Position numbers and translations under genes: made by a program
Assembly (NCBI RefSeq): GCF_037479095.1
Contig: NZ_JBBGZW010000001.1
Span: 1,054,001-1,118,000 of the forward strand
Source of the DNA: Pantoea nemavictus
GTDB taxonomy: Bacteria; Pseudomonadota; Gammaproteobacteria; Enterobacterales; Enterobacteriaceae
Direction of reading: 5' to 3'
DNA length: 64,000 nucleotides
Notes under the pieces: model-generated
Told to the model about the DNA's origin: nothing
The model's input: only the letters and a program-made list of their open reading frames with translations
The model's database searches: none
Shown: positions 1 through 64,000 of the stretch, piece by piece
Position numbering within the stretch: position 1 is the stretch's first letter
How the letters are laid out: each line of letters begins with the position of its first letter

Positions 1-46
1 TTAGTGAAACGTTGCTGCATCATTTCATCATTGAAAATGGAGCACT

Positions 47-2179
47 GTGATGAAAAAAAATATTTCCCCTTTAGAGTTGGGCCAGCATCTAACACTCGTT
101 CGTGAGCGTGCCGGTATCAAGCAAGCTGAACTTGCCCGTAAGGTAACTTGGAGTGCAACAGTTTTATCTCGTATTGAAAGCGGAGATCGTTCGGTTGATG
201 CCGGCGAGCTATCCATGTTATTAGAGGCTATAGATACTCCAGAAGCCCTAAGACTACGCACAATTATCGAGCGAGACTGGCAGGTAATGGAACGTCCAAG
301 CTTGGATCATCCAGATCAAGATCTTTTATGGTCTGCAGAAGAAGTAGCTAAACAATTAATAGAGTTAGCCCAAAGGCCCGATACGAAGCATGCTTTTGAA
401 CGTCGTTTATCTACTTACGTAGATGAGCTAAAGGCTTCAGCAAGTCTGTTGCTCAAACGCGAGCATCAGGTTGCTTTTATAGGAAGTATTGGTATTGGCA
501 AATCTACTGCAATCTGCAGACTTACAGGTCTTGAGGTATCAGTGACTGAAACAAGCCCTCTAGCCCCCGTACTTGAGGCTGGTGCTGGCGGTATTACTGT
601 TTGTGAAGTACATCTAAGACAGGGGCCGGGTTACGGTCTTCTAATTGAACCAACATCAGATGATGCCATTCGCTCCCATGTATCTGATTTTGCAGAATAT
701 ATTAAAGGCAATGTCTCCCAAGGCATTACCGGAGAAGAATCACAGGGCATTTCAAAAGAAATAGAAAGGGCTATTCGTAACTTAGCAGGATTACGCATTA
801 GTAAAAGCAAGGGAGAAGACGGAAAAGTTGTCCGTAGCGATGAAGCTAAAGAGCTTGCGAAAACACATGGAAGCACCCGCGAGGTTGTAGTCGAAATACT
901 TTCTAGAATGGAACTGCCTCGCCGTGACCGTCGAGATGTCTGGTACGATGCCAGCACAGGAAAAGAGCCTTTAAATTGGTTAAAAGATACATTTGAGGAA
1001 GTTAATAATGGGCGTCATCCGGAGTTTACACTCCCTGCTCGTATAGAGGTAATTGTACCGAAGCAGTTGCTTCCTATTAATGATCTATCGGTGCGCTTCA
1101 TTGATACTAAAGGCATTGATCGCACCGCTGCACGATCTGACCTTGAAGGCCTGCTTTATGATCCTCATACGCTGGCAATCCTTTGTTCTGGCTTTAACAA
1201 TGCCCCAGCAGCGGAGGCCAGATTACTGCTAGAGCGAGCCAAAGATGCTGGTGTTCGCGATCTTATCCAAAAAGCAGCTTTACTAGTCCTCCCTCGTTCT
1301 GGTGAAGCACTTGAAGTAAAAGATGAAGTAGGATTGAAAGTTGAGAGTGTTGAAGAGGGCTATGAGCTAAAACATGAACAAATATCTATGAGTTTAGCTC
1401 CTCTAGGATTATCTGAATTAGCAGTTGGCTTCTTTGATTCTCGTCAGGATGATCCAGCACTGTTCCAATCTTTCCTCTCAGATCAATTGGACAATGTACG
1501 CCGATCTTTCGGTCAACAATTAGACGAAATTATCAGCAACGCCAAAGTTCTTCTGCAAAACTATGAGCAGGCGCAAACCCAAGAAGTCATCCGTCAAGCA
1601 GCTCAACAATTGAGAACTTGGATAAATCGTCATCGTTCACCTGAACATTTGAATCTACGCGTGCAAGATAGTCTTATTGAGCAATTGGGTCACGCTTACG
1701 CCGCAACAATAAGAGCTTCTGTAAATCGAGATGGTGATTGGTACAACTTGAACTTCGGTCATCATTTAGGATACGGGGCTAGAAAAATTGCAGTTCAATC
1801 ACTTCACTCTGCAGTATTAGGGTTTACTGAAATTTGTCAGAACATGGCCGTCACTCCTGATCTAGAAGAGGCAGCAGAATTACTTGGGCAATCCCAGCGC
1901 TTACTTCAGACAGCCTATGATGAATTGCTTACAAAAATCCAGATCATGGGCCAAACCTCCTTCCGTGAAGAGTTAAAGCAGGATAGAGATTTCTGGACCA
2001 GTTGCCAGAGAGAGTGGGGGCTGGGAAGTGGCTATAAGGTTAGAATTGTTTCGCATAGTGGAAACTGGTTTAAAAATCCTGAGAAAAAGCAATTAGAGGA
2101 TGAACTGTGGTCAATGATTCAACGCGAATGGAACTTAGCTCTTAATCGGGTTGAATCGTTGCTCGTTACTGATGAATAA
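47..2179 (+). CDS. XRE-type HTH protein fused to a dynamin-like GTPase
   Basis: A 710-residue protein with two visible parts. Residues about 10-60 form an XRE/Cro-type helix-turn-helix (QAELARKV...LSRIESGDRS). A P-loop GTPase follows, with Walker A GSIGIGKST at residues 146-154 and a DxxG (G3) motif in FIDTKGID near residue 351. The C-terminal third is rich in Q, L and E and probably helical, as in dynamin-like and other large GTPases. A GGAGC ribosome site lies about 5 bases before the ATG. The function is unknown to me. The pairing of DNA binding with a mechanochemical-type GTPase, and its place in an island that carries a phage-defence system, make a defence or element-maintenance role possible, but that is inference. 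The gene is AT-rich compared with the core genome downstream. The domain calls are fairly safe; the role is not. Confidence 0.7.
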   Translation: MMKKNISPLELGQHLTLVRERAGIKQAELARKVTWSATVLSRIESGDRSVDAGELSMLLEAIDTPEALRLRTIIERDWQVMERPSLDHPDQDLLWSAEEVAKQLIELAQRPDTKHAFERRLSTYVDELKASASLLLKREHQVAFIGSIGIGKSTAICRLTGLEVSVTETSPLAPVLEAGAGGITVCEVHLRQGPGYGLLIEPTSDDAIRSHVSDFAEYIKGNVSQGITGEESQGISKEIERAIRNLAGLRISKSKGEDGKVVRSDEAKELAKTHGSTREVVVEILSRMELPRRDRRDVWYDASTGKEPLNWLKDTFEEVNNGRHPEFTLPARIEVIVPKQLLPINDLSVRFIDTKGIDRTAARSDLEGLLYDPHTLAILCSGFNNAPAAEARLLLERAKDAGVRDLIQKAALLVLPRSGEALEVKDEVGLKVESVEEGYELKHEQISMSLAPLGLSELAVGFFDSRQDDPALFQSFLSDQLDNVRRSFGQQLDEIISNAKVLLQNYEQAQTQEVIRQAAQQLRTWINRHRSPEHLNLRVQDSLIEQLGHAYAATIRASVNRDGDWYNLNFGHHLGYGARKIAVQSLHSAVLGFTEICQNMAVTPDLEEAAELLGQSQRLLQTAYDELLTKIQIMGQTSFREELKQDRDFWTSCQREWGLGSGYKVRIVSHSGNWFKNPEKKQLEDELWSMIQREWNLALNRVESLLVTDE

Positions 2180-2213
2180 CAATCGAGATAATTGTGAAAG
2201 GTGTTATTAGCTT

Positions 2214-2237
2214 TATGGCGGTCATTTGACCGCCATA
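2214..2237. terminator. Inverted repeat between convergent genes, probable terminator
   Basis: An 11-bp inverted repeat, TATGGCGGTCA/TGACCGCCATA, with only 2 bases between the arms, so the inner pairs must open to form the loop. It sits between the stop of the GTPase gene and the stop of the convergent replication-type gene. The T run on either side is short, so termination is likely but not certain. Confidence 0.5.
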
Positions 2238-2245
2238 ATTGCTAT

Positions 2246-3445
2246 TTAACGCCTGCGCTCACGCCGAGAACGAGCGCCAGATAACCTTCGTTTTTTCCGC
2301 TCAATCTTGGCTTGTGATTCTGTCTGGTTGCTTGCTGGTCTCTTCCCAGTTAGGCCAGCCAGTATCTTGCCCATAGCGTCAACACAGTCGGACCAACAGC
2401 TCCATACCTCGTTTGCACTAAACAGCTCAACCTTTCGACGCTCAAAGATGCGTTCAGCTGCCCGACCTATATGTTTCCCGGTGTTGCGGTAGAGAAGATT
2501 AACTAGCCCCTTGCTACTGTTAGTGTCAGACCGATCGACTTTGTACCACTCGTTGAACATGTCAGACATTAATGCACGATCAAATATTTGAAGGCGGTGT
2601 AGGGGATTCTTCATACTTTTTAGTTTACTGAGCATGACGACCTTCCCCTCTTTGGAATATTTCCCCGTTTTGTTCTTCTTCTCCTGAACTCGAAACTCAG
2701 CACGCAGCAGTCCCGGATACTGCTCCTTTTTAAGGTCTATCAACAGCTCTTTACGTATCCTGTCTTTGCCGCGATGATCTTTCTCAAAAACATGGAAAAT
2801 AGCTCGCTTAAGCCCTTCAACCTTGGCATTGCTAGCGTCTACTTTCTCGTAAAGATTTAAGCTTAGCGCTGATTTTTTCCCTATCTGCAACCCCGGTAAT
2901 CCATATGGCTCACAAAAATCTTCATAAGCCTTAGCCCAGCTTAGCCACCAGAAATAATCATCCAGCTTGCATCCATAGATGTCTAACGCTATGTCTACAC
3001 GTGTAACCCAAGCACGGGACAATATCGGGAACAACAGCCCACCAAGTGCAGCATTCAATTTATTCAACAAAGTATCCATCCCCACACCTGTAGTACGCTG
3101 AGGATGAATCTGAATAGAGATTCCTCCAATATTTTTGAACCGTGGATTTGTACAGATAGTTAACAGCTTGGGCGAACCAGTCCCACACTCCGAAATATGA
3201 AGACCTTTCCGGTACGGAGGTTTCTTCTTACTCCGCTTATCCATATTCCTGTGCTTAACTTTATACTCCCCCTTTAATTTCTTTTTCAGAAGCAGCAAAC
3301 AAGCTTCGAAAATCTCCTTCTCATCCTCACTACCATAGTCAGAAACTGCAGTTAGCCAATCAATATGCATAGCCATAGGATAACGACCATATGTTTGACC
3401 AACGAGCATTCCTTTATTCATTTTAATATTCTTAACATTAAGCAT
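2246..3445 (-). CDS. Probable replication initiation protein of a phage- or plasmid-like element
   Basis: A basic 399-residue protein. The central segment RVDIALDIYG resembles the conserved R-x-D-x-A-x-D strand of replication initiation factors (Rep_trans/filamentous phage RstA-like family). The N-terminal half contains MAMHIDWLTAVSDYG, again like such proteins, and the C-terminus ends in a strongly basic tail (SGARSRRERRR). A GGAG site 6 bases before the ATG supports this start. The neighbouring AlpA-type regulator and RHH-like gene are common companions of such a replication gene in integrative satellites. I recognise the family by motif only; a catalytic tyrosine has not been assigned. It could instead be another rolling-circle-type protein of unknown target. 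Confidence 0.45.
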   Translation of the reverse strand: MLNVKNIKMNKGMLVGQTYGRYPMAMHIDWLTAVSDYGSEDEKEIFEACLLLLKKKLKGEYKVKHRNMDKRSKKKPPYRKGLHISECGTGSPKLLTICTNPRFKNIGGISIQIHPQRTTGVGMDTLLNKLNAALGGLLFPILSRAWVTRVDIALDIYGCKLDDYFWWLSWAKAYEDFCEPYGLPGLQIGKKSALSLNLYEKVDASNAKVEGLKRAIFHVFEKDHRGKDRIRKELLIDLKKEQYPGLLRAEFRVQEKKNKTGKYSKEGKVVMLSKLKSMKNPLHRLQIFDRALMSDMFNEWYKVDRSDTNSSKGLVNLLYRNTGKHIGRAAERIFERRKVELFSANEVWSCWSDCVDAMGKILAGLTGKRPASNQTESQAKIERKKRRLSGARSRRERRR

Positions 3446-3761
3446 ATAAACTCCGATTTGAGTCTAATGCTCAGCGAAGCTTCTAACCTGTATATCAAGT
3501 TGATGGCAGGCTAACCGTATTCACCTGCAATTTACGAGATAGGGATGCAGATATTTGCTTGCAGCCATCCGACCAGATTAGATACTCACCCAACGATTTA
3601 CATGCGGAGAGTTAAGCAGTCACCCACACTAATACGCATATGAGACATACCAATCTGATTAGCTGGTGACAATAGCTATCACCGTAAGCATCTATGTGGA
3701 TCTGAAGTTAGTTCTGAAGCTGTGCTGAGCTGTGTAACTTGACTGATGTTATAAGCGCCAA
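3446..3761. other. Intergenic stretch with no recognised gene
   Basis: This AT-rich spacer lies upstream of the replication-type gene and downstream of alpA, both on the minus strand. No ORF of note, tRNA or strong terminator was seen. It presumably contains the promoter of the replication-type gene; a replication origin is possible but I found no clear iterons here. Confidence 0.4.
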
Positions 3762-3947
3762 TTACTTGACGCGCTTACGCTCATCCAGCCATTGATTCAC
3801 TTCATGCTCGTAGAAGCCTACAGACCGCGTGCTGAGGCGAACCTGCACCGGAAATTCTCCGCGCTCCAACAAGCGATAAAGTGTCGCCCTGCTCAAAGCA
3901 CAACGCTCAAGAACTTCCGGGACTTTGATGATACGAATTGTGGTCAT
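3762..3947 (-). CDS. AlpA family DNA-binding regulator
   Basis: A 61-residue protein typical of the AlpA family, small winged-helix/MerR-like regulators first seen in the cryptic prophage CP4-57, where AlpA activates the integrase or excisionase gene. The pattern VPEVLERCALSRATLYRLLE, then a GEFP turn and FYEHEVNQWLDER at the C-terminus, is characteristic. I chose the internal ATG at 3947 (MTTIRIIK) because the family starts there; an upstream ATG would add 18 residues unlike the family. It lies between a replication-type gene and a region of repeated GTGAC motifs, so it probably controls element excision or replication. The target here is unknown. Confidence 0.8.
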   Translation of the reverse strand: MTTIRIIKVPEVLERCALSRATLYRLLERGEFPVQVRLSTRSVGFYEHEVNQWLDERKRVK

Positions 3948-4052
3948 GGCACACCTGTTTTGGTTACGCATCGGCTGATGCGAACAGGCTTTTACAACCA
4001 AACTTATCTATTAATATTCAACAGCTTAACCACTAACACTGCGCGTAAAAAC

Positions 4053-4199
4053 GTGACCGCAACAACATTTTCATCAAAACCGCCCGTCGTGACCATCACG
4101 AAAATCAAATTCATTCTCTTTCAGGCAATAGTGATGACACACATCGAAAACTGTGACCAACACATTACAATATATGGAAACATAAACGTGACAGTCACG
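4053..4199. promoter_or_regulatory. Repeated GTGAC motifs, possible operators or iterons
   Basis: The 376-base gap between alpA and the next plus-strand gene contains GTGAC at 4053, 4089, 4153 and 4188 and GTGAT at 4131. One copy forms the perfect palindrome CGTGAC-A-GTCACG (4187-4199) and another a near palindrome CGTGACCATCACG (4088-4100). Spacing between the first two and the last two is 36 and 35 bases. The pattern suggests a multi-site binding region for a regulator or initiator encoded nearby. No binding protein can be assigned from sequence alone. Confidence 0.4.
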
Positions 4200-4323
4200 A
4201 TTCTCTCATCATATATTTGTGTGAAGTGAATTGAAGCTTCCATTGACCATCAAGGGGGAGTAGATATTGACAATCCTCAAGAAAACCATAAAGTGATATA
4301 AAATCTTATGAGGTAAAGGTGAT

Positions 4324-4809
4324 ATGAAAAAAGAGAGTCGAGCTAAGTCTAATGCGGAAAGACAACAAATTCGCCGTGAAAAACTTAAAAAGGAAGGAAA
4401 ACGAAAAACAATTTATTTAAACAGCAACACCCTTGAACATCTCAATGAAATAGTTAAGCGCACAGCAAATAGCCGCAACCAAAGAAATGACACTGAAAAA
4501 AACAGCTCTGCCATTGATGAATTGATTAATCAATATTATCTTGATCACATTTTAGAATATGAGCATGAGTCTTCAGAAAATCTTGTTGAAACTTACGGGC
4601 AAATTTGGGATAAGATATTTGAAGGGGAAAGCAATGGAGACATTGCACGAAAATTCAACGAAGAAGACATTCCTTTACCTCTATTTTCTGATGGGAAAAC
4701 TGGCATTCACTTTAAGGCTATAGCATGGACAGAAAAGTACGTTATAAAATGCTCAACCGCGAGCATCATAATAAAAGCAGTAAAAGACAATGAAAGCAAA
4801 AACGATTAA
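4324..4809 (+). CDS. Small basic protein with ribbon-helix-helix-like N-terminus
   Basis: A 161-residue protein I do not recognise as a named family. The first 40 residues are highly charged (Lys/Arg-rich) and include KRKTIYLNSNTLEHLNEIV, a strand-then-helix pattern as in ribbon-helix-helix DNA-binding proteins. The middle (GDIARKFNEEDIPLPLFSDGK) resembles a small recombinase-like helix-turn-helix segment, but weakly. AAAGGTGAT before the ATG is a good ribosome site. The repeated GTGAC motifs lie directly upstream, so autoregulation is plausible. Base composition is distinctly AT-rich compared with the core genome. Confidence 0.5.
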   Translation: MKKESRAKSNAERQQIRREKLKKEGKRKTIYLNSNTLEHLNEIVKRTANSRNQRNDTEKNSSAIDELINQYYLDHILEYEHESSENLVETYGQIWDKIFEGESNGDIARKFNEEDIPLPLFSDGKTGIHFKAIAWTEKYVIKCSTASIIIKAVKDNESKND

Positions 4810-4829
4810 AGTACTTTGCCTTATATATT

Positions 4830-5759
4830 TTAAAAAATATTTATAGACTTACTTGCATTACACTGCGTGACTTTATTACGAAAGTCATATCGAATAGTTG
4901 TTGAAATATCTCGATGCCCTGCCAATTGTCGCACGATATTAATATCAACACCCTGATCTAGTAGACGGGTGATAAATGTGCGTCGCATGTCATGCGGGGA
5001 AAAACGTGCTATGTCTGACGTTTGCTGTAATTCCGCCAGAATACCCGTTAAGCCGGTCGTAGTCAGGGAAGAACTGACGGCTTTGCCATTACGCTGAATA
5101 CGGCTGAACAGAGCGTTTTCAGCTTCGTTTGCGCTGACTTTCAACCACGCGCGGATGGCTTTATCTACCGCTGCCGCCACATGAATTTCCCGGTATTTCC
5201 TCCCCTTACCCTGCCTCACCGTCAGTATGCCGTTGTCATAGTCCCGGCGCTCAAGTTTAACCAACTCCCCGGCCCGGAGGCCCGTTCCGCAAAGTGTCAG
5301 CACAATGGCGACATCTCGGCAGCGACGTACCGGTAGCGGATGCTGTTTTGCTGTCTGAATCAGTGCCCGGATTTCCTGCTTGTTTAACGCCCTCCCCTTA
5401 CGCTGAATATCGCCGTTCACGCGCTTAACTGACCGGATACGTGCCAGCGTTTCGGCATTCATGCAATTCAGGTTAAAAGCCGTCTGCGCCACACCCCGCA
5501 GCGCTGATAACGCCATGTTGACCGACGACACGGCGTAACCGTCATCCAGTAGTGCCGCGCGCACTTTGGCGACGGCGGCGAAGCTAAGCTGCTCCCATTG
5601 GTAATTATCTGCATCCGCACCGCGTTTAAGTATACTGGCGCTGCGGTTTAACAGGCTGGTGATCCCACGTCGTCCATAGGGAGCAAGACCGTTGATATAC
5701 GCTTCAAACACGGTTGTTTGCACTACCGGCACGACCTGATGTAACGCAGCCCCGCTCAT
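4830..5759 (-). CDS. Tyrosine recombinase / integrase (XerC/D-like)
   Basis: A 309-residue site-specific recombinase. An N-terminal SAM-like core-binding region (to about residue 115) is followed by a catalytic domain with the expected residues: R162 in GTGLRAGEL, H256 and R259 in PHDMRRTF, H282 in LAGHRD, and the nucleophile Y291 in TTIRYD. The length is that of XerC/D-like plasmid and ICE recombinases, not the longer P4-type integrase near mutS. The gene is therefore a second recombinase within the island, perhaps marking a nested element. Its base composition is GC-richer than the genes just left of it, consistent with a different origin. All catalytic residues are present, so it could be active. 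The attachment site is not identified. Confidence 0.85.
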   Translation of the reverse strand: MSGAALHQVVPVVQTTVFEAYINGLAPYGRRGITSLLNRSASILKRGADADNYQWEQLSFAAVAKVRAALLDDGYAVSSVNMALSALRGVAQTAFNLNCMNAETLARIRSVKRVNGDIQRKGRALNKQEIRALIQTAKQHPLPVRRCRDVAIVLTLCGTGLRAGELVKLERRDYDNGILTVRQGKGRKYREIHVAAAVDKAIRAWLKVSANEAENALFSRIQRNGKAVSSSLTTTGLTGILAELQQTSDIARFSPHDMRRTFITRLLDQGVDINIVRQLAGHRDISTTIRYDFRNKVTQCNASKSINIF

Positions 5760-5805
5760 GCGTTTAGCCCGTGATAACGTACATTAAACCAAGTAACTGT
5801 TCGCA

Positions 5806-6258
5806 TCAGACCAGCCCCCGCTCAGCCATTGATACAGTTTCAGCGCCAGCTACGATGAAGTGATCTAACAATCGCACGTCCAGCATCTCCATCAGTGCCT
5901 TTAGTTCTTTAGTTAAACGGATATCACTACGGCTGGGTTCAGGCTCGCCGCTGGGATGATTGTGAACGAGGATAGCTGCGGCGGCGTTGTGTTTCAGCAC
6001 AAGCTTGATCACTTCGCGGGGGTGAACGCTGACCGTATTCAAAGAGCCCCTAAACAAAGTTTCCCGATGTAACAGCTGGTTCTGGTTATTGAGCAGGATG
6101 ATGCCAAACTCTTCATGTTCAAGCGTTGCCAGCTCAACCATTACGCACCGTCTGACATCATCAGGACAGGATAGCTGTACGCCATGCTGATAATACCTGC
6201 TGATAATGTCACGCGCCTGATCGAGGATGCGGGTTTCACGTTTGGTAAACATCATCAT
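5806..6258 (-). CDS. RadC/YeeS-type JAMM-domain protein
   Basis: A 150-residue protein of the RadC family (JAB/MPN fold). It has the metal-binding pattern H99-x-H101-x7-S109-x2-D112 in HNHPSGEPEPSRSD and an upstream acidic residue in LEHEEFG. The N-terminal UPF0758 HhH part found in chromosomal RadC is missing, as in YeeS-like proteins of prophages and islands. I placed the start at the ATG triplet at 6258 (MMMFTKRE), preceded by GGGAG. That ribosome site overlaps the stop of the upstream peptidase-like gene, so the two are probably translationally coupled. RadC proteins are often called DNA repair proteins, but the biochemical role of the mobile-element versions is not settled. Confidence 0.85.
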   Translation of the reverse strand: MMMFTKRETRILDQARDIISRYYQHGVQLSCPDDVRRCVMVELATLEHEEFGIILLNNQNQLLHRETLFRGSLNTVSVHPREVIKLVLKHNAAAAILVHNHPSGEPEPSRSDIRLTKELKALMEMLDVRLLDHFIVAGAETVSMAERGLV

Positions 6259-6259
6259 G

Positions 6260-6799
6260 TTAGAACTCCCGTTCAATAAAATAGATAGCGTCTGCAAACA
6301 GCTGGCGGCGGGTTACGCCAGTACGCAGGGAGAAAGCTTTACGGGGCATGGTGGTTCGCCCGTTGCTGTCGAAGAAGCAGAGCATTTCTTCATCCATTTT
6401 GACCAAAAGGGACCAGTGAAACTGGTCGCTGAGCATAATCAGGCGGGAATGGTCAGTGACGTCAAGGAACCGCTGCATTTCCCTGAAAAGCCGCCCGTCT
6501 GTTAATCCCCGCTTCCCGGCAAAGGGTTTGGTTATTTCAACCGGGAACTGGCGGCTGTAATGCCCTTTTTGCAAAACCTGAGCCATCAGCCAGTCGAGGC
6601 GATCTTCCTCAATTCCTTCGGTCAGCCATTCCTTTAAAGGCCAACGCTGCTGGTAGGTCTGAATAAGTCGGTTCATTAGTGGGCGTCGCTTAACTTTGCC
6701 GTCGTATAACCAGCTCAACATATTAACCACGCAATAAGCACCACAAAGACAGTCCAGTTCGCCCTGTTGAGACGCACGTATTCCTCTGTAAGTTGTCAC
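6260..6799 (-). CDS. Papain-fold (C39-like) cysteine peptidase-like protein
   Basis: A 179-residue protein. It has the arrangement of a papain-like peptidase: Q11-x5-C17 in QQGELDCLCGAYC (oxyanion Gln and nucleophile Cys, followed by a hydrophobic helix), H128 in QFHWSLLV, and D144 in CFFDSNG. This order and spacing fits C39-like or related peptidases. There is no signal peptide, membrane segment or ABC transporter domain, so it is probably cytosolic. It sits in a compact minus-strand unit with a DUF2787-like gene upstream and a RadC-type JAMM gene downstream, whose ribosome site lies inside the end of this gene. Substrate unknown. Peptidase activity is inferred from motif geometry only. Confidence 0.55.
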   Translation of the reverse strand: MTTYRGIRASQQGELDCLCGAYCVVNMLSWLYDGKVKRRPLMNRLIQTYQQRWPLKEWLTEGIEEDRLDWLMAQVLQKGHYSRQFPVEITKPFAGKRGLTDGRLFREMQRFLDVTDHSRLIMLSDQFHWSLLVKMDEEMLCFFDSNGRTTMPRKAFSLRTGVTRRQLFADAIYFIEREF

Positions 6800-6840
6800 A
6801 GATAGTTCTCCATTAATTAGTGATATTCAGTGCGGAGGGA

Positions 6841-7263
6841 TCAGCTTTCCCAGAGGATTTGCGGGGTGTAAATGCCCATCTGCCAGTAGTTAACAAAGTT
6901 GGACTGCCACAGCTCAAATAATTCACAACCTTCTGCATGGGATAAATCCCCAACTCCTGCACAGAAAACGTAACGTTGTGACCAGCTGAAATCTAATTGC
7001 TTTTCCAGTTCGGAATAGATACGTCCCATATAAGCGAAATCAGTAATGTAATCGAACCAGAACTGGTCATTTTTATGAGTAAGCCTGATTTCTACCGGGT
7101 GATAGCCGCCCTCATCATGGCTGTAGTGCATATCCCTGAAGATAAGTGATACTGCTAACAACTTTGACTTCATGGGGGGACGCTCACCCATTTCTTTAAA
7201 TAATAAGTTAATCAATGCCTGATTAACCGGAAGGGAATAACCTTCCTGATATATTTTATCCAT
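6841..7263 (-). CDS. DUF2787-like protein
   Basis: A 140-residue protein resembling the DUF2787 family, found mainly in integrative elements of gammaproteobacteria. The recognisable segments are LPVNQALINLLFKEM near the N-terminus, FRDMHYSHDEGGYHPVEIRL in the middle, and DFAYMGRIYSELEKQLDF followed by a C-terminal WQSNFVNYWQMGIY. No enzymatic motif is evident and the function of the family is unknown to me. It is the first gene of a probable three-gene unit with the peptidase-like and RadC-type genes, separated from the next by 41 bases. The family call is from memory of the pattern. Confidence 0.6.
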   Translation of the reverse strand: MDKIYQEGYSLPVNQALINLLFKEMGERPPMKSKLLAVSLIFRDMHYSHDEGGYHPVEIRLTHKNDQFWFDYITDFAYMGRIYSELEKQLDFSWSQRYVFCAGVGDLSHAEGCELFELWQSNFVNYWQMGIYTPQILWES

Positions 7264-7725
7264 ATAAATCTCTCGCCTTACTTAACTATAGGTAATGGGT
7301 TTAATTGATGAATTATATTGCACCCATTCATTGTAAGTTATGTATTAAAGATCATTCATCAACTACGTAACAGTGACATGCAGAGTCACCTCAGCGCCTT
7401 TCAAGTTCATATTCAATAAACAAAAAACTCATATAAATGGAACAGCATCACTTACTGAGCACTATTAATAAAGCAGTGGAAACACCATTAATATAAAGAA
7501 ATAACCAGCATGATGGTGTTTTGTATACAGTCACCCCTCCTAGAAAGGATGATTTAAATTTTAAAGTCAGTTAAATAAATGGCTGGCAACTAATAATAGC
7601 TTTCCAGTAATGACATTATATCAAAGTGATATATATCGATCAAATAATACCAGCAAGAAACTATTTTAATTGAAACGAAATGAAAGGTATGAAATTGAGA
7701 GAGATAATATCCAATATATCGACAT
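7264..7725. other. AT-rich intergenic region
   Basis: A 462-base AT-rich stretch upstream of the DUF2787-like gene and downstream of the Mu-type repressor gene, both on the minus strand. It should contain the promoter of the three-gene unit. I see no convincing gene, RNA or repeat in it. Confidence 0.4.
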
Positions 7726-8211
7726 TTACTTCGAAATACCTTCCAGCAATTGTTTACGCTGTTCTTCTGATAAAGCCATTAACTGATGGGCCAGTGAAAT
7801 CACTTCCGCCGGCATTGAGTGATGTGTCAGCGAAAGATCGTCAGCTGCTTGTTGAAGAGCCTGTTGCAGCAAGCGGTCTCGTGAATGAGGTTCCATGCTC
7901 TTAAACAATTGAACCCAGAGATTGAGTTGTTCATCAGCACCGTGGGGAGATGCTATTGATTGAATAGCCTGCTCTGCCCGCTCACTTTTCAGCGACATTC
8001 CCGCAGCACGAATATGATACTCAAAGCCTTTATGCCCGGTTCTCTTTCTTTTGATTTCAGGGTGCATTACTGCCAGCTTCTCAAGACGCAGGCGGCAACC
8101 CTTTGCCGTACCCGGCATTCCCGCTATTCCAACGAATGCCTGTGCTGAAAGCCACTGTTCGCTGTCACCTTCATTCTCGGCAGTAGATGAAACGTCCAAA
8201 ATATTTTTCAT
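7726..8211 (-). CDS. Mu-type HTH DNA-binding protein (repressor c-like)
   Basis: A 161-residue protein. Its N-terminal region (EQWLSAQAFVGIAGMP, then KRKRTGHKGFEYHIRA) matches the Mu-type winged helix shared by the Mu repressor and MuA transposase DNA-binding domains. The C-terminal half is helical and rich in Q, L and E (PAEVISLAHQLMALSEEQ), as in Mu-like repressors that multimerise. I start it at the ATG at 8211 (MKNILDV), since the upstream 28 residues are hydrophobic and unlike the family. It is divergent from a Ner-type gene across a short region with inverted repeats, which reproduces the c/ner control switch of transposable phages. No transposase gene follows, so the switch has been adopted by another element. 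Confidence 0.7.
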   Translation of the reverse strand: MKNILDVSSTAENEGDSEQWLSAQAFVGIAGMPGTAKGCRLRLEKLAVMHPEIKRKRTGHKGFEYHIRAAGMSLKSERAEQAIQSIASPHGADEQLNLWVQLFKSMEPHSRDRLLQQALQQAADDLSLTHHSMPAEVISLAHQLMALSEEQRKQLLEGISK

Positions 8212-8241
8212 AAATTTAATCCAGAATATCAATACGTTAAA

Positions 8242-8287
8242 AAAAGGAACATACAAAACCATAAAGAGAACTTGATAAGTTCCTTTT
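8242..8287. promoter_or_regulatory. Inverted repeats between the Mu-type repressor and ner-like genes
   Basis: The divergent promoter region contains AAAAGGAAC (8242-8250) repeated in inverse as GTTCCTTTT (8279-8287), and a nested AACTT-GAT-AAGTT (8269-8281). These are good candidates for operators bound by the repressor, the Ner-like protein, or both. The function is inferred from position and symmetry. Confidence 0.5.
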
Positions 8288-8331
8288 ATTCGCATTTAAT
8301 ATCCTTGTACTGATACAGAGGAGTTAACACT

Positions 8332-8610
8332 GTGAATAACCACGTAGCATCGCAAAAAAAGCGAACTAAAGGAAGGGCTAAGGACTGGCACAGGGCCGAC
8401 ATTGTGGCTGCACTACACAAACGTGGAGTAAGTCTGGCGCAGTTATCCCGCGATCAGGGATTAGGTTCCCGTACATTGAACAATGCTTTCAGTCAGCACT
8501 ATCCGAAGGCAGAACGGTTGATCGCAGCAGCGCTGGGCATGATGCCCGAAGATATATGGCCCAGCCGTTATTTTGATAAACAACCTTCAATACATTCCGG
8601 CAAGGATTAG
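8332..8610 (+). CDS. Ner/SfsB-type transcriptional regulator
   Basis: A 92-residue protein of the Ner family (Mu Ner, SfsB/Nlp). DWHRADIVAALHKRG, then GVSLAQLSRDQGLGSRTL and the ending GMMPEDIWPSRY are hallmark segments of the family. Ner proteins repress early transposable-phage promoters and antagonise the repressor. The gene starts with GTG, preceded by GAGGAG at good spacing. It is divergent from the Mu-type repressor and directly upstream of a broken hypothetical gene (2 bases to its ATG), so it probably leads an operon of small accessory genes rather than a transposase. Confidence 0.85.
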   Translation: MNNHVASQKKRTKGRAKDWHRADIVAALHKRGVSLAQLSRDQGLGSRTLNNAFSQHYPKAERLIAAALGMMPEDIWPSRYFDKQPSIHSGKD

Positions 8611-8612
8611 CC

Positions 8613-9140
8613 ATGGCGACCACCATCACTTCGGTGACAAAAAGCTTTGAGTACTTCTTTCATTCCCTTTACCGCACTGAGTTTGTAAAAACACTACGCC
8701 TGAATGAGTGTAGTTAAAGGGAACTTCTACCTCTGGTTCGTTGCTACCTTTTAGGCTGTTTCTCCGACGATGTATCGCCTGAAGTGAAAGGGAAACTTCC
8801 GGGCTCTATTACGGGAAACGGCTATATCGACTTTGTAATAGATGATGTGGCTGTTGAGTTTGCCGTCCGTAAACCCACCGCAGCCAAATCAACGGTATCA
8901 GCCACAGTCAACAGCACTGAAATGAAGAAACTGATGAAGTATGACGGCAAAGCATTGCTGGTACTGTTCGACTTCTCTACCACGCCCTATTCGGAAGCCC
9001 AGATTGAGGCTTTCCGCGACTGGCCTTCTCTCGGCAAAGGCAATCACAAAAAGTCGGCGTTTAATGTTGCTTATTTTTATGTCGAAAAACGCAGACCGCT
9101 CACTTTCGGGAAAATCACCAAAAATATTCGTATTAACTGA
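8613..9140 (+). pseudogene. Hypothetical protein interrupted by an in-frame stop
   Basis: Reading from the ATG at 8613 (MATTITSVTKSFEYFF...) the frame meets TAA at 8715-8717 and then continues open to 9140. Both parts are in the same frame and the second half is protein-like (LPLVRCYLLGCFSDDV..., then IDDVAVEFAVRKP and ALLVLFDFS). A 175-codon gene with one nonsense codon is the simplest reading. A GTG at 8784 could restart translation and yield 118 residues. I do not recognise the family. The C-terminal part is short, basic and probably alpha/beta. The alternative is a sequencing error at the stop. Confidence 0.5.
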
Positions 9141-9152
9141 CAAGGAGTAACG

Positions 9153-9512
9153 ATGAAAAGGGTCATTTTAGCCACCCTAGTATTGAGTACATCAGCTCTG
9201 GCTACCGCCGCAGAGTATTTCAAACCGAACGGATCACTATCACTGGTAGCGGGAGGTAATGGTGTGGAATTCAGCATTAATGCAGCAAGTAAAGATGCTT
9301 CAGGTATCTGCAATATGGAAGGCTCAGCGCAATCTATTGGTCCCGGTAAAAATCAGAAGCATCGCTGGGTTTATAACGATAAATCGACCCAATGCGTAGC
9401 AGCCATCAGCGAGCAGAACAACGGCAGAGTGACGGTAATAACAAAGGGGTGTGAAGGCTATTGCGGCATGACCTCCATTGGAGCAATGGATGGGATTTAC
9501 CAGAAAAAATAG
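9153..9512 (+). CDS. Small secreted cysteine-containing protein
   Basis: A 119-residue protein with a clear Sec signal peptide (MKRVILATLVLSTSALATAA, cleavage after about residue 20). The mature part holds five cysteines, including a C-terminal C-E-G-Y-C-G segment followed by GAMDGIYQKK. This ending is seen in several small periplasmic proteins of unknown function. AAGGAG is well placed before the ATG. It lies in a plus-strand run from the ner-like gene onward, 12 bases after the broken gene. A fragment of a second copy survives just beyond the IS903 (see 11675-11716). Disulfide-stabilised periplasmic location is likely; an inhibitor or immunity role is possible but unsupported. Confidence 0.6.
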   Translation: MKRVILATLVLSTSALATAAEYFKPNGSLSLVAGGNGVEFSINAASKDASGICNMEGSAQSIGPGKNQKHRWVYNDKSTQCVAAISEQNNGRVTVITKGCEGYCGMTSIGAMDGIYQKK

Positions 9513-9536
9513 CGAGGAAATGCAGGGAGATGGAAT

Positions 9537-9746
9537 GTGAGTGAGCAGGAACGGGATGATCTTAACCGTAAAATGGACGCGGAGCTTTACGATAAAACGC
9601 TTCAGCTGATTATTCATGAAGGGCTAACAGAAATTAAAGTCAAAACGGTACAACTTTATTTTCGCGTGGGGTATAACCGTGCAGCCCGAATAGTTGAACG
9701 TCTACGTCTGGAAAAAATATTAAATCATGCAATTAACAAGGATTAA
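9537..9746 (+). CDS. Stand-alone FtsK-gamma-like winged-helix protein
   Basis: A 69-residue protein whose sequence follows the gamma domain at the end of FtsK: AELYDKTLQLIIHEG, then VQLYFRVGYNRAARIVERL. In FtsK this domain binds KOPS sites and activates XerD. Here it occurs alone. The start is GTG at 9537 with a purine-rich site upstream. Its stop overlaps the ribosome site of the following lipoprotein gene. It may be a DNA-binding regulator of the local operon, or recruit XerCD-like recombinases, which would be relevant with a tyrosine recombinase 4 kb away. That is speculation. Confidence 0.55.
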   Translation: MSEQERDDLNRKMDAELYDKTLQLIIHEGLTEIKVKTVQLYFRVGYNRAARIVERLRLEKILNHAINKD

Positions 9747-9750
9747 TCAA

Positions 9751-10124
9751 ATGATATCAAAATTAGTTTTATTAACCATCTCTGCAAGCCTGCTGACTGG
9801 TTGTGGGGACAACACACCAAAATGTAATAGTGATGATGCTAAAAGTCTAGTAGTTGATATTTCGAAAAAAAAATCAAGAAACAATTTGACCAAATCAGGA
9901 ACTCACAGATGGCAGGGATGGTGCCTAAGGATGCAGATAACATTCAATTAGCCGTTATTAATGTCAGAACTATAAAGCATGACTCCTTGCTAGATGCCTA
10001 CTCATGCTCTGCCGACTTGAAAATGACTTTACCAGACAAGACAACTAAATTACCGATAACTTATAATATCCAAAAGTCGGATGACAGTAACGGGCAGTTT
10101 TACATAAACGTATTTGGCTTGTAA
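9751..10124 (+). pseudogene. Small lipoprotein gene with a poly-A frameshift
   Basis: Translation from the ATG at 9751 gives a lipoprotein signal (lipobox LLTG-C, ending at residue 16) and then about 22 residues before a run of nine A (9865-9873). After the run the reading frame drifts into low-quality sequence and stops at 9951. If one more A were present, the frame would join directly to MAGMVPKDADNIQL... and run to 10124 with sensible sequence, giving about 124 residues. The gene is therefore frameshifted at a homopolymer. The cause could be a real slippage mutation, phase variation, programmed slippage or a read error. The family is unknown to me; a Cys pair suggests a disulfide in the periplasm. 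Confidence 0.55.
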
Positions 10125-10189
10125 AACGCTTAGGCAATATCAGGGATTCCTTGGGTTAAAATAATTGAAATTTTAACCCAAAAGGAAAG

Positions 10190-10417
10190 TTGATGAAGAA
10201 GATCACCATGTTTGCCATTATCACTATGACTTTAATTTTTTGGCTCATCATATATAAGGCATCTGAACCTGAAAAAGATCTCCCTATTAATACTCCCCTC
10301 ATCATTAAATCTCACTTACCAGGTGCATGTAAGGCCACAGTTTTTGAAACTGCTGGCAATATCATACGAAATGCTTCTATCGTCGCGTGCAGGGTGCAGT
10401 TTTATACACATTACTAA
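10190..10417 (+). CDS. Small membrane-anchored hypothetical protein, possibly truncated
   Basis: A 75-residue ORF with one N-terminal hydrophobic segment (FAIITMTLIFWLIIY) and a short polar tail containing two cysteines. AAAGGAAAG precedes the start. The last dozen residues look unlike a normal ending, and adjacent frames carry plausible peptide up to the IS903, so the gene may be frameshifted. Function unknown. Confidence 0.35.
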   Translation: MMKKITMFAIITMTLIFWLIIYKASEPEKDLPINTPLIIKSHLPGACKATVFETAGNIIRNASIVACRVQFYTHY

Positions 10418-10617
10418 TTTTACTGCATTCTCTAACTGCGCGCAGGTGCAGTATACGCCATCGAAAAATATATTTGATGTCAAGATCTGTATTCACCAAC
10501 CCTTGCTTTTCCTGTTCAATTGAAGAAAATTCCCATATACAACCAAGGGCCTTGCCCATGTGGAAAGGGCTGAAAAAATCAGACAGAATGGCACCATGTT
10601 GACGGACAAAACAGCAA
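10418..10617 (+). pseudogene. Degenerate coding remnants left of IS903
   Basis: Between the small membrane protein and the IS left end, short protein-like segments occur in plus-strand frames. Examples are FTAFSNCAQVQYTPSKNIF and, after a stop in the same frame, KGLAHVERAEKIRQNGTML. None is a full gene. The sequence directly beside the IS does not match the sequence on its other side, so I cannot tell whether this is the front of the gene whose tail is at 11675-11716. Confidence 0.3.
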
Positions 10618-11672
10618 GGCTTTGTTGAATAAATCGAACTTTTGGCCGTAATCAGGATCAGATCACCACATTCCCGATCCTGTAGCGGTATCACGTGGCA
10701 AAACAAACGTTCAAAATCACCAACTGGGCTGAATACAACAAGGCGCTCGTCAACCGGGGTTCACTGACATTCTGGCTTGATGAGTCGCCCATCCAGGCCT
10801 GGTATGACGAGCCAGGCACGTCTTCACATGGTCATCCGCAACGTTATTCTGAGCTGGCTATTACCACCGTACTGATGCTCAAACGCGTCTTTCGCCTCAC
10901 GCTGCGCGCCGCGCAGGGATTTATTGACTCCATTTTTACCCTGATGAAGCTCCCGCTCTGTTGCCCGGATTATTCCTGTGTCAGCAGGCGGGCTAAGTCC
11001 GTCTGCATCCCTTTAAAAAACCCTACACGTGGCGAGATTGCCCACCTGGTTATCGACTCCACCGGATTAAAATTCTTCGGTGAAGGTGAGTGGAATGTGC
11101 AAAAACACGGCCAAGAAAAGCGCCGCATCTGGCGTAAACTGTACCTGGCGGTAGACGACGGTACACATGAGGTTATCTGCGCTGACCTTTCCCTGAACAA
11201 CGTGACGGATGCAGAGGCCTTCCCGGGGCTTATTCGCCAGACCCACCGGAAAATCAGAACCGTCTGCGCCGACGGCGCTTATGACACCAGACGGTGCCAC
11301 GATGAACTGCGGCGTAAGAAAATCAAAGCACTGATCCCACCGCGAACTCGCGCAGGTTACTGGCCGGCTGAATATGCCGACAGAAATTAGGCGGTTGGCC
11401 GGCAACGGCTGACGGGAAGCAATGCGTACTGGAAATGGCACACGGTTTACAACCGGCGTTCGGTGGCTGAAACGGCAATTTACCGTGTCAAGCAGCTGTT
11501 TGGTGGGCATCTTACGCTGCGGGATTATGATGCGCAGGTTGGGGAGGCTATGGCCATGATCCGCGCCTTAAACAAAATGACGCGCGCAGGGATGCCAGAA
11601 ACTGTCCGGATTGCCTGAGGGAGTCAGCGATGAGGAGAGCTTTTATCTAAATCCGATTTATTCAACAAAGCC
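10618..11672 (+). mobile_element. IS903-type insertion sequence (IS5 family), inactive
   Basis: A 1055-bp element bounded by perfect 18-bp terminal inverted repeats GGCTTTGTTGAATAAATC (10618-10635) and its complement (11655-11672), which are the IS903 ends. It contains a single transposase gene that carries an amber codon. The 9 bases outside the left end (AAACAGCAA) do not match the 9 outside the right end (GCATGAATG). So the usual 9-bp target duplication is missing, which points to recombination or deletion after insertion. Confidence 0.9.
10695..11618 (+). pseudogene. IS903 transposase with an amber codon
   Basis: A 307-codon DDE transposase of the IS5 family. The catalytic acids lie in VIDSTG, CADGAYDT and SVAETAIYR. 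A TAG at 11388-11390, where a glutamine CAG is expected (YADRN-stop-AVGRQRL), splits the frame and removes the catalytic Glu from the translated 231-residue product. The rest of the gene is open to TGA at 11618. Without suppression the element cannot move itself, although IS903 transposase supplied in trans could act on its intact ends. Confidence 0.9.
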
Positions 11673-11674
11673 GC

Positions 11675-11716
11675 ATGAATGCTGTGGGTTCGATGGATGG
11701 CCTCTATAACCAATAA
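11675..11716 (+). pseudogene. C-terminal tail of a second copy of the secreted Cys protein
   Basis: Immediately after the IS right end, 14 codons read MNAVGSMDGLYNQ-stop. They align without gaps to the end of the secreted protein at 9153-9512 (MTSIGAMDGIYQKK). This is the tail of a paralogue whose front was removed or displaced by the IS event. The match is short, but the register, position and stop codon all agree. Confidence 0.6.
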
Positions 11717-11730
11717 CACAAACAAAAATG

Positions 11731-11759
11731 AGACATCCATCAAAAATTGCTGGATGTCT
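11731..11759 (+). terminator. Stem-loop after the small secreted-protein genes
   Basis: AGACATCCA (11731-11739) and TGGATGTCT (11751-11759) form a 9-bp stem with an 11-base loop, followed by a short TTTC. It lies 14 bases after the stop of the paralogue tail and is probably the terminator of the original plus-strand operon. Confidence 0.45.
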
Positions 11760-11953
11760 TTCACCAACAAAGCATTAAAAACCACAAACGTTAAGCAACG
11801 ACACCGCTTCTGAAATACCTACTATTTCGGTACAAAGTCGGAGCAGAGCCTCAGTAAGCTATGAGCGAAAAGGAAGATAATCGACGTCACCACTGACAAT
11901 AAAGACCTGTCCGGGAGACCTCATATCAAATTCGGTTTCGCGCTATCCAGATA

Positions 11954-13066
11954 CTAGCGCGCAAGGTAAAATTTATCAGACAATACCAAGATAGCCTGCT
12001 CCCGTTCTTCTGCCGTATCTGGCAATGACGAGGCGCGCATTTTCAGGTTCTCAATACTCTCCAGCATATTAAGAATTTCCGTTATCGCACAATGCAGATT
12101 CTCATCTTGAGACACAGGAGAATCACCTTTCACACGCCCTCTTACCGCTAGTTGATCAGACGAAAACTCGCTGAAATAGGCACGCAAGCGTTCTGCCTCT
12201 GGGTTGCCACGAAATTTGAGCCGCTGAACGTCATTATAATCGGGGCAGAGCTGGTAGCACATATCTCGGAAACCAGGGTATCCCTCGACGAATTCCTTTT
12301 GCAGATCTTCCACGGCAAGCGTTTTCAGTAATCGCATCAGTTCGTTCTTTATCCCCTCTAGATTAGTCAAATAGTCTGGCGTGTTACGACCTCGGTGAAC
12401 CAAACTTAGGATGTTCAAACTGTTGAGCATCTCCAAAAAAGCATTGGTATAAACCTCTGCAGAAGAGCCTTTAAAACGCGGATATTCCACAATGCCTCTG
12501 GATCGCCAGTAGAATTTATCTTTATTCGCTTCCCCCCATTTAAATTCACCATAGGTCACGGCGCAGTCAACATTGTAGCCGTTTCGGCACGTCATACCAT
12601 CAATATACTCACCCATGAACTGACGCAATTTTTGTGCGAGCAAAGCTGCCGTTTTCCCTCCGTTTACTAGCAGTTGCATTGCGCGTTCACTGTCATCTTT
12701 ATCGAGATCAGCGACCTCGGAGAAAAAAAAGTTCACATCTGCATTGAGCCTGTCCATATCATTTTTTATCACTTGGTCCAGTTTGCGCTCAATGCGGAAT
12801 AATTTTTCACTCTGCTCACGAAACCCTGAGCGTATATCGCGATTGATAACTGACAAAGTCACCAAAAACTCATTCTGAAATTGCACCATCAGCGCCGGTG
12901 AATATTTGAGATCCTCTTTCACCATGAGTGTGTTTAGTGGCGTAGTAAATCTCCCGCGAGAATCACGTAATTGTAACCCCTCTATCTTCACCATACCGTC
13001 ATCAATCTGTTTTTTGATCGTGTCGGTCAGTATTGCCTTGATGCTCATTTCCTCAAGATTAGCCAT
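11954..13066 (-). CDS. Protein of unknown function, second gene of a divergent unit beside RADAR
   Basis: A 370-residue protein I do not recognise. I start it at the ATG at 13066 (MANLEEMS) because GAGGA lies 7 bases upstream; the ATG 15 bases earlier lacks one. A region around residues 75-115 (NRDIRSGFREQSEKLFRIERKLDQVI) looks like a charged amphipathic helix or coiled coil, followed by a helical stretch. No nucleotide-binding motif, signal peptide or membrane segment is visible. It follows the 497-residue gene by 30 bases and is surely co-transcribed with it. The pair diverges from rdrA. A role in defence is suggested only by position. Confidence 0.6.
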   Translation of the reverse strand: MANLEEMSIKAILTDTIKKQIDDGMVKIEGLQLRDSRGRFTTPLNTLMVKEDLKYSPALMVQFQNEFLVTLSVINRDIRSGFREQSEKLFRIERKLDQVIKNDMDRLNADVNFFFSEVADLDKDDSERAMQLLVNGGKTAALLAQKLRQFMGEYIDGMTCRNGYNVDCAVTYGEFKWGEANKDKFYWRSRGIVEYPRFKGSSAEVYTNAFLEMLNSLNILSLVHRGRNTPDYLTNLEGIKNELMRLLKTLAVEDLQKEFVEGYPGFRDMCYQLCPDYNDVQRLKFRGNPEAERLRAYFSEFSSDQLAVRGRVKGDSPVSQDENLHCAITEILNMLESIENLKMRASSLPDTAEEREQAILVLSDKFYLAR

Positions 13067-13096
13067 ACGTAAATTCCTCATCGGCGTTATGCCAGC

Positions 13097-14590
13097 TTAG
13101 TCAGTAAAAATGGTCACTTTGCCCTGTTTATAGCCGAGTTGGTGCATAAACTTTTCCGCTATCCTCGGTAAAGACTGATAGGTTTCAATACCGCTGAATC
13201 TGAGATATTCAATCAGTTGGGTATCAACCCGCAGTTCCCACTCAGCAATGGACAACATTTTCTGGAAACCATCATCGACTTGCTTTGATAATAGCGCTTC
13301 CACTGCCATGTGATAACGCATATCCCAATAAAGTAATAACGCCTCAGGGTAACGCCGCAGATCAGGATAGTTGCCTTCAGGATCAGATCTGGCATATCGC
13401 TCTGCGTCTTTCAAAATAGAAGTTACAGATTGCTGAACATTCCCCGTTCCAGTCATCACCGATGGAATACGAACGCCTAACTTTTCGTCATGCAGGATCA
13501 GCGCTTTTATTATCTGCTTATTCATTTTGGGCAAAGGCCCTGTGAGATCGCGAGCGTAATGGAGAACTATACTTTCGACAAAACCGGCCTGCTTCTCCAG
13601 CGAAGGTTTAACGCGGGTAACAGCTTTTCCGGTAAGGAAAGTGAGAACATCTTTATCAGAAAACGAAGGCACCTTTGCACAACGCAATGTTCTCAACTGT
13701 AGCTGGTTTTTATAAACGGCTTGCATAACAAGATGGTTCGAATTTTTCCGCACTGAATATTCCTGCAGCGCCAGCGAAGCATAGAGCAAAAAATCGAGAC
13801 GATCATAGGCGGGTTCAATTGCTTTTTTTTCCAGTATCATTCCTAGGGCTGCGTTAATGTTATTACGTGAATAATGGTCTGGGTCATGCCGTTCACCATC
13901 GATTTCACTTTTTACATAAACAGCCATCTTTTCACATGTAAGTGTGAGATTACTCGAAATACGCCATGCCTCTTCTGCGTAAGTTTTTGGCATGGAAAAG
14001 GTTAAATGGCCAAGGATTTCCGCCAGTACAGCAGAGTTTTCCTCACTTTGCTCATGCTGCTGCGGGAACGCGGATCTGAATTCAAAATTCGCTTTATCGG
14101 TACTTTCAACTTTCAGTAAACGGAAGATCTGCGGACGGTAAACCCGGCAAATACGATAGAAAAGTGTGACCACCTTAAACGCCAGATTACGGTCTTTCTC
14201 AAGGAAAACCTTAAAAGGAATACCGGTCAGTACAGCGATATTCTTCTTTATCTTTTTCACCAGATCGGCGACATCAGCACCTCCATAAGTTTGTGCAAGG
14301 TAGATATGAAACGCTTTCTCGCTGGAATCAGGAATAGGTTGTGAGCTACCGATTTCATAGCCACTGCCGTAGATCACTCGCTTTTGTTCATCGGACAGAT
14401 AACGATGGTAGATATACTCCTGCGTTTGCAAGGTTACACCGCCACCAATGACGCTCCCGCCCAGTACGCTGCGCTGTAAAAGAGTGTCTTTATGCTGCAA
14501 TAGGGTTTTCAAACCATTTTCGTCAAAAGTAAACCCCATCTGCTCAAGCATGTGCTTTATCTGTAATTCCGTAAAAGTCTGTGCAGCCAT
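13097..14590 (-). CDS. Protein of unknown function, first gene of a divergent unit beside RADAR
   Basis: A 497-residue protein with no family I can name. Near the N-terminus a glycine-rich stretch (VLGGSVIGGGVTLQ) precedes QEYIYHRYLSDEQKRVIYG; it is not a P-loop. The remainder is mainly helical with no transmembrane segment. AAGGA 7 bases before the ATG supports the start. It leads the two-gene unit transcribed away from rdrA, and the 464-base gap between them holds both promoters. The length, intact frame and good ribosome sites argue for a functional gene. It could be a separate defence module, an accessory part of RADAR, or unrelated. Confidence 0.6.
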   Translation of the reverse strand: MAAQTFTELQIKHMLEQMGFTFDENGLKTLLQHKDTLLQRSVLGGSVIGGGVTLQTQEYIYHRYLSDEQKRVIYGSGYEIGSSQPIPDSSEKAFHIYLAQTYGGADVADLVKKIKKNIAVLTGIPFKVFLEKDRNLAFKVVTLFYRICRVYRPQIFRLLKVESTDKANFEFRSAFPQQHEQSEENSAVLAEILGHLTFSMPKTYAEEAWRISSNLTLTCEKMAVYVKSEIDGERHDPDHYSRNNINAALGMILEKKAIEPAYDRLDFLLYASLALQEYSVRKNSNHLVMQAVYKNQLQLRTLRCAKVPSFSDKDVLTFLTGKAVTRVKPSLEKQAGFVESIVLHYARDLTGPLPKMNKQIIKALILHDEKLGVRIPSVMTGTGNVQQSVTSILKDAERYARSDPEGNYPDLRRYPEALLLYWDMRYHMAVEALLSKQVDDGFQKMLSIAEWELRVDTQLIEYLRFSGIETYQSLPRIAEKFMHQLGYKQGKVTIFTD

Positions 14591-15054
14591 GATCCGTTCC
14601 TTATTGATTCTTCATCGGTTCTACGTTTTGAATAGCGACCAGCTTAGTCGGATTACTTTAAGCAAATAAGGGGAGAAATTTATAAAGTTCCTGCACCCGT
14701 CTGTAAGTACCAGATGTGAGATCGACTTTCCACAACGGAAGATCACGTAACCAGTTCACAAGTCACTCCAACTATAGAGCAGGGTCGTCTAACGGGGTGG
14801 GGTCAGTCCATTTAGCGCCTTGATGGGACACTATAACAAGCGCCTTAGGCGCATCTTTCAGTTAACCTTTCTCTTATAGAGTACCGTTCGTTTATGGCAC
14901 GGTGAGCACCACGAGAGAGCCAGCCCCTTTACCCCTCTCAAATAATTTAGTTTTAAGGGTTACAGGTACGGTTCAGTAAATGTCTTTTGCATTTGTCGTG
15001 ATAGAATAAGGTCCTAATTTTGCCCTATAGAAATCCGCTAGCCAGGTGCCGATC
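14591..15054. promoter_or_regulatory. Divergent promoter region between the unknown pair and rdrA
   Basis: 464 bases without a gene. It contains a short inverted repeat GCGCC-TTA-GGCGC (14840-14852), with a related GCGCCTTGAT at 14815. The last 120 bases before rdrA are AT-rich. Promoters for both directions must lie here, but I could not place -35/-10 boxes with confidence, and no dedicated repressor gene is present in the unit. Confidence 0.4.
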
Positions 15055-17676
15055 ATGAGCCAGAACAAGCGATACATCCCCCTCAATACTGGCGAATCCG
15101 CCGTTTTGCCCGACGCTAACACCCTTCTGCCTCGTGGTGAGGTTTATGAACCGCTGGCACGGATGATTATTGAAGCAGTTCAAAAGGCAAAAGCCGCCAC
15201 AGGCAGATCGCTAAATGAGCTGCGCGAACATAATGCCATCTCGATAGATGGCGCACGCGGGACTGGTAAAACTGCTGTATTGGTAAATCTGAAAAGCTAT
15301 CTAAAAGATCGGGACGTCTTGAAAGATGTCCACATTCTTGACCCGGTAGACCCGACTCTGTTGGAAAATGGCGACTCGTTATTCCTACACATCATCGTCG
15401 CCGCTGTGCTTCACGATAATGATGTCAAAGAACAGCAGCGGATTACACCGAATAATGCCCGTAGCCTGAACCAGACGCTGGAGAAGCTCGCCCAATCGCT
15501 GGAATCGGTCGAGACACAACAAGAACGTCACGGCATGGACAAGGTACGTGCCATGTACAGCAACAAACAGCTAGCCGACTGCGTGCAAGATTTTTTCCGC
15601 GAAGTGTTGAGCTTGCTGGACAAACAGCTGTTGATCCTTCCGATCGACGATGTCGATACCTCGTTGAATCGTGCATTTGAAAACCTCGAAATCGTACGAC
15701 GTTATCTAGCTACACCTCATGTGTTGCCCATCGTCTGTGGCGATCGATCACTTTACGATGAGGTAACCTGGCGCGATTTTCATGGCCGCCTCACCAAAGA
15801 TTCCAGCTACCGTCGCACAATAGCCTATGAAAGGGCCGTAGAATTAGCAGCAGAGTATCAACGCAAGATCCTGCCTTTCCCTCGCCGTTTGACCATGCCG
15901 GAAGTCAGCAGTTATTGGCAGTGGGGGCCAGTTGGAGAAGAGGCGGCTGACACTAGAGTTACTCTCGGCAATGCAAATGATGCAATGCCTTTGGCTAACT
16001 TCATTTCTTGGCTGGAGATCTTTTTGACTGGCCCGGTGAATGGATTTGAAAGTAGTCGTCCCTCGTTGCCAATACCTTCTATCCGTGCCTTGTCGCAATT
16101 AATCAGGCATTGCCATGATCTTATTCTGGAATTGCCAGCTGAAATTCGTACTGCTAAGGATGAACTGAAGGTGCGGATTAGTTGGCAAATGCCTCCTAAG
16201 CTTCAGGATGAGGCTGATAAAACAACGGAGCTTCAGGATGAAGCTGATAAAGCAGCGAAGCAGAAAAGAAATGAGTTTGCACATAATCTGGTGAATTACT
16301 TCTGCTTTGAACCTAAAGCTGGTGCAGCCTATCTGATATTGCTTGCCAAACTGCATTGGCAAGAGTGTTTCGAATCCTCATCCTCACAACATCGCAGCCT
16401 TCTTGACACCCCCTTGTTCCAGCCCCTTAAACATGCTACTGCCAACTTTGAGCTTTTCGACAAGGCGGATGACCTTTCTGCTTGGCCGATTTTATTGGAT
16501 GGACGGTTGCCTGAAGAGTGGTTGGCCGGTATCAAATCTCAGAAAACTATTCTGCCGTATCCAGTGGCAGAAGTTGGGGTAAATTCAAGCAAAGGGTGGG
16601 ATTACATCAAGGAGATTCAAAGCCTTTCAATACAAGGTTTGCAAGTCGAGCAAAGGAAAAAGGCAAGCTTTTTGATTTCCTTGCTGGCACAGAATAATTT
16701 TTACACCAACGCCAAGAAAACCATGCTGCTGAATATAGGCCGGGTGTTTGAGTTGTTAATTTCCAGCATTGTCGGTCCGCTATCGGTCGAAGAAATTCAT
16801 GCAATCATGGGGCGGGCTCCTTTCTTTTCTACGGCAGCACTGGCACCTACTAAAACAATCACTTTTAACGAAAAAGAAAATAAGTCCAATGGTGGTGATG
16901 AAGGGTCGGAAGAGTTTCAAAACGCAGAGTACGATATAAATTTGATAGCAGAGAGACTACATCAAGAAATAGAAATGTGGCGGCAGACCTGTCATGTTAA
17001 TCAAATTGATCTTGCGCCATGGTTGGTTTACAAGGTGTTTAATAAAGTTTATAGCCAAGTGGCGAGTGATGAGTATGTGCCAAATGGCATGAAACGTATC
17101 AGAACGGCGCTAAATATGGTAGCTCACAGTTTCTATGCAACTTGGTTTGCCTTTGGTAGTTTTGAAAAGGGTGAGCTGTTTGGCTTGCCTAATGTAATAG
17201 CAACGACCAACATTAATCCTGAAAATCTAAAAAATTACACAAGCAATGACCAGTTTAATGTCAACGTCAAACCAATACTGGAAGCTTTTGATAAAAATAA
17301 TTCTTTAAGGGCTGTCAGCATTGTGCTTGCAGAGCACCCGTTGAAGAAGTGGATTGATGAGGTAATCAATTTGGATTGGCCTAAGTCTGAGGAAAATCTT
17401 GAGGCTAAAGCTGAAAAACATTTGAGAGAAGAGCTTGGCATCACCGCCAAGAATATAAATAAAACGACAATAAAAACACAAGCTAGAAAACAAATAGAAA
17501 AATTAGGTTCGATATATGATCATATGGCAGCTAATTTCGGAGGTGATAGCAAGTACGCAAAACTCCTAAAAGAGATTTTTGATGAATTGTCTAAAGAACC
17601 AGCGCCAAATTCGTCAAATCAGCCGCAACCTAATATACAGCTGACAGGACAAGGTCAGGACAAGGAACCAGAGTAA
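15055..17676 (+). CDS. rdrA: RADAR defence ATPase RdrA
   Basis: An 873-residue AAA+-type ATPase. Walker A GARGTGKT is at residues 66-73 and Walker B LILPIDDVD at 193-201. The rest is a long helical region. Together with the next gene it makes the RADAR pair, in which RdrA and the deaminase RdrB form a large complex that limits phage growth through adenosine or ATP deamination. The start is ATG at 15055 (MSQNKRYIP), preceded by AGGTG; a GTG three codons earlier is less likely. The stop TAA shares its last A with the ATG of rdrB, so the two are translationally coupled. The frame is intact with no missing motif. A defence role is established for the family; activity here is inferred. Confidence 0.85.
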   Translation: MSQNKRYIPLNTGESAVLPDANTLLPRGEVYEPLARMIIEAVQKAKAATGRSLNELREHNAISIDGARGTGKTAVLVNLKSYLKDRDVLKDVHILDPVDPTLLENGDSLFLHIIVAAVLHDNDVKEQQRITPNNARSLNQTLEKLAQSLESVETQQERHGMDKVRAMYSNKQLADCVQDFFREVLSLLDKQLLILPIDDVDTSLNRAFENLEIVRRYLATPHVLPIVCGDRSLYDEVTWRDFHGRLTKDSSYRRTIAYERAVELAAEYQRKILPFPRRLTMPEVSSYWQWGPVGEEAADTRVTLGNANDAMPLANFISWLEIFLTGPVNGFESSRPSLPIPSIRALSQLIRHCHDLILELPAEIRTAKDELKVRISWQMPPKLQDEADKTTELQDEADKAAKQKRNEFAHNLVNYFCFEPKAGAAYLILLAKLHWQECFESSSSQHRSLLDTPLFQPLKHATANFELFDKADDLSAWPILLDGRLPEEWLAGIKSQKTILPYPVAEVGVNSSKGWDYIKEIQSLSIQGLQVEQRKKASFLISLLAQNNFYTNAKKTMLLNIGRVFELLISSIVGPLSVEEIHAIMGRAPFFSTAALAPTKTITFNEKENKSNGGDEGSEEFQNAEYDINLIAERLHQEIEMWRQTCHVNQIDLAPWLVYKVFNKVYSQVASDEYVPNGMKRIRTALNMVAHSFYATWFAFGSFEKGELFGLPNVIATTNINPENLKNYTSNDQFNVNVKPILEAFDKNNSLRAVSIVLAEHPLKKWIDEVINLDWPKSEENLEAKAEKHLREELGITAKNINKTTIKTQARKQIEKLGSIYDHMAANFGGDSKYAKLLKEIFDELSKEPAPNSSNQPQPNIQLTGQGQDKEPE

Positions 17677-20423
17677 TGCTCCAGCGCACCTTGACTGAAC
17701 ACGCCGCTGAGTGTTTTTTTGGCGATGAAAGATTAGCCGCACGACTGTGGCAGCACTTGCTAAAGTCAGCTGACGGTCTGGAGTCTGACCATTGGCATCG
17801 ACTGCAGGATGATTTATATCATTTGCTAGTAGAGGGCTTGGAGGCGCGCCATCCTCGCGAGCACCGGCTGACCGATGTGCGCCAGTTGATGGGGCGCATA
17901 CTTGATGGTGACTTGTTGCTGACGCCAAAACTGCCGTGGCTGGACGAGCTACAACAGAGGCTATTGCAGCGCAATGGCGACTTGCTGTGCTACCTTGAGA
18001 GTGAGGTGCAGGCGTATGTGCGCCTTGCAGCGGGGCTGGACCCTACGTTGTTGGCCGGCTGGCATTTAGCACAGTGGCTGAATGACATGCCTCTGCCACC
18101 GATACACGACATCCGCCGCGTGGTGTCCGCGCAGACTGCATTTTTCGCCCCATCTGGAAACCCATCACTACCGTTTGCCGAGGGGCATGTGCATTTCTGG
18201 GGCATCACAACCGATTGCGCGATTCTCGACGATTATCTGCTGTCGGGTGACGAGTTAAGACTCGGCAACAATGCAAGTCAGTGGCAGAGAGAGCAGCACG
18301 ACAACTTGGAGACTCTGTTGCAGCGCGCGCGGCAACTGTTGGTGTTGTTGCTGGAATCCGACGAGCAGACCAAGCGGCCCCAAAATACTAAGGACAATCA
18401 GCCATGTTGTTCGGAAGGTTGGCCGCAGCATCTGGCGCGGCTCAATCTTGCCATGCACTCCTCTACCCTCAAGCCAGACTGGGATTTGCTTGCCGCTAGC
18501 CTACATACTACCAACGTTGGTAGTGCGGATTGGCTACTGAGCGAGTTTGCATTGGCAATGAAGCGTGGCGATGCCAATCGCTGGTTGTGGCTGTATGTCT
18601 ATCTTTGTCGCCGCTATTGCCAACCTGATACCCATCCACTGCAACGCGCGGCCATCTTGTGTTTCTGGCAGACCGTGAACCAGCTGCGTAGTAATCTGAT
18701 AATGGACGGGCAAGGGCTGACACGCTTTGCCGAGCGCTACTATCAATCAGGGCTCGGTAGGGGTGGCGACTATCAAGGGAATATGCGCCGATTGTGGGCA
18801 GGTCGTGCTGATGTGGCAGAGATCAAGTCAGCGCCGCTGGCATTTAAGCCGGCGTTTGTCGGCAAGATCGCTGGCGGCCTGCTTGCAAATGCCAGTTTGT
18901 CCTTGCCAAGCCCCCCCTACATTTTTGGTGAATCTGATATCCTGCTGGATATGCAAGCTTTGGCCGCCATGCAGGCGCTGGAACGCTGGCAATTCTGTGG
19001 CCACTTTTTTCGTTCACAAACTCACAAGCAAAATCAGCGCCCCAGGCCGGATCTTAAGAAGTTGTGGAAAGAGGCTGAAAAGCTGATACGCAATCTACAA
19101 AGTGCTTCCGGCTGGAACGCACCCGAGTTTTTAGGCGGCAAACAGAATCAAAATTTCCATTTCCAACCGGCTAGATGGTTTCGTGGGTTAGATGTGGCAG
19201 GTGATGAAAACGCATTAAAAATTGAATGGTTTGCGCCAGTACTGCGTTGGCTGCGTAGCGGCTTCAAACCACTGTCGGATGGCGAACGTGCCAGCACCGG
19301 CTTTCATCTGAGTATTCATGCCGGTGAGGATTACGCCCATCCGGCATCGGGCATGCGCCATATAGACGAGACAGTACATTTTTGTAAGATGCGTGAAGGC
19401 GACCGGCTGGGCCACGCCTTAGCGCTGGGCATAGTCCCGAAAAAGTGGGTTGCACGGCAAGGCGAGATGATACTGCCACTGGACGAGCATCTGGATAATC
19501 TGGTGTGGCTTTGGCATCACGCAAGTGTGCTGAGTGCCGTACTGCCGCTGGCGCAGCAGGTATTGCCCCTGTTCGAGCGTCGTATTGCGCGTTTCTGGCG
19601 CTTGTCGCGCTGGTGGCAGGTGCCGGATTTGATGGACGTAGATGCGTCTAGCCAGCAGGCGGGGCTGAATTCTGCTGCCGGTTGCGATGATGCGCCTTTG
19701 CGTCATGCGACACCGGATGATCTGTATCAGGCATGGTGGCTACGTCGTAATTGTCACTTTCGCCTAAATGAGGTTGGTGATAGCTGGCAAATCACTTCGC
19801 AAGAGCTGTGCGCTTTGCCAGATCATCAAGAATTGAGCGAGAGCAGTACGCTGGCGAGCCAGCTTTATAAGGAACGGCATAAATGGCTGGAGAAAATTAC
19901 AAATGTGCCTTTGGTGATTGTATGCATGGGAGATGAAGCGGCTGCACATGGTGGATTTAATTCCAAGTTTGGCCGTAAGATTGATGAAGACATTCTGAAA
20001 GATATCGACACCCCGGCCGAGCTGGACTTTATGCACGCGCTGCAAGACTGGCTACTAACTGAATACGATAAGCTGGGGCTGATCATCGAGGCGAACCCGA
20101 CGTCCAATGTCTATATCGCACGACTGAAATCACACGCCGAACACCCGATTTTCCGCTGGTATCCACCAGACGAATCGGTGCTGGAAAGCGGCGCTTCGGC
20201 CAACCTTTATGGATTGCGCCGAGGACCTGTGCGTGTTCTAGTGAACACCGATGACCCCGGCATCATGCCGACGACACTACGCACCGAGTTTTTGCTGCTG
20301 CGCGAGGCTGCGCTTGAGCTTAAGGTAGGCCGCACATTGGCCGAACGCTGGTTGGAGACCTTACGGCAGTACGGCATCGAGCAATTTCATCGCAATCATT
20401 TTCCGGTATTCGAGCCAATTTAA
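17676..20423 (+). CDS. rdrB: RADAR adenosine deaminase RdrB
   Basis: A 915-residue protein with a divergent adenosine deaminase fold. The metal site begins with H171-x-H173 (EGHVHFWG). The catalytic HAGE is at 548-551 (SIHAGEDYAHP), NPTSN follows, and the metal-binding Asp lies in VNTDDPG at 856-862. The length (about 900 residues, far beyond a housekeeping Add of about 335) and large insertions between motifs are typical of RdrB. In known RADAR systems RdrB assembles as a large hollow oligomer and deaminates adenosine or ATP to inosine forms when RdrA is active. All catalytic motifs are present. No rdrC or rdrD membrane gene follows; IS debris starts within 100 bases. Confidence 0.9.
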   Translation: MLQRTLTEHAAECFFGDERLAARLWQHLLKSADGLESDHWHRLQDDLYHLLVEGLEARHPREHRLTDVRQLMGRILDGDLLLTPKLPWLDELQQRLLQRNGDLLCYLESEVQAYVRLAAGLDPTLLAGWHLAQWLNDMPLPPIHDIRRVVSAQTAFFAPSGNPSLPFAEGHVHFWGITTDCAILDDYLLSGDELRLGNNASQWQREQHDNLETLLQRARQLLVLLLESDEQTKRPQNTKDNQPCCSEGWPQHLARLNLAMHSSTLKPDWDLLAASLHTTNVGSADWLLSEFALAMKRGDANRWLWLYVYLCRRYCQPDTHPLQRAAILCFWQTVNQLRSNLIMDGQGLTRFAERYYQSGLGRGGDYQGNMRRLWAGRADVAEIKSAPLAFKPAFVGKIAGGLLANASLSLPSPPYIFGESDILLDMQALAAMQALERWQFCGHFFRSQTHKQNQRPRPDLKKLWKEAEKLIRNLQSASGWNAPEFLGGKQNQNFHFQPARWFRGLDVAGDENALKIEWFAPVLRWLRSGFKPLSDGERASTGFHLSIHAGEDYAHPASGMRHIDETVHFCKMREGDRLGHALALGIVPKKWVARQGEMILPLDEHLDNLVWLWHHASVLSAVLPLAQQVLPLFERRIARFWRLSRWWQVPDLMDVDASSQQAGLNSAAGCDDAPLRHATPDDLYQAWWLRRNCHFRLNEVGDSWQITSQELCALPDHQELSESSTLASQLYKERHKWLEKITNVPLVIVCMGDEAAAHGGFNSKFGRKIDEDILKDIDTPAELDFMHALQDWLLTEYDKLGLIIEANPTSNVYIARLKSHAEHPIFRWYPPDESVLESGASANLYGLRRGPVRVLVNTDDPGIMPTTLRTEFLLLREAALELKVGRTLAERWLETLRQYGIEQFHRNHFPVFEPI

Positions 20424-20490
20424 AGGAGAATAATTGTCGGAAAAAATGCACATTTTGCGAAATAGTGAGTCGCCCCGCTTTTTTATATAG

Positions 20491-20619
20491 CTTCACAGTG
20501 GCTGTTGATACAAAAGCCGACTGTGCGCTTAACCGAACGGCTAATGGAAGAGCATGCCAAGGCCGATGACTTTATTCTTCACCGTTACTTAACACAATTA
20601 ACGGTGTCGCAGGTTTAGC
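20491..20619 (+). pseudogene. Orphan C-terminal coding fragment
   Basis: A plus-strand open stretch ending in TAG reads ...QKPTVRLTERLMEEHAK, then DDFILHRYLTQLTVSQV. It has no start codon or ribosome site and looks like the tail of a lost gene, possibly from a plasmid or phage. It overlaps the IS110-type fragment on the opposite strand by about 20 bases. Confidence 0.3.
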
Positions 20620-20875
20620 CGTTGGACCGCCCTGAGCTGGGACCACCATGCGATGTTGCGATGATAATCAGAGGTATGTTCAAAGGCAGCGATAATACTG
20701 TCATGGGGTGAAGCGGTGAGAGCAAGCAGTCGGTTGAACCCTTCCAGTGTGTTTTCGATACGCAGATAAAACGCTCGTCCATCAGGGTACCGAATTTTCG
20801 CATCATGATGTTTTTTAGAGATATCCAAGGCAATCAGTGTCCCCAAATGCTGACATTGCTAACAGGAGTGTTCAT
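20598..20875 (-). pseudogene. N-terminal fragment of an IS110-family transposase
   Basis: The minus strand encodes ALDISKKHHDAKIRYPDG, then a segment ending AFEHTSDYHRNIAWW. This is the start of an IS110-type (DEDD) transposase. The true ATG at 20875 (MNTPVSNVSIW) is in another frame, so there is a frameshift as well as a loss of the rest of the protein. It is dead and probably a remnant of an old insertion downstream of rdrB. Confidence 0.65.
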
Positions 20876-20947
20876 TGATTTTCTCCACTTGTGACAGACA
20901 CTACAAGTTGTCGAAAATGGCTGACTTAAACGCTAACCAGATACATT

Positions 20948-21262
20948 CAATAGGTATCACGGCCCGGAATTTATCTCCCTGGCACTGGCTGAATGGGCAG
21001 AGAAACATGCAGTAAGACTGGAGTTTATCCAGCCGGGTAAGCAGACGCAGAACGCTTTTATTGAGCATTTAACCGGACGTATCGTACAGAAATACTCGAT
21101 TTTTATCTGTTCAGAACGCTGAATGAAGTGCAGGAAATCACGGAAAGGGGGTTGTCAGAATATAACTGTGAACGCCCGCATGAATCACTGAACAATATTA
21201 CGCCGGAGGAATATCGACAACACCATCATTTGGCTGGGATCTCAAAAAATGCCTGGAACTAA
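20948..21262 (+). pseudogene. C-terminal fragment of an IS3-family transposase
   Basis: The plus strand encodes pieces of an OrfB integrase core: HGPEFISLALAEWAEKHAV, then LEFIQPGKQTQNAFIEHL, and after a frameshift FYLFRTLNEVQEITE and CERPHESLNNITPEEY, with the stop at 21260-21262. The order and spacing match the IS3 family (IS407/IS2-like), but the gene lacks its N-terminal half and contains frameshifts. It is decayed debris between RADAR and the integrase. Confidence 0.75.
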
Positions 21263-21355
21263 AACGGGCCTATTAAAGTTTTAATTCCTTCACCCATCAT
21301 AACATGTTGATTTAAAATAGAATCTTGTACATCTAGAAAAAATATTAGACCAAAC

Positions 21356-22636
21356 TTATTGCAGACTATCTAAATAATCAGCCCATACCTGCAACCACTT
21401 CCGACACTCAGCATCATACTTATACAAATTATAAATCCCTTCAACGCCGCCACGTGTATGCCCCAATACGGCCTCTGCTACCTCATTTGGACACTGCAAA
21501 CGAGATAAGCCCGTTCGTACTGTACGACGCAGGTCATGCGGCGTCCAATGAGGAATATCAAGCATTTGACCGCTTTCACGCAAACGCCATGAGTTTTCAG
21601 TTAGATACTTCTGCTGGATTGGCTTCTTAGTGGCTTGCGAAGGGAATAGATATTTATCAGAGGTAAGGCGTAGAACCTTGAGAAAGTCGATCGCCTGATC
21701 CGATAACTGAACGTAACGCTCTACTCCAGTCTTGGTTTCTCTAAGATGAATGGTGCCTTTATCAAGATCAACATCCTTCCATACCATATTGCAGACTTCA
21801 CCGGTACGACATCCGGTCCAGAGAGTCAGACGTAACACGTTTTTGATCGTTGGCGTGTAAGCCGAGCCCGGAAGCCATTTAAGGAATTTTGCAAGCTCGT
21901 CCTCACTCAGTACCCGTGTTCCACGTCCATTTGTGAGCTTGATTCTTGTCTGTCGTAAGCTGGATTTTGCTAACAATGCTGGATTCGCAAAACTGTCATC
22001 AAAGCGCCCAAGGCCAATTGCAAATTCATATGCGAGTGAAAGCTCCCTCAGTACATTCCCTGCCTGTACGGTTGCACCTCGAGCTACAATGCCATTGATT
22101 AAATTAATGACATCCTGGCGCGTAATCTCAGCAGCATTTCGTGTTCCTAAGCTTTTAACAGCGTCACCATAGAGAGTACGACGAACCTCGGCCTGCCCTT
22201 TCGGCTTTCTGGCACCGGGAATGATTTTTCCGTCCTTCGTTTTTCGATCCTCAATACGTTCGGTAAGATACAGTTCAACTAGTCCCTGTACGGTCAATTC
22301 AGGGATCTTAGCCTGTTCAGCTTCAATCGCACGCTGGAGCTTATCTTGCTTAAGCTCAGACGCAGGACACCGGCCTTCCTGTCGGAGAAGCTTTAATTCG
22401 TGAAGTTTAAGACGTGCAGCGGCGAGAGAAATTTGGGGGAAGTTACCAATTTTAACCTGTGCGAGCTTGCCAGTCAGAGGGCTTGTGTAGCGGTAGAAAA
22501 AAGACTTAACCCCAGTAGCACCACAAGAGACACGTAAGCCTCGATTTTCGCCTACATCAGCCTTATCTTTGTCGCCAGGCTTCATCATTTCTACCGCTTT
22601 AAACGAAAGTGGTTTTCCCTCTTGTTTTCCTGCCAT
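21356..22636 (-). CDS. P4-type tyrosine integrase of the genomic island
   Basis: A 426-residue integrase with the layout of P4/CP4-57-like enzymes: an N-terminal DUF4102-like arm-binding domain (VSCGATGVKSFFYRYTS), a SAM-like core, and a catalytic domain with R in LWTGCRTGEV, H and R in PHDLRR, H in LGHTRG and a tyrosine in IYNLYKYD. GGAG 5 bases before the ATG at 22636 (MAGKQEG) favours this start over one 7 codons upstream. The gene is transcribed away from mutS, and its 5' side lies only about 220 bases from it, so the island boundary is probably in that gap. I did not find a tRNA at this site, unlike most P4-type islands. The frame is intact. Confidence 0.9.
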   Translation of the reverse strand: MAGKQEGKPLSFKAVEMMKPGDKDKADVGENRGLRVSCGATGVKSFFYRYTSPLTGKLAQVKIGNFPQISLAAARLKLHELKLLRQEGRCPASELKQDKLQRAIEAEQAKIPELTVQGLVELYLTERIEDRKTKDGKIIPGARKPKGQAEVRRTLYGDAVKSLGTRNAAEITRQDVINLINGIVARGATVQAGNVLRELSLAYEFAIGLGRFDDSFANPALLAKSSLRQTRIKLTNGRGTRVLSEDELAKFLKWLPGSAYTPTIKNVLRLTLWTGCRTGEVCNMVWKDVDLDKGTIHLRETKTGVERYVQLSDQAIDFLKVLRLTSDKYLFPSQATKKPIQQKYLTENSWRLRESGQMLDIPHWTPHDLRRTVRTGLSRLQCPNEVAEAVLGHTRGGVEGIYNLYKYDAECRKWLQVWADYLDSLQ

Positions 22637-22677
22637 AAAGACTCCGTTATCATGCACCTTATGCAGTCATGAACATA

Positions 22678-22759
22678 AATGTAGGTTGCGCTGTATGTGC
22701 CCATATTTTACCAGGCCATAGGTTGATAAGCTACACTTTAACCTACATTTAAATGTAGG
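22678..22759. promoter_or_regulatory. Palindromic repeats upstream of integrase, possible att or operator
   Basis: The integrase-mutS gap contains the perfect 18-bp palindrome CCTACATTTAAATGTAGG (22742-22759). The same half-site AAATGTAGGTT occurs again at 22678-22688 and its inverse AACCTACATTT at 22740-22750. Such a cluster fits arm-type integrase or autoregulator sites. Without the other island end the attachment core cannot be defined. Confidence 0.5.
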
Positions 22760-22853
22760 ATTTCATGATATCCGATGAGACAACGTGAAATCTAATGATA
22801 ACCATAAAAATCACTAAATCATTAAAAATGAAGAGAATGGACATCACAAACCG

Positions 22854-25409
22854 ATGAGTGCAATAGAAAATTTAGACTCGCACACCCCAATGATGCAGCA
22901 ATACCTGCGCCTGAAGGCCGATCATCCTGACATCCTGCTGTTTTACCGCATGGGCGATTTCTACGAGCTGTTTTACGATGACGCGAAACGCGCCTCGCAG
23001 CTGCTGGAAATATCTCTGACTAAGCGTGGCGCATCCGCGGGAGAACCCATCCCGATGGCGGGTGTGCCCTATCATGCGGTTGAAGGTTATCTGGCGAAAC
23101 TGGTCCAGCTCGGCGAATCAGTCGCGATCTGCGAGCAGATTGGCGATCCCGCCTTGAGCAAAGGCCCGGTTGAGCGCAAAGTCGTGCGTATCGTTACACC
23201 CGGCACCATCAGCGATGAAGCTTTACTGCAAGAGCGCCAGGATAATCTTCTGGCCGCTATCTTTCAGAGCCAGCGCGGCTTTGGTTACGCGACGTTAGAT
23301 ATTAGCTCTGGTCGATTCCGCCTGAGTGAACCGGGCGATGTGGAAACAATGGCGGCGGAACTGCAGCGTACCAATCCCGCTGAGTTACTCTATCCCGAAG
23401 ATTTCCAGGCGATGACGCTGATTGATCAACGTCGTGGTCTGCGTCGCCGTCCGCTGTGGGAATATGAAATCGATACGGCGCGCCAACAGCTCAATCTGCA
23501 GTTTGGCACCCGCGATCTGAGCGGTTTTGGTGTCGAGCAGGCCCACCTGGCACTGCGTGCCGCCGGATGTTTACTGCAATATGTCAAGGATACGCAACGC
23601 ACCTCGCTGCCGCATATCCGCTCGCTGAGCATGGATCGTCAGCAGGATAGCGTGATTATGGATGCCGCCACACGCCGAAATCTGGAGATCACTCAGAATC
23701 TGGCGGGTGGAATCGAGAATACGCTGGCGGCAATACTGGATAAAACCGTCACGCCTATGGGCAGCCGTATGCTTAAACGGTGGCTACATATGCCTCTGCG
23801 TGATGTCTCTACTATTGCTCGTCGCCAGGAATCTATCGCTGAGCTGCAATCACTCAGCCAGGAATTGCAGCCGGTGCTGCGGCAGGTGGGCGATCTGGAA
23901 CGTATTCTGGCGCGCCTCGCGCTGCGTACTGCTCGCCCCCGCGATTTGGCGCGCATGCGTCACGCCTTCCAACAATTGCCAGAGTTAAACCAGCAGCTTG
24001 CAGGCGTTGAGGCTACGCAGCTAATTAACCTGCGGTCTCAGATGGGTGAGTTCAACGAGCTGCGTGAGCTGCTCGAGCAAGCCATTATTGAATCACCGCC
24101 GGTGCTGGTGCGCGACGGTGGCGTGATTGCCCCAGGATACAATGCTGAGCTCGACGAATGGCGCGCCCTGGCGGATGGCGCCACCGATTATCTTGATCGC
24201 CTGGAGATTCGCGAGCGTGAAAAACTCGGGCTGGATACGCTGAAAGTCGGCTTTAATGCGATTCACGGCTATTACATTCAGGTAAGTCGCGGGCAAAGTC
24301 ATCTGGTACCCATTCACTATGTTCGCCGTCAGACATTGAAAAATGCTGAGCGTTACATCATCCCCGAACTGAAAGAGTATGAAGACAAGGTTCTGACATC
24401 AAAAGGGAAAGCGTTAGCCCTTGAGAAAGGCCTCTATGAGGACCTTTTCGACCGTTTGCTGCCGCACCTTGAAGCGCTGCAAAACAGCGCAGCCGCGCTA
24501 TCAGAACTGGATGTATTAGCCAATCTGGCCGAGCGCGCCTGGACGCTAAACTACTGCCGTCCGGTGCTGCAAGAAAAAGCGGGGATTCGCATTACCGCAG
24601 GACGCCATCCGGTGGTTGAACAGGTGCTGAAAGAACCCTTTATCGCCAACCCGCTGTCGCTCTCTCCGCAACGGCGCATGCTGATTATTACCGGCCCCAA
24701 TATGGGCGGTAAAAGTACCTATATGCGCCAGACCGCCTTGATCGCTTTGATGGCGTGGATTGGTAGCTATGTGCCCGCAGAAGAAACGGTCATCGGCCCG
24801 ATCGATCGTATATTCACTCGCGTCGGCGCTGCAGATGACCTGGCTTCCGGTCGCTCCACCTTCATGGTTGAGATGACGGAAACCGCCAATATCCTGCATA
24901 ACGCCACCGAAAATAGTCTGGTGCTAATGGATGAAATTGGTCGCGGTACCTCAACTTACGATGGGCTGTCGCTGGCATGGGCTTGTGCAGAGAGCCTGGC
25001 GAATCGTATTAAAGCCATGACGCTGTTCGCTACCCACTATTTCGAGTTGACTACGCTACCAGAGAAAATGGAAGGTGTGGTGAATGTGCATCTGGATGCG
25101 GTGGAACATGGCGATACTATCGCCTTTATGCATAGCGTACAGGATGGCGCGGCGAGCAAAAGCTATGGTCTCGCGGTAGCTGCGCTGGCGGGCGTGCCGA
25201 AAGAGGTGATCAAGCGTGCACGTAACAAGCTGAAGGAGTTAGAAGCACTGTCCGGTAGCTCTGCAGCATCAACGGTGGAAGGTTCGCAAATGCAGTTGCT
25301 GGTGACAGAAACCTCACCAGCGATGGATGCGCTGGAAGCACTGGATCCTGATAGCCTCACACCTAAGCAGGCGCTGGAATGGATTTATCGCCTCAAGACG
25401 CTGGTCTGA
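22854..25409 (+). CDS. mutS: DNA mismatch repair protein MutS
   Basis: An 851-residue mismatch-recognition ATPase, almost the length of E. coli MutS (853). The N-terminal mismatch-binding segment [15 protein letters not shown] contains the Phe-x-Glu wedge. Walker [10 protein letters not shown] is at residues 614-622, and the ATPase dimer motifs [12 protein letters not shown] and [11 protein letters not shown] follow. It binds mismatches as a dimer and recruits MutL and MutH. It is convergent with rpoS, separated by a shared terminator. The island integrase lies just upstream, so the mutS promoter must fit within the 217-base gap. It is intact; the insertion did not cut it. Confidence 0.97.
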
Positions 25410-25474
25410 AGTCACTAAATGACTGCTGGCAGCAACTATATTGCAAGCAGTCAGAAAACCTGACCTGCAGGCGA

Positions 25475-25506
25475 AAAAAAACGGTGACCATCAGGTCACC
25501 GTTTTT
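25475..25506. terminator. Bidirectional terminator between mutS and rpoS
   Basis: A 9-bp perfect stem ACGGTGACC/GGTCACCGT (25481-25489 and 25494-25502) with a 4-base loop, flanked by an A run on the left and a T run on the right. This arrangement serves as an intrinsic terminator for both convergent genes. Confidence 0.9.
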
Positions 25507-25521
25507 CATTATCGGTAAAAA

Positions 25522-26520
25522 TTATTCGCGAAACAGTGCTTCAATGTTCAGGCCCTGTGTCTGCAGAATCTCACGCAGACGGCGCAGCCCTTCCACCTGG
25601 ATTTGACGTACGCGTTCACGGGTCAACCCGATTTCACGACCTACATCTTCCAGCGTTGCCGCTTCATAGCCTAACAGGCCAAAACGACGCGCCAGCACTT
25701 CACGCTGCTTGGCATTCAATTCAAACAACCACTTAACGATGCTTTGTTTCATATCATCATCTTGCGTGGTGTCTTCCGGACCGTTGTCTTTCTCATCGGC
25801 CAGGATATCCAGCAGCGCTTTTTCGGAATCGCCACCCAAAGGTGTATCAACCGAGGTAATGCGCTCATTGAGACGCAGCATACGGCTTACGTCATCAACT
25901 GGCTTGTCTAACTGCTCGGCAATCTCTTCAGCACTCGGCTCATGATCAAGCTTGTGCGAAAGTTCACGCGCGGTACGCAGATAAACGTTTAACTCTTTAA
26001 CGATGTGGATTGGCAAACGAATGGTACGGGTTTGATTCATGATCGCCCGTTCAATAGTCTGTCGAATCCACCACGTGGCGTAAGTTGAGAAACGGAACCC
26101 ACGTTCTGGGTCAAACTTCTCTACGGCGCGAATCAAGCCGAGATTACCCTCTTCAATCAGATCCAGCAGCGCCAGACCACGATTGCTGTAACGGCGGGCA
26201 ATCTTTACTACCAAGCGTAAGTTACTTTCAATCATGCGGCGGCGAGAAGGAATATCACCCCGCAATGCACGGCGTGCAAAGAAGACTTCTTCTTCTGCCG
26301 TCAGCAATGGTGAGTAACCAATCTCTCCGAGGTAAAGCTGCGTCGCATCCAAAACGCGTTGCGTCGCACCCTGTGACAACAGCTCTTCTTCCGCTACGTC
26401 GTTGTTATCACCAGGTTCGTTCTCAACGAGAGCCTTCTCATCAAAAACCTCAGCTCCGTTGTTTTCCTCGAATTCCGCATCTTCATGTAAATCGTTAACT
26501 TTCAGCGTATTCTGGTTCAT
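25522..26520 (-). CDS. rpoS: RNA polymerase sigma factor RpoS
   Basis: A 332-residue stationary-phase and general stress sigma factor, nearly identical to E. coli RpoS (330). Region 2 includes [20 protein letters not shown], and [16 protein letters not shown] covers -10 recognition. Region 4 ends with [17 protein letters not shown], the -35 recognition helix. The start ATG follows TAGGAGC. In relatives, the main rpoS promoter lies inside nlpD, giving a long leader that is the target of small RNAs; the gene order here supports the same control. RpoS frames vary in some lab or natural isolates, but this one is complete. Confidence 0.97.
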
Positions 26521-26568
26521 TAGCGGCTCCTACCCGTGATCCAAGGGCAGAACCAAGGTTCTGCCGGA

Positions 26569-27684
26569 TTATCGCTGCGGTAAATAACGCAACGGGTTTA
26601 CGGATTTCCCCTTGTAACGAATTTCAAAGTGCAATCTTACTGAACTGGTACCGGTGCTACCCATGGTAGCGATTTTTTGCCCCGCCTTAACTTCCTGTTG
26701 TTCCCGGACCAGCATAGAGTCGTTGTGGGCGTAGGCGCTCAGGTAGTCATCATTGTGTTTGATGATGATTAAATTACCGTACCCACGGAGCGCGTTGCCT
26801 GCGTACACCACTCTTCCCGAAGCTGTGGCGACAACAGGTTGTCCACGCGAACCGGCGATATCGATACCTTTATTTCCGCCTTCCGCAGCGGAGAAGTTAT
26901 CGATGATCTTCCCATCAGTCGGCCAACGCCAGCTTCCCACTGGAGTTGTGCTATTAGTCGTGCTGCTGACTGTAGGGGGTGCGACAACCGGAGCTGTGGT
27001 CGTTGCCACATTATTTGCTCCTTTCGACGGCAGCAATTTGCTACCCGACGAATTACCCGAATCATCAGAATACGTAATAACAGGTTGCTGTGCAACAGGG
27101 GTCGATTTAATTTGCGTTTGACTCGGTGTAACAGGTACGCCGCCCTGTGTTGCATCCGCTACGGTTATCGCATTACCACCGGTGATGGTCTGGCCGTTGC
27201 CGTTGCCAACCTGCAGCGTTTGCCCGGCGTTCAAGCCATACGGCGCTGCGATGTTGTTGCGTTGCGCCAGATCGCGGAAATCGTTGCCGGTAATCCAGGC
27301 AATATAGAACAGGGTGTCGCCACGTTTAACGGTGTAGGTCTCGCCGCCGTAGCTGCCTTTCGGAATATTCCCATAGTTGCGATTGTACACAATGCGACCA
27401 TTTTCGGTGGCCACATTATTATTACCACTAACCATTCCGCCGGACGGTTGCGCTGAAGAAGTGCCGCCGCTTAACATTCCGCCACTCGGCATCGCAGGCA
27501 CACCGCTACTTTGCGAGGAGATCATGCCGCCACTGGGGGCTGAAGCCATTCCACTGTCGCCGCTGTTACTACCAACCTGGCTAATGGGTGCCTGCGTGTT
27601 ATCGCCTGAACTACAGCCCGCCAGCCAAAAACCTACCAAAGAAAGTGCCGCCAAACGGCGTAATTGAAATGCTGTGCTTCCCAT
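26569..27684 (-). CDS. nlpD: Murein hydrolase activator NlpD
   Basis: A 371-residue outer-membrane lipoprotein. The ATG at 27684 begins a lipoprotein signal (lipobox WLAG-C), whereas the longer open frame adds 68 residues unlike the family. A LysM domain ([15 protein letters not shown]...) binds peptidoglycan. The C-terminal LytM/M23-like domain has NKGIDIAG in place of the metal-binding His, so it is catalytically dead and acts as an activator of the amidase AmiC at division, as in E. coli. The low-complexity middle is rich in Gly, Ser, Pro and Met repeats (around residues 45-100). It precedes rpoS and follows pcm, the standard order. Confidence 0.95.
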
Positions 27685-27856
27685 GCTCACTGATCCCCCG
27701 TGATGGCAACCCTGAATATAAATGTGTAACGGCGTTAACCGCATTATCCACTGCGCGTAACGTTTAAAACGGTTTTTAGCATTGATAAACAAGGATAGTA
27801 ACAATATCAACTGTGCCGTGCCATGTAACAGTTGTGAAGAATTGCGTAGTGACGGT

Positions 27857-28483
27857 TCAGGCAAGATCGCCCTGAACCAACGGCACAAAGCGGACGGGCT
27901 CGATGATTTCTTCTATCAACTCATCGCCCTGACGACGCAAACGCTTTAACACCTGTTGATCCTCACCTACCGGCAGCACCATTTTGCCGCCCTCGCCCAA
28001 TTGCGCTATCAGCGAAGTCGGAATTTCAGGTGGCGCTGCGGTGACAATAATGGCATCGAACGGACCACGCGCCGCCCATCCCTGCCAGCCATCGCCGTGA
28101 CGCGTTGAGATATTGTGCAAATCGAGTTGCTTGAGGCGGCGCTTAGCCTGCCACTGCAAACCTTTGATACGTTCTACGGAGTAAACATGATTGACCAGAT
28201 GCGCCAGAATGGCGGTCTGATAGCCAGAACCGGTGCCAATTTCCAGCACGCGCGATTCTGGAGTGAGCTCCAACAAGGCGGTCATCCGCGCCACCATGTA
28301 GGGCTGTGAAATGGTCTGCCCCATGCCAATCGGCAACGCGACGTTTTCCCACGCTTTGTGTTCAAACGCCTCATCGATAAAACGCTCCCGAGGCACATCA
28401 GCAATGGCTTTCAGCAGAAATTCATCATGAATGCCCTGCGCACGTAGCTGCTCCAAAAGCGTTTCGATGCGGCGGTTTATCAT
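27857..28483 (-). CDS. pcm: Protein-L-isoaspartate O-methyltransferase Pcm
   Basis: A 208-residue SAM-dependent enzyme that methylates isoaspartyl residues in damaged proteins, starting their repair. The SAM motif [12 protein letters not shown] and the PIMT signature [15 protein letters not shown] are present, and length equals the E. coli protein. The start ATG overlaps the surE stop (ATGA), so the two are coupled. It belongs to the surE-pcm-nlpD-rpoS group active in stationary phase and stress survival. Confidence 0.96.
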
Positions 28484-29238
28484 GCCAGCTTTACCTCAGC
28501 CTGGAGCAGCCAGTCACTTAATACTTCTTGTGCGGCATGCGCGGTCAAATCAACATGCAACGCGGTTAGCGAAACATAGCCCGCATCCACCGCTGCGAAG
28601 TCGGTATCCGGGCCCGCATCCAGCTTTTGCCCCGGCGGACCAATCCAGTAAAGCGGCTGGCCACGCGGATCTTCAGTGCAGATCACCTGATCGGCCGGAT
28701 GGCGGCTGCCACAGCGCGTAACGCGAAACCCTTTGATTTCTGCTAAAGGCAAATCGGGCACGTTGATATTGAGAATACGCCCGGTACGCAGCGGTGCACG
28801 TGATAGCGCACGCAACAGCGTACAGGTTATGGATGCGGCAGTATCGTAATATTGATGCCCATTAAGCGAAACGGCGAGCGCCGGCAGCCCAAGATGACGC
28901 CCTTCCATCGCTGCAGCCACCGTGCCTGAGTAGATGACATCGTCGCCCAGGTTCGGCCCGGCGTTGATGCCCGAAACCACGATATCGGGACGCGGCTGCA
29001 TAAGCTTGTTCACGCCGAGGAACACACAGTCTGTCGGCGTTCCCATTTGCACCGCAATATCGCCATTTTCATGGGTAAAAGTGCGCAGTGGCGTTTCTAA
29101 TGTCAGAGAGTTTGATGCGCCGCTACGATTGCGATCGGGCGCAACCACCTGCACCTCAGCAAACTCACGCAGTGCGCGAGCCAGCGTCTGGATGCCGGGA
29201 GCATGAATTCCATCATCATTGCTAAGCAATATCCGCAT
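28480..29238 (-). CDS. surE: 5'/3'-nucleotidase SurE
   Basis: A 252-residue metal-dependent phosphatase for nucleoside monophosphates and short polyphosphate. The metal-binding SNDDG is at the N-terminus ([15 protein letters not shown]), and [10 protein letters not shown] and [13 protein letters not shown] follow, as in the family. It is cytosolic. In E. coli truD lies directly upstream; here about 7.2 kb of carbohydrate genes separate the two, so surE probably has its own promoter at its 5' side. Confidence 0.96.
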
Positions 29239-29436
29239 CTATTCCTGACCTTTGTTCATTCAACTGGTCCTCGACCTGTTTGCCGAACGCAATTTTGGCG
29301 CCGCAAAAGAGGCGTCTGGCGGGACAAGGATGTTTGCATTCTAGCGGCGAGGCGCTGGAAGTGGTAGGCGAAAATCAAGGAACTCGCGGTGTTTGCCGTA
29401 ACAATATGCAATTTGAGATGGCGCACAAAATAAAAA

Positions 29437-29458
29437 TGCCCGGCACCAAAGCCGGGCA
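29437..29458 (-). terminator. Terminator of the GH9 operon
   Basis: TGCCCGGC (29437-29444) and GCCGGGCA (29451-29458) form an 8-bp GC stem with a 6-base loop. On the minus strand it is followed by TTTTTATTTTG. It lies 10 bases after the stop of the GH9 gene and ends the operon before surE. Confidence 0.88.
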
Positions 29459-29468
29459 ACAGCGAGGA

Positions 29469-31313
29469 TTATTGGCGGTCTGGCAAGCTCACCGCGTACA
29501 AATACCAGGCCGAATGAGGCAGCCAACCTTCCGCCCAGCGCCAGTCATCATCTTTCCGCGTGACGGCATAACCTTCATCGAAGGCGATACCCTCAGCGAC
29601 CTGGTTGGATGCTCCGGTAATGCCGTTAACAATGCCGCCTGGCAGCGTGGTGTATTTCCATGAATTAAAGAACAGATAGCTGATATGGCGGTAACCACTG
29701 CCGGTCAGCATGCTGACATCATAAGGATTGTTGCCCAAAATCCAGTTTAGCTGATTCCAGGCGTAACCCTGCAGCTGCTGGGTGAAGGTTTTATCATCGG
29801 CAAACAGCGGCATGGCCTGACGTGCAGCCGCCGCCAGCGAGGCGATACGCGCATTCTCACCCTGCCACCACGGCGCAGCTTCGCTGTCATGCGGGAAGAA
29901 GAAGCTGGTACGTTTATCACCATTTTTCAATTGAATCAGCTGGCGTGCGTAGCCAAACGGATTATTGGTTTCTTTGGTCACCGCCAGTTCAAAGCCCAGC
30001 GAGCGTTTCACCGTATCTTTGATTTTCGTCTGCTGCTCTTGCGGAGCAATGCGCGCATACTCCAGCAGCGCGATCACAGGCAGCCCGGCATCTGACGGAT
30101 GGAAGAAGGGGCGTCGCTGCGTATCGGCGCGCCAGTAATCATGCCAGTTATCCAGCGAGGTCAATCGTGCCATCAGGCTTTGCGCGCGTTGTTGTGCCGC
30201 CGTCAAATAGACCGCTTTGTGCGAAGCGCGATACAGCTCTGTCGCCGCCAGCAGCGCGGTATAGTCATCAACGATATTCTCTTTACCGTCATTCACCATG
30301 TGCGCATTGTTTTTTTGCAAAAAAGCGAAGGCGTCTTCGGCCGTTTGCAAATACTGCTTGCGGCTGAAATTACCGTCATTTTCCATGGTGCTGGCCAATG
30401 CCAGCGCGGCAATCGACATACCCGCTCCTGAACGGAAACTCGCCTGCCATGCCAGCCGCCCAACGGCTTCCTCCTCGACAATAGTGGAATCTGACTCTTT
30501 CTCCTTAATCTGCGTACGCCAGTTTGGGTTGGCAATCACGCGATCCTGCGCCCGTTTCTCTTTACCGGGCGAAGAGATCGCCTGGAAGAAAGATTCGCCC
30601 GGACGTTTCATCCGCACCAGAAAATCGGCGCCGTACAGGCCTTCGTCCAGCATCCGGCGGCGATACTCATCAAAATTTTGATTTTGGCGCGCACCCAGGT
30701 TCTGATAGCCGCGCAATAAGCTCCAGGCCACCAGCGGCGCCTGCTGTGGATTGAAATAGGAGGTCAGATTTTGATGTGAAAGATGCACCCCGTAATCGCC
30801 GGTGGCATCGTACCAGCCGCCGTGCACATCAACGGTGCCAGAGCCTGTACCAGCCGGCAGCGGCAGTTTGCGATCGGACTTATCAAACAACCCGGTGACG
30901 CGCTGGCTTTTGAAGTAAGCAATCACATCGGAAAGCGTGTAGCGCTCCAGCAGATCGGCGCCGATGATAAATGGCCCGGAACGAACGTCGCCGTCGCTAC
31001 TGGTGGTTTGCAGCACGTAGCGTCCCTGTTTTTTCCAAGCGGAAAAATCCGCGCGGTAGAAGGTGCGATCGCCCCAGCCCTGCACTTCGCCCTGCGGCTG
31101 TAAAGTGCCACTCAGCACCTGCTGATTGGTTTCACTGTCTAGCAGCACAAAGTTTACTGGTGGCTTAGCGCGTGACTCGCCGGTCAATTGAACAACGGCG
31201 GTTTTTGGTGCAGCAATGTCGTAACCCACCTGATTAATCAACACGTGAGTTTCAGCGTGTGCCAGTCCAGCCATCAGCAGCGCGGCGGTAAGTGCGGAGA
31301 AACGAATCCTCAT
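29469..31313 (-). CDS. Secreted or periplasmic glycoside hydrolase family 9 enzyme
   Basis: A 614-residue hydrolase with a Sec signal (MRIRFSALTAALLMAGLAHA), an N-terminal Ig-like CelD_N domain (LINQVGYDIAAPK...), and an (alpha/alpha)6 catalytic domain. The GH9 pair of acids is in GGWYDATGDYG (D169 and D173); the general acid is probably E595 in RWAEGWLPHSAW. I start it at ATG 31313 because AAGGA lies 9 bases before it; the two ATGs upstream overlap that site. GH9 includes endoglucanases and exo-beta-glucosaminidases. The chitoporin-like porin, amino-sugar SIS protein and PTS nearby favour the second, a periplasmic glucosaminidase. It has no carbohydrate-binding module. The specificity is inference. 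Confidence 0.85.
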   Translation of the reverse strand: MRIRFSALTAALLMAGLAHAETHVLINQVGYDIAAPKTAVVQLTGESRAKPPVNFVLLDSETNQQVLSGTLQPQGEVQGWGDRTFYRADFSAWKKQGRYVLQTTSSDGDVRSGPFIIGADLLERYTLSDVIAYFKSQRVTGLFDKSDRKLPLPAGTGSGTVDVHGGWYDATGDYGVHLSHQNLTSYFNPQQAPLVAWSLLRGYQNLGARQNQNFDEYRRRMLDEGLYGADFLVRMKRPGESFFQAISSPGKEKRAQDRVIANPNWRTQIKEKESDSTIVEEEAVGRLAWQASFRSGAGMSIAALALASTMENDGNFSRKQYLQTAEDAFAFLQKNNAHMVNDGKENIVDDYTALLAATELYRASHKAVYLTAAQQRAQSLMARLTSLDNWHDYWRADTQRRPFFHPSDAGLPVIALLEYARIAPQEQQTKIKDTVKRSLGFELAVTKETNNPFGYARQLIQLKNGDKRTSFFFPHDSEAAPWWQGENARIASLAAAARQAMPLFADDKTFTQQLQGYAWNQLNWILGNNPYDVSMLTGSGYRHISYLFFNSWKYTTLPGGIVNGITGASNQVAEGIAFDEGYAVTRKDDDWRWAEGWLPHSAWYLYAVSLPDRQ

Positions 31314-31340
31314 GGTCATCATCCTTAGTGTATTGAGTGA

Positions 31341-32720
31341 TTAAAACAGGCTAAAAGGGGCAATCATCAGGAATTTGATGTCCTTTTCATCCTGGAAAAC
31401 GTTGCCATAGCCACCGCCCCAGCTCGGGTTATCGCTATGATTATTGAACGCGGTGAGATGGAGTTTGAACACGGTGTTTTTGGCCCAGCCGGATTGCACC
31501 TGCCACACCAGATCGCCGTTAATGGCGGTTTCGGTCAGACGTTGATCCTGTGACCAATCGCCACCGCGCGCCGGTTTGCCGTCCCAACCCCAGGCAAAGG
31601 AGCCGCCGATACTGACGCCTGGCCAGACAATATCGCTGAGATCAACCATCATCCCGGCAAAGATTGCCTTCTCACCGTCGGCATTGAAGTCAGAGCGAGA
31701 ATCCCACCACATATCAATACGGCCAGCCGAGTTCGGGTAAATCGGCGTCATCGCCACGGTGTAATAACCCTGCTTGCCCGGCGCGTGCACCACGCTGCCT
31801 TCCAGCCGGAACTGATAGCGATCAACCTGATAAGCCAGCGTTAATCCCTGTTGCCAGGCGAATTCGTCATAAACATCATGACGGCCGGTACGATCCTGCG
31901 AACCGTAAAACTGCCAGCTCAAACTTAGCGGATTGTCCCAAAGCACAGTCTGACGAGCGGCCTTAGCGAAATATTTATCGAGGTAGTGCGGTGATTCCCC
32001 CCACGCCAGCTCCAGCGTGTTACCGTTTTTGAAGTCGTACTTGCCGCCTAACGAATGCAAATAGGGAATACGCGTCTGGCGATCGATTTCGCGAAACTCG
32101 TACATTTTGCGATACCACGGCGCCTTATATTTGTTGGCGCCCATCCACGACAGCGACAGCGCACCAGCGGAGCCATAGTCATAAACCGCTCCCACTTCCA
32201 GGCCCTGATAGGTGCCTGGTAAGAATCCCCACTGTGTACCGAGCAGCGTTTGGCCACTCGGCTGGATGTAACCCGCTCGCAGCCAGTAATCACCCGCCTT
32301 CAGTTTCAGCGCCGCACGATAGAGATCGAGACCATTTTTTTCGCCCACGCCGCGGTCTTCCCACATCGATGGACCATGACTGAAGCTGATTTCATTGGGG
32401 TGCGCCGGGCTGCCCTCAAACAGATCCCAGGTGGCGAAGGCGGCGAGATCCACGCCGACAACATCAGCCAGATAGCCTGATTGATACTCCAGCGCGCCGG
32501 TCAGCGTGCTGTGATGCAGATTGGTTTGATAGTGCTGATAATGGCTGCTGTCCGGATTGAGATCCTTACGCTCGCGGTGACGTTGCCAATAGTAGAGCGT
32601 GCCATCTACTTTGCTGTCTTCAATGAAACCTGCCGCATTAGCCGCAGGCGGTGCTGCACACAGCATCAACGTTGCCAGTGGCAGCAGCGCCACTTTTTTT
32701 CCCTGAGTTAAAGCATTCAT
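31341..32720 (-). CDS. Chitoporin-like outer membrane porin (ChiP/OprD family)
   Basis: A 459-residue outer-membrane beta-barrel with a signal peptide ending PPAANA-AGF and a C-terminal Phe (FLMIAPFSLF). It follows E. coli ChiP (YbfM) over its whole length: GTLYYWQRHRERKDLN, HPNEISFS, RAGYIQPSGQTLLGTQWGF, SWGGGYGNVFQDEKD. ChiP lets chito-oligosaccharides pass. Here it sits between a secreted GH9 hydrolase and a PTS permease, so it probably imports oligosaccharides for cleavage in the periplasm. In E. coli chiP is controlled by the small RNA ChiX; I found no ChiX-like target by eye. I give no symbol since it may be a paralogue. Confidence 0.85.
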   Translation of the reverse strand: MNALTQGKKVALLPLATLMLCAAPPAANAAGFIEDSKVDGTLYYWQRHRERKDLNPDSSHYQHYQTNLHHSTLTGALEYQSGYLADVVGVDLAAFATWDLFEGSPAHPNEISFSHGPSMWEDRGVGEKNGLDLYRAALKLKAGDYWLRAGYIQPSGQTLLGTQWGFLPGTYQGLEVGAVYDYGSAGALSLSWMGANKYKAPWYRKMYEFREIDRQTRIPYLHSLGGKYDFKNGNTLELAWGESPHYLDKYFAKAARQTVLWDNPLSLSWQFYGSQDRTGRHDVYDEFAWQQGLTLAYQVDRYQFRLEGSVVHAPGKQGYYTVAMTPIYPNSAGRIDMWWDSRSDFNADGEKAIFAGMMVDLSDIVWPGVSIGGSFAWGWDGKPARGGDWSQDQRLTETAINGDLVWQVQSGWAKNTVFKLHLTAFNNHSDNPSWGGGYGNVFQDEKDIKFLMIAPFSLF

Positions 32721-32800
32721 TGCATTTCCTTAAGGTGCACGCAGCCCTGCGATAGCAGCCGCATACCTGGTCCCTGTTAGTCAGTATTGAAAGTTGCGCG

Positions 32801-34168
32801 TCAGGCGCTGGGTTTAGTCACACCGGGCCGCGTCCAGCGGCCATAGATCAGTGTCAGGACAAAGGGGACGATGAAAGCCACTGCAATCGCCGCCACTTCA
32901 TAAATCATTTTGGAATCGGGTCCTGCAAACAGACCGAGTTCGAAGACGTTGAGTACCGGAAGAAAACTGTAAGTTTTTACCTGTAACAGCCCGGTAATTG
33001 CACCGCCTAATGCGGCACCGATACAGCCGAAGATGAACAACATGCGGAACTTGAGATTGACGCCATACAGCGCCGGTTCGGTTATGCCGAAAAACGCCGA
33101 TAGCGACGCTGAGAGGGCAATTTGGCGGTCACGCAGATTGCGAGCGATAAAGATGGCGCCACTCACCGCACCAAATTGCCCCATTACCGCCGACATGAAC
33201 ATCGCCATGATGGTGTCGTAGCCCTGCACCTGAATGTTAATCAGCGCGAGGGGAATAATGCCCCAGTGCACGCCAAACACCACGAACAGCTGGCCAATAC
33301 CCGCCAGCAGCGCGCCGGAGATCATGGGACTGAGCTGATAGAGCGCGCTGTAGCCATTGGCGATGCCGACACCGGCATAATCTGCCAGTGGACCAATCAG
33401 TGTGAATACCACAAAGCCGCAGATAATCAGCGAAAGACACGGCACAAATACCAGCGCCGCGACGTCCGGAATCCACTGCTTCAGCTTGCGTTCAACGTTG
33501 CTCAGCAGCAGCACCGCCAGAATCGCTGGGATCACCGCGCCGCCATATATTTTCAGGCTAATGTTCAGACCCAATACGGTGAAGTGCTGCGGCAAGTCAG
33601 GCTGCGTGAGTGGAAATACCATCGCTGCCGTTAATGCCAGTGCAGTGAAACGGCTGGCGCCAAAACGATCGGCGGCAGTCACCGCGATAAACAGCGGCAG
33701 GAAGACAAAAACGCCACTGGCGAGCGCATTAAACATGGCGAAAAGCAGATCATCGCTAGCCACCAGGCCCTGAGTTTGCAGCAGCACCATGATGCCTTTA
33801 ATTACCCCGATGCCGGCCAGGACCCCAATATAGGGCGTAAAAATCGCACCAAGCGTTGCCAGCATTTTTCCCGCCAGACCACGTTCGTCAGAACCCGGTT
33901 TGACCGGTTCAGCAGCCGGTTGCGACCCGAGCTGCATCGCCTGATACAGCTGCTCCACCTGCGGGCCCACCACCACCTGCAACTGCCCGGATGCATTCAC
34001 TACGCGGATCACCCCCGGCAAGCCGGTGATAGCCGGGATGTCCACGTTTGCCATATCGTGGATGGCCAGCCGCAGACGGGTGGCGCAGTGCGAAATATGG
34101 CTGATGTTGTCATCTCCGCCGACCTGCTCCCGGATAGCCTGGGCCAGCTTCACGTAATCGAGTTTCAT
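32801..34168 (-). CDS. PTS EIIBC sugar permease (glucose/beta-glucoside superfamily)
   Basis: A 455-residue phosphotransferase permease. The N-terminal EIIB domain has the phosphocysteine C28 in SHCATRLRL. The following EIIC domain has about ten membrane segments and the sugar-site loop GITEPALYGV. There is no EIIA domain, so it must use the EIIA of another system (probably Crr). The cargo is not set by sequence. With the GH9 enzyme and SIS protein, glucosamine or a beta-linked disaccharide is most likely. A close fit to MurP or BglF-type permeases is possible. It is 30 bases after the SIS gene, clearly in the same operon. Confidence 0.88.
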   Translation of the reverse strand: MKLDYVKLAQAIREQVGGDDNISHISHCATRLRLAIHDMANVDIPAITGLPGVIRVVNASGQLQVVVGPQVEQLYQAMQLGSQPAAEPVKPGSDERGLAGKMLATLGAIFTPYIGVLAGIGVIKGIMVLLQTQGLVASDDLLFAMFNALASGVFVFLPLFIAVTAADRFGASRFTALALTAAMVFPLTQPDLPQHFTVLGLNISLKIYGGAVIPAILAVLLLSNVERKLKQWIPDVAALVFVPCLSLIICGFVVFTLIGPLADYAGVGIANGYSALYQLSPMISGALLAGIGQLFVVFGVHWGIIPLALINIQVQGYDTIMAMFMSAVMGQFGAVSGAIFIARNLRDRQIALSASLSAFFGITEPALYGVNLKFRMLFIFGCIGAALGGAITGLLQVKTYSFLPVLNVFELGLFAGPDSKMIYEVAAIAVAFIVPFVLTLIYGRWTRPGVTKPSA

Positions 34169-34198
34169 TATGGTTATCCTTTTTCAACGCGCCCGATG

Positions 34199-35269
34199 TT
34201 AGTCGTAATCGCCCGGTTTGGTTTTGCTCTTCATCGACACGCCAAAGTCGGTGAAGATGCGCTGCGGCAGATTGTTACCCTTCGCTTCCGCAATGTGATG
34301 CGCCAGAATCTGGAACGGAATCACCAGCAGCAGCGGCGCCATCCCCTCGCTCACTTCCACCCCCAGCGCCAGCGTGCGTTCATCATCGCTTTCGCCGAGG
34401 CAAAGGCTCCAGACGTGTGGCGTAACGCGCTGTTCATAGTCGCGCAGCAGACGCAGGCGCTCGCGTACCGGCGCATCAACATCAACAAAGAACAGACGGT
34501 GTTGTGGGTTTATCTCGAAATACGGGCCGTGCATGAATGCTTCGAGCTCAATGCCCTGCGATGGTACGCGCACCGTTTCACTGAACTTGGTCTCCATCTC
34601 CTTGATCACACCCAGTGCCGGTCCAAAGCCGATGGAGATAAAACGTGGTGCGGCGGTGAGATCCGCCTGCCAGCGCTGCCAGAAAATTTCAGTACGTTCA
34701 ATAATGTCTGGAATCGCCGTCGCGCCGCGCTGCAGCATCGCAAACTCCTGCTGCTCCTGTTGCGCGGTGATACGGCCGCTTTGACGCGCGCTGTGCAGGC
34801 CGATCAGCATCAGCGTCATCACGGTGGCTAAATAGCCTTTGGTGACGTAACCGACGCGCTCTTCGCCACTTTTAATCTCCACCGCATGATCCACCGCCAG
34901 CGCCAGCGGACTGGCCAGCTTGCCGGTGATGCCCCAGGTTGCCACGCCATGCTGCTGCTTGAGGGCGGCAATTGCTGCCAGGGTTGAAGTGCTCTCGCCG
35001 CTTTGTGAAATGGCGATTACCAGATCGATGGCCGGATCCCACTGCTCGTAATGCTGGAAATGAAATGGCTCCTGCACGCTAATCCGCACGCCTGTTAGAC
35101 GCTCCACATAATATTTAGCGCTGAGGGCGGCATTGATGCTGGAACCCGTGGCGAGCACCAGCACCGATTTTGCTGCACCGAGCGCGGGCAAATCATCTGG
35201 ATAGCATGCCAGCAGGTGGCTGAGCACCTCAGGCTGCTGGTGGATGTAAGTCATCATTGTGGGTTTCAT
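34199..35269 (-). CDS. Double-SIS sugar-phosphate isomerase or deaminase
   Basis: A 356-residue protein with two SIS domains, like the isomerase half of GlmS and like AgaS/FrlB. The first shows VLATGSSINAAL and ISQSGESTST; the second includes HGPYFEINPQHRLFF. Proteins of this kind deaminate or isomerise hexosamine 6-phosphates or fructoselysine-type compounds. Since it follows a PTS permease it probably turns the imported amino-sugar phosphate into fructose 6-phosphate. It is the first gene of the operon, and a LacI-type operator lies 31 bases upstream of its ATG. A non-amino substrate cannot be excluded. Confidence 0.78.
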   Translation of the reverse strand: MKPTMMTYIHQQPEVLSHLLACYPDDLPALGAAKSVLVLATGSSINAALSAKYYVERLTGVRISVQEPFHFQHYEQWDPAIDLVIAISQSGESTSTLAAIAALKQQHGVATWGITGKLASPLALAVDHAVEIKSGEERVGYVTKGYLATVMTLMLIGLHSARQSGRITAQQEQQEFAMLQRGATAIPDIIERTEIFWQRWQADLTAAPRFISIGFGPALGVIKEMETKFSETVRVPSQGIELEAFMHGPYFEINPQHRLFFVDVDAPVRERLRLLRDYEQRVTPHVWSLCLGESDDERTLALGVEVSEGMAPLLLVIPFQILAHHIAEAKGNNLPQRIFTDFGVSMKSKTKPGDYD

Positions 35270-35299
35270 TACTGCTCCTTAAACAGTTCTCCTGAAAAA

Positions 35300-35315
35300 C
35301 TGAAAACGTTTTCAG
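35300..35315. promoter_or_regulatory. LacI-family operator
   Basis: A perfect 16-bp palindrome CTGAAAACGTTTTCAG with the central CG typical of LacI/GalR operators. It lies between the regulator gene and the first structural gene, both transcribed in the same direction. It is the most likely target of the LacI-type protein encoded just upstream. Confidence 0.85.
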
Positions 35316-35426
35316 GTTGCAGGCAAACTTATTTAATGGCGCAGATTAAGTCAACGCAGGAATGGTGAAAATGAGATCGCGATTACAAAGCGTAACTTAT
35401 TTAAAATTAAGGGATTAAGTTACTGG

Positions 35427-36470
35427 TTAAGCTGATTCGCCGAGGATTAATACCGGCGTTGGCGGGACAATTTGTTGATTTTCTTGAGATGATTTTCCGT
35501 CGAGCTGCGCCATCATCATAGTGATAATGTTCTGCCCAAGCTGCGGGTTCTGATGATCTACGCTAGTGAGGCGGGGAATGAAAAATTCGCTGCCGGGGAA
35601 ACGTTCGCAGCTGATAACGGCCACCTGATGAGGTACCTGAATAGCGCGATCGCTAAGCGCACGAATGGCCCCCATCGCCACGCGATCGTTGATGGCGACC
35701 AGCGCCTGCGGCGGTTGTGGCAGATCCCACAGCGTTTCAATCGCTTGATAGCCATGTTGCGGATAGAAGTTATTCAAGCAAATCCACGCGTCGTTCGGCG
35801 TGATTCCCGCCTGCTGTAGAGCCGCACGGAAATGATTGACGCGTTCGCGTGTCACCCACACTTTGCGTGAGCCGCCGATAAAAGCGATGTCACGCAGGCC
35901 ACGCGCAAGCAGGTGATTAACCGCTAGCTCAACACAATGCTGATGATCGCGCATTACGCATGGCCAGCGACGATCGGGATGGGGCTGGCCGACCACCACC
36001 ACCGCCATTTTGCTCATCAGCGTCTCCAGCATCGTCAGATAATCTGGCGGAATCGGCGCAAAGTCGCTGTGGCCGCCAAGCACGATGACGCCATCAATTT
36101 GGCTATCAATGATCGATTGAAAAATTGCGCTTTCATCGCCTGACGTACCATCACTGCGGTTGGCGGATTGTGTATCGTATAGCGTGATTTTATAGCCAAT
36201 GGCCAGGCAGGCTTGCTGAATCTGCGCCACTAAGGTGACGAAGTAGGGATTGGTGATATCGGAAACGATCACCGCAAGGGTGTAACTCTGACGCGAAATC
36301 ATGCCGCGCGCCATCAGGTTGGGGCTGAACTGATGCTCAGCAATCACTTTATCGACGCGCGCACGGGTCTTTTCAGACACCCATGCATGCTTGTTAAGCA
36401 CGCGTGAAACGGTGGTAATAGAAACACCGGCGAGCAGCGCAATATCCTTAATGGTAAGATTTTTGCTCAT
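35427..36470 (-). CDS. LacI-family transcriptional regulator of the GH9/PTS operon
   Basis: A 347-residue repressor. An N-terminal HTH (TIKDIALLAGVSITTVSRVL) and hinge (NLMARGMISRQS) are followed by a periplasmic-binding-protein-like sensor domain. It precedes the SIS gene in the same orientation, with the palindromic operator in the 157-base gap. Its gene starts 16 bases before the end of truD, so the insertion point of the module is just past truD. The inducer is unknown but probably a sugar phosphate or an oligosaccharide product of the operon. The long intergenic gap suggests the structural genes have their own promoter. Confidence 0.92.
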   Translation of the reverse strand: MSKNLTIKDIALLAGVSITTVSRVLNKHAWVSEKTRARVDKVIAEHQFSPNLMARGMISRQSYTLAVIVSDITNPYFVTLVAQIQQACLAIGYKITLYDTQSANRSDGTSGDESAIFQSIIDSQIDGVIVLGGHSDFAPIPPDYLTMLETLMSKMAVVVVGQPHPDRRWPCVMRDHQHCVELAVNHLLARGLRDIAFIGGSRKVWVTRERVNHFRAALQQAGITPNDAWICLNNFYPQHGYQAIETLWDLPQPPQALVAINDRVAMGAIRALSDRAIQVPHQVAVISCERFPGSEFFIPRLTSVDHQNPQLGQNIITMMMAQLDGKSSQENQQIVPPTPVLILGESA

Positions 36471-36485
36471 GATCGCCGAATGTAC

Positions 36486-37529
36486 CTATTCGTCGCCAAT
36501 CGGTGCTGCTGCGCCGTTGCTTAGCAGCTCGCGCACCACGCTGGTAGCAAAACTGCCCGCCGGCAGCCAGAACTGCATCTCTAGCGTGACGTCGTCCCAC
36601 CAGCTCCAGCGCAGATCTTTCGGCACCACCAGCACCGCACGCCGCGAGGCATCAACGCGTTCACGATCGAGTAAAGCCAGCAGATCGCCCGACGACGCCA
36701 GCTGCTCCCGCTCGAACGCCAGCACTTCGCCTTGGGTACCGAGCTCGCCGCGTCCGGCCAGCGGTGCGGTGATACGCAGTTCATGGTTATCGACACGCTG
36801 CTGCAGTTCCGCTAACTCTTCCGCCTGCGCGACAAACCAGCTGCCACGTCCTGCCAGCTGTAACGCATCTCCCGCCTGAACACGATCCAGTGCGCCATCA
36901 CGCTGTAAACGGGCGCTGGTGAGCTGGTTAAATAGCTGGCTGCGCGCTGCCGAGAGTAAAATGCCTTTCATGCTGCGATCGCGCGGGCGGAATTTATCTT
37001 CAGCCCACAATTTTGCCTGCGTCAGGTTGTTACCGCCGCGACCAAAGCGCTGCTCGCCAAAATAGTTGGGTACGCCGCGCTGTTGAATCTGCTGCAGACG
37101 CGTTTCAACGTCGCTACGATCGGAAATTTGGCGCACGATTAAACGGAAGGCATTGCCCGCCAGCGCGCCGGTGCGCAGTTTGCGCTTGTGACGGATCACC
37201 TGCAGGATTTCGACGCCTTCCAGCTGAAAACCGGCCAGATTCGGCATCGCATTGCCTGGCACTCGGAAGCACAGCGTCTGCTCGGTGACCGCATGACGAT
37301 CTTTCATGCCGGCATAGCTGAGATCGCGTACCGGCACCTTAAGAAATTTGGCGATGGCTTCGGCAACAAAGCGGGTGTTGCAGCCAATTTTACGAATGCG
37401 GACTAAAACCTGTTCTCCCTCGCCATCATAGGGATAGCCAAGATCTTCAATCACGACAAAATCTTCGGGATTGGCTTTAATCACGCCGCTGGCATTGGGC
37501 ACGCCGTGCAGGTAATGCAGCTCACTCAT
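36486..37529 (-). CDS. truD: tRNA pseudouridine(13) synthase TruD
   Basis: A 347-residue enzyme that isomerises U13 in tRNA(Glu). The catalytic Asp is in [13 protein letters not shown], and [14 protein letters not shown] and the TRUD insertion domain are present. Its start overlaps the stop of ispF. In E. coli the next gene is surE; here the sugar module intervenes, which may explain why truD ends directly before the LacI gene. Confidence 0.96.
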
Positions 37530-38011
37530 GCCCGATCGGCCTTAATCAGCAGCGCAACCGCTTCACAGGCAATGCCTTCACCGCGACCGGTAAAGCCGAG
37601 CTTTTCGGTGGTGGTGGCTTTCACGTTGACGTCATCCATATGGCAACCGAGATCTTCGGCAATATTGACGCGCATCTGCGGCACGTGCGGCAACATTTTC
37701 GGTGCCTGCGCAATAATGGTCACATCAACGTTACCGATGCGATAGCCTTTTTGCTGGATACGACGCCAGGCTTCGCGCAGCAGGCCGCGGCTGTCCGCGC
37801 CCTTAAACGCCGGGTCGGTATCTGGGAATAGCTTGCCGATATCGCCCATCGCCACGGCGCCGAGCAAGGCATCCGTCAACGCATGCAGCGCCACATCGCC
37901 GTCAGAATGGGCGATAAAACCGTGTTCGAAGGGAATACGCACCCCACCAATCACTAACGGACCTTCGCCGCCAAAAGCGTGAACGTCAAAACCGTGACCG
38001 ATACGCATCAT
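37526..38011 (-). CDS. ispF: 2-C-methyl-D-erythritol 2,4-cyclodiphosphate synthase IspF
   Basis: A 161-residue enzyme of the MEP isoprenoid pathway that cyclises CDP-ME 2-phosphate. Metal-binding residues are visible in [10 protein letters not shown] near the N-terminus and in [18 protein letters not shown]. It acts in the cytosol as a trimer. The start overlaps the ispD stop and its stop overlaps the truD start, so all three are coupled. Confidence 0.97.
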
Positions 38012-38724
38012 GCGCTCTCCTGTAACTGAATCTGAGTAAGATAGAAGGCCGCCAGCGCCAGATCTTCTGGTCGCGTTACCTTAATGTTGTCGCTGCGTCC
38101 GCTCACCAACTGCGGATGATAGCCGCAATACTCTAATGCCGACGCTTCATCGGTAATGGTAGCGCCTTCATTGAGTGCGCGCGTTAGACACGCGGTGAGC
38201 AGTTGATGCGGGAAAAATTGTGGCGTCAACGCGTGCCATAAGTCTTCGCGTTCAACAGTATGAGCAATGACCGCTTTGCCTGGTTCGCCGCGCTTCATGG
38301 TGTCGCGCACCGGCGCCGCCAGAATCCCGCCGACGTTGCTGTACTCGCGTACCGCCAGCAGGCGCGCTAAATCGTCCGGATGCAGGCACGGGCGCGCGGC
38401 ATCATGCACCAGCACCCATTGGTGATGCTGAATGGCCTTTAATCCCGCCAGCACAGATTCAGCGCGCGTGTCGCCACCGGTCACTCTTACCACGCGGGAA
38501 TCCTGCGCCAGCGGCAGTGAATCGAACCAGCCGTCATCGCTGCTTACCGGCACAATGACCTGTTTTACCGCCGGATGAGCCAGCAAGCGCGCAACGCTAT
38601 GTTCAAGAAGGGTAAATTGACCAATGGTCAGATACTGTTTTGGGCAGGCAGCTTGCATACGGCTGCCCACACCTGCGGCGGGCACCACGGCAATCACATC
38701 CGCAAGGATCGGGCGCTTGTTCAT
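38008..38724 (-). CDS. ispD: 2-C-methyl-D-erythritol 4-phosphate cytidylyltransferase IspD
   Basis: A 238-residue MEP-pathway enzyme that joins MEP to CMP. The nucleotide-binding AAGVGSRM loop, PKQYLTIGQ and [12 protein letters not shown] are characteristic. It overlaps ispF by 4 bases and lies 3 bases after ftsB, the standard enteric order. The two ispD/ispF enzymes act in the same pathway with IspE, encoded elsewhere. Confidence 0.97.
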
Positions 38725-38727
38725 GGC

Positions 38728-39045
38728 TTATCGTTGTTGATTTTGCGCAGCTTGTTGCGCGTTACGTTTGTTCTGGTCTGGCACCAGACGATAGAAAGTC
38801 TCACCGGGCTTAATCATGCCCAGTTCATTGCGTGCGCGTTCCTCGATCGCTTCCGAGCCGCCATTGAGATCGTCAATTTCGGCAAATAGCTGATCGTTAC
38901 GCGCTTTAAGTTTGGCGTTATTCGCCTGTTGTGACGCGACGTCTTCGTTGACGCGCGTGTAGTCATGAATACCGTTCTTACCCAGCCACAGGGAATATTG
39001 AAGCCATCCCAGCAGCACGAGTAGCAGTAACGTCAGTTTTCCCAT
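38728..39045 (-). CDS. ftsB: Cell division protein FtsB
   Basis: A 105-residue bitopic inner-membrane protein of the FtsQLB complex. One N-terminal membrane segment ([17 protein letters not shown]) is followed by a coiled coil ([19 protein letters not shown]) and a short periplasmic tail. The start at 39045 (MGKLTLLLL) matches the family length; the open frame extends 26 residues upstream without support. It bridges to FtsL and FtsQ to regulate septal wall synthesis. Confidence 0.95.
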
Positions 39046-39216
39046 CCCCGCCCCCTGAAAAACGGCCCAATCATCCCATAACTTGGCGCTGGACTCCACT
39101 GCGGCGGCGAAAATGCCGCGCACCAGCAGTTATCGGCGCAAATAATGACAGAGAGAGGCGCGAGACGGCAGGTAAAGTTTTGTAACCAGCCGATGCGTTT
39201 GCACATCAGGTGGGCG

Positions 39217-39537
39217 TTACCAACCCGAGAGAAATGAGAACAGCAGCCAGAACAGGCACACCACCACGATCGCTGTGGCGATGCCGCTCCAGAATAAATG
39301 CGTACGAATCACCAGGCTCAGCACGATACCAATCAGCACTGAAACCGGTAACAGCGCGAGGAAGAACGGCCAGGTGTAGAGGAAGAAGAACAGCGTGTTG
39401 GAGCCGTAGAGCATGAACGGAATCGCCAGCGCGCACCAGTACGAGAGAAAGCCAAACACGCCGCCCGGCAGCGACGAGCGAGGCTCATCCGGGGTGCGTT
39501 CATCTTTACGGGCTAGCATGGGCGTTACGTTCTGCAT
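39217..39537 (-). CDS. ygbE: YgbE-like inner membrane protein (DUF3561)
   Basis: A 106-residue membrane protein with two or three hydrophobic segments (FGFLSYWCALAIPFMLYG, then FFFLYTWPFFLALLPVSVLI and VVVCLFWLLFSFLSGW). Its place between ftsB and cysC is that of YgbE in E. coli, and the SLPGGVFGFLSYW segment matches the family. The function is unknown. The N-terminal 25 residues are cytosolic and charged. Confidence 0.88.
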   Translation of the reverse strand: MQNVTPMLARKDERTPDEPRSSLPGGVFGFLSYWCALAIPFMLYGSNTLFFFLYTWPFFLALLPVSVLIGIVLSLVIRTHLFWSGIATAIVVVCLFWLLFSFLSGW

Positions 39538-39592
39538 AGAGATCCTGTTGACGCTAAGCGCGGCAAACCCGGGAGGATTTGCCGCTGTCGAT

Positions 39593-40198
39593 TCAGGATT
39601 TGATGATATCGCGGTGACGCAGCAGGTCTAACAATTGGCCGGTCAGTTTTGTAACCAATTGTTCGCCATCCAGGTGGATTTCAGGGGCTTCTGGCGCTTC
39701 ATACACGCTGTCGATACCGGTAAAATTACGCAGTTCACCGGCACGGGCTTTTTTGTAGAGACCTTTGGGATCGCGCGCTTCACACACCGCTAACGGCGTA
39801 TCGACAAACACCTCAACGAACTGCCCTTCGCCCAGCAGATCGCGCACCATCTGGCGCTCGGCACGATGCGGCGAGATAAAGGCGGTCAACACCACTAAAC
39901 CGGCATCAACCATCAGCTTCGCCACTTCACCCACGCGACGGATATTCTCTTTACGATCGCTATCGCTGAAGCCGAGGTCACGGCACAGGCCGTGACGCAC
40001 GTTATCGCCATCCAGCAGATAGGTATTCACCCCGGCGCGATGCAGCGCCTGCTCCAGCGCGCCGGCCACGGTGGATTTGCCCGATCCGGAAAGTCCGGTG
40101 AACCACAGCACCACGCCTTGATGGCCATGCTGCTGTTCGCGTTCCTCACGCGTTACCGGATGATCGTGCCACACCACGTTTTCATCGTGCTGCGCCAT
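39593..40198 (-). CDS. cysC: Adenylyl-sulfate kinase CysC
   Basis: A 201-residue kinase that makes PAPS from APS in assimilatory sulfate reduction. The P-loop GLSGSGKST and the motif [12 protein letters not shown] are present. Its start overlaps the end of cysN (they share the base at 40198). It is the last gene of the cysG-cysD-cysN-cysC run and should be under CysB control as in E. coli. Confidence 0.97.
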
Positions 40199-41625
40199 TA
40201 CTGACCGCCCAGCAGATCGCGTGCGTTCCAGTGCGGGAAGTGACGGCGCACCAACGCATTCAGCTCCAGCTCGAAATCGCTGAACTGGCCCGCTTGTGCA
40301 CGCACATTGCTCAGCGGCTGATTGATCATGCCCGCGCCGACCGTCACGTTGCTCAGACGATCGATAAAGATCATGCCGCCGGTAACCGGATTCTGCCGAT
40401 AGGCATCCAGTACCATCGGTTCGTCAAAGGTCAGTTCGACCAGACCGATGCCGTTGAGCGGCAGGCTATCCACCGTGCGCTTCTCCAGCGAGTTAATCTC
40501 CACCTGATGGATGACTTTCTCCACGCGCGCGCGGGTTTTCTTACCGGCAATCTTCACTTCATAGCTTTGTCCCGGCTGCAGCGGCTGCTCAGCCATCCAC
40601 ACCACGTCCGCCGTCGCGGATTGCACCGCTTGCAGATCGGCGGCGGCATCCACCAGCAGATCGCCACGACTGATGTCGATTTCATCTTTCAGCACCAGCG
40701 TAATCGCTTCACCAGCGCCCGCTTCCGGCAAGTCGCCATCAAAAGTGACGATGCGCGAGATAGTCGATTCCACGCCTGATGGCAGCACTTTTACGCGCTG
40801 GCCCACTTTCACTACGCCAGAGGCCAGCGTACCGGCATAACCGCGGAAGTCGAGGTTGGGACGATTGACATACTGCACCGGGAAACGCATCGGCTGATGA
40901 TCCACCACGCGATTCAGCTCCACGGTTTCCAGTACGTCGAGCAGCGTTGGGCCGCTGTACCACGGCATGGTCACGCTCGGCGTCGCCACGTTATCGCCTT
41001 CCAGCGCTGACATCGGCACAAAGCGAATATCGAGGTCTTCCGGCAACTGCGCGGCGAAATCGAGATAATCCTGTTTGATCTGCTCGAAGGTCTCTTGCTT
41101 GTACTCCACCAGATCCATCTTGTTGATGGCGACCACCAGATGCTTGATGCCCAACAGCGTGGAGATAAAGCTGTGACGACGCGTCTGATCCAGCACGCCT
41201 TTACGCGCATCGATCAGCAGGATCGCTAAATCGCAGGTAGAGGCGCCGGTCGCCATATTGCGCGTGTACTGCTCGTGTCCCGGCGTATCAGCGATGATAA
41301 ATTTGCGCTTCTCGGTGGAGAAGTAGCGATAAGCCACATCAATGGTAATGCCCTGCTCGCGCTCGGCTTGTAAACCATCAACCAGTAAGGCGAGGTCAAG
41401 CTTCTCACCCTGAGTGCCGTGACGTTTGCTGTCATTGTGCAGCGATGACAGCTGGTCTTCATAGATTTGACGCGTATCGTGCAGCAGGCGACCAATCAGC
41501 GTACTTTTGCCGTCGTCAACGCTACCGCAGGTGAGGAAACGCAGCAGGCTTTTGTGTTGTTGCGCGGTCAGCCAGGCTTCTACACCGCCCTGATCGGCAA
41601 TCTGTTGTGCAATAACGGTATTCAT
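40198..41625 (-). CDS. cysN: Sulfate adenylyltransferase subunit 1 CysN (GTPase)
   Basis: A 475-residue GTPase subunit of ATP sulfurylase, the same length as in E. coli. The EF-Tu-like motifs are clear: GSVDDGKST (G1), [13 protein letters not shown] (G3) and NKMDLV (G4). GTP hydrolysis by CysN drives the formation of APS by CysD. It lies 10 bases after cysD in the operon. Confidence 0.97.
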
Positions 41626-41635
41626 CTGCGTCTCC

Positions 41636-42544
41636 TTAGAAATAACCCTGACGTTTCTTCATTTCCATCGAACCGGCCTGGTCGCGGTCAATCACGCGTC
41701 CCTGGCGTTCACTGGTGGTGGAGACCAGCATCTCTTCAATGATTTCCGGCAGCGTCTGCGCTTCCGATTCCACCGCGCCAGTCAGCGGCCAGCAGCCGAG
41801 GGTACGGAAACGCACCATACGCTGTTTGATCACTTCGCCTGGCTGCAGATCGATACGATCGTCATCAATCATCATCAGCATGCCGTCACGCTCCAGCACC
41901 GGGCGCGGTGCGGCGAGGTACAGCGGCACGATCTCGATATTTTCCAGGAAGATGTACTGCCAGATATCCAGCTCGGTCCAGTTGGAGAGCGGGAACACGC
42001 GGATGCTTTCGCCTTTGTTAATCTGGCCGTTGTAGTTGTGCCACAGCTCAGGACGCTGATTTTTCGGGTCCCAGCGGTGGAAGCGATCGCGGAATGAGTA
42101 GATGCGCTCTTTGGCGCGCGACTTCTCTTCATCACGCCGTGCGCCACCAAAGGCTGCATCAAAGCCGTATTTGTTCAGCGCCTGCTTCAGGCCTTCGGTT
42201 TTCATGATGTCGGTATGCTTGGCACTGCCGTGCACGAACGGGTTGATGCCCATCGCCACACCTTCCGGGTTGCGATGCACCAGCAGCTCCGCGCCCATCG
42301 CTTTTACGGTGCGATCGCGGAACTCGTACATTTCCCGGAATTTCCAGCCGGTATCAACGTGCAGCAGCGGAAATGGCAACGTGCCCGGATAGAAGGCTTT
42401 GCGCGCCAGATGCAGCATCACCGAGGAGTCTTTGCCGATGGAGTACATCATCACCGGATTGCTGAACTCGGCCGCCACCTCGCGGATGATATGGATACTC
42501 TCTGCCTCCAGCTGGCGCAGATGAGTAAGACGATTTTGGTCCAT
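41636..42544 (-). CDS. cysD: Sulfate adenylyltransferase subunit 2 CysD
   Basis: A 302-residue PP-loop subunit that adenylates sulfate. [12 protein letters not shown] is the pyrophosphatase-loop motif, and [17 protein letters not shown] is a second family signature. Together with CysN it produces APS. It follows cysG by 9 bases, so the siroheme gene and sulfate activation genes are likely expressed as one operon here. Confidence 0.97.
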
Positions 42545-42553
42545 AATTTTTCC

Positions 42554-43969
42554 TCAAGCCAAATTGACAACGGCGGACTCGCGAGCCCCCTGCTGTGCCG
42601 AATGTTGGAACCAGGCCAATTGCCCGTGCAAATTCACTACTTCGCCAATCACTAACAGTGCTGGCGTGGGCGCGGCCGCAGCCAGCGCTTCCAGTTGATC
42701 TAATGTACCGGTCAGCACCTGCTGATCCTGACGCGTGCCGCGGCCAATCACCGCCACCGGCGTGGAGGCCGCGCGCCCATGTTCGATAAGCCCGGCGGCG
42801 ATTTCCGCCGCTTTCACCGTGCCCATATAAATCGCTAAGGTTTGACGCGCGCGCGCCAGCGACGGCCAATCGATGCCGTTGCCGTCGGCCTGACAGTGAC
42901 CGGTGATAAACAGCACGCTCTGCGCGTAGTCACGATGGGTAAGCGGAATTCCGGCGTAGGCGGTTGCGCCCGCTGCCGCGGTGATGCCGGGCACCACCTG
43001 GAAGGGAATTCCGGCGGCCTGCGCCGCCTGCAACTCTTCACCGCCGCGACCAAAAATAAACGGATCGCCGCCTTTCAGACGCACCACGCGTTTACCCTGC
43101 TGCGCCAATGTCACCAGCATCTGATTAGTCTCTTCCTGCGGCACCGAATGCGCACCGGCGCGTTTGCCAACGCAGATGCGATCGGCGTCGCGGCGCACCA
43201 GTTCTAACACTTCGTCGCTGACCAGATGGTCATACAGCACCACATCGGCCAGCTGCATCACCTGCAAGCCACGCAGCGTCAGCAAACCGCTGTCGCCCGG
43301 ACCGGCGCCCACCAGCGTGATTTCACCCTGATTATCGCTGTCGTTATCCAGTTCGCGATCCAGCGTACGACGCGCTTCATTCACATTGCCCGCCGCCATC
43401 TGGCTGGCGAACAGCCCGTTAAAGGCACGCTCCCAGAAACGACGACGTTCAGACATGCGGTGATAGCGCTGTTTTACCTTGTCGCGCCACTGCCCCGCCA
43501 CTTCGGCCATCTGCCCGAGATTAGCGGGCAGTAACGCTTCAATTTTTTCACGCAGCAGACGCGCCAGCACCGGCGCGGTGCCGCTGGATGAGATGGCGAC
43601 GACCAGCGGCGAGCGATCGACAATTGATGGGAAGATAAAGCTGCATTTCGGCTGATCGTCTACCACGTTCACCAGCTTGTGGCGCGCGTTAGCCGCCTCA
43701 AATACCTGTGCATTGAGCGCGTTGTCATTGGTGGCAGCTATCACGAGGAATACGCCGTCCAGCTGTGCCGGATCAAAGCTGTGGGCGATCCATTCAATCG
43801 CCTTAATATCCAGCAGCGCCTGCAGCTCATGCCCGAGTTCGCGCGCCGCGACCAACACGCGCGCACCCGCACGCCGCAGCAGTTCAATTTTGCGCGCAGC
43901 AATTTCGCCACCGCCAACAACCAGCACCGGACGGCTTTTGAGATCGGCAAAGAGGGGCAGATAATCCAC
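42554..43969 (-). CDS. cysG: Siroheme synthase CysG
   Basis: A 471-residue trifunctional enzyme. The N-terminal part is the NAD-dependent precorrin-2 dehydrogenase/ferrochelatase ([17 protein letters not shown]), and the C-terminal part is the SAM-dependent uroporphyrinogen-III methyltransferase ([19 protein letters not shown], then [16 protein letters not shown]). It makes siroheme, the cofactor of CysI. I start it at GTG 43969, preceded by AAGG, since this gives the family N-terminus; the longer frame adds 46 residues unlike the family. In E. coli cysG is next to nirBD; here it leads cysDNC, which fits its role in sulfite reduction. Confidence 0.93.
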
Positions 43970-44217
43970 GTTAACCTTGCTAGTTTTACAATAAGTTAAC
44001 GCGACTATACGTCCCGCCCTTCCGACAGATGAAATTACGAATTGGAATGAGTAGTTACCGAATGGAATAACGACCCAGGATTGCTGATAACATTTTGTGC
44101 TTAACAAATGATATTGCTGGTGTTTCGGAGCAATTCAAATTGTGCAAGCGTCATCACAGTTTCATACTATCTCGGATTTTTTTTAGCATGACGGGATGTC
44201 AGAAAAGGACCCTAACT
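43970..44217. promoter_or_regulatory. Divergent cysG / iap promoter region
   Basis: A 248-base gap between divergent genes. It has two similar half-sites spaced 20 bases apart, ATTGGAAT (44041-44048) and GAATGGAATAA (from 44060), in the same direction. They could be CysB activator sites for the cysG-cysDNC operon. This is only by position and rough shape; no site was matched to a defined consensus. Confidence 0.35.
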
Positions 44218-45240
44218 ATGTTTGCTAATTTCCGCCGCACTGTGCTGGCTGCACTGCTCGCGGGCGGTTTGCCTCTCTTTGTTCAGGCTGCGAGCATCAG
44301 CGCGCCTGGACACTTTGCCGAACAGCAACTTCGCCACATCGCTACCTATTTCCCCGGCCGCATGAGCGGCAGCCCAGCCGAGTTGCTCACCGCCGATTAT
44401 TTGCAGCAGCAATTCAGCCAGCTGGGTTATCAGAGTAATACCCGCCAGTTCAATACCCGCTATGAATGGCTAGAGAAAAAGGGTGAAAGCCGCACACATA
44501 AAGTCACCGCCACCTCGGTGATTGCTGCGCGCGCAGGTGCGGTGCCACAGGAGATCCTGATTGTGACGCATCTGGATACCTGGACGCCGCTCAGCCGCCA
44601 TGAAGCCGATAACAATCTCGGCGGCCTGCGTTTGCAGGGCGTGGATGACAATGCGTCCGGACTTGGCGTGATGCTGGAGCTGGCGCAGGCGTTGAGCAAA
44701 ACGCCGCTGCACTACGGCGTGCGCTTTGTCGCGCTGAGCGCCGGTGAAGCGGGCCTGCACGGCATGGATGATTATCTGGCACGCATGAGCGAGCAGGAGA
44801 AGAAGAACACGCTGCTGGTGATCGATCTCAACAGTCTGATCGTCGGCGATCATCTCTACTTTAATAGCGGCATCAATACGCCCTCGGCAGTGCGCAAGCA
44901 GACCAGCGCACGCGCCGTGCAGCTGGCACACCGTTACGGTATCTCCGCAGCCAGCCACGCTATGACAGCGCGCGATTATCCGGGGGTGAATCCGTTTGAT
45001 AAGGCCGGCATGCCGTTAATGGATGTCACCGCCGCTAACTGGACGCTGGGCAACAAAGATGGACAGCAGCAGCGCGCGCGTTCCCACCATTTTCCGGAGG
45101 GCAACGTGCGCCATCAAACCGAGCGCGATAACCTCAGCTATATCGATCGTTGGCTGCCTGGCCGCATCACCCAACGCACGCGTGACAGCGTGAAAATCTT
45201 GCTGCCGCTGCTGACCGAGCTGGCTAATCCGACAACCTAA
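44218..45240 (+). CDS. iap: Aminopeptidase Iap-like (alkaline phosphatase isozyme conversion)
   Basis: A 340-residue exported M28-type metallopeptidase. The signal peptide (RTVLAALLAGGLPLFVQAA) follows an ATG at 44218, chosen since the family starts there. Zinc-site segments are LIVTHLDTW, GVDDNASG and LSAGEAGLHGMDD. Iap removes N-terminal Arg from alkaline phosphatase in E. coli. In E. coli iap flanks the CRISPR-cas locus and cysD; here it diverges from cysG and is followed by a YciI-like gene, with no CRISPR. Confidence 0.88.
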   Translation: MFANFRRTVLAALLAGGLPLFVQAASISAPGHFAEQQLRHIATYFPGRMSGSPAELLTADYLQQQFSQLGYQSNTRQFNTRYEWLEKKGESRTHKVTATSVIAARAGAVPQEILIVTHLDTWTPLSRHEADNNLGGLRLQGVDDNASGLGVMLELAQALSKTPLHYGVRFVALSAGEAGLHGMDDYLARMSEQEKKNTLLVIDLNSLIVGDHLYFNSGINTPSAVRKQTSARAVQLAHRYGISAASHAMTARDYPGVNPFDKAGMPLMDVTAANWTLGNKDGQQQRARSHHFPEGNVRHQTERDNLSYIDRWLPGRITQRTRDSVKILLPLLTELANPTT

Positions 45241-45249
45241 GGATCTATT

Positions 45250-45534
45250 ATGTACGTGGTATTTCTGAACTATTTTCGTCCGGTAGAGGAAGTGGAAGCG
45301 TTACTGGCGCCGCATATCGAATGGCTGGATCGCTACTTTGCTAATGGCGTATTTATCGCGGCGGGACGTAAAGATCCGCGCACCGGCGGCATGATTATGG
45401 TGAAAGATATCGATCGCGCCCGGCTGGATACCATCCTCGCGGAGGATCCCTTTGTCGCGGTGGCGCATTATGAGGTGACGAAGGTGAATGTGACGCGTGC
45501 GGCAGAAGAGTTTGCGGGGCTGCAAGGGGTTTGA
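45250..45534 (+). CDS. YciI-family protein
   Basis: A 94-residue small protein of the YCII domain family. PHIEWLDRYFANGVFIAAG and the C-terminal VAHYEVTKVNV match its ferredoxin-like fold. The catalytic role of these proteins is unclear; some are dehydrochlorinase-like. It lies 9 bases after iap and is probably co-transcribed. It is not E. coli YciI itself, which is elsewhere. Confidence 0.82.
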   Translation: MYVVFLNYFRPVEEVEALLAPHIEWLDRYFANGVFIAAGRKDPRTGGMIMVKDIDRARLDTILAEDPFVAVAHYEVTKVNVTRAAEEFAGLQGV

Positions 45535-45540
45535 TGGTGC

Positions 45541-45701
45541 CCGCTGTCCCCCATCCCGGCCTTCCCCCCCTAGCGGGGGAAGGAGACGCTGCCACATGCA
45601 GCACCAGAACGCACATATGGCAGCATCTTCCTCCCCCGCTCGCGGGGGAGGACCGAGGAGGGGGACTGCGAGCACGGACCGAGGAGGGGGACAGCGAGCA
45701 C
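45541..45701. repeat. Palindromic GC-rich repeat with a 26-bp tandem duplication
   Basis: After the YciI-like gene there are two GC-rich hairpins, CTTCCCCC/GGGGGAAG (45561-45582) and CCTCCCCCGC/GCGGGGGAGG (45630-45651). Around a middle spacer, GCTGCCACATG and CATATGGCAGC form a third inverted pair. Two 26-bp units (45650-45675 and 45676-45701) differ by one base. It looks like a non-coding palindromic repeat element. The many ORFs across it are artefacts. It could also act as terminator between the convergent yciI-like and cysH genes. Confidence 0.7.
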
Positions 45702-45708
45702 CTAATTA

Positions 45709-46443
45709 TCACCCTTCATGCAACCCGCACTCGCGCTTCAGGCCGAAGAAGCGTGTCTCCTCTTCTGCCATGCCCGGCTCCCACTTTCTGGTGGTGTGCG
45801 TATCGCCCACGGATAGATAACCTTCATCCCACAGCGGATGGTATTTCAGTCCATGCTGCTGCAGGTATTGATGCACCTGACGGTTATCCCAATCGATAAT
45901 CGGCAGAATCTTCAACACGCCGCGCTGCACCGCCAGCACCGGCAAACTGGCGCGGCTGCCGGATTGATCGCGGCGCAGGCCGGCAAACCAGGTTTGCGCA
46001 CCCAAGGTTTCCAGCGCGCGGTTCATCGGTTCCACTTTGTTGATCTGGTTGTACTGCTCAATTCCTTCAACGCCCTGCTCCCACAGTTTGCCGTAACGCG
46101 CTTCCTGCCATGCTGCTGAGGTCTCAGCGCGGAAGATTTGCAGGTTGAGATTGAGCTTGTCGGTCAGCTCATCAATAAAGCGATAGGTTTCCGGGAACAG
46201 ATAGCCGGTATCGGTGAGGATCACCGGAATGTCCGGTTTCTGCTGCGTCACCATATGCAGCAAAACCGCCGCCTGAATACCAAAGCTGGATGACAGCACA
46301 AACGCGCCAGGCAGATGCTCCAGCGCCCAGCTGACGCGCTCTTCAGCCGAGCGCTTCTCCAGCTGCACGTTGCTTTCTGCCAACGCCATAATGCGATCAA
46401 CTTTTGATGAACCATTCAGTGCTGCGAGATCGAGTACCGTCAT
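45709..46443 (-). CDS. cysH: Phosphoadenosine phosphosulfate reductase CysH
   Basis: A 244-residue enzyme that reduces PAPS to sulfite with thioredoxin. The C-terminal catalytic cysteine lies in KRECGLHEG, and [13 protein letters not shown] and [12 protein letters not shown] are core motifs. The ATG at 46443 gives the family start ([10 protein letters not shown]) and overlaps the cysI stop as ATGA. It is the last gene of the cysJIH operon. Confidence 0.97.
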
Positions 46444-48164
46444 ACTGCCTCCGAGTCCCAAAAATCACGGGCGGGATCAACCACGGCTTTGATGATGCCA
46501 GTGCGAATCACGAAGTCGCCGAAGCCTTCATTGGCCTGACGCTCGGTTGCCCAGCGCGCCACCAGCTCGTCGATGCTGGCGAGGATTTCGCCTTCGTTGA
46601 TATTCTCGCGGTACATGCGTGGAATGCGCGTACCTTCGCGGTTGCCGCCAATGTGCAAGTTGTAACGGCCCGGCGCTTTACCCACCAGACCCAACTCAGC
46701 CAGCAAAGCACGGCCACAACCATTCGGGCAACCGGTAACGCGTAACACTATGTGCTCTTCACCCACGCCATGCTTATGCATGATCTCTTCCACTTTGGTG
46801 ACGAACGATGGCAGGAAGCGCTCGGCTTCGGCCATCGCCAGCGGACAGGTCGGGAAGGCCACGCACGCCATCGAGTTTTCACGCTGCGCCGTTACCGCTT
46901 CCATCAAACCGTGTTCACGGGCGATGGCTTCGATCTGCGCTTTTTGCTTCTCAGGCACGCCAGCCACAATCAGGTTCTGGTTGGCGGTCAAACGGAAATC
47001 GCCCTGATGGACTTTGGCGATTTCGGCGATGCCGCGCTTCAACGGACGACCCGGATAATCCAGCAGACGACCATTCTCGATGAACAGCGTCAGGTGCCAC
47101 TTCTTATCGATGCCTTTCACCCAGCCAACGCGGTCGCCGCGCGAGGTGAACGCATAGGGACGAATCGGTTCAAACGTCAGACCGGCACGTTTTTCCACTT
47201 CCGCTTTGAAGGTTTCGACACCGACGCGTTCCAGCGTGTACTTAGTCTTGGCATTTTTACGATCGGTACGGTTACCCCAATCGCGCTGCGTGGTCACCAC
47301 CGCGGCCGCCACGTCGAGAATCTTCTCTACCGGCAGGAAGCCAAACTCGCTGGCGGTGCGTGCGTAGGTGGCTTTGTTACCGTGATCAATCGACAAACCA
47401 CCGCCTACCAGCAGGTTAAAGCCAATCAACTTGCCGTTCTCAGCGATAGCGATGAAGTTCAAATCATTGGCGTGCAGATCGACATCGTTATGCGGCGGCA
47501 CCACTACCGTGGTTTTGAATTTACGCGGCAGATAGGTCTCACCGAGGATCGGCTCTTTATCCGTGGTGGCTACTTTCTCTTTGTCCCACCAGATCTCAGC
47601 GTATGCACGGGTTTGCGGCAGCAGATGTTCGGAGAGCTTTTTCGCCCACTCGTACGCTTCCTGATGCAGCTCTGATTCCACCGGGTTCGAGGTGCATAAC
47701 ACGTTACGGTTAACGTCGTTGGCGGTCGCCAGTGCGTCGAGTCCGACTTCGTGCAGCATCTGGTGCGTCGGCTTCACGTTCTTCTTCAGAATGCCGTGAA
47801 ACTGGAAGGTCTGACGGTTAGTCAAACGGATGCTGCCGTAAATGGTTTTTTCGCTGGCAAATTTATCAATCGCCAGCCACTGCGTTGGCGTGATGATGCC
47901 GCCCGGCAGACGGCAGCGCAGCATCATAGCGTGGCGCGGCTCGAGTTTCTGCGCCGCGCGTTCGGCTCGAATGTCGCGGTCATCCTGTTGGTACATACCG
48001 TGAAAACGGATCAGCAGGAAGTTATCGCCGGTGAAGCCGCCGGTCAGGCCATCGTCGAGATCGTCGAGGATGGTGCCGCGCAGGTAGTTACTCTGTTTTT
48101 TCAGACGCTCAGCGTCGACCAGCTTGCCTTCAACGACCAGCGGTCCAGGATGTTTTTCGCTCAT
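46440..48164 (-). CDS. cysI: Sulfite reductase hemoprotein CysI
   Basis: A 574-residue beta subunit of sulfite reductase that holds siroheme and a 4Fe-4S cluster. The cluster cysteines are visible as [14 protein letters not shown] and [16 protein letters not shown]. The siroheme comes from CysG, encoded 2.5 kb away in the same sulfate cluster. Its start is coupled to the cysJ stop (TAATG). Length is close to the E. coli protein (570). Confidence 0.97.
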
Positions 48165-49966
48165 TAGTAAACGTCTCGCTGATAACGGCGCTCAATGCGC
48201 AGCTCACTTAAAAATTCATCAGCCGTTTCACGATCCATGCCGCCGTGTTCGACCACCACATCCAGTAATGCTTGCTCAACGTCTTTTGCCATGCGATTGG
48301 CATCGCCGCAGACGTAAAGGTGCGCGCCTTCCTGTAACCAGCTCCACACCTCCGCACCTTTGGCGCGGATTTTATCTTGTACGTAAATTTTCTCGGCCTG
48401 ATCGCGCGACCATGCCAGATCAATATTAGTCAGCAAGCCATCTTTGACGTACTTCTGCCACTCTACCTGATAGAGGAAATCATCGGTGAAGTGCGGATTG
48501 CCGAAGAACAGCCAGTTTTTGCCGCCTGCGCCATCGTTATCGCGCTGCTGCATAAAGGAGCGGAACGGTGCGATGCCGGTGCCCGGACCAATCATAATTA
48601 CCGGGGTTTCCGGATTAGCAGGCAGGCGGAAATTGTCGTTATGCTCGATGAAGACGCGAATTTCGCCCTCTTCTTCAATGCGATCCGCCAGCCAGGTAGA
48701 TGCACCGCCACCGCGCTGGCGACCGTCGATCTCAAAGCGCACCGCACCGACGGTAATATGCACTTCGGTTTCGTTTTCTGCCTGCGAAGAAGCAATCGAG
48801 TAGAGGCGCGGCGTCAGCGGACGCAGCAGGCTGGTTAATTGCTCTGGATTCAGTTCAGTCGGCGCCTGACGCACCATATCGACAATCGGGAAGCTCTGCG
48901 CATAGCTCTGCAGCTTTGGCTTGTCACCCGCTAATGCCAGCAGCGCATCGTTGCGCGACAGGGCGGCATATTGTTCAACGATTTGTGGCGTATTAACCGT
49001 CAGTTCGAAGTGTTTTTGCAGCGCCTCAGTGAGCGCCAGCGTTTTGCCCTGCACCTCAACCTGCTCGTCGCCTTTCAGCCACACCAGCTGCAGCAGTTCC
49101 TGCACCAGTTCAGCATCGTTTTCAAACCACACGCCCAGCGCGTCACCCGGCTGGTAACGCAGGCCAGAATCGCCGAGATCGATTTCAATGTGGCGCACAT
49201 CTTTATCCGAGTCGCGTCCGGTGATTTTCTGGTTTGCAGCAAAGCTGGCCAGCAGCGGCTCTTCTTTAGTGTACGGGCTGCTGTCGACCAGGTTGACGCT
49301 GCCTGCCGCTGTGATGGCGGCCTGGGCTGGCGATTCGCTCGGCACGCGCGCTTTTAATATCTCGGTGATCTGCTGACGCCAGGCCGTTGCCTGCTCTTTG
49401 TATTCAACGTCCGCATCCACACGATCCAGTAGACGTTCGGCACCGAGTTCCGCCAGACGCTCATCAAAGTCTTTACCGGCTTTGCTGAAAAACTCATAAG
49501 AGGTATCGCCAAGACCGAACACCGCAAAGGCGGTGCCGGTAAACTTCGGCGCCTTCTTCGACAGCAGGAACTTGTGCAGCGCCACGGCTTCTTCCGGCGG
49601 CTCGCCTTCACCTTGGGTGGAGGTCACCACCACCAGCAGCTTTTCCTGGCCGATCTGTTTGAATTTGTAATCGCCAGCGTTAACCAGATTGACGCTCAGC
49701 TTCGCTGCCAGCAGGTCATCACGCAGCTGTTCAGCCAGGCGACGCGCATTGCCGGTCTGTGAGGCGGAGATCAGCGTGATGGTCGGTGTTTCAGCCTGAA
49801 CAGGCGCTGGCACGGCAGCCGCACCCGGCGTCTGGTTGACCATGCCCCAGAAATAGCCTGAGAGCCAGGCCATCTGCGTGGTGTTGAAATCCGTGGTCGC
49901 CGCCTGTAAGCGCGCGAGTTGCTCCGGGGATAACGGAAGCAGTGAACCTGGTGCCTGAGTCGTCAT
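48164..49966 (-). CDS. cysJ: Sulfite reductase flavoprotein CysJ
   Basis: A 600-residue alpha subunit with an N-terminal flavodoxin domain ([16 protein letters not shown]), a FAD domain (RLYSIASSQ) and an NADPH domain ([17 protein letters not shown] and the C-terminal RYQRDVY). It passes electrons to CysI. The start at 49966 ([10 protein letters not shown]) matches the family; the frame opens 12 codons further upstream. The 297 bases upstream to queD hold the divergent promoters and, by analogy, CysB sites. Confidence 0.96.
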
Positions 49967-50263
49967 TGCGTTAAAAATTCCAGTGTCAGAAGTCCGGATC
50001 AATATGTTGCGAAAGAGTGCGTAGGTTACCGGGCTGTATATTAACGATTAAATACGCCTTCGACATATTAAATAACCAAAATGACTAAGTGGTTTTTCGG
50101 GTAAAGTTAATCGGCAAAAGTGGTAAATGAAGGCGATATGATTCAATGAGTTAATTAGGCGTTTTAGCAGGATTGCGTCGTTTAATGCCCTTTTCATGGC
50201 GAGCGGGTGCGAAAAATCTGCAATTCAGGTAGACTTCAGCGGTTTTTAAGTCTGAGAGCCATT

Positions 50264-50623
50264 ATGTCTACCACGTTATTTAAAGAGTTCCAGTTTGAAT
50301 CTGCCCATCGCTTACCTCACGTGCCGGAAGGCCATAAGTGTGGGCGTTTGCACGGCCATTCTTTCCTGGTGCGATTAGAAATCACCGGCGAAGTGGATGC
50401 GCATACCGGTTGGGTAATGGATTTTGCCGAGCTGAAGGCAGCGTTTAAGCCTCTGTACGATCGCCTCGATCATCACTATCTGAATGACATCCCAGGTTTA
50501 GAAAATCCCACCAGCGAAGTGCTGGCAAAGTGGATTTGGGATCAGATGAAGCCGATTCTGCCTGAGTTGAGTGCGGTGATGATTAAAGAGACCTGTACCG
50601 CTGGTTGTGTTTATCGCGGTTGA
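50264..50623 (+). CDS. queD: 6-carboxy-5,6,7,8-tetrahydropterin synthase QueD
   Basis: A 119-residue T-fold enzyme for queuosine biosynthesis that converts dihydroneopterin triphosphate. Zinc ligands and the catalytic Cys are in SAHRLP and [10 protein letters not shown]. The internal ATG at 50264 (MSTTLFKEF) is the family start. It diverges from cysJ, the same position as in E. coli. QueE, the next pathway enzyme, is 84 bases downstream but on the other strand. Confidence 0.95.
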
Positions 50624-50656
50624 GACCAGGCAAGTGAAGCAGTAATCGTTGAGTGA

Positions 50657-50676
50657 GGTCGCCATGAGTGGCGACC
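50657..50676. repeat. REP-like palindrome (GGTCGCCA family)
   Basis: GGTCGCCA-TGAG-TGGCGACC forms an 8-bp hairpin between convergent queD and queE and is followed by CTACG. The same unit occurs at 55604-55661, and a diverged form at 62090-62144. They look like a family of extragenic palindromes of this genome. Confidence 0.75.
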
Positions 50677-50706
50677 CTACGCATCTAAAGTGCGCACCGT
50701 GCCAAA

Positions 50707-51378
50707 TCAGGCAATATTCAAATACTTGTGCGTCTGCATTGAAAGCCGCCAGTTGCGGGCGATACAGGTTTCAATACAGAGTTTGGTGGCAGCATCGCCA
50801 CGGCTGATCGGCTGTAACGCCACAATACGCTTTTTCTCGTCATGCAGGCCCGACAACAACGCATCCAACGCTTCGACATCACGCTCACGCGCCACCGGAT
50901 GTTTAATCTCATCCGCGCGTTGCAATGCCTGCGGCAATACGTCATAACCGCCGCGCATATTCACCTTCGGTGAAACCGTCACCCAGGTGGCTTCTGAGCA
51001 CTGCACTTCGTGCGTGCCGCTGGTTTCGATTTGGCACGCAAAGCCCGCCGCTTCTAATGCTTGCGTCAGCGGACGCAGATCGAAAATCGCCGGTTCACCG
51101 CCGGTAATCACCACGTGACGTGCGGTCCAGCCCTGGCGCTGAATAGAGTCGAGAAGCATCGCGGCATCGGCGTTGCCCCAGGCATCGCTCTCCACGGTTT
51201 TCACCAAAATATCACCCAGCGAGGTCTCCCGATCTGCCCGCGTTTCCCAGGTATGTTTGGTATCACACCAGCTACAGCCCACCGGACATCCTTGTAAGCG
51301 GATGAACAGCGCCGGAACGCCGGTGTAGAAACCTTCGCCCTGCAGCGTCTGGAACATTTCGTTAATCGGGTAGAACAT
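50707..51378 (-). CDS. queE: 7-carboxy-7-deazaguanine synthase QueE
   Basis: A 223-residue radical-SAM enzyme of queuosine biosynthesis. The cluster cysteines CPVGCSWC follow the N-terminal NEMFQTLQGEGFYTG, and TGGEPAIF is present, as in QueE. It converts QueD product to CDG. In E. coli QueE also interferes with division under stress; that is known for the family and not visible here. It lies between queD and eno. Confidence 0.95.
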   Translation of the reverse strand: MFYPINEMFQTLQGEGFYTGVPALFIRLQGCPVGCSWCDTKHTWETRADRETSLGDILVKTVESDAWGNADAAMLLDSIQRQGWTARHVVITGGEPAIFDLRPLTQALEAAGFACQIETSGTHEVQCSEATWVTVSPKVNMRGGYDVLPQALQRADEIKHPVARERDVEALDALLSGLHDEKKRIVALQPISRGDAATKLCIETCIARNWRLSMQTHKYLNIA

Positions 51379-51460
51379 TTTTCACTCACGTCTAAAATTT
51401 GAGGCGCAGATTATGGCAGATCTTGCGCGCCGAGTAACAGCTGCTTCGTGCCAAATAAAA

Positions 51461-51487
51461 GCAAAAGCCCCGCACAAGGCGGGGCTT
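51461..51487 (-). terminator. Terminator of eno
   Basis: GCCCCGC (51467-51473) and GCGGGGC (51479-51485) make a strong stem. On the minus strand the second arm is followed by TTTTGCTTTTATT. It lies about 40 bases after the eno stop and separates eno from queE. Confidence 0.9.
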
Positions 51488-51527
51488 CATTCGGACGATG
51501 CTGCCCGCAGGCAGCATACTCAGGCGA

Positions 51528-52850
<1,323 letters not shown>

Positions 52851-52901
52851 TCAATCCTAAGACAAACAACGCGCGAAAAGTTCGCGCGTTGCTCGTGAAA
52901 C

Positions 52902-54554
<1,653 letters not shown>

Positions 54555-54780
54555 TTAGGTTTAAAGACGATGGAATAACCAAGACGGGAAAATAGTATAC
54601 TTGAAGTCGTCTTCAGCCACAATTGATGAATCACACCATCATCCTCCACAGGTCAGCCGGTAACATAGCGGATAGCAGGGGGTGAAATGTTGATGTACGT
54701 CACAAAGTCACCGCAAGGCTGAATCGAGTAAGCTCAAGCGGTGAAATTATGCGCAGCGCTGGAATAATCGCCAGATTGGC

Positions 54781-55572
54781 TTAGCTCTTGTTCTCGCTGG
54801 CTTTCACCTGCTGCCAGGCCTCTTCCATCTGATCCAACGTGGCATCGCTCATCGCTAAACCTCGTGAGGCGATGATGTTCTCAACCTGGCGGAAGCGGCG
54901 CTCAAATTTATCGTTGGCTTTCTGCAGGGCGGTTTCCGCTTTGCTGCCTAAATGGCGCGACAAATTGACGGTGGCGAAGAGTAAATCGCCGATTTCCTCT
55001 TCCAGCTTGTCGTTATCGACCACCGCTTGCTGCGCTTCATGCATCACTTCATCAATCTCTTCATGCACTTTATCCAGCACCGGTCCGAGATTGTTCCAGT
55101 CGAAACCGACCGTGCTGCAACGCTTCTGAATTTTGTGCGCGCGCATTAAGGCGGGCAACGCTTTGGGAATGTCATCTAAAACTGAATGCTGCGATTTTTC
55201 CGCGCGTTCATTGTGTTTGATCGCTTCCCAGTTTTTCAGCACTTCGTCGCTGGTCTCTGCCTTAACATCGCCAAAAATATGCGGATGGCGGCGCTCAAGT
55301 TTGTCGCTGATGGCGTTGCAGATGTCGTCAAAATTGAAACGCTGCTGTTCGTCGGCCATTTGAGCGTAGAACACCACCTGAAACAGCAGATCGCCCAGCT
55401 CACCGCGCAGATCGTCAAAATCTTCGCGCTGAATGGCATCGATGACTTCGTAGGTTTCTTCCAGCGTGTAAGGCGCGATGGAGGAGAAAGTTTGCTGACG
55501 ATCCCACGGACAGCCACGTTGCGGATCGCGCAAGGTTTGCATGATGGTGAGCAGGCGGTTTAAGGCGGTCAT
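54781..55572 (-). CDS. mazG: Nucleoside triphosphate pyrophosphohydrolase MazG
   Basis: A 263-residue all-alpha NTP pyrophosphatase with two MazG domains. The first has LEETYEVIDAI and GELGDLLFQVVFYA; the second EEIGDLLFATVNLSRH. It limits ppGpp-related stress signals and removes aberrant nucleotides in E. coli. It is located after relA with about 95 bases between, containing the REP-like repeat. Length equals that of E. coli. Confidence 0.96.
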   Translation of the reverse strand: MTALNRLLTIMQTLRDPQRGCPWDRQQTFSSIAPYTLEETYEVIDAIQREDFDDLRGELGDLLFQVVFYAQMADEQQRFNFDDICNAISDKLERRHPHIFGDVKAETSDEVLKNWEAIKHNERAEKSQHSVLDDIPKALPALMRAHKIQKRCSTVGFDWNNLGPVLDKVHEEIDEVMHEAQQAVVDNDKLEEEIGDLLFATVNLSRHLGSKAETALQKANDKFERRFRQVENIIASRGLAMSDATLDQMEEAWQQVKASENKS

Positions 55573-55603
55573 GAAATGATCCTTTGGGGCTGGTATGTAA
55601 AAA

Positions 55604-55661
55604 GGTCGCCATGAATGGCGACCCTACGGCGTAATTTGTAGGGTCGCCGTTCATGGCGACC
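55604..55661. repeat. Paired REP-like palindromes between relA and mazG
   Basis: Two hairpins of the GGTCGCCA family, at 55604-55623 and 55642-55661, flank a CTACGGCGTAATTTGTAG segment that is itself a near inverted repeat. Such a double unit resembles a bacterial interspersed mosaic element. It may affect mRNA stability between the two genes. Confidence 0.75.
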
Positions 55662-55667
55662 TGGAAA

Positions 55668-57899
55668 TCAATGCAAACGGCGCGCGTCAATAATATCCGG
55701 CACCTGATTGAGACGTGCCAGCACGCGGCCGAGCACCTGCTGGTTATAGATCTCAATATCCATATCGATGGTTGCCAGCTGTTTTTTGGTATCGCTGCGG
55801 CTGGAGACGCCAAGCACATTGACCTTCTCGTTAGCCAGAATAGTGGTGATATCACGCAGTAAGCCGCTACGATCGTTGGCGGTGACGCGCACCACCAGCG
55901 AGTAACCGCTGGAGTAATCTTCGCCCCACACGGCATCAACGATACGTTCCGGCGCGTGAGAAATCAGCTCAGTTAACTGATCGCAGTCGGCGCGGTGAAT
56001 AGAGATGCCGCGCCCCTGAGTGATAAAGCCCACGATATCGTCGCCCGGAATCGGCTGGCAGCAGCGTGCAATGTGGTGCAACAGATTACCCACGCCTTCC
56101 ACCACCACACGACCGCTCTCTTTGCGGGATGAAGGTGCATGCGACTTTTGCGTCAGCTGGCGCAGCGCTTCGCGATCCTCCTCTTCGGCGCTCGGTTTAT
56201 TGAGCTTGCCTTGCAGGAAATTCACCATCTGATTGAGGCGAATATCGCCGCCGCCGATCATCGCCAGCAACTCATCCTGCGAGCTGACGTTATAGCGCGG
56301 CAGCAGCAGTTTTTCCGCCTCGCGCATGCTGATATCCATCTGATTCAGCTCGCTTTCGAGGATCTGACGGCCGGCAATAATATTTTTGTCACGATCCTGT
56401 TTACGGAACCAGGCGTGAATTTTCGAACGGCCGCGGCTGGTGGTGATATAGCCAAGATTTGGATTGAGCCAGTCGCGACTAGGATTCGGTTGTTTCTGGG
56501 TGATCACTTCTATCTGATCGCCCATTTGCAGTTGATAGGTGAACGGCACGATGCGTCCGCTGATCTTGGCGCCAATGCAGCGGTGACCGATATCGCTGTG
56601 AATGTGGTAGGCGAAATCGAGCGGCGTTGAACCCGCAGGCAGATCAACCACATCGCCTTTCGGCGTAAATACGTAAACGCGATCGTCAAACACCTGGCTG
56701 CGCACCTCTTCCAGCATCTCGCCAGAATCAGCCATCTCTTCCTGCCAGGTAATCAGCTTGCGTAGCCAGGCAATGCGCCCTTCATGCCCCGCTGCGCCGC
56801 GCGCGTTGCTGGAGGTTGGGCCCTCTTTGTACTTCCAGTGCGCCGCGACGCCCAGCTCTGCATCTTCGTGCATTTGCCGCGTACGAATCTGGATTTCAAC
56901 CGTTTTGCCCTGCGGCCCCAATACCACGGTATGAATCGATTGATAGCCGTTGGGTTTCGGGTTCGCGACGTAGTCGTCAAACTCACTCGGCAGATGTCGA
57001 TACAGCGTGTGCACCGTACCGAGCGCGCCATAGCAATCCTGCAGACGCTCAGCCACGATACGCACCGCGCGCACGTCAAACAGCTCATCAAACGCCAGCG
57101 ACTTCTTCTGCATCTTACGCCAGATGCTGTAGATGTGTTTTGGCCGGCCGTACACTTCTGCACGCACGCCCTCTTTCTGCATCTCGGCGCGCAGGTTATC
57201 GACGAAGTTCTCGATATAGCTTTCACGATCGATACGACGTTCATGCAGCAATTTAGCGATGCGCTTGTATTCGTCGGGATGCAGATAGCGGAAGCAGTAA
57301 TCTTCCAGCTCCCATTTGAGCTGGCCGATACCCAAACGGTTGGCTAACGGCGCGTAGATATTGGTGCTCTCTTTCGCCGCCAATACGCGCTCATCTTCTG
57401 GCGCGTCTTTCATTTCGCGCAGATGAGCGATACGTTCGGCAAGCTTGATGACCACACAGCGGAAATCTTCCACCATCGCCAGCAGCATACGGCGAACATT
57501 ATCCACCTGCTCTGAAGCCATCGAATCGTTGTGGATCGCTTTCAGTTGCCGAATAGCATCCATGTCGCGCACGCCGTGCACCAACATCACAATCTCTTTG
57601 CCGAACGCTTTCTCGAGGTCTTCCTCGCTCACCACATCCGCGTTGGCTAACGGGAACAACAGCGCAGCGCGCAGGCTATCGATGTCCATGCTGAGCATGG
57701 TGAGAATTTCCACCATCTCAATGCCACGCCACAGCAGCAGAGCTTGATCAGGATGGTTGTGCGTTTCGGCTTCACAGTAGCGCCACGCATCCGCCAGTCG
57801 CTGACAGGATTGCGGATTGTTGATACTTAAACTGGCGATCCACTGGTCGAGGGCAAATTCGCCCGCCGTATTTAAATGCGCACTTCTAACCGCAACCAT
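55668..57899 (-). CDS. relA: (p)ppGpp synthetase RelA
   Basis: A 743-residue ribosome-linked stringent response enzyme that makes pppGpp from GTP and ATP on uncharged tRNA. It has a degenerate HD domain (no hydrolase His-Asp; residues about 40-180), the synthetase domain (YGRPKHIYSIWRKMQKK), a TGS domain (VYVFTPKGDVVDLPAG) and a C-terminal ACT domain (ATIDMDIEIYNQ). The start at 57899 (MVAVRSAH), preceded by GGAGAGGAT, matches E. coli. It is downstream of rlmD on the same strand. Confidence 0.97.
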   Translation of the reverse strand: MVAVRSAHLNTAGEFALDQWIASLSINNPQSCQRLADAWRYCEAETHNHPDQALLLWRGIEMVEILTMLSMDIDSLRAALLFPLANADVVSEEDLEKAFGKEIVMLVHGVRDMDAIRQLKAIHNDSMASEQVDNVRRMLLAMVEDFRCVVIKLAERIAHLREMKDAPEDERVLAAKESTNIYAPLANRLGIGQLKWELEDYCFRYLHPDEYKRIAKLLHERRIDRESYIENFVDNLRAEMQKEGVRAEVYGRPKHIYSIWRKMQKKSLAFDELFDVRAVRIVAERLQDCYGALGTVHTLYRHLPSEFDDYVANPKPNGYQSIHTVVLGPQGKTVEIQIRTRQMHEDAELGVAAHWKYKEGPTSSNARGAAGHEGRIAWLRKLITWQEEMADSGEMLEEVRSQVFDDRVYVFTPKGDVVDLPAGSTPLDFAYHIHSDIGHRCIGAKISGRIVPFTYQLQMGDQIEVITQKQPNPSRDWLNPNLGYITTSRGRSKIHAWFRKQDRDKNIIAGRQILESELNQMDISMREAEKLLLPRYNVSSQDELLAMIGGGDIRLNQMVNFLQGKLNKPSAEEEDREALRQLTQKSHAPSSRKESGRVVVEGVGNLLHHIARCCQPIPGDDIVGFITQGRGISIHRADCDQLTELISHAPERIVDAVWGEDYSSGYSLVVRVTANDRSGLLRDITTILANEKVNVLGVSSRSDTKKQLATIDMDIEIYNQQVLGRVLARLNQVPDIIDARRLH

Positions 57900-57931
57900 A
57901 TCCTCTCCTGCCACAGCGATGTGGACATCGC

Positions 57932-59248
57932 TTATGTTCTGCTAAACAGCACCATGGACTCGAGATGACTGGTATGAGGGAACATATCCAGCATCGCGAC
58001 CCTTTCCAAATGGTAGCCCGCGGACAGCAATGTCTGGCTGTCACGTGCAAGCGTTGTTGGGTTACAGGAAACATAGACCACGCGTTGCGGCGCAAGTTTA
58101 ACCACATGCGCCATCACGCCCGCAGCCCCAGCGCGTGCTGGATCCAGTAACACCTTATTAAATCCCTGCGTCGCCCACGGCTGACGCGTAACGTCTTCCT
58201 CCAGGTTATGCTGGAAAAAGCGAACATTCTTGAGATTATTCTGCTCAGCATTATACGCTGCCTGTTGCACTAATGCTGCAACACCCTCCACACCTACAGC
58301 ATTTTGTACGAATTTTCCTACTGGCAAAGTGAAGTTGCCCATGCCGCAGAACAGATCCAGCACACGATCGTCTGGCTGCAAATCCAGCCACTCAATAGCT
58401 TTAGCGATCATTTGCTGATTCACGCCATCGTTCACCTGAATAAAATTCTGCGGACTAAAGGTGAGCTGCAAATCAAATGCGCGATAAAACGGCTCACGTG
58501 CACTTAACGGCTGCAAACGCTCACTGCCATCAGCCAGCCACATCGACAGTTGCTGCTCATGCGAAAAACGTTCCAGTTTTGCGCGGTCGCCTGCAGATAA
58601 TGCATCAAGATGACGCAGCACCATCAGCGGGCCATTATCCGCCAGTACCAACTCAACGTGCCCCAGGCGCCTAACCGCCTGCAAATCGCTAAGACATTGG
58701 TGCAGCGGTTGCAGTAGCGCTTCAAGTTCGGGCACCAAAACCGGGCATTGCTTCAACTCCACCAGATCGTTGCTGCCTGCCTGGCGGAATCCCATCTGCA
58801 AACGCTGCTGTTTAGGCTGCCATTGCAAACCTAAACGCGCACGACGACGATAGCCCCACGCGCTGCCGCTGATGATCTCATCAACCGCCACCGGCAGCGG
58901 CGCATCGCGACTTAACATGCGGCTTAAGGCGCGCGCTTTACTCTCTTGCTGCAGTGCCACCGAGGCGTGCTGCTGCTGGCAACCGCCGCACACGCCGAAG
59001 TGGATACAGCGCGGTTTTTCCCGCTGTGGGCTGGGATTGAGAATCTTGTTCGCTTTGGCGCGCGCGTACTTGCTCTTATCCTCGAATACCGTCACTTCTG
59101 CCTGCTCTCCGGGCAGCGCGCCGCTGACAAACATCGCCTTGCCTTTATGGCGCGCAACACCTTGTCCAAAGGGATCAAGGTCTTCAATGGTGACGGATAT
59201 GCGAGCCTTAGTCGTCACACGCTGTTTTGCAGAGTAAAATTGCGCCAT
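57932..59248 (-). CDS. rlmD: 23S rRNA (uracil-1939-C5)-methyltransferase RlmD
   Basis: A 438-residue SAM methyltransferase with an N-terminal TRAM domain, an Fe-S cluster ([14 protein letters not shown]) and a C-terminal MTase domain with [13 protein letters not shown] and the nucleophile Cys in [11 protein letters not shown]. It modifies U1939 of 23S rRNA. It lies 32 bases before relA and is divergent from barA. Confidence 0.96.
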
Positions 59249-59338
59249 AGTATTGTGAAATCTCTACTTTATTGGGTGTGCAGCCCCTAACCGAGCTTGC
59301 ACAGGGATAAAAATGCCAGGAGTCGCCAGGCCACAATT

Positions 59339-62068
59339 ATGACCAAATACAGCCTGCGGGCGCGAATGATGATTTTGATACTGGCGCCAACGCTGATGAT
59401 TGGTCTGCTGCTCAGTACCTTCTTCGTGGTGCATCGCTACAACGAATTACAGCATCAGGTGCATGACGCAGGTGCAAATATTATCGAACCGCTGGCGGTT
59501 TCCAGTGAATACGGCATGACGTGGCATAATCGCGATGCGATTCGCGAGTTAGTCAGTCTGCTGCATCGTCGTCACTCCAATATTGTCCGTGCCATCACCA
59601 TTTTCGACAACAACAATCACGTCTACGTCACCTCGAATAACAATCAAAATCTGGCGCTGCTGCAAAAAGAGGACATCTCGACATTGGAAGATGGCGTCTC
59701 CGTCGAGCGGCAAGGCAATTTGATGATTTTGCGCACGCCGATCATCTCTGAGCGCTACTCGGTAGATGAGTTGCCGGGCGAGGACGCCAAGCCGGCAGGC
59801 AATCCGTTAGGTTATGTGGCCATCGAGTTGGATCTGCAATCGGTACGACTGGAGCAGTACAAAGAGGTGTTTGTCGCCACGCTGCTGCTGCTGTTCTGCC
59901 TGTGCATCGCCATGCTGTTTGCCTATCGCCTGATGCGCGATGTCACCGGGCCGATTCGCAATATGGTAACCACCGTTGACCGCATTCGCCGTGGTCAGCT
60001 CGACAGCCGCGTGGATGGTTACATGCTCGGCGAGCTGAGTATTCTGAAGAACGGCATTAACGCCATGGCGATGTCGCTCACCGCCTATCACGAAGAGATG
60101 CAGCAGAACATCGACCAGGCCACTTACGATCTGCGCGAAACGCTGGAACAGCTGGAAATTCAGAACGTTGAGCTGGATCTGGCGAAAAAGCGTGCGCAGG
60201 AAGCGGCGCGCATCAAATCAGAGTTTCTCGCCAACATGTCACATGAGCTGCGCACGCCGCTGAATGGCGTCATCGGCTTTACCCGTCAGATGCTGAAAAC
60301 CGGGCTGAGCACCAACCAGCGCGACTACATGAGCACCATCGAGCGCTCGGCCAATAACCTGCTGAGCATCATCAACGACGTGCTCGACTTTTCGAAACTG
60401 GAAGCCGGTAAGCTGGTATTGGAATCCATACCGTTCCCGCTACGCGCCACGCTGGATGAGACGCTGGTGCTGCTGGCGCCCTCCGCCCATGACAAAGGTC
60501 TGGAAATCACCGTCTGCCTGGAAAAACAGGTGCCGGATAATGTGATTGGCGATCCGTTGCGCCTGCAGCAGATCATGATCAACCTGATCGGTAACGCGAT
60601 TAAATTCACCGAGCACGGTCATATCGATCTGCGCGTTGAGGTGCGCAGCCTTAGTGCCACGCGCGTCGAGCTGGAGATTCAGGTGCATGACACCGGCATT
60701 GGCATCTCCGAACAGCAGCAGTCGCAGCTGTTCCAGGCGTTCCGGCAAGCTGATGCCAGCATTACGCGGCGTCATGGCGGCACCGGGTTAGGACTGGTGA
60801 TCACCCAGAAACTGGTGAGCGAAATGGGCGGTGAAATTGCCTTCCATAGCCGTCCGAACCAGGGTTCGACTTTCTGGGTGCATATTCATCTCGATCTCAA
60901 CCCGAACGCGCCCGCCATTCCGCGCATGCTGGACGATTTGCGCGCCACACCGCTGGCCTATATTGAACCGCATCCGGCGGTGGCCAAAGCGGTGCAGGAG
61001 ATGCTTAGCATCACGCCATTACAGGTACAGCACTTCTCCAGCCTCGAAGAGCTGCCCGATACGCACTTCCCGCTGCTGCTGATGGGTTTACCGGTCACCG
61101 AACCACATCCTGCTACGTTACCGGATGCGCTTATCCAACGCCTGCGTGGGCATGCCGATTCGGTGCTGCTGGCGCTGCCCAGCGACATGATGCTGTTTGC
61201 CGACGACCTACGAGCTCGCGGCATTGCCGGGTGTATCGCCAAGCCGGTTTCACTGACGCGTCTGCTGCCGATGCTGTTGGACCTGCATGACTGGCAACGC
61301 GATGCGCTACCGCGCGGTGCCCGTCAGCCGTTAACGGTGATGGCGGTGGATGACAATCCCGCCAACCTGAAACTGATTGGCGCGCTGCTTGAGGAGCAGG
61401 TGCAGCACATCATTCTGTGCGATAACGCCGAGCAGGCGATTCGTCAGGCGCGCCTGCACAAGCTGGACGTAATTTTGATGGATATTCAGATGCCGGATAT
61501 TGATGGCATTCGCGCCAGTGAAATTATCCGCAGCCTACCGCTGCATGCCACCACGCCGATTGTCGCGGTTACCGCACATGCGCTGGACGGCGAACGGGCG
61601 CAGTTGATCAACGCGGGCATGAATGATTATCTGGCGAAGCCGATTGATGAGGACAAACTGAGCCAGCTGCTGCAACGCTATGCACCGCATCGATCCGCTG
61701 CGCAGCCGCTGCAGCCGGAGGTTGCGCCTTCACTGGATTGGAGCTTAGCGCTGCGCCAGGCCGCGAATAAGGCCGATTTAGCCCGCGACCTGCTGCAAAT
61801 GCTGCTCGATTTTCTGCCGGAAGTGGAAGAACGCGTTGACCACGCGATGGCGAGTAATGATGTGGTTGGATTGCGCGAGATTATTCATAAGCTGCACGGC
61901 AGCGCCAGCTACAGCGGCGTGCCACGTTTGAAGCAGCTGTGTCAGCAATTAGAGAAAAGTTTGCATCAGGAGAGCGATATTGAGGCGCTCGAACCGGAGT
62001 TGCTGGAGCTGAGCGATGAGATGGCGAACGTCGCGCGGGAAGCGAGGAAGCTGCTAGCGTTGGGTTAA
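59339..62068 (+). CDS. barA: Hybrid sensor histidine kinase BarA
   Basis: A 909-residue tripartite kinase of the BarA-UvrY (GacS-GacA) pathway that controls CsrB/CsrC small RNAs. Two membrane segments flank a periplasmic sensor, then HAMP, HisKA with H302 in [16 protein letters not shown], HATPase, receiver with D715 in [13 protein letters not shown], and Hpt with H850 in [13 protein letters not shown]. The start at 59339 ([11 protein letters not shown]) matches E. coli. In E. coli gudP/gudD genes follow; here garK does. All phosphotransfer residues are present. Confidence 0.96.
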
Positions 62069-62089
62069 TGCGCTGCGGTGATGGATCCG

Positions 62090-62144
62090 GTCGGCATAAA
62101 TGCCGCCCCTACGGCGGCATTTGTAGGGGCGCCATAGGGGCGAC
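62090..62144. repeat. GC-rich palindromic repeat after barA
   Basis: A repeat with CGGCATAAATGCCG, then CCCCTACGGCGGCATTTGTAGGGG. It is related in layout (CCCTAC...GTAGGG cores) to the REP-like units at 50.66 and 55.6 kb. It lies between convergent barA and garK and may serve as terminator. Confidence 0.6.
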
Positions 62145-62152
62145 CAAACTTC

Positions 62153-63292
62153 TTACAGCGCTTTACCCGCCTTTATCGTCGCCGCCACATTGCGCGCCGT
62201 CAGGCGCACATTCTGCGCCGCATTGGCCAGTGCTTCTTCCAGGGAACAGATGCTAAACAGCACGCTGAACACCGCATCCAGCCCATGCTGATGCACCACG
62301 CCAACATCGGCCGTCAAACTCCCGGCGATGCCAATCACCGGCTTGTGATACTGCTTAGCGACTTTCGCAACGCCGACCGGCACCTTGCCATTGACGCTTT
62401 GGCTGTCGATGCGCCCTTCGCCGGTAATCACCAGATCGGCATCTTTCACCTGCTCGGCCAGGCCCAACGCTTCGGTGACAATCTCAATGCCGCTGCGCAA
62501 CTCGGCCTGACAAAACGCATGCAAAGCCGCGCCCATGCCACCTGCCGCGCCGCCGCCGTCGATATGCAGCACATCAATATCCAAATCGCGATGAATAATC
62601 TGCGCGTAGTGTTCCAGGGCCTGATCCAGCTGCTGGACCAACGCTGGCGTCGCGCCCTTTTGCGGGCCGAAAATCGCCGACGCTCCTTTTTCACCGGTCA
62701 GCGGATTGGAGACATCGCAGGCAACCTCAAAACGGCACTGCTTAATACGGGGATCCAGCTGTGCGATATCAATCCGCGCCAGCTGCGGTAGCGCCCCGCC
62801 ACCGTAAGCAATTTGCTGACCCTGATCGTCCAGCAGATGCGCGCCCAGCGCCTGCATCATGCCGGAACCGCCATCATTGGTGGCGCTGCCGCCAATGCCG
62901 ATAATGACGTGATCGACTCCGCGGTCGAGTGCATCTTTAATCAGCTCGCCGGTGCCAAATGAAGTGGTAATCAGCGGATCGCGCTGCGCGGCGGGCACTA
63001 ACTCCAGCCCGCTGGCCGCCGCCATTTCAATGAACGCGGTGCGCTCATCACCTGACAAACCGTAGAACGCATCCACCGGCTTGCCGAGCGGTCCGGTGGC
63101 CGTCAGTCGGACAATGTTTCCCTGCGTTGCCGCCACCATCGCTTCAACCGTGCCTTCACCACCGTCGGCAACCGGTATTTTCACGTAGTCAGCTTCAGGA
63201 AAGATCTCGCGGAATCCCGCTTCAATCGCCGAAGCCACTTCCAGGGCGGATAAACTCTCTTTATATGAATCCGGTGCGATGACAATTTTCAT
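62153..63292 (-). CDS. garK: Glycerate kinase GarK
   Basis: A 379-residue glycerate 2-kinase of the GarK/GlxK family. MKIVIAPDSYKESLSA at the ATG 63292 is the family N-terminus; the frame opens 10 codons earlier but that part is not conserved. GIGGSATNDGGSGMMQAL and LVITGEGRIDSQ are its phosphate and nucleotide-binding motifs. With GarR upstream it finishes glucarate/galactarate breakdown to 2-phosphoglycerate, which Eno then handles. Confidence 0.92.
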   Translation of the reverse strand: MKIVIAPDSYKESLSALEVASAIEAGFREIFPEADYVKIPVADGGEGTVEAMVAATQGNIVRLTATGPLGKPVDAFYGLSGDERTAFIEMAAASGLELVPAAQRDPLITTSFGTGELIKDALDRGVDHVIIGIGGSATNDGGSGMMQALGAHLLDDQGQQIAYGGGALPQLARIDIAQLDPRIKQCRFEVACDVSNPLTGEKGASAIFGPQKGATPALVQQLDQALEHYAQIIHRDLDIDVLHIDGGGAAGGMGAALHAFCQAELRSGIEIVTEALGLAEQVKDADLVITGEGRIDSQSVNGKVPVGVAKVAKQYHKPVIGIAGSLTADVGVVHQHGLDAVFSVLFSICSLEEALANAAQNVRLTARNVAATIKAGKAL

Positions 63293-63344
63293 AGGCAATC
63301 CAGCGCGGTTGATGACGGACATCCGTCCTGCAAAGGCAGTGAGC

Positions 63345-63370
63345 CGTCCGGCATGCGCAGATGCCGGACG
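63345..63370. repeat. Hairpin between garR and garK
   Basis: CGTCCGGCAT-GCGCAG-ATGCCGGACG forms a perfect 10-bp stem with a 6-base loop in the 84-base gap between garR and garK. It lacks a T run, so it could stabilise the upstream message rather than end it. A second arm-like AGCCGTCC follows nearby. Confidence 0.7.
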
Positions 63371-63376
63371 CTTGCA

Positions 63377-64000
63377 CTACCGGGTGATCTCAACTTTCGC
63401 TAATTTTTCATAATAGCAGGCCAGCGCGCTATGGTCGGAAGTGCCCTGTCCGTCCACCTTCAGCGCCTGCATCATCTCCATCACCGCGGCGGTCAGCGGC
63501 AGATGCGCGCCAATTTCGTGGGAAGTATCCAGCGCGTTGGCCAGATCTTTGATATGCAGATCGATACGGAAACCCGGTTTAAAGTTGCGATCCAACACCA
63601 TCGGCGCTTTGGCATCCAGCACCGTACTGCCTGCCAGGCCGCCACGAATTGCCTGATACACCAGCTCAGGATTCACACCCGCCTTGGTCGCCAGCGACAG
63701 CGCTTCCGACATCGCCGCGATATTCAGCGCCACAATCACCTGGTTCGCCAGTTTGGTGACGTTGCCCGCGCCGATATCGCCGGTATGTACTACCGAACCC
63801 GCCATCGCTTTCATGATGTCGTAGCACTGATCGAACACCGCTTTATCGCCGCCGACCATCACCGACAAGGTACCCTCAATCGCCTTCGGCTCGCCGCCGC
63901 TTACCGGTGCATCGAGCATTTTGATGCCTTTGGCTGCCAGCGCATCGTGCACTTCACGGCTGGATAAGGGCGCGATAGAGCTCATATCGATAACAATCAG
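63377..64000 (-). CDS. garR: Tartronate semialdehyde reductase GarR, cut by the window edge
   Basis: The 207 C-terminal residues of a 2-hydroxy-3-oxopropionate reductase; the start lies beyond the right edge. DAPVSGGEPKAIEGTLSVMVGG and GAGNVTKLANQVIVALNIAA are typical of the beta-hydroxyacid dehydrogenases, the second including the catalytic Lys. It reduces tartronate semialdehyde to glycerate, which GarK then phosphorylates. The two are 84 bases apart in the same direction and probably belong to a sugar-acid operon starting outside the window. The symbol follows its partner garK; GlxR is the alternative. Confidence 0.88.
   Translation of the reverse strand: MIVIDMSSIAPLSSREVHDALAAKGIKMLDAPVSGGEPKAIEGTLSVMVGGDKAVFDQCYDIMKAMAGSVVHTGDIGAGNVTKLANQVIVALNIAAMSEALSLATKAGVNPELVYQAIRGGLAGSTVLDAKAPMVLDRNFKPGFRIDLHIKDLANALDTSHEIGAHLPLTAAVMEMMQALKVDGQGTSDHSALACYYEKLAKVEITR

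Follow-up and report, generated by a model that had tools for sequence, protein, structure and literature searches.

A RADAR operon on a mobile defence island inside mutS of Pantoea nemavictus and its possible connection to KomB-KomC

RADAR converts (d)ATP to (d)ITP and makes massive amounts of dITP; what (d)ITP does once a cell is infected is, by its authors' account, not known (PMC9994260). In Kongming, as summarised in a review, dITP binds KomB, KomC is activated and NAD+ is depleted. Mobile elements within mutS have been described in V. splendidus 12B01 (Chu et al. 2017, PMC5296598). Here, we analysed a 64,000-nucleotide stretch of Pantoea nemavictus DNA (the window; contig NZ_JBBGZW010000001.1, positions 1,054,001 to 1,118,000), in which the original prediction had placed a complete RADAR pair at 15055-20423. 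We conclude that the two genes very probably form an intact RADAR operon directed against phage, and that a mobile defence island targeting mutS carries it as cargo. The copy itself is an ordinary member of a known family, with nothing unusual in the system, and its value lies in the lead that it offers to a coupling between RADAR and KomB-KomC (KomBC).

The rdrA-rdrB operon

The first gene, rdrA (15055..17676, plus strand), encodes an AAA+ ATPase of 873 residues and begins at ATG 15055, with an alternative GTG at 15046; the second, rdrB (17676..20423, plus strand), encodes an adenosine deaminase of 915 residues. In profile searches, RdrA scored 1169 bits against PADLOC PDLC02216 and 818.6 bits against the NCBIfam equivalog NF041743 (cut-off 600), and RdrB scored 1530 bits against PDLC02219 and 1021.2 bits against the equivalog NF041744 (cut-off 800), so that both passed curated models. 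A sequence search of solved structures matched RdrA to 8hr7 to 8hrb, 8fnt and 8fnw (its assignment drawing on the chains of 8hr7 and 8fnt) and RdrB to 8fnw, 8fnv, 8hr7 and 8hrc, two distinct sequences in each case, with alignment to the solved E. coli proteins limited to short stretches. We take these entries (8hr7-8hrc, 8fnt, 8fnv and 8fnw) to be RADAR structures.

The nucleotide-binding and catalytic residues of both proteins are intact. Walker A (GARGTGKT, residues 66-73) and Walker B (LLILPIDDVD, residues 192-201) of RdrA aligned with solved RdrA. RdrB contains HVH (171-173), HAGED (548-552), GDRLGH (575-580) and TDDP (858-861), and with them the zinc histidine tetrad (H171, H173, H548 and H580), the catalytic glutamate (E551) and D859. 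In an alignment to 8fnw that was counted by hand, H548, E551 and H580 correspond to H498, E501 and H530 of E. coli RdrB; the HxH pair was placed instead through an alignment of homologues and by its position. In the E. coli protein, H498 and H530 are zinc ligands and E501 is the catalytic glutamate (PMC9994260). Among the 120 homologues listed of the 147 found, H548, E551, H580 and DDP are retained in all 120 and HxH in 119, with one gap. The original prediction had relied on these motifs (Walker A 66-73, Walker B, HxH, HAGE and TDDP), had proposed a profile search as its check and had named loss of the deaminase metal residues as evidence against it. The motif positions were confirmed, the scores of both proteins exceed the RdrA and RdrB cut-offs and the metal residues are in place; at the level of sequence, the identity of 15055-20423 as RdrA-RdrB is confirmed.

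The two genes are adjacent and co-oriented and overlap by one base, and the TAATG stop/start overlap claimed to couple them lies at 17674..17678 (plus strand; junction sequence GAGTAATG). An identical one-base overlap of the reading frames is present in five relatives (L009, L010, L011, L012 and L062). Full-length relatives, at 70-75%, were found in Enterovibrio and Chromobacterium. Of 5,426 E. coli genomes, a single one (HeN100, 91%) gave a near match, and it is without rdrA; at another E. coli locus rdrB is broken into three ORFs; RADAR thus decays in relatives. The HeN100 rdrB (L001:12083-14836; 91% by DNA identity) has an IS1 element immediately upstream, in a fetched stretch that holds no rdrA. 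On a conjugative plasmid of Pantoea sp. At-9b (L095:760-6023), an ORF of 945 residues precedes one for a protein of 799 residues, a stretch of which resembles the active site of RdrB; the two are perhaps a remote counterpart of RADAR.

The original prediction had also pointed to the lack of an rdrC or rdrD partner. Models for rdrC, rdrD and SLATT had no match among the seven ORFs scanned around RADAR (those for RdrA, RdrB and the integrase, both unknown neighbours, and an IS5 and an IS110 fragment), with 20424-21355 also read in six frames. The lack therefore stood for these ORFs; its interest did not, as a SLATT or annotated rdrD gene lies 3' of rdrB in just 4 of 15 rdrB loci (L011, L012, L061 and L094), so that missing partners do not exclude membership in RADAR. 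The 15 loci are the window, L001, L009-L012, L059-L063, L094, L096, L097 and L128, and leave out L013 (short), L126 (identical in place to L009) and L095 (distant). At a RADAR locus that we read, rdrD is annotated as an accessory gene, and in L059 and L060 a gene of 232-243 residues precedes rdrA. Reportedly, Gao in 2020 treated rdrC and rdrD as optional parts of RADAR.

A mobile island inside mutS and its cargo

The tyrosine integrase gene of the island (21356..22657, minus strand; PF13356, PF22022 and PF00589) has a domain make-up that we take to be P4-like. Its start codon lies 197 bp from that of mutS (22854-25409; named from its sequence), within the 300 bp expected of a mobile element in mutS (Chu 2017). 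The island was bounded by comparison with an island-free genome of the same species (G028), for which the alignment of the mutS region reaches -7461 to the left and 22881 to the right. The junction is clean, with a 17-bp imperfect overlap and an 8-bp identical core, ATGATGCA, at 22890-22897 in the right attachment site. These bounds give an island of 30,325 bp, of which 1..22897 (no strand) falls in the window while the left end lies 7,461 bp outside it; its GC content, 45.0%, is lower than that of the flanks (51.2% and 55.5%). The insertion lies within the HTPMMQQ codons of mutS. The gene now begins with island-derived start codons and a new upstream region (island-supplied start and right attachment site, 22854..22897, plus strand), and the native MutS start (MKGAEQMDFSGHTPMM) is displaced to the far left end, 7,510 bp beyond the left edge of the window, where it reads into a stop.

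A location beside an integrase and next to mutS had been singled out as of interest. The positions of both genes held, with the correction that the island sits inside mutS and supplies its present start, and the location is explained rather than odd because elements of this class have already been published (Chu 2017, PMC5296598); RADAR is cargo of an island of that class. At a threshold of E 1e-40, integrase homologues were found in 20 of 295 sampled genomes of the family and 19 of 154 genera, with a mutS start in the fetched flank at 22 of 28 loci and in 18 of the 20 genomes. Another genome of the genus (G039) shares backbone genes and an integrase-mutS stretch of 88.6% identity but has different cargo. 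There, upstream of mutS (L055), a related mutS island contains large cargo genes that, judged by eye, we take to be BREX-like.

Outside the window, the left part of the island (L058:12794-19605) holds Septu-like PtuA and PtuB genes (PADLOC 696 and 346 bits; both under the NCBIfam PtuA/PtuB cut-offs), type I genes for methylase and specificity subunits, and a small ORF resembling Fic; no type I restriction subunit was present among the ORFs scanned there. Inside the window, two uncharacterised genes lie on the other side of RADAR from the integrase: one for a mostly helical protein of 497 residues (13097..14590, minus strand) and one for a protein of 375 residues (11954..13081, minus strand), each with 18 homologues. 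The 497-residue protein had zero matches in Pfam, NCBIfam, PADLOC and PHROGs, and its predicted structure (pLDDT 83, pTM 0.84) found no fold match in the PDB. For the 375-residue protein, Pfam and NCBIfam matches were weak and below cut-off, and PHROGs gave none. Relatives of the pair occur in several gammaproteobacteria, with plasmid and island contexts in two loci, and in L002 and L003 too the 375-residue gene comes after the 497-residue gene. Between the pair and rdrA, two short intergenic stretches at 14762-14933 recur in hundreds of plasmids and E. coli chromosomes and are perhaps IS ends.

KomB and KomC homologues in the source genome and beside rdrB

As the reference for KomABC, we took a deaminase-Ham1-SIR2 operon of a Vibrio plasmid. 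The source genome encodes KomB (186 residues) and KomC (264 residues), intact and adjacent, on its 0.89-Mb second contig (L100:7627-8978), and no match to KomA was found beside them within the 18 kb read. The sole KomA-like protein found in this genome is a chromosomal adenosine deaminase, 31% identical to KomA. KomA was likewise found beside KomB in none of the Pantoea loci examined, most of which reach just 0.9-1.5 kb upstream. RADAR and a pair resembling a dITP sensor thus coexist in the source genome, and they may cooperate.

In 2 of the 15 rdrB loci, homologues of KomB (a Ham1-family gene) and KomC (a SIR2 gene) lie directly 3' of rdrB: about 304 bp from it in Enterovibrio (L009:13082-14424) and about 149 bp in G095 (L062:5900-7254). 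Compared with the Vibrio plasmid operon, these two loci are 57% and 57% identical in KomB and 75% and 59% in KomC, respectively. Rows of the KomB alignment have EHTGL or EQTCL in place of the DDSGL of an RdgB-like protein, a difference that suits a sensor more than it does an ITPase. In a tree of 15 KomBC loci, the pair from Enterovibrio falls together with two pairs linked to KomA (support 93), and that from G095 with the pairs of the genus (support 100). Since the RADAR-linked pairs are not sisters, RADAR is likely to have acquired KomBC at least twice, probably by independent gain, or to have exchanged it. These clusters may be RADAR-Kongming hybrids. The original Kongming paper is said to have appeared in Science in 2025; the literature that we searched, which lay outside the original Kongming and RADAR papers, held no report of RADAR coupled to KomBC.

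Across the order, KomB (E 1e-25) was found in 5 of 394 genomes, four of them from the genus of the window and the fifth G095, where it is the gene right after rdrB. The KomB alignment has 23 rows for 22 loci, the KomB of G000 standing in it twice (L098 and L100); it is without L108, L110, L114 (the same as L062), L120, L121 and L123, and L129 was added later. L119-L121, which are near-identical, and L129, with almost equal identities, were counted as one locus, and L122-L123 likewise as one. At the five other distinct KomB loci outside Pantoea that we read (L092, the L119 group with L129, the L122 group, L124 and L125), a deaminase adjoins KomB every time; the deaminases of L124 and L125 are divergent and share just about 28% identity with KomA. 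KomB is present in 119 plasmid records, 95 of them from Pantoea, of which four were read. KomBC-like DNA occurs in 80 of 5,426 E. coli genomes, and the single one read is a KomABC operon.

Readings of the locus and comparison with known systems

By analogy with RADAR of E. coli and C. rodentium as published, from which we infer assembly, activation and products for the copy in the window, RdrA would be a ring ATPase that reacts to infection by activating RdrB. RdrB, as a dodecameric deaminase, would convert ATP and dATP to ITP and dITP, and these would upset the nucleotide pool, such that phage replication is halted and the cell sacrificed. Downstream of rdrB lie an IS110-family transposase fragment (20598..20846, minus strand; PF01548, 33.2 bits, six-frame reading) and an IS3-like remnant (about 20950-21270; named by eye from a six-frame reading), and by reason of these scars regulation may have been altered or a partner lost. 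They and the decay visible in relatives lend something to the idea that the locus is a silent, decaying remnant, with intact genes but deprived of a promoter or partner by IS insertions; we consider this improbable, as the rdrA and rdrB frames are full length and the active-site residues are in place. It is less credible still, and very unlikely, that the 497- and 375-residue genes are accessory RADAR subunits, a regulator or an immunity factor. They do lie immediately upstream of rdrA, divergent from it across 464 bases, but homologues are missing from the fetched flanks of the Enterovibrio, Chromobacterium and two Pseudomonas RADAR loci and of five others, and the pair occurs on a Klebsiella plasmid and on the chromosome of E. 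coli ES7 with no RADAR within about 10 kb. Given these two occurrences, the pair probably does not belong to RADAR; we regard it as most likely separate cargo, and possibly a defence module of its own. The original prediction had counted these neighbours among the features of interest, and was right that they are divergent and uncharacterised; a part for them in RADAR is improbable.

A further reading is compatible with RADAR as the best explanation: dITP (or ITP) made by RADAR could also be a signal, sensed in trans by KomB-KomC of the second contig, with KomC then destroying NAD+. We hold it tentatively and think it rather unlikely to be correct, and we are equally hesitant about its corollary, that in two other lineages this coupling has turned into a gene cluster. 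The KomBC homologues directly 3' of rdrB in L009 and L062 and their likely separate recruitment point this way, as does the order-wide distribution of KomB, in which the one genome outside the genus has it after rdrB; 13 of the 15 rdrB loci, however, are without KomBC. The intact KomBC of the source genome, with no KomA adjacent, also speaks for it, but this pair is unlinked to RADAR, and the chromosomal adenosine deaminase could serve it instead. Within the genus, moreover, 53 of 61 genomes had a KomC match and just one a full-length RdrB, which argues that KomBC is not retained for RADAR. KomC-like proteins are also encoded without KomB on two rhizobial plasmids and, in truncated form, on an E. 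coli plasmid. The chemistry would agree with a signal, as published accounts describe massive dITP from RADAR (PMC9994260) and activation of KomC by dITP-bound KomB (review).

If the signal reading is true, a horizontally gained RADAR uses a suicide module that is resident and common in the genus, with KomA not adjacent. dITP might then be an alarm as well as a poison, with the acquired RADAR plugging into resident KomBC, a proposal that we make with reserve; with like reserve, RADAR and KomBC of Enterovibrio and G095 might have merged into one gene cluster, probably twice independently. The RdrAB-KomBC clusters of two lineages and the coexistence of RADAR and KomBC suggest a testable answer to the question of what (d)ITP does after infection, and these cases suggest that systems producing one small molecule can share effectors.

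Like RADAR of E. coli and C. rodentium, the operon in the window has the known gene order, one-base coupling, AAA+ motifs, deaminase zinc and catalytic residues and matches to curated models; unlike it, it has no rdrC or rdrD among the window ORFs scanned, and its alignment to the solved E. coli proteins covers short stretches. The island resembles the mutS elements of Chu 2017 (PMC5296598) in that the integrase adjoins mutS, the insertion is at HTPMMQQ, a new mutS start and upstream region are supplied and the native start is displaced to the far end; unlike those elements, it carries RADAR, Septu-like and type I restriction-modification genes. As with the SpyCI islands of Streptococcus pyogenes, the element occupies the 5' end of a gene for mismatch repair, although SpyCI targets mutL and blocks transcription whereas this island targets mutS and supplies a new start. 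Finally, the source genome differs from Kongming in that its KomB-KomC operon is without KomA, and in L009 and L062 RdrA-RdrB occupies the place of KomA; like Kongming, all three have homologues of KomB and KomC, in the source genome on the second contig and in the two other loci 3' of rdrB.
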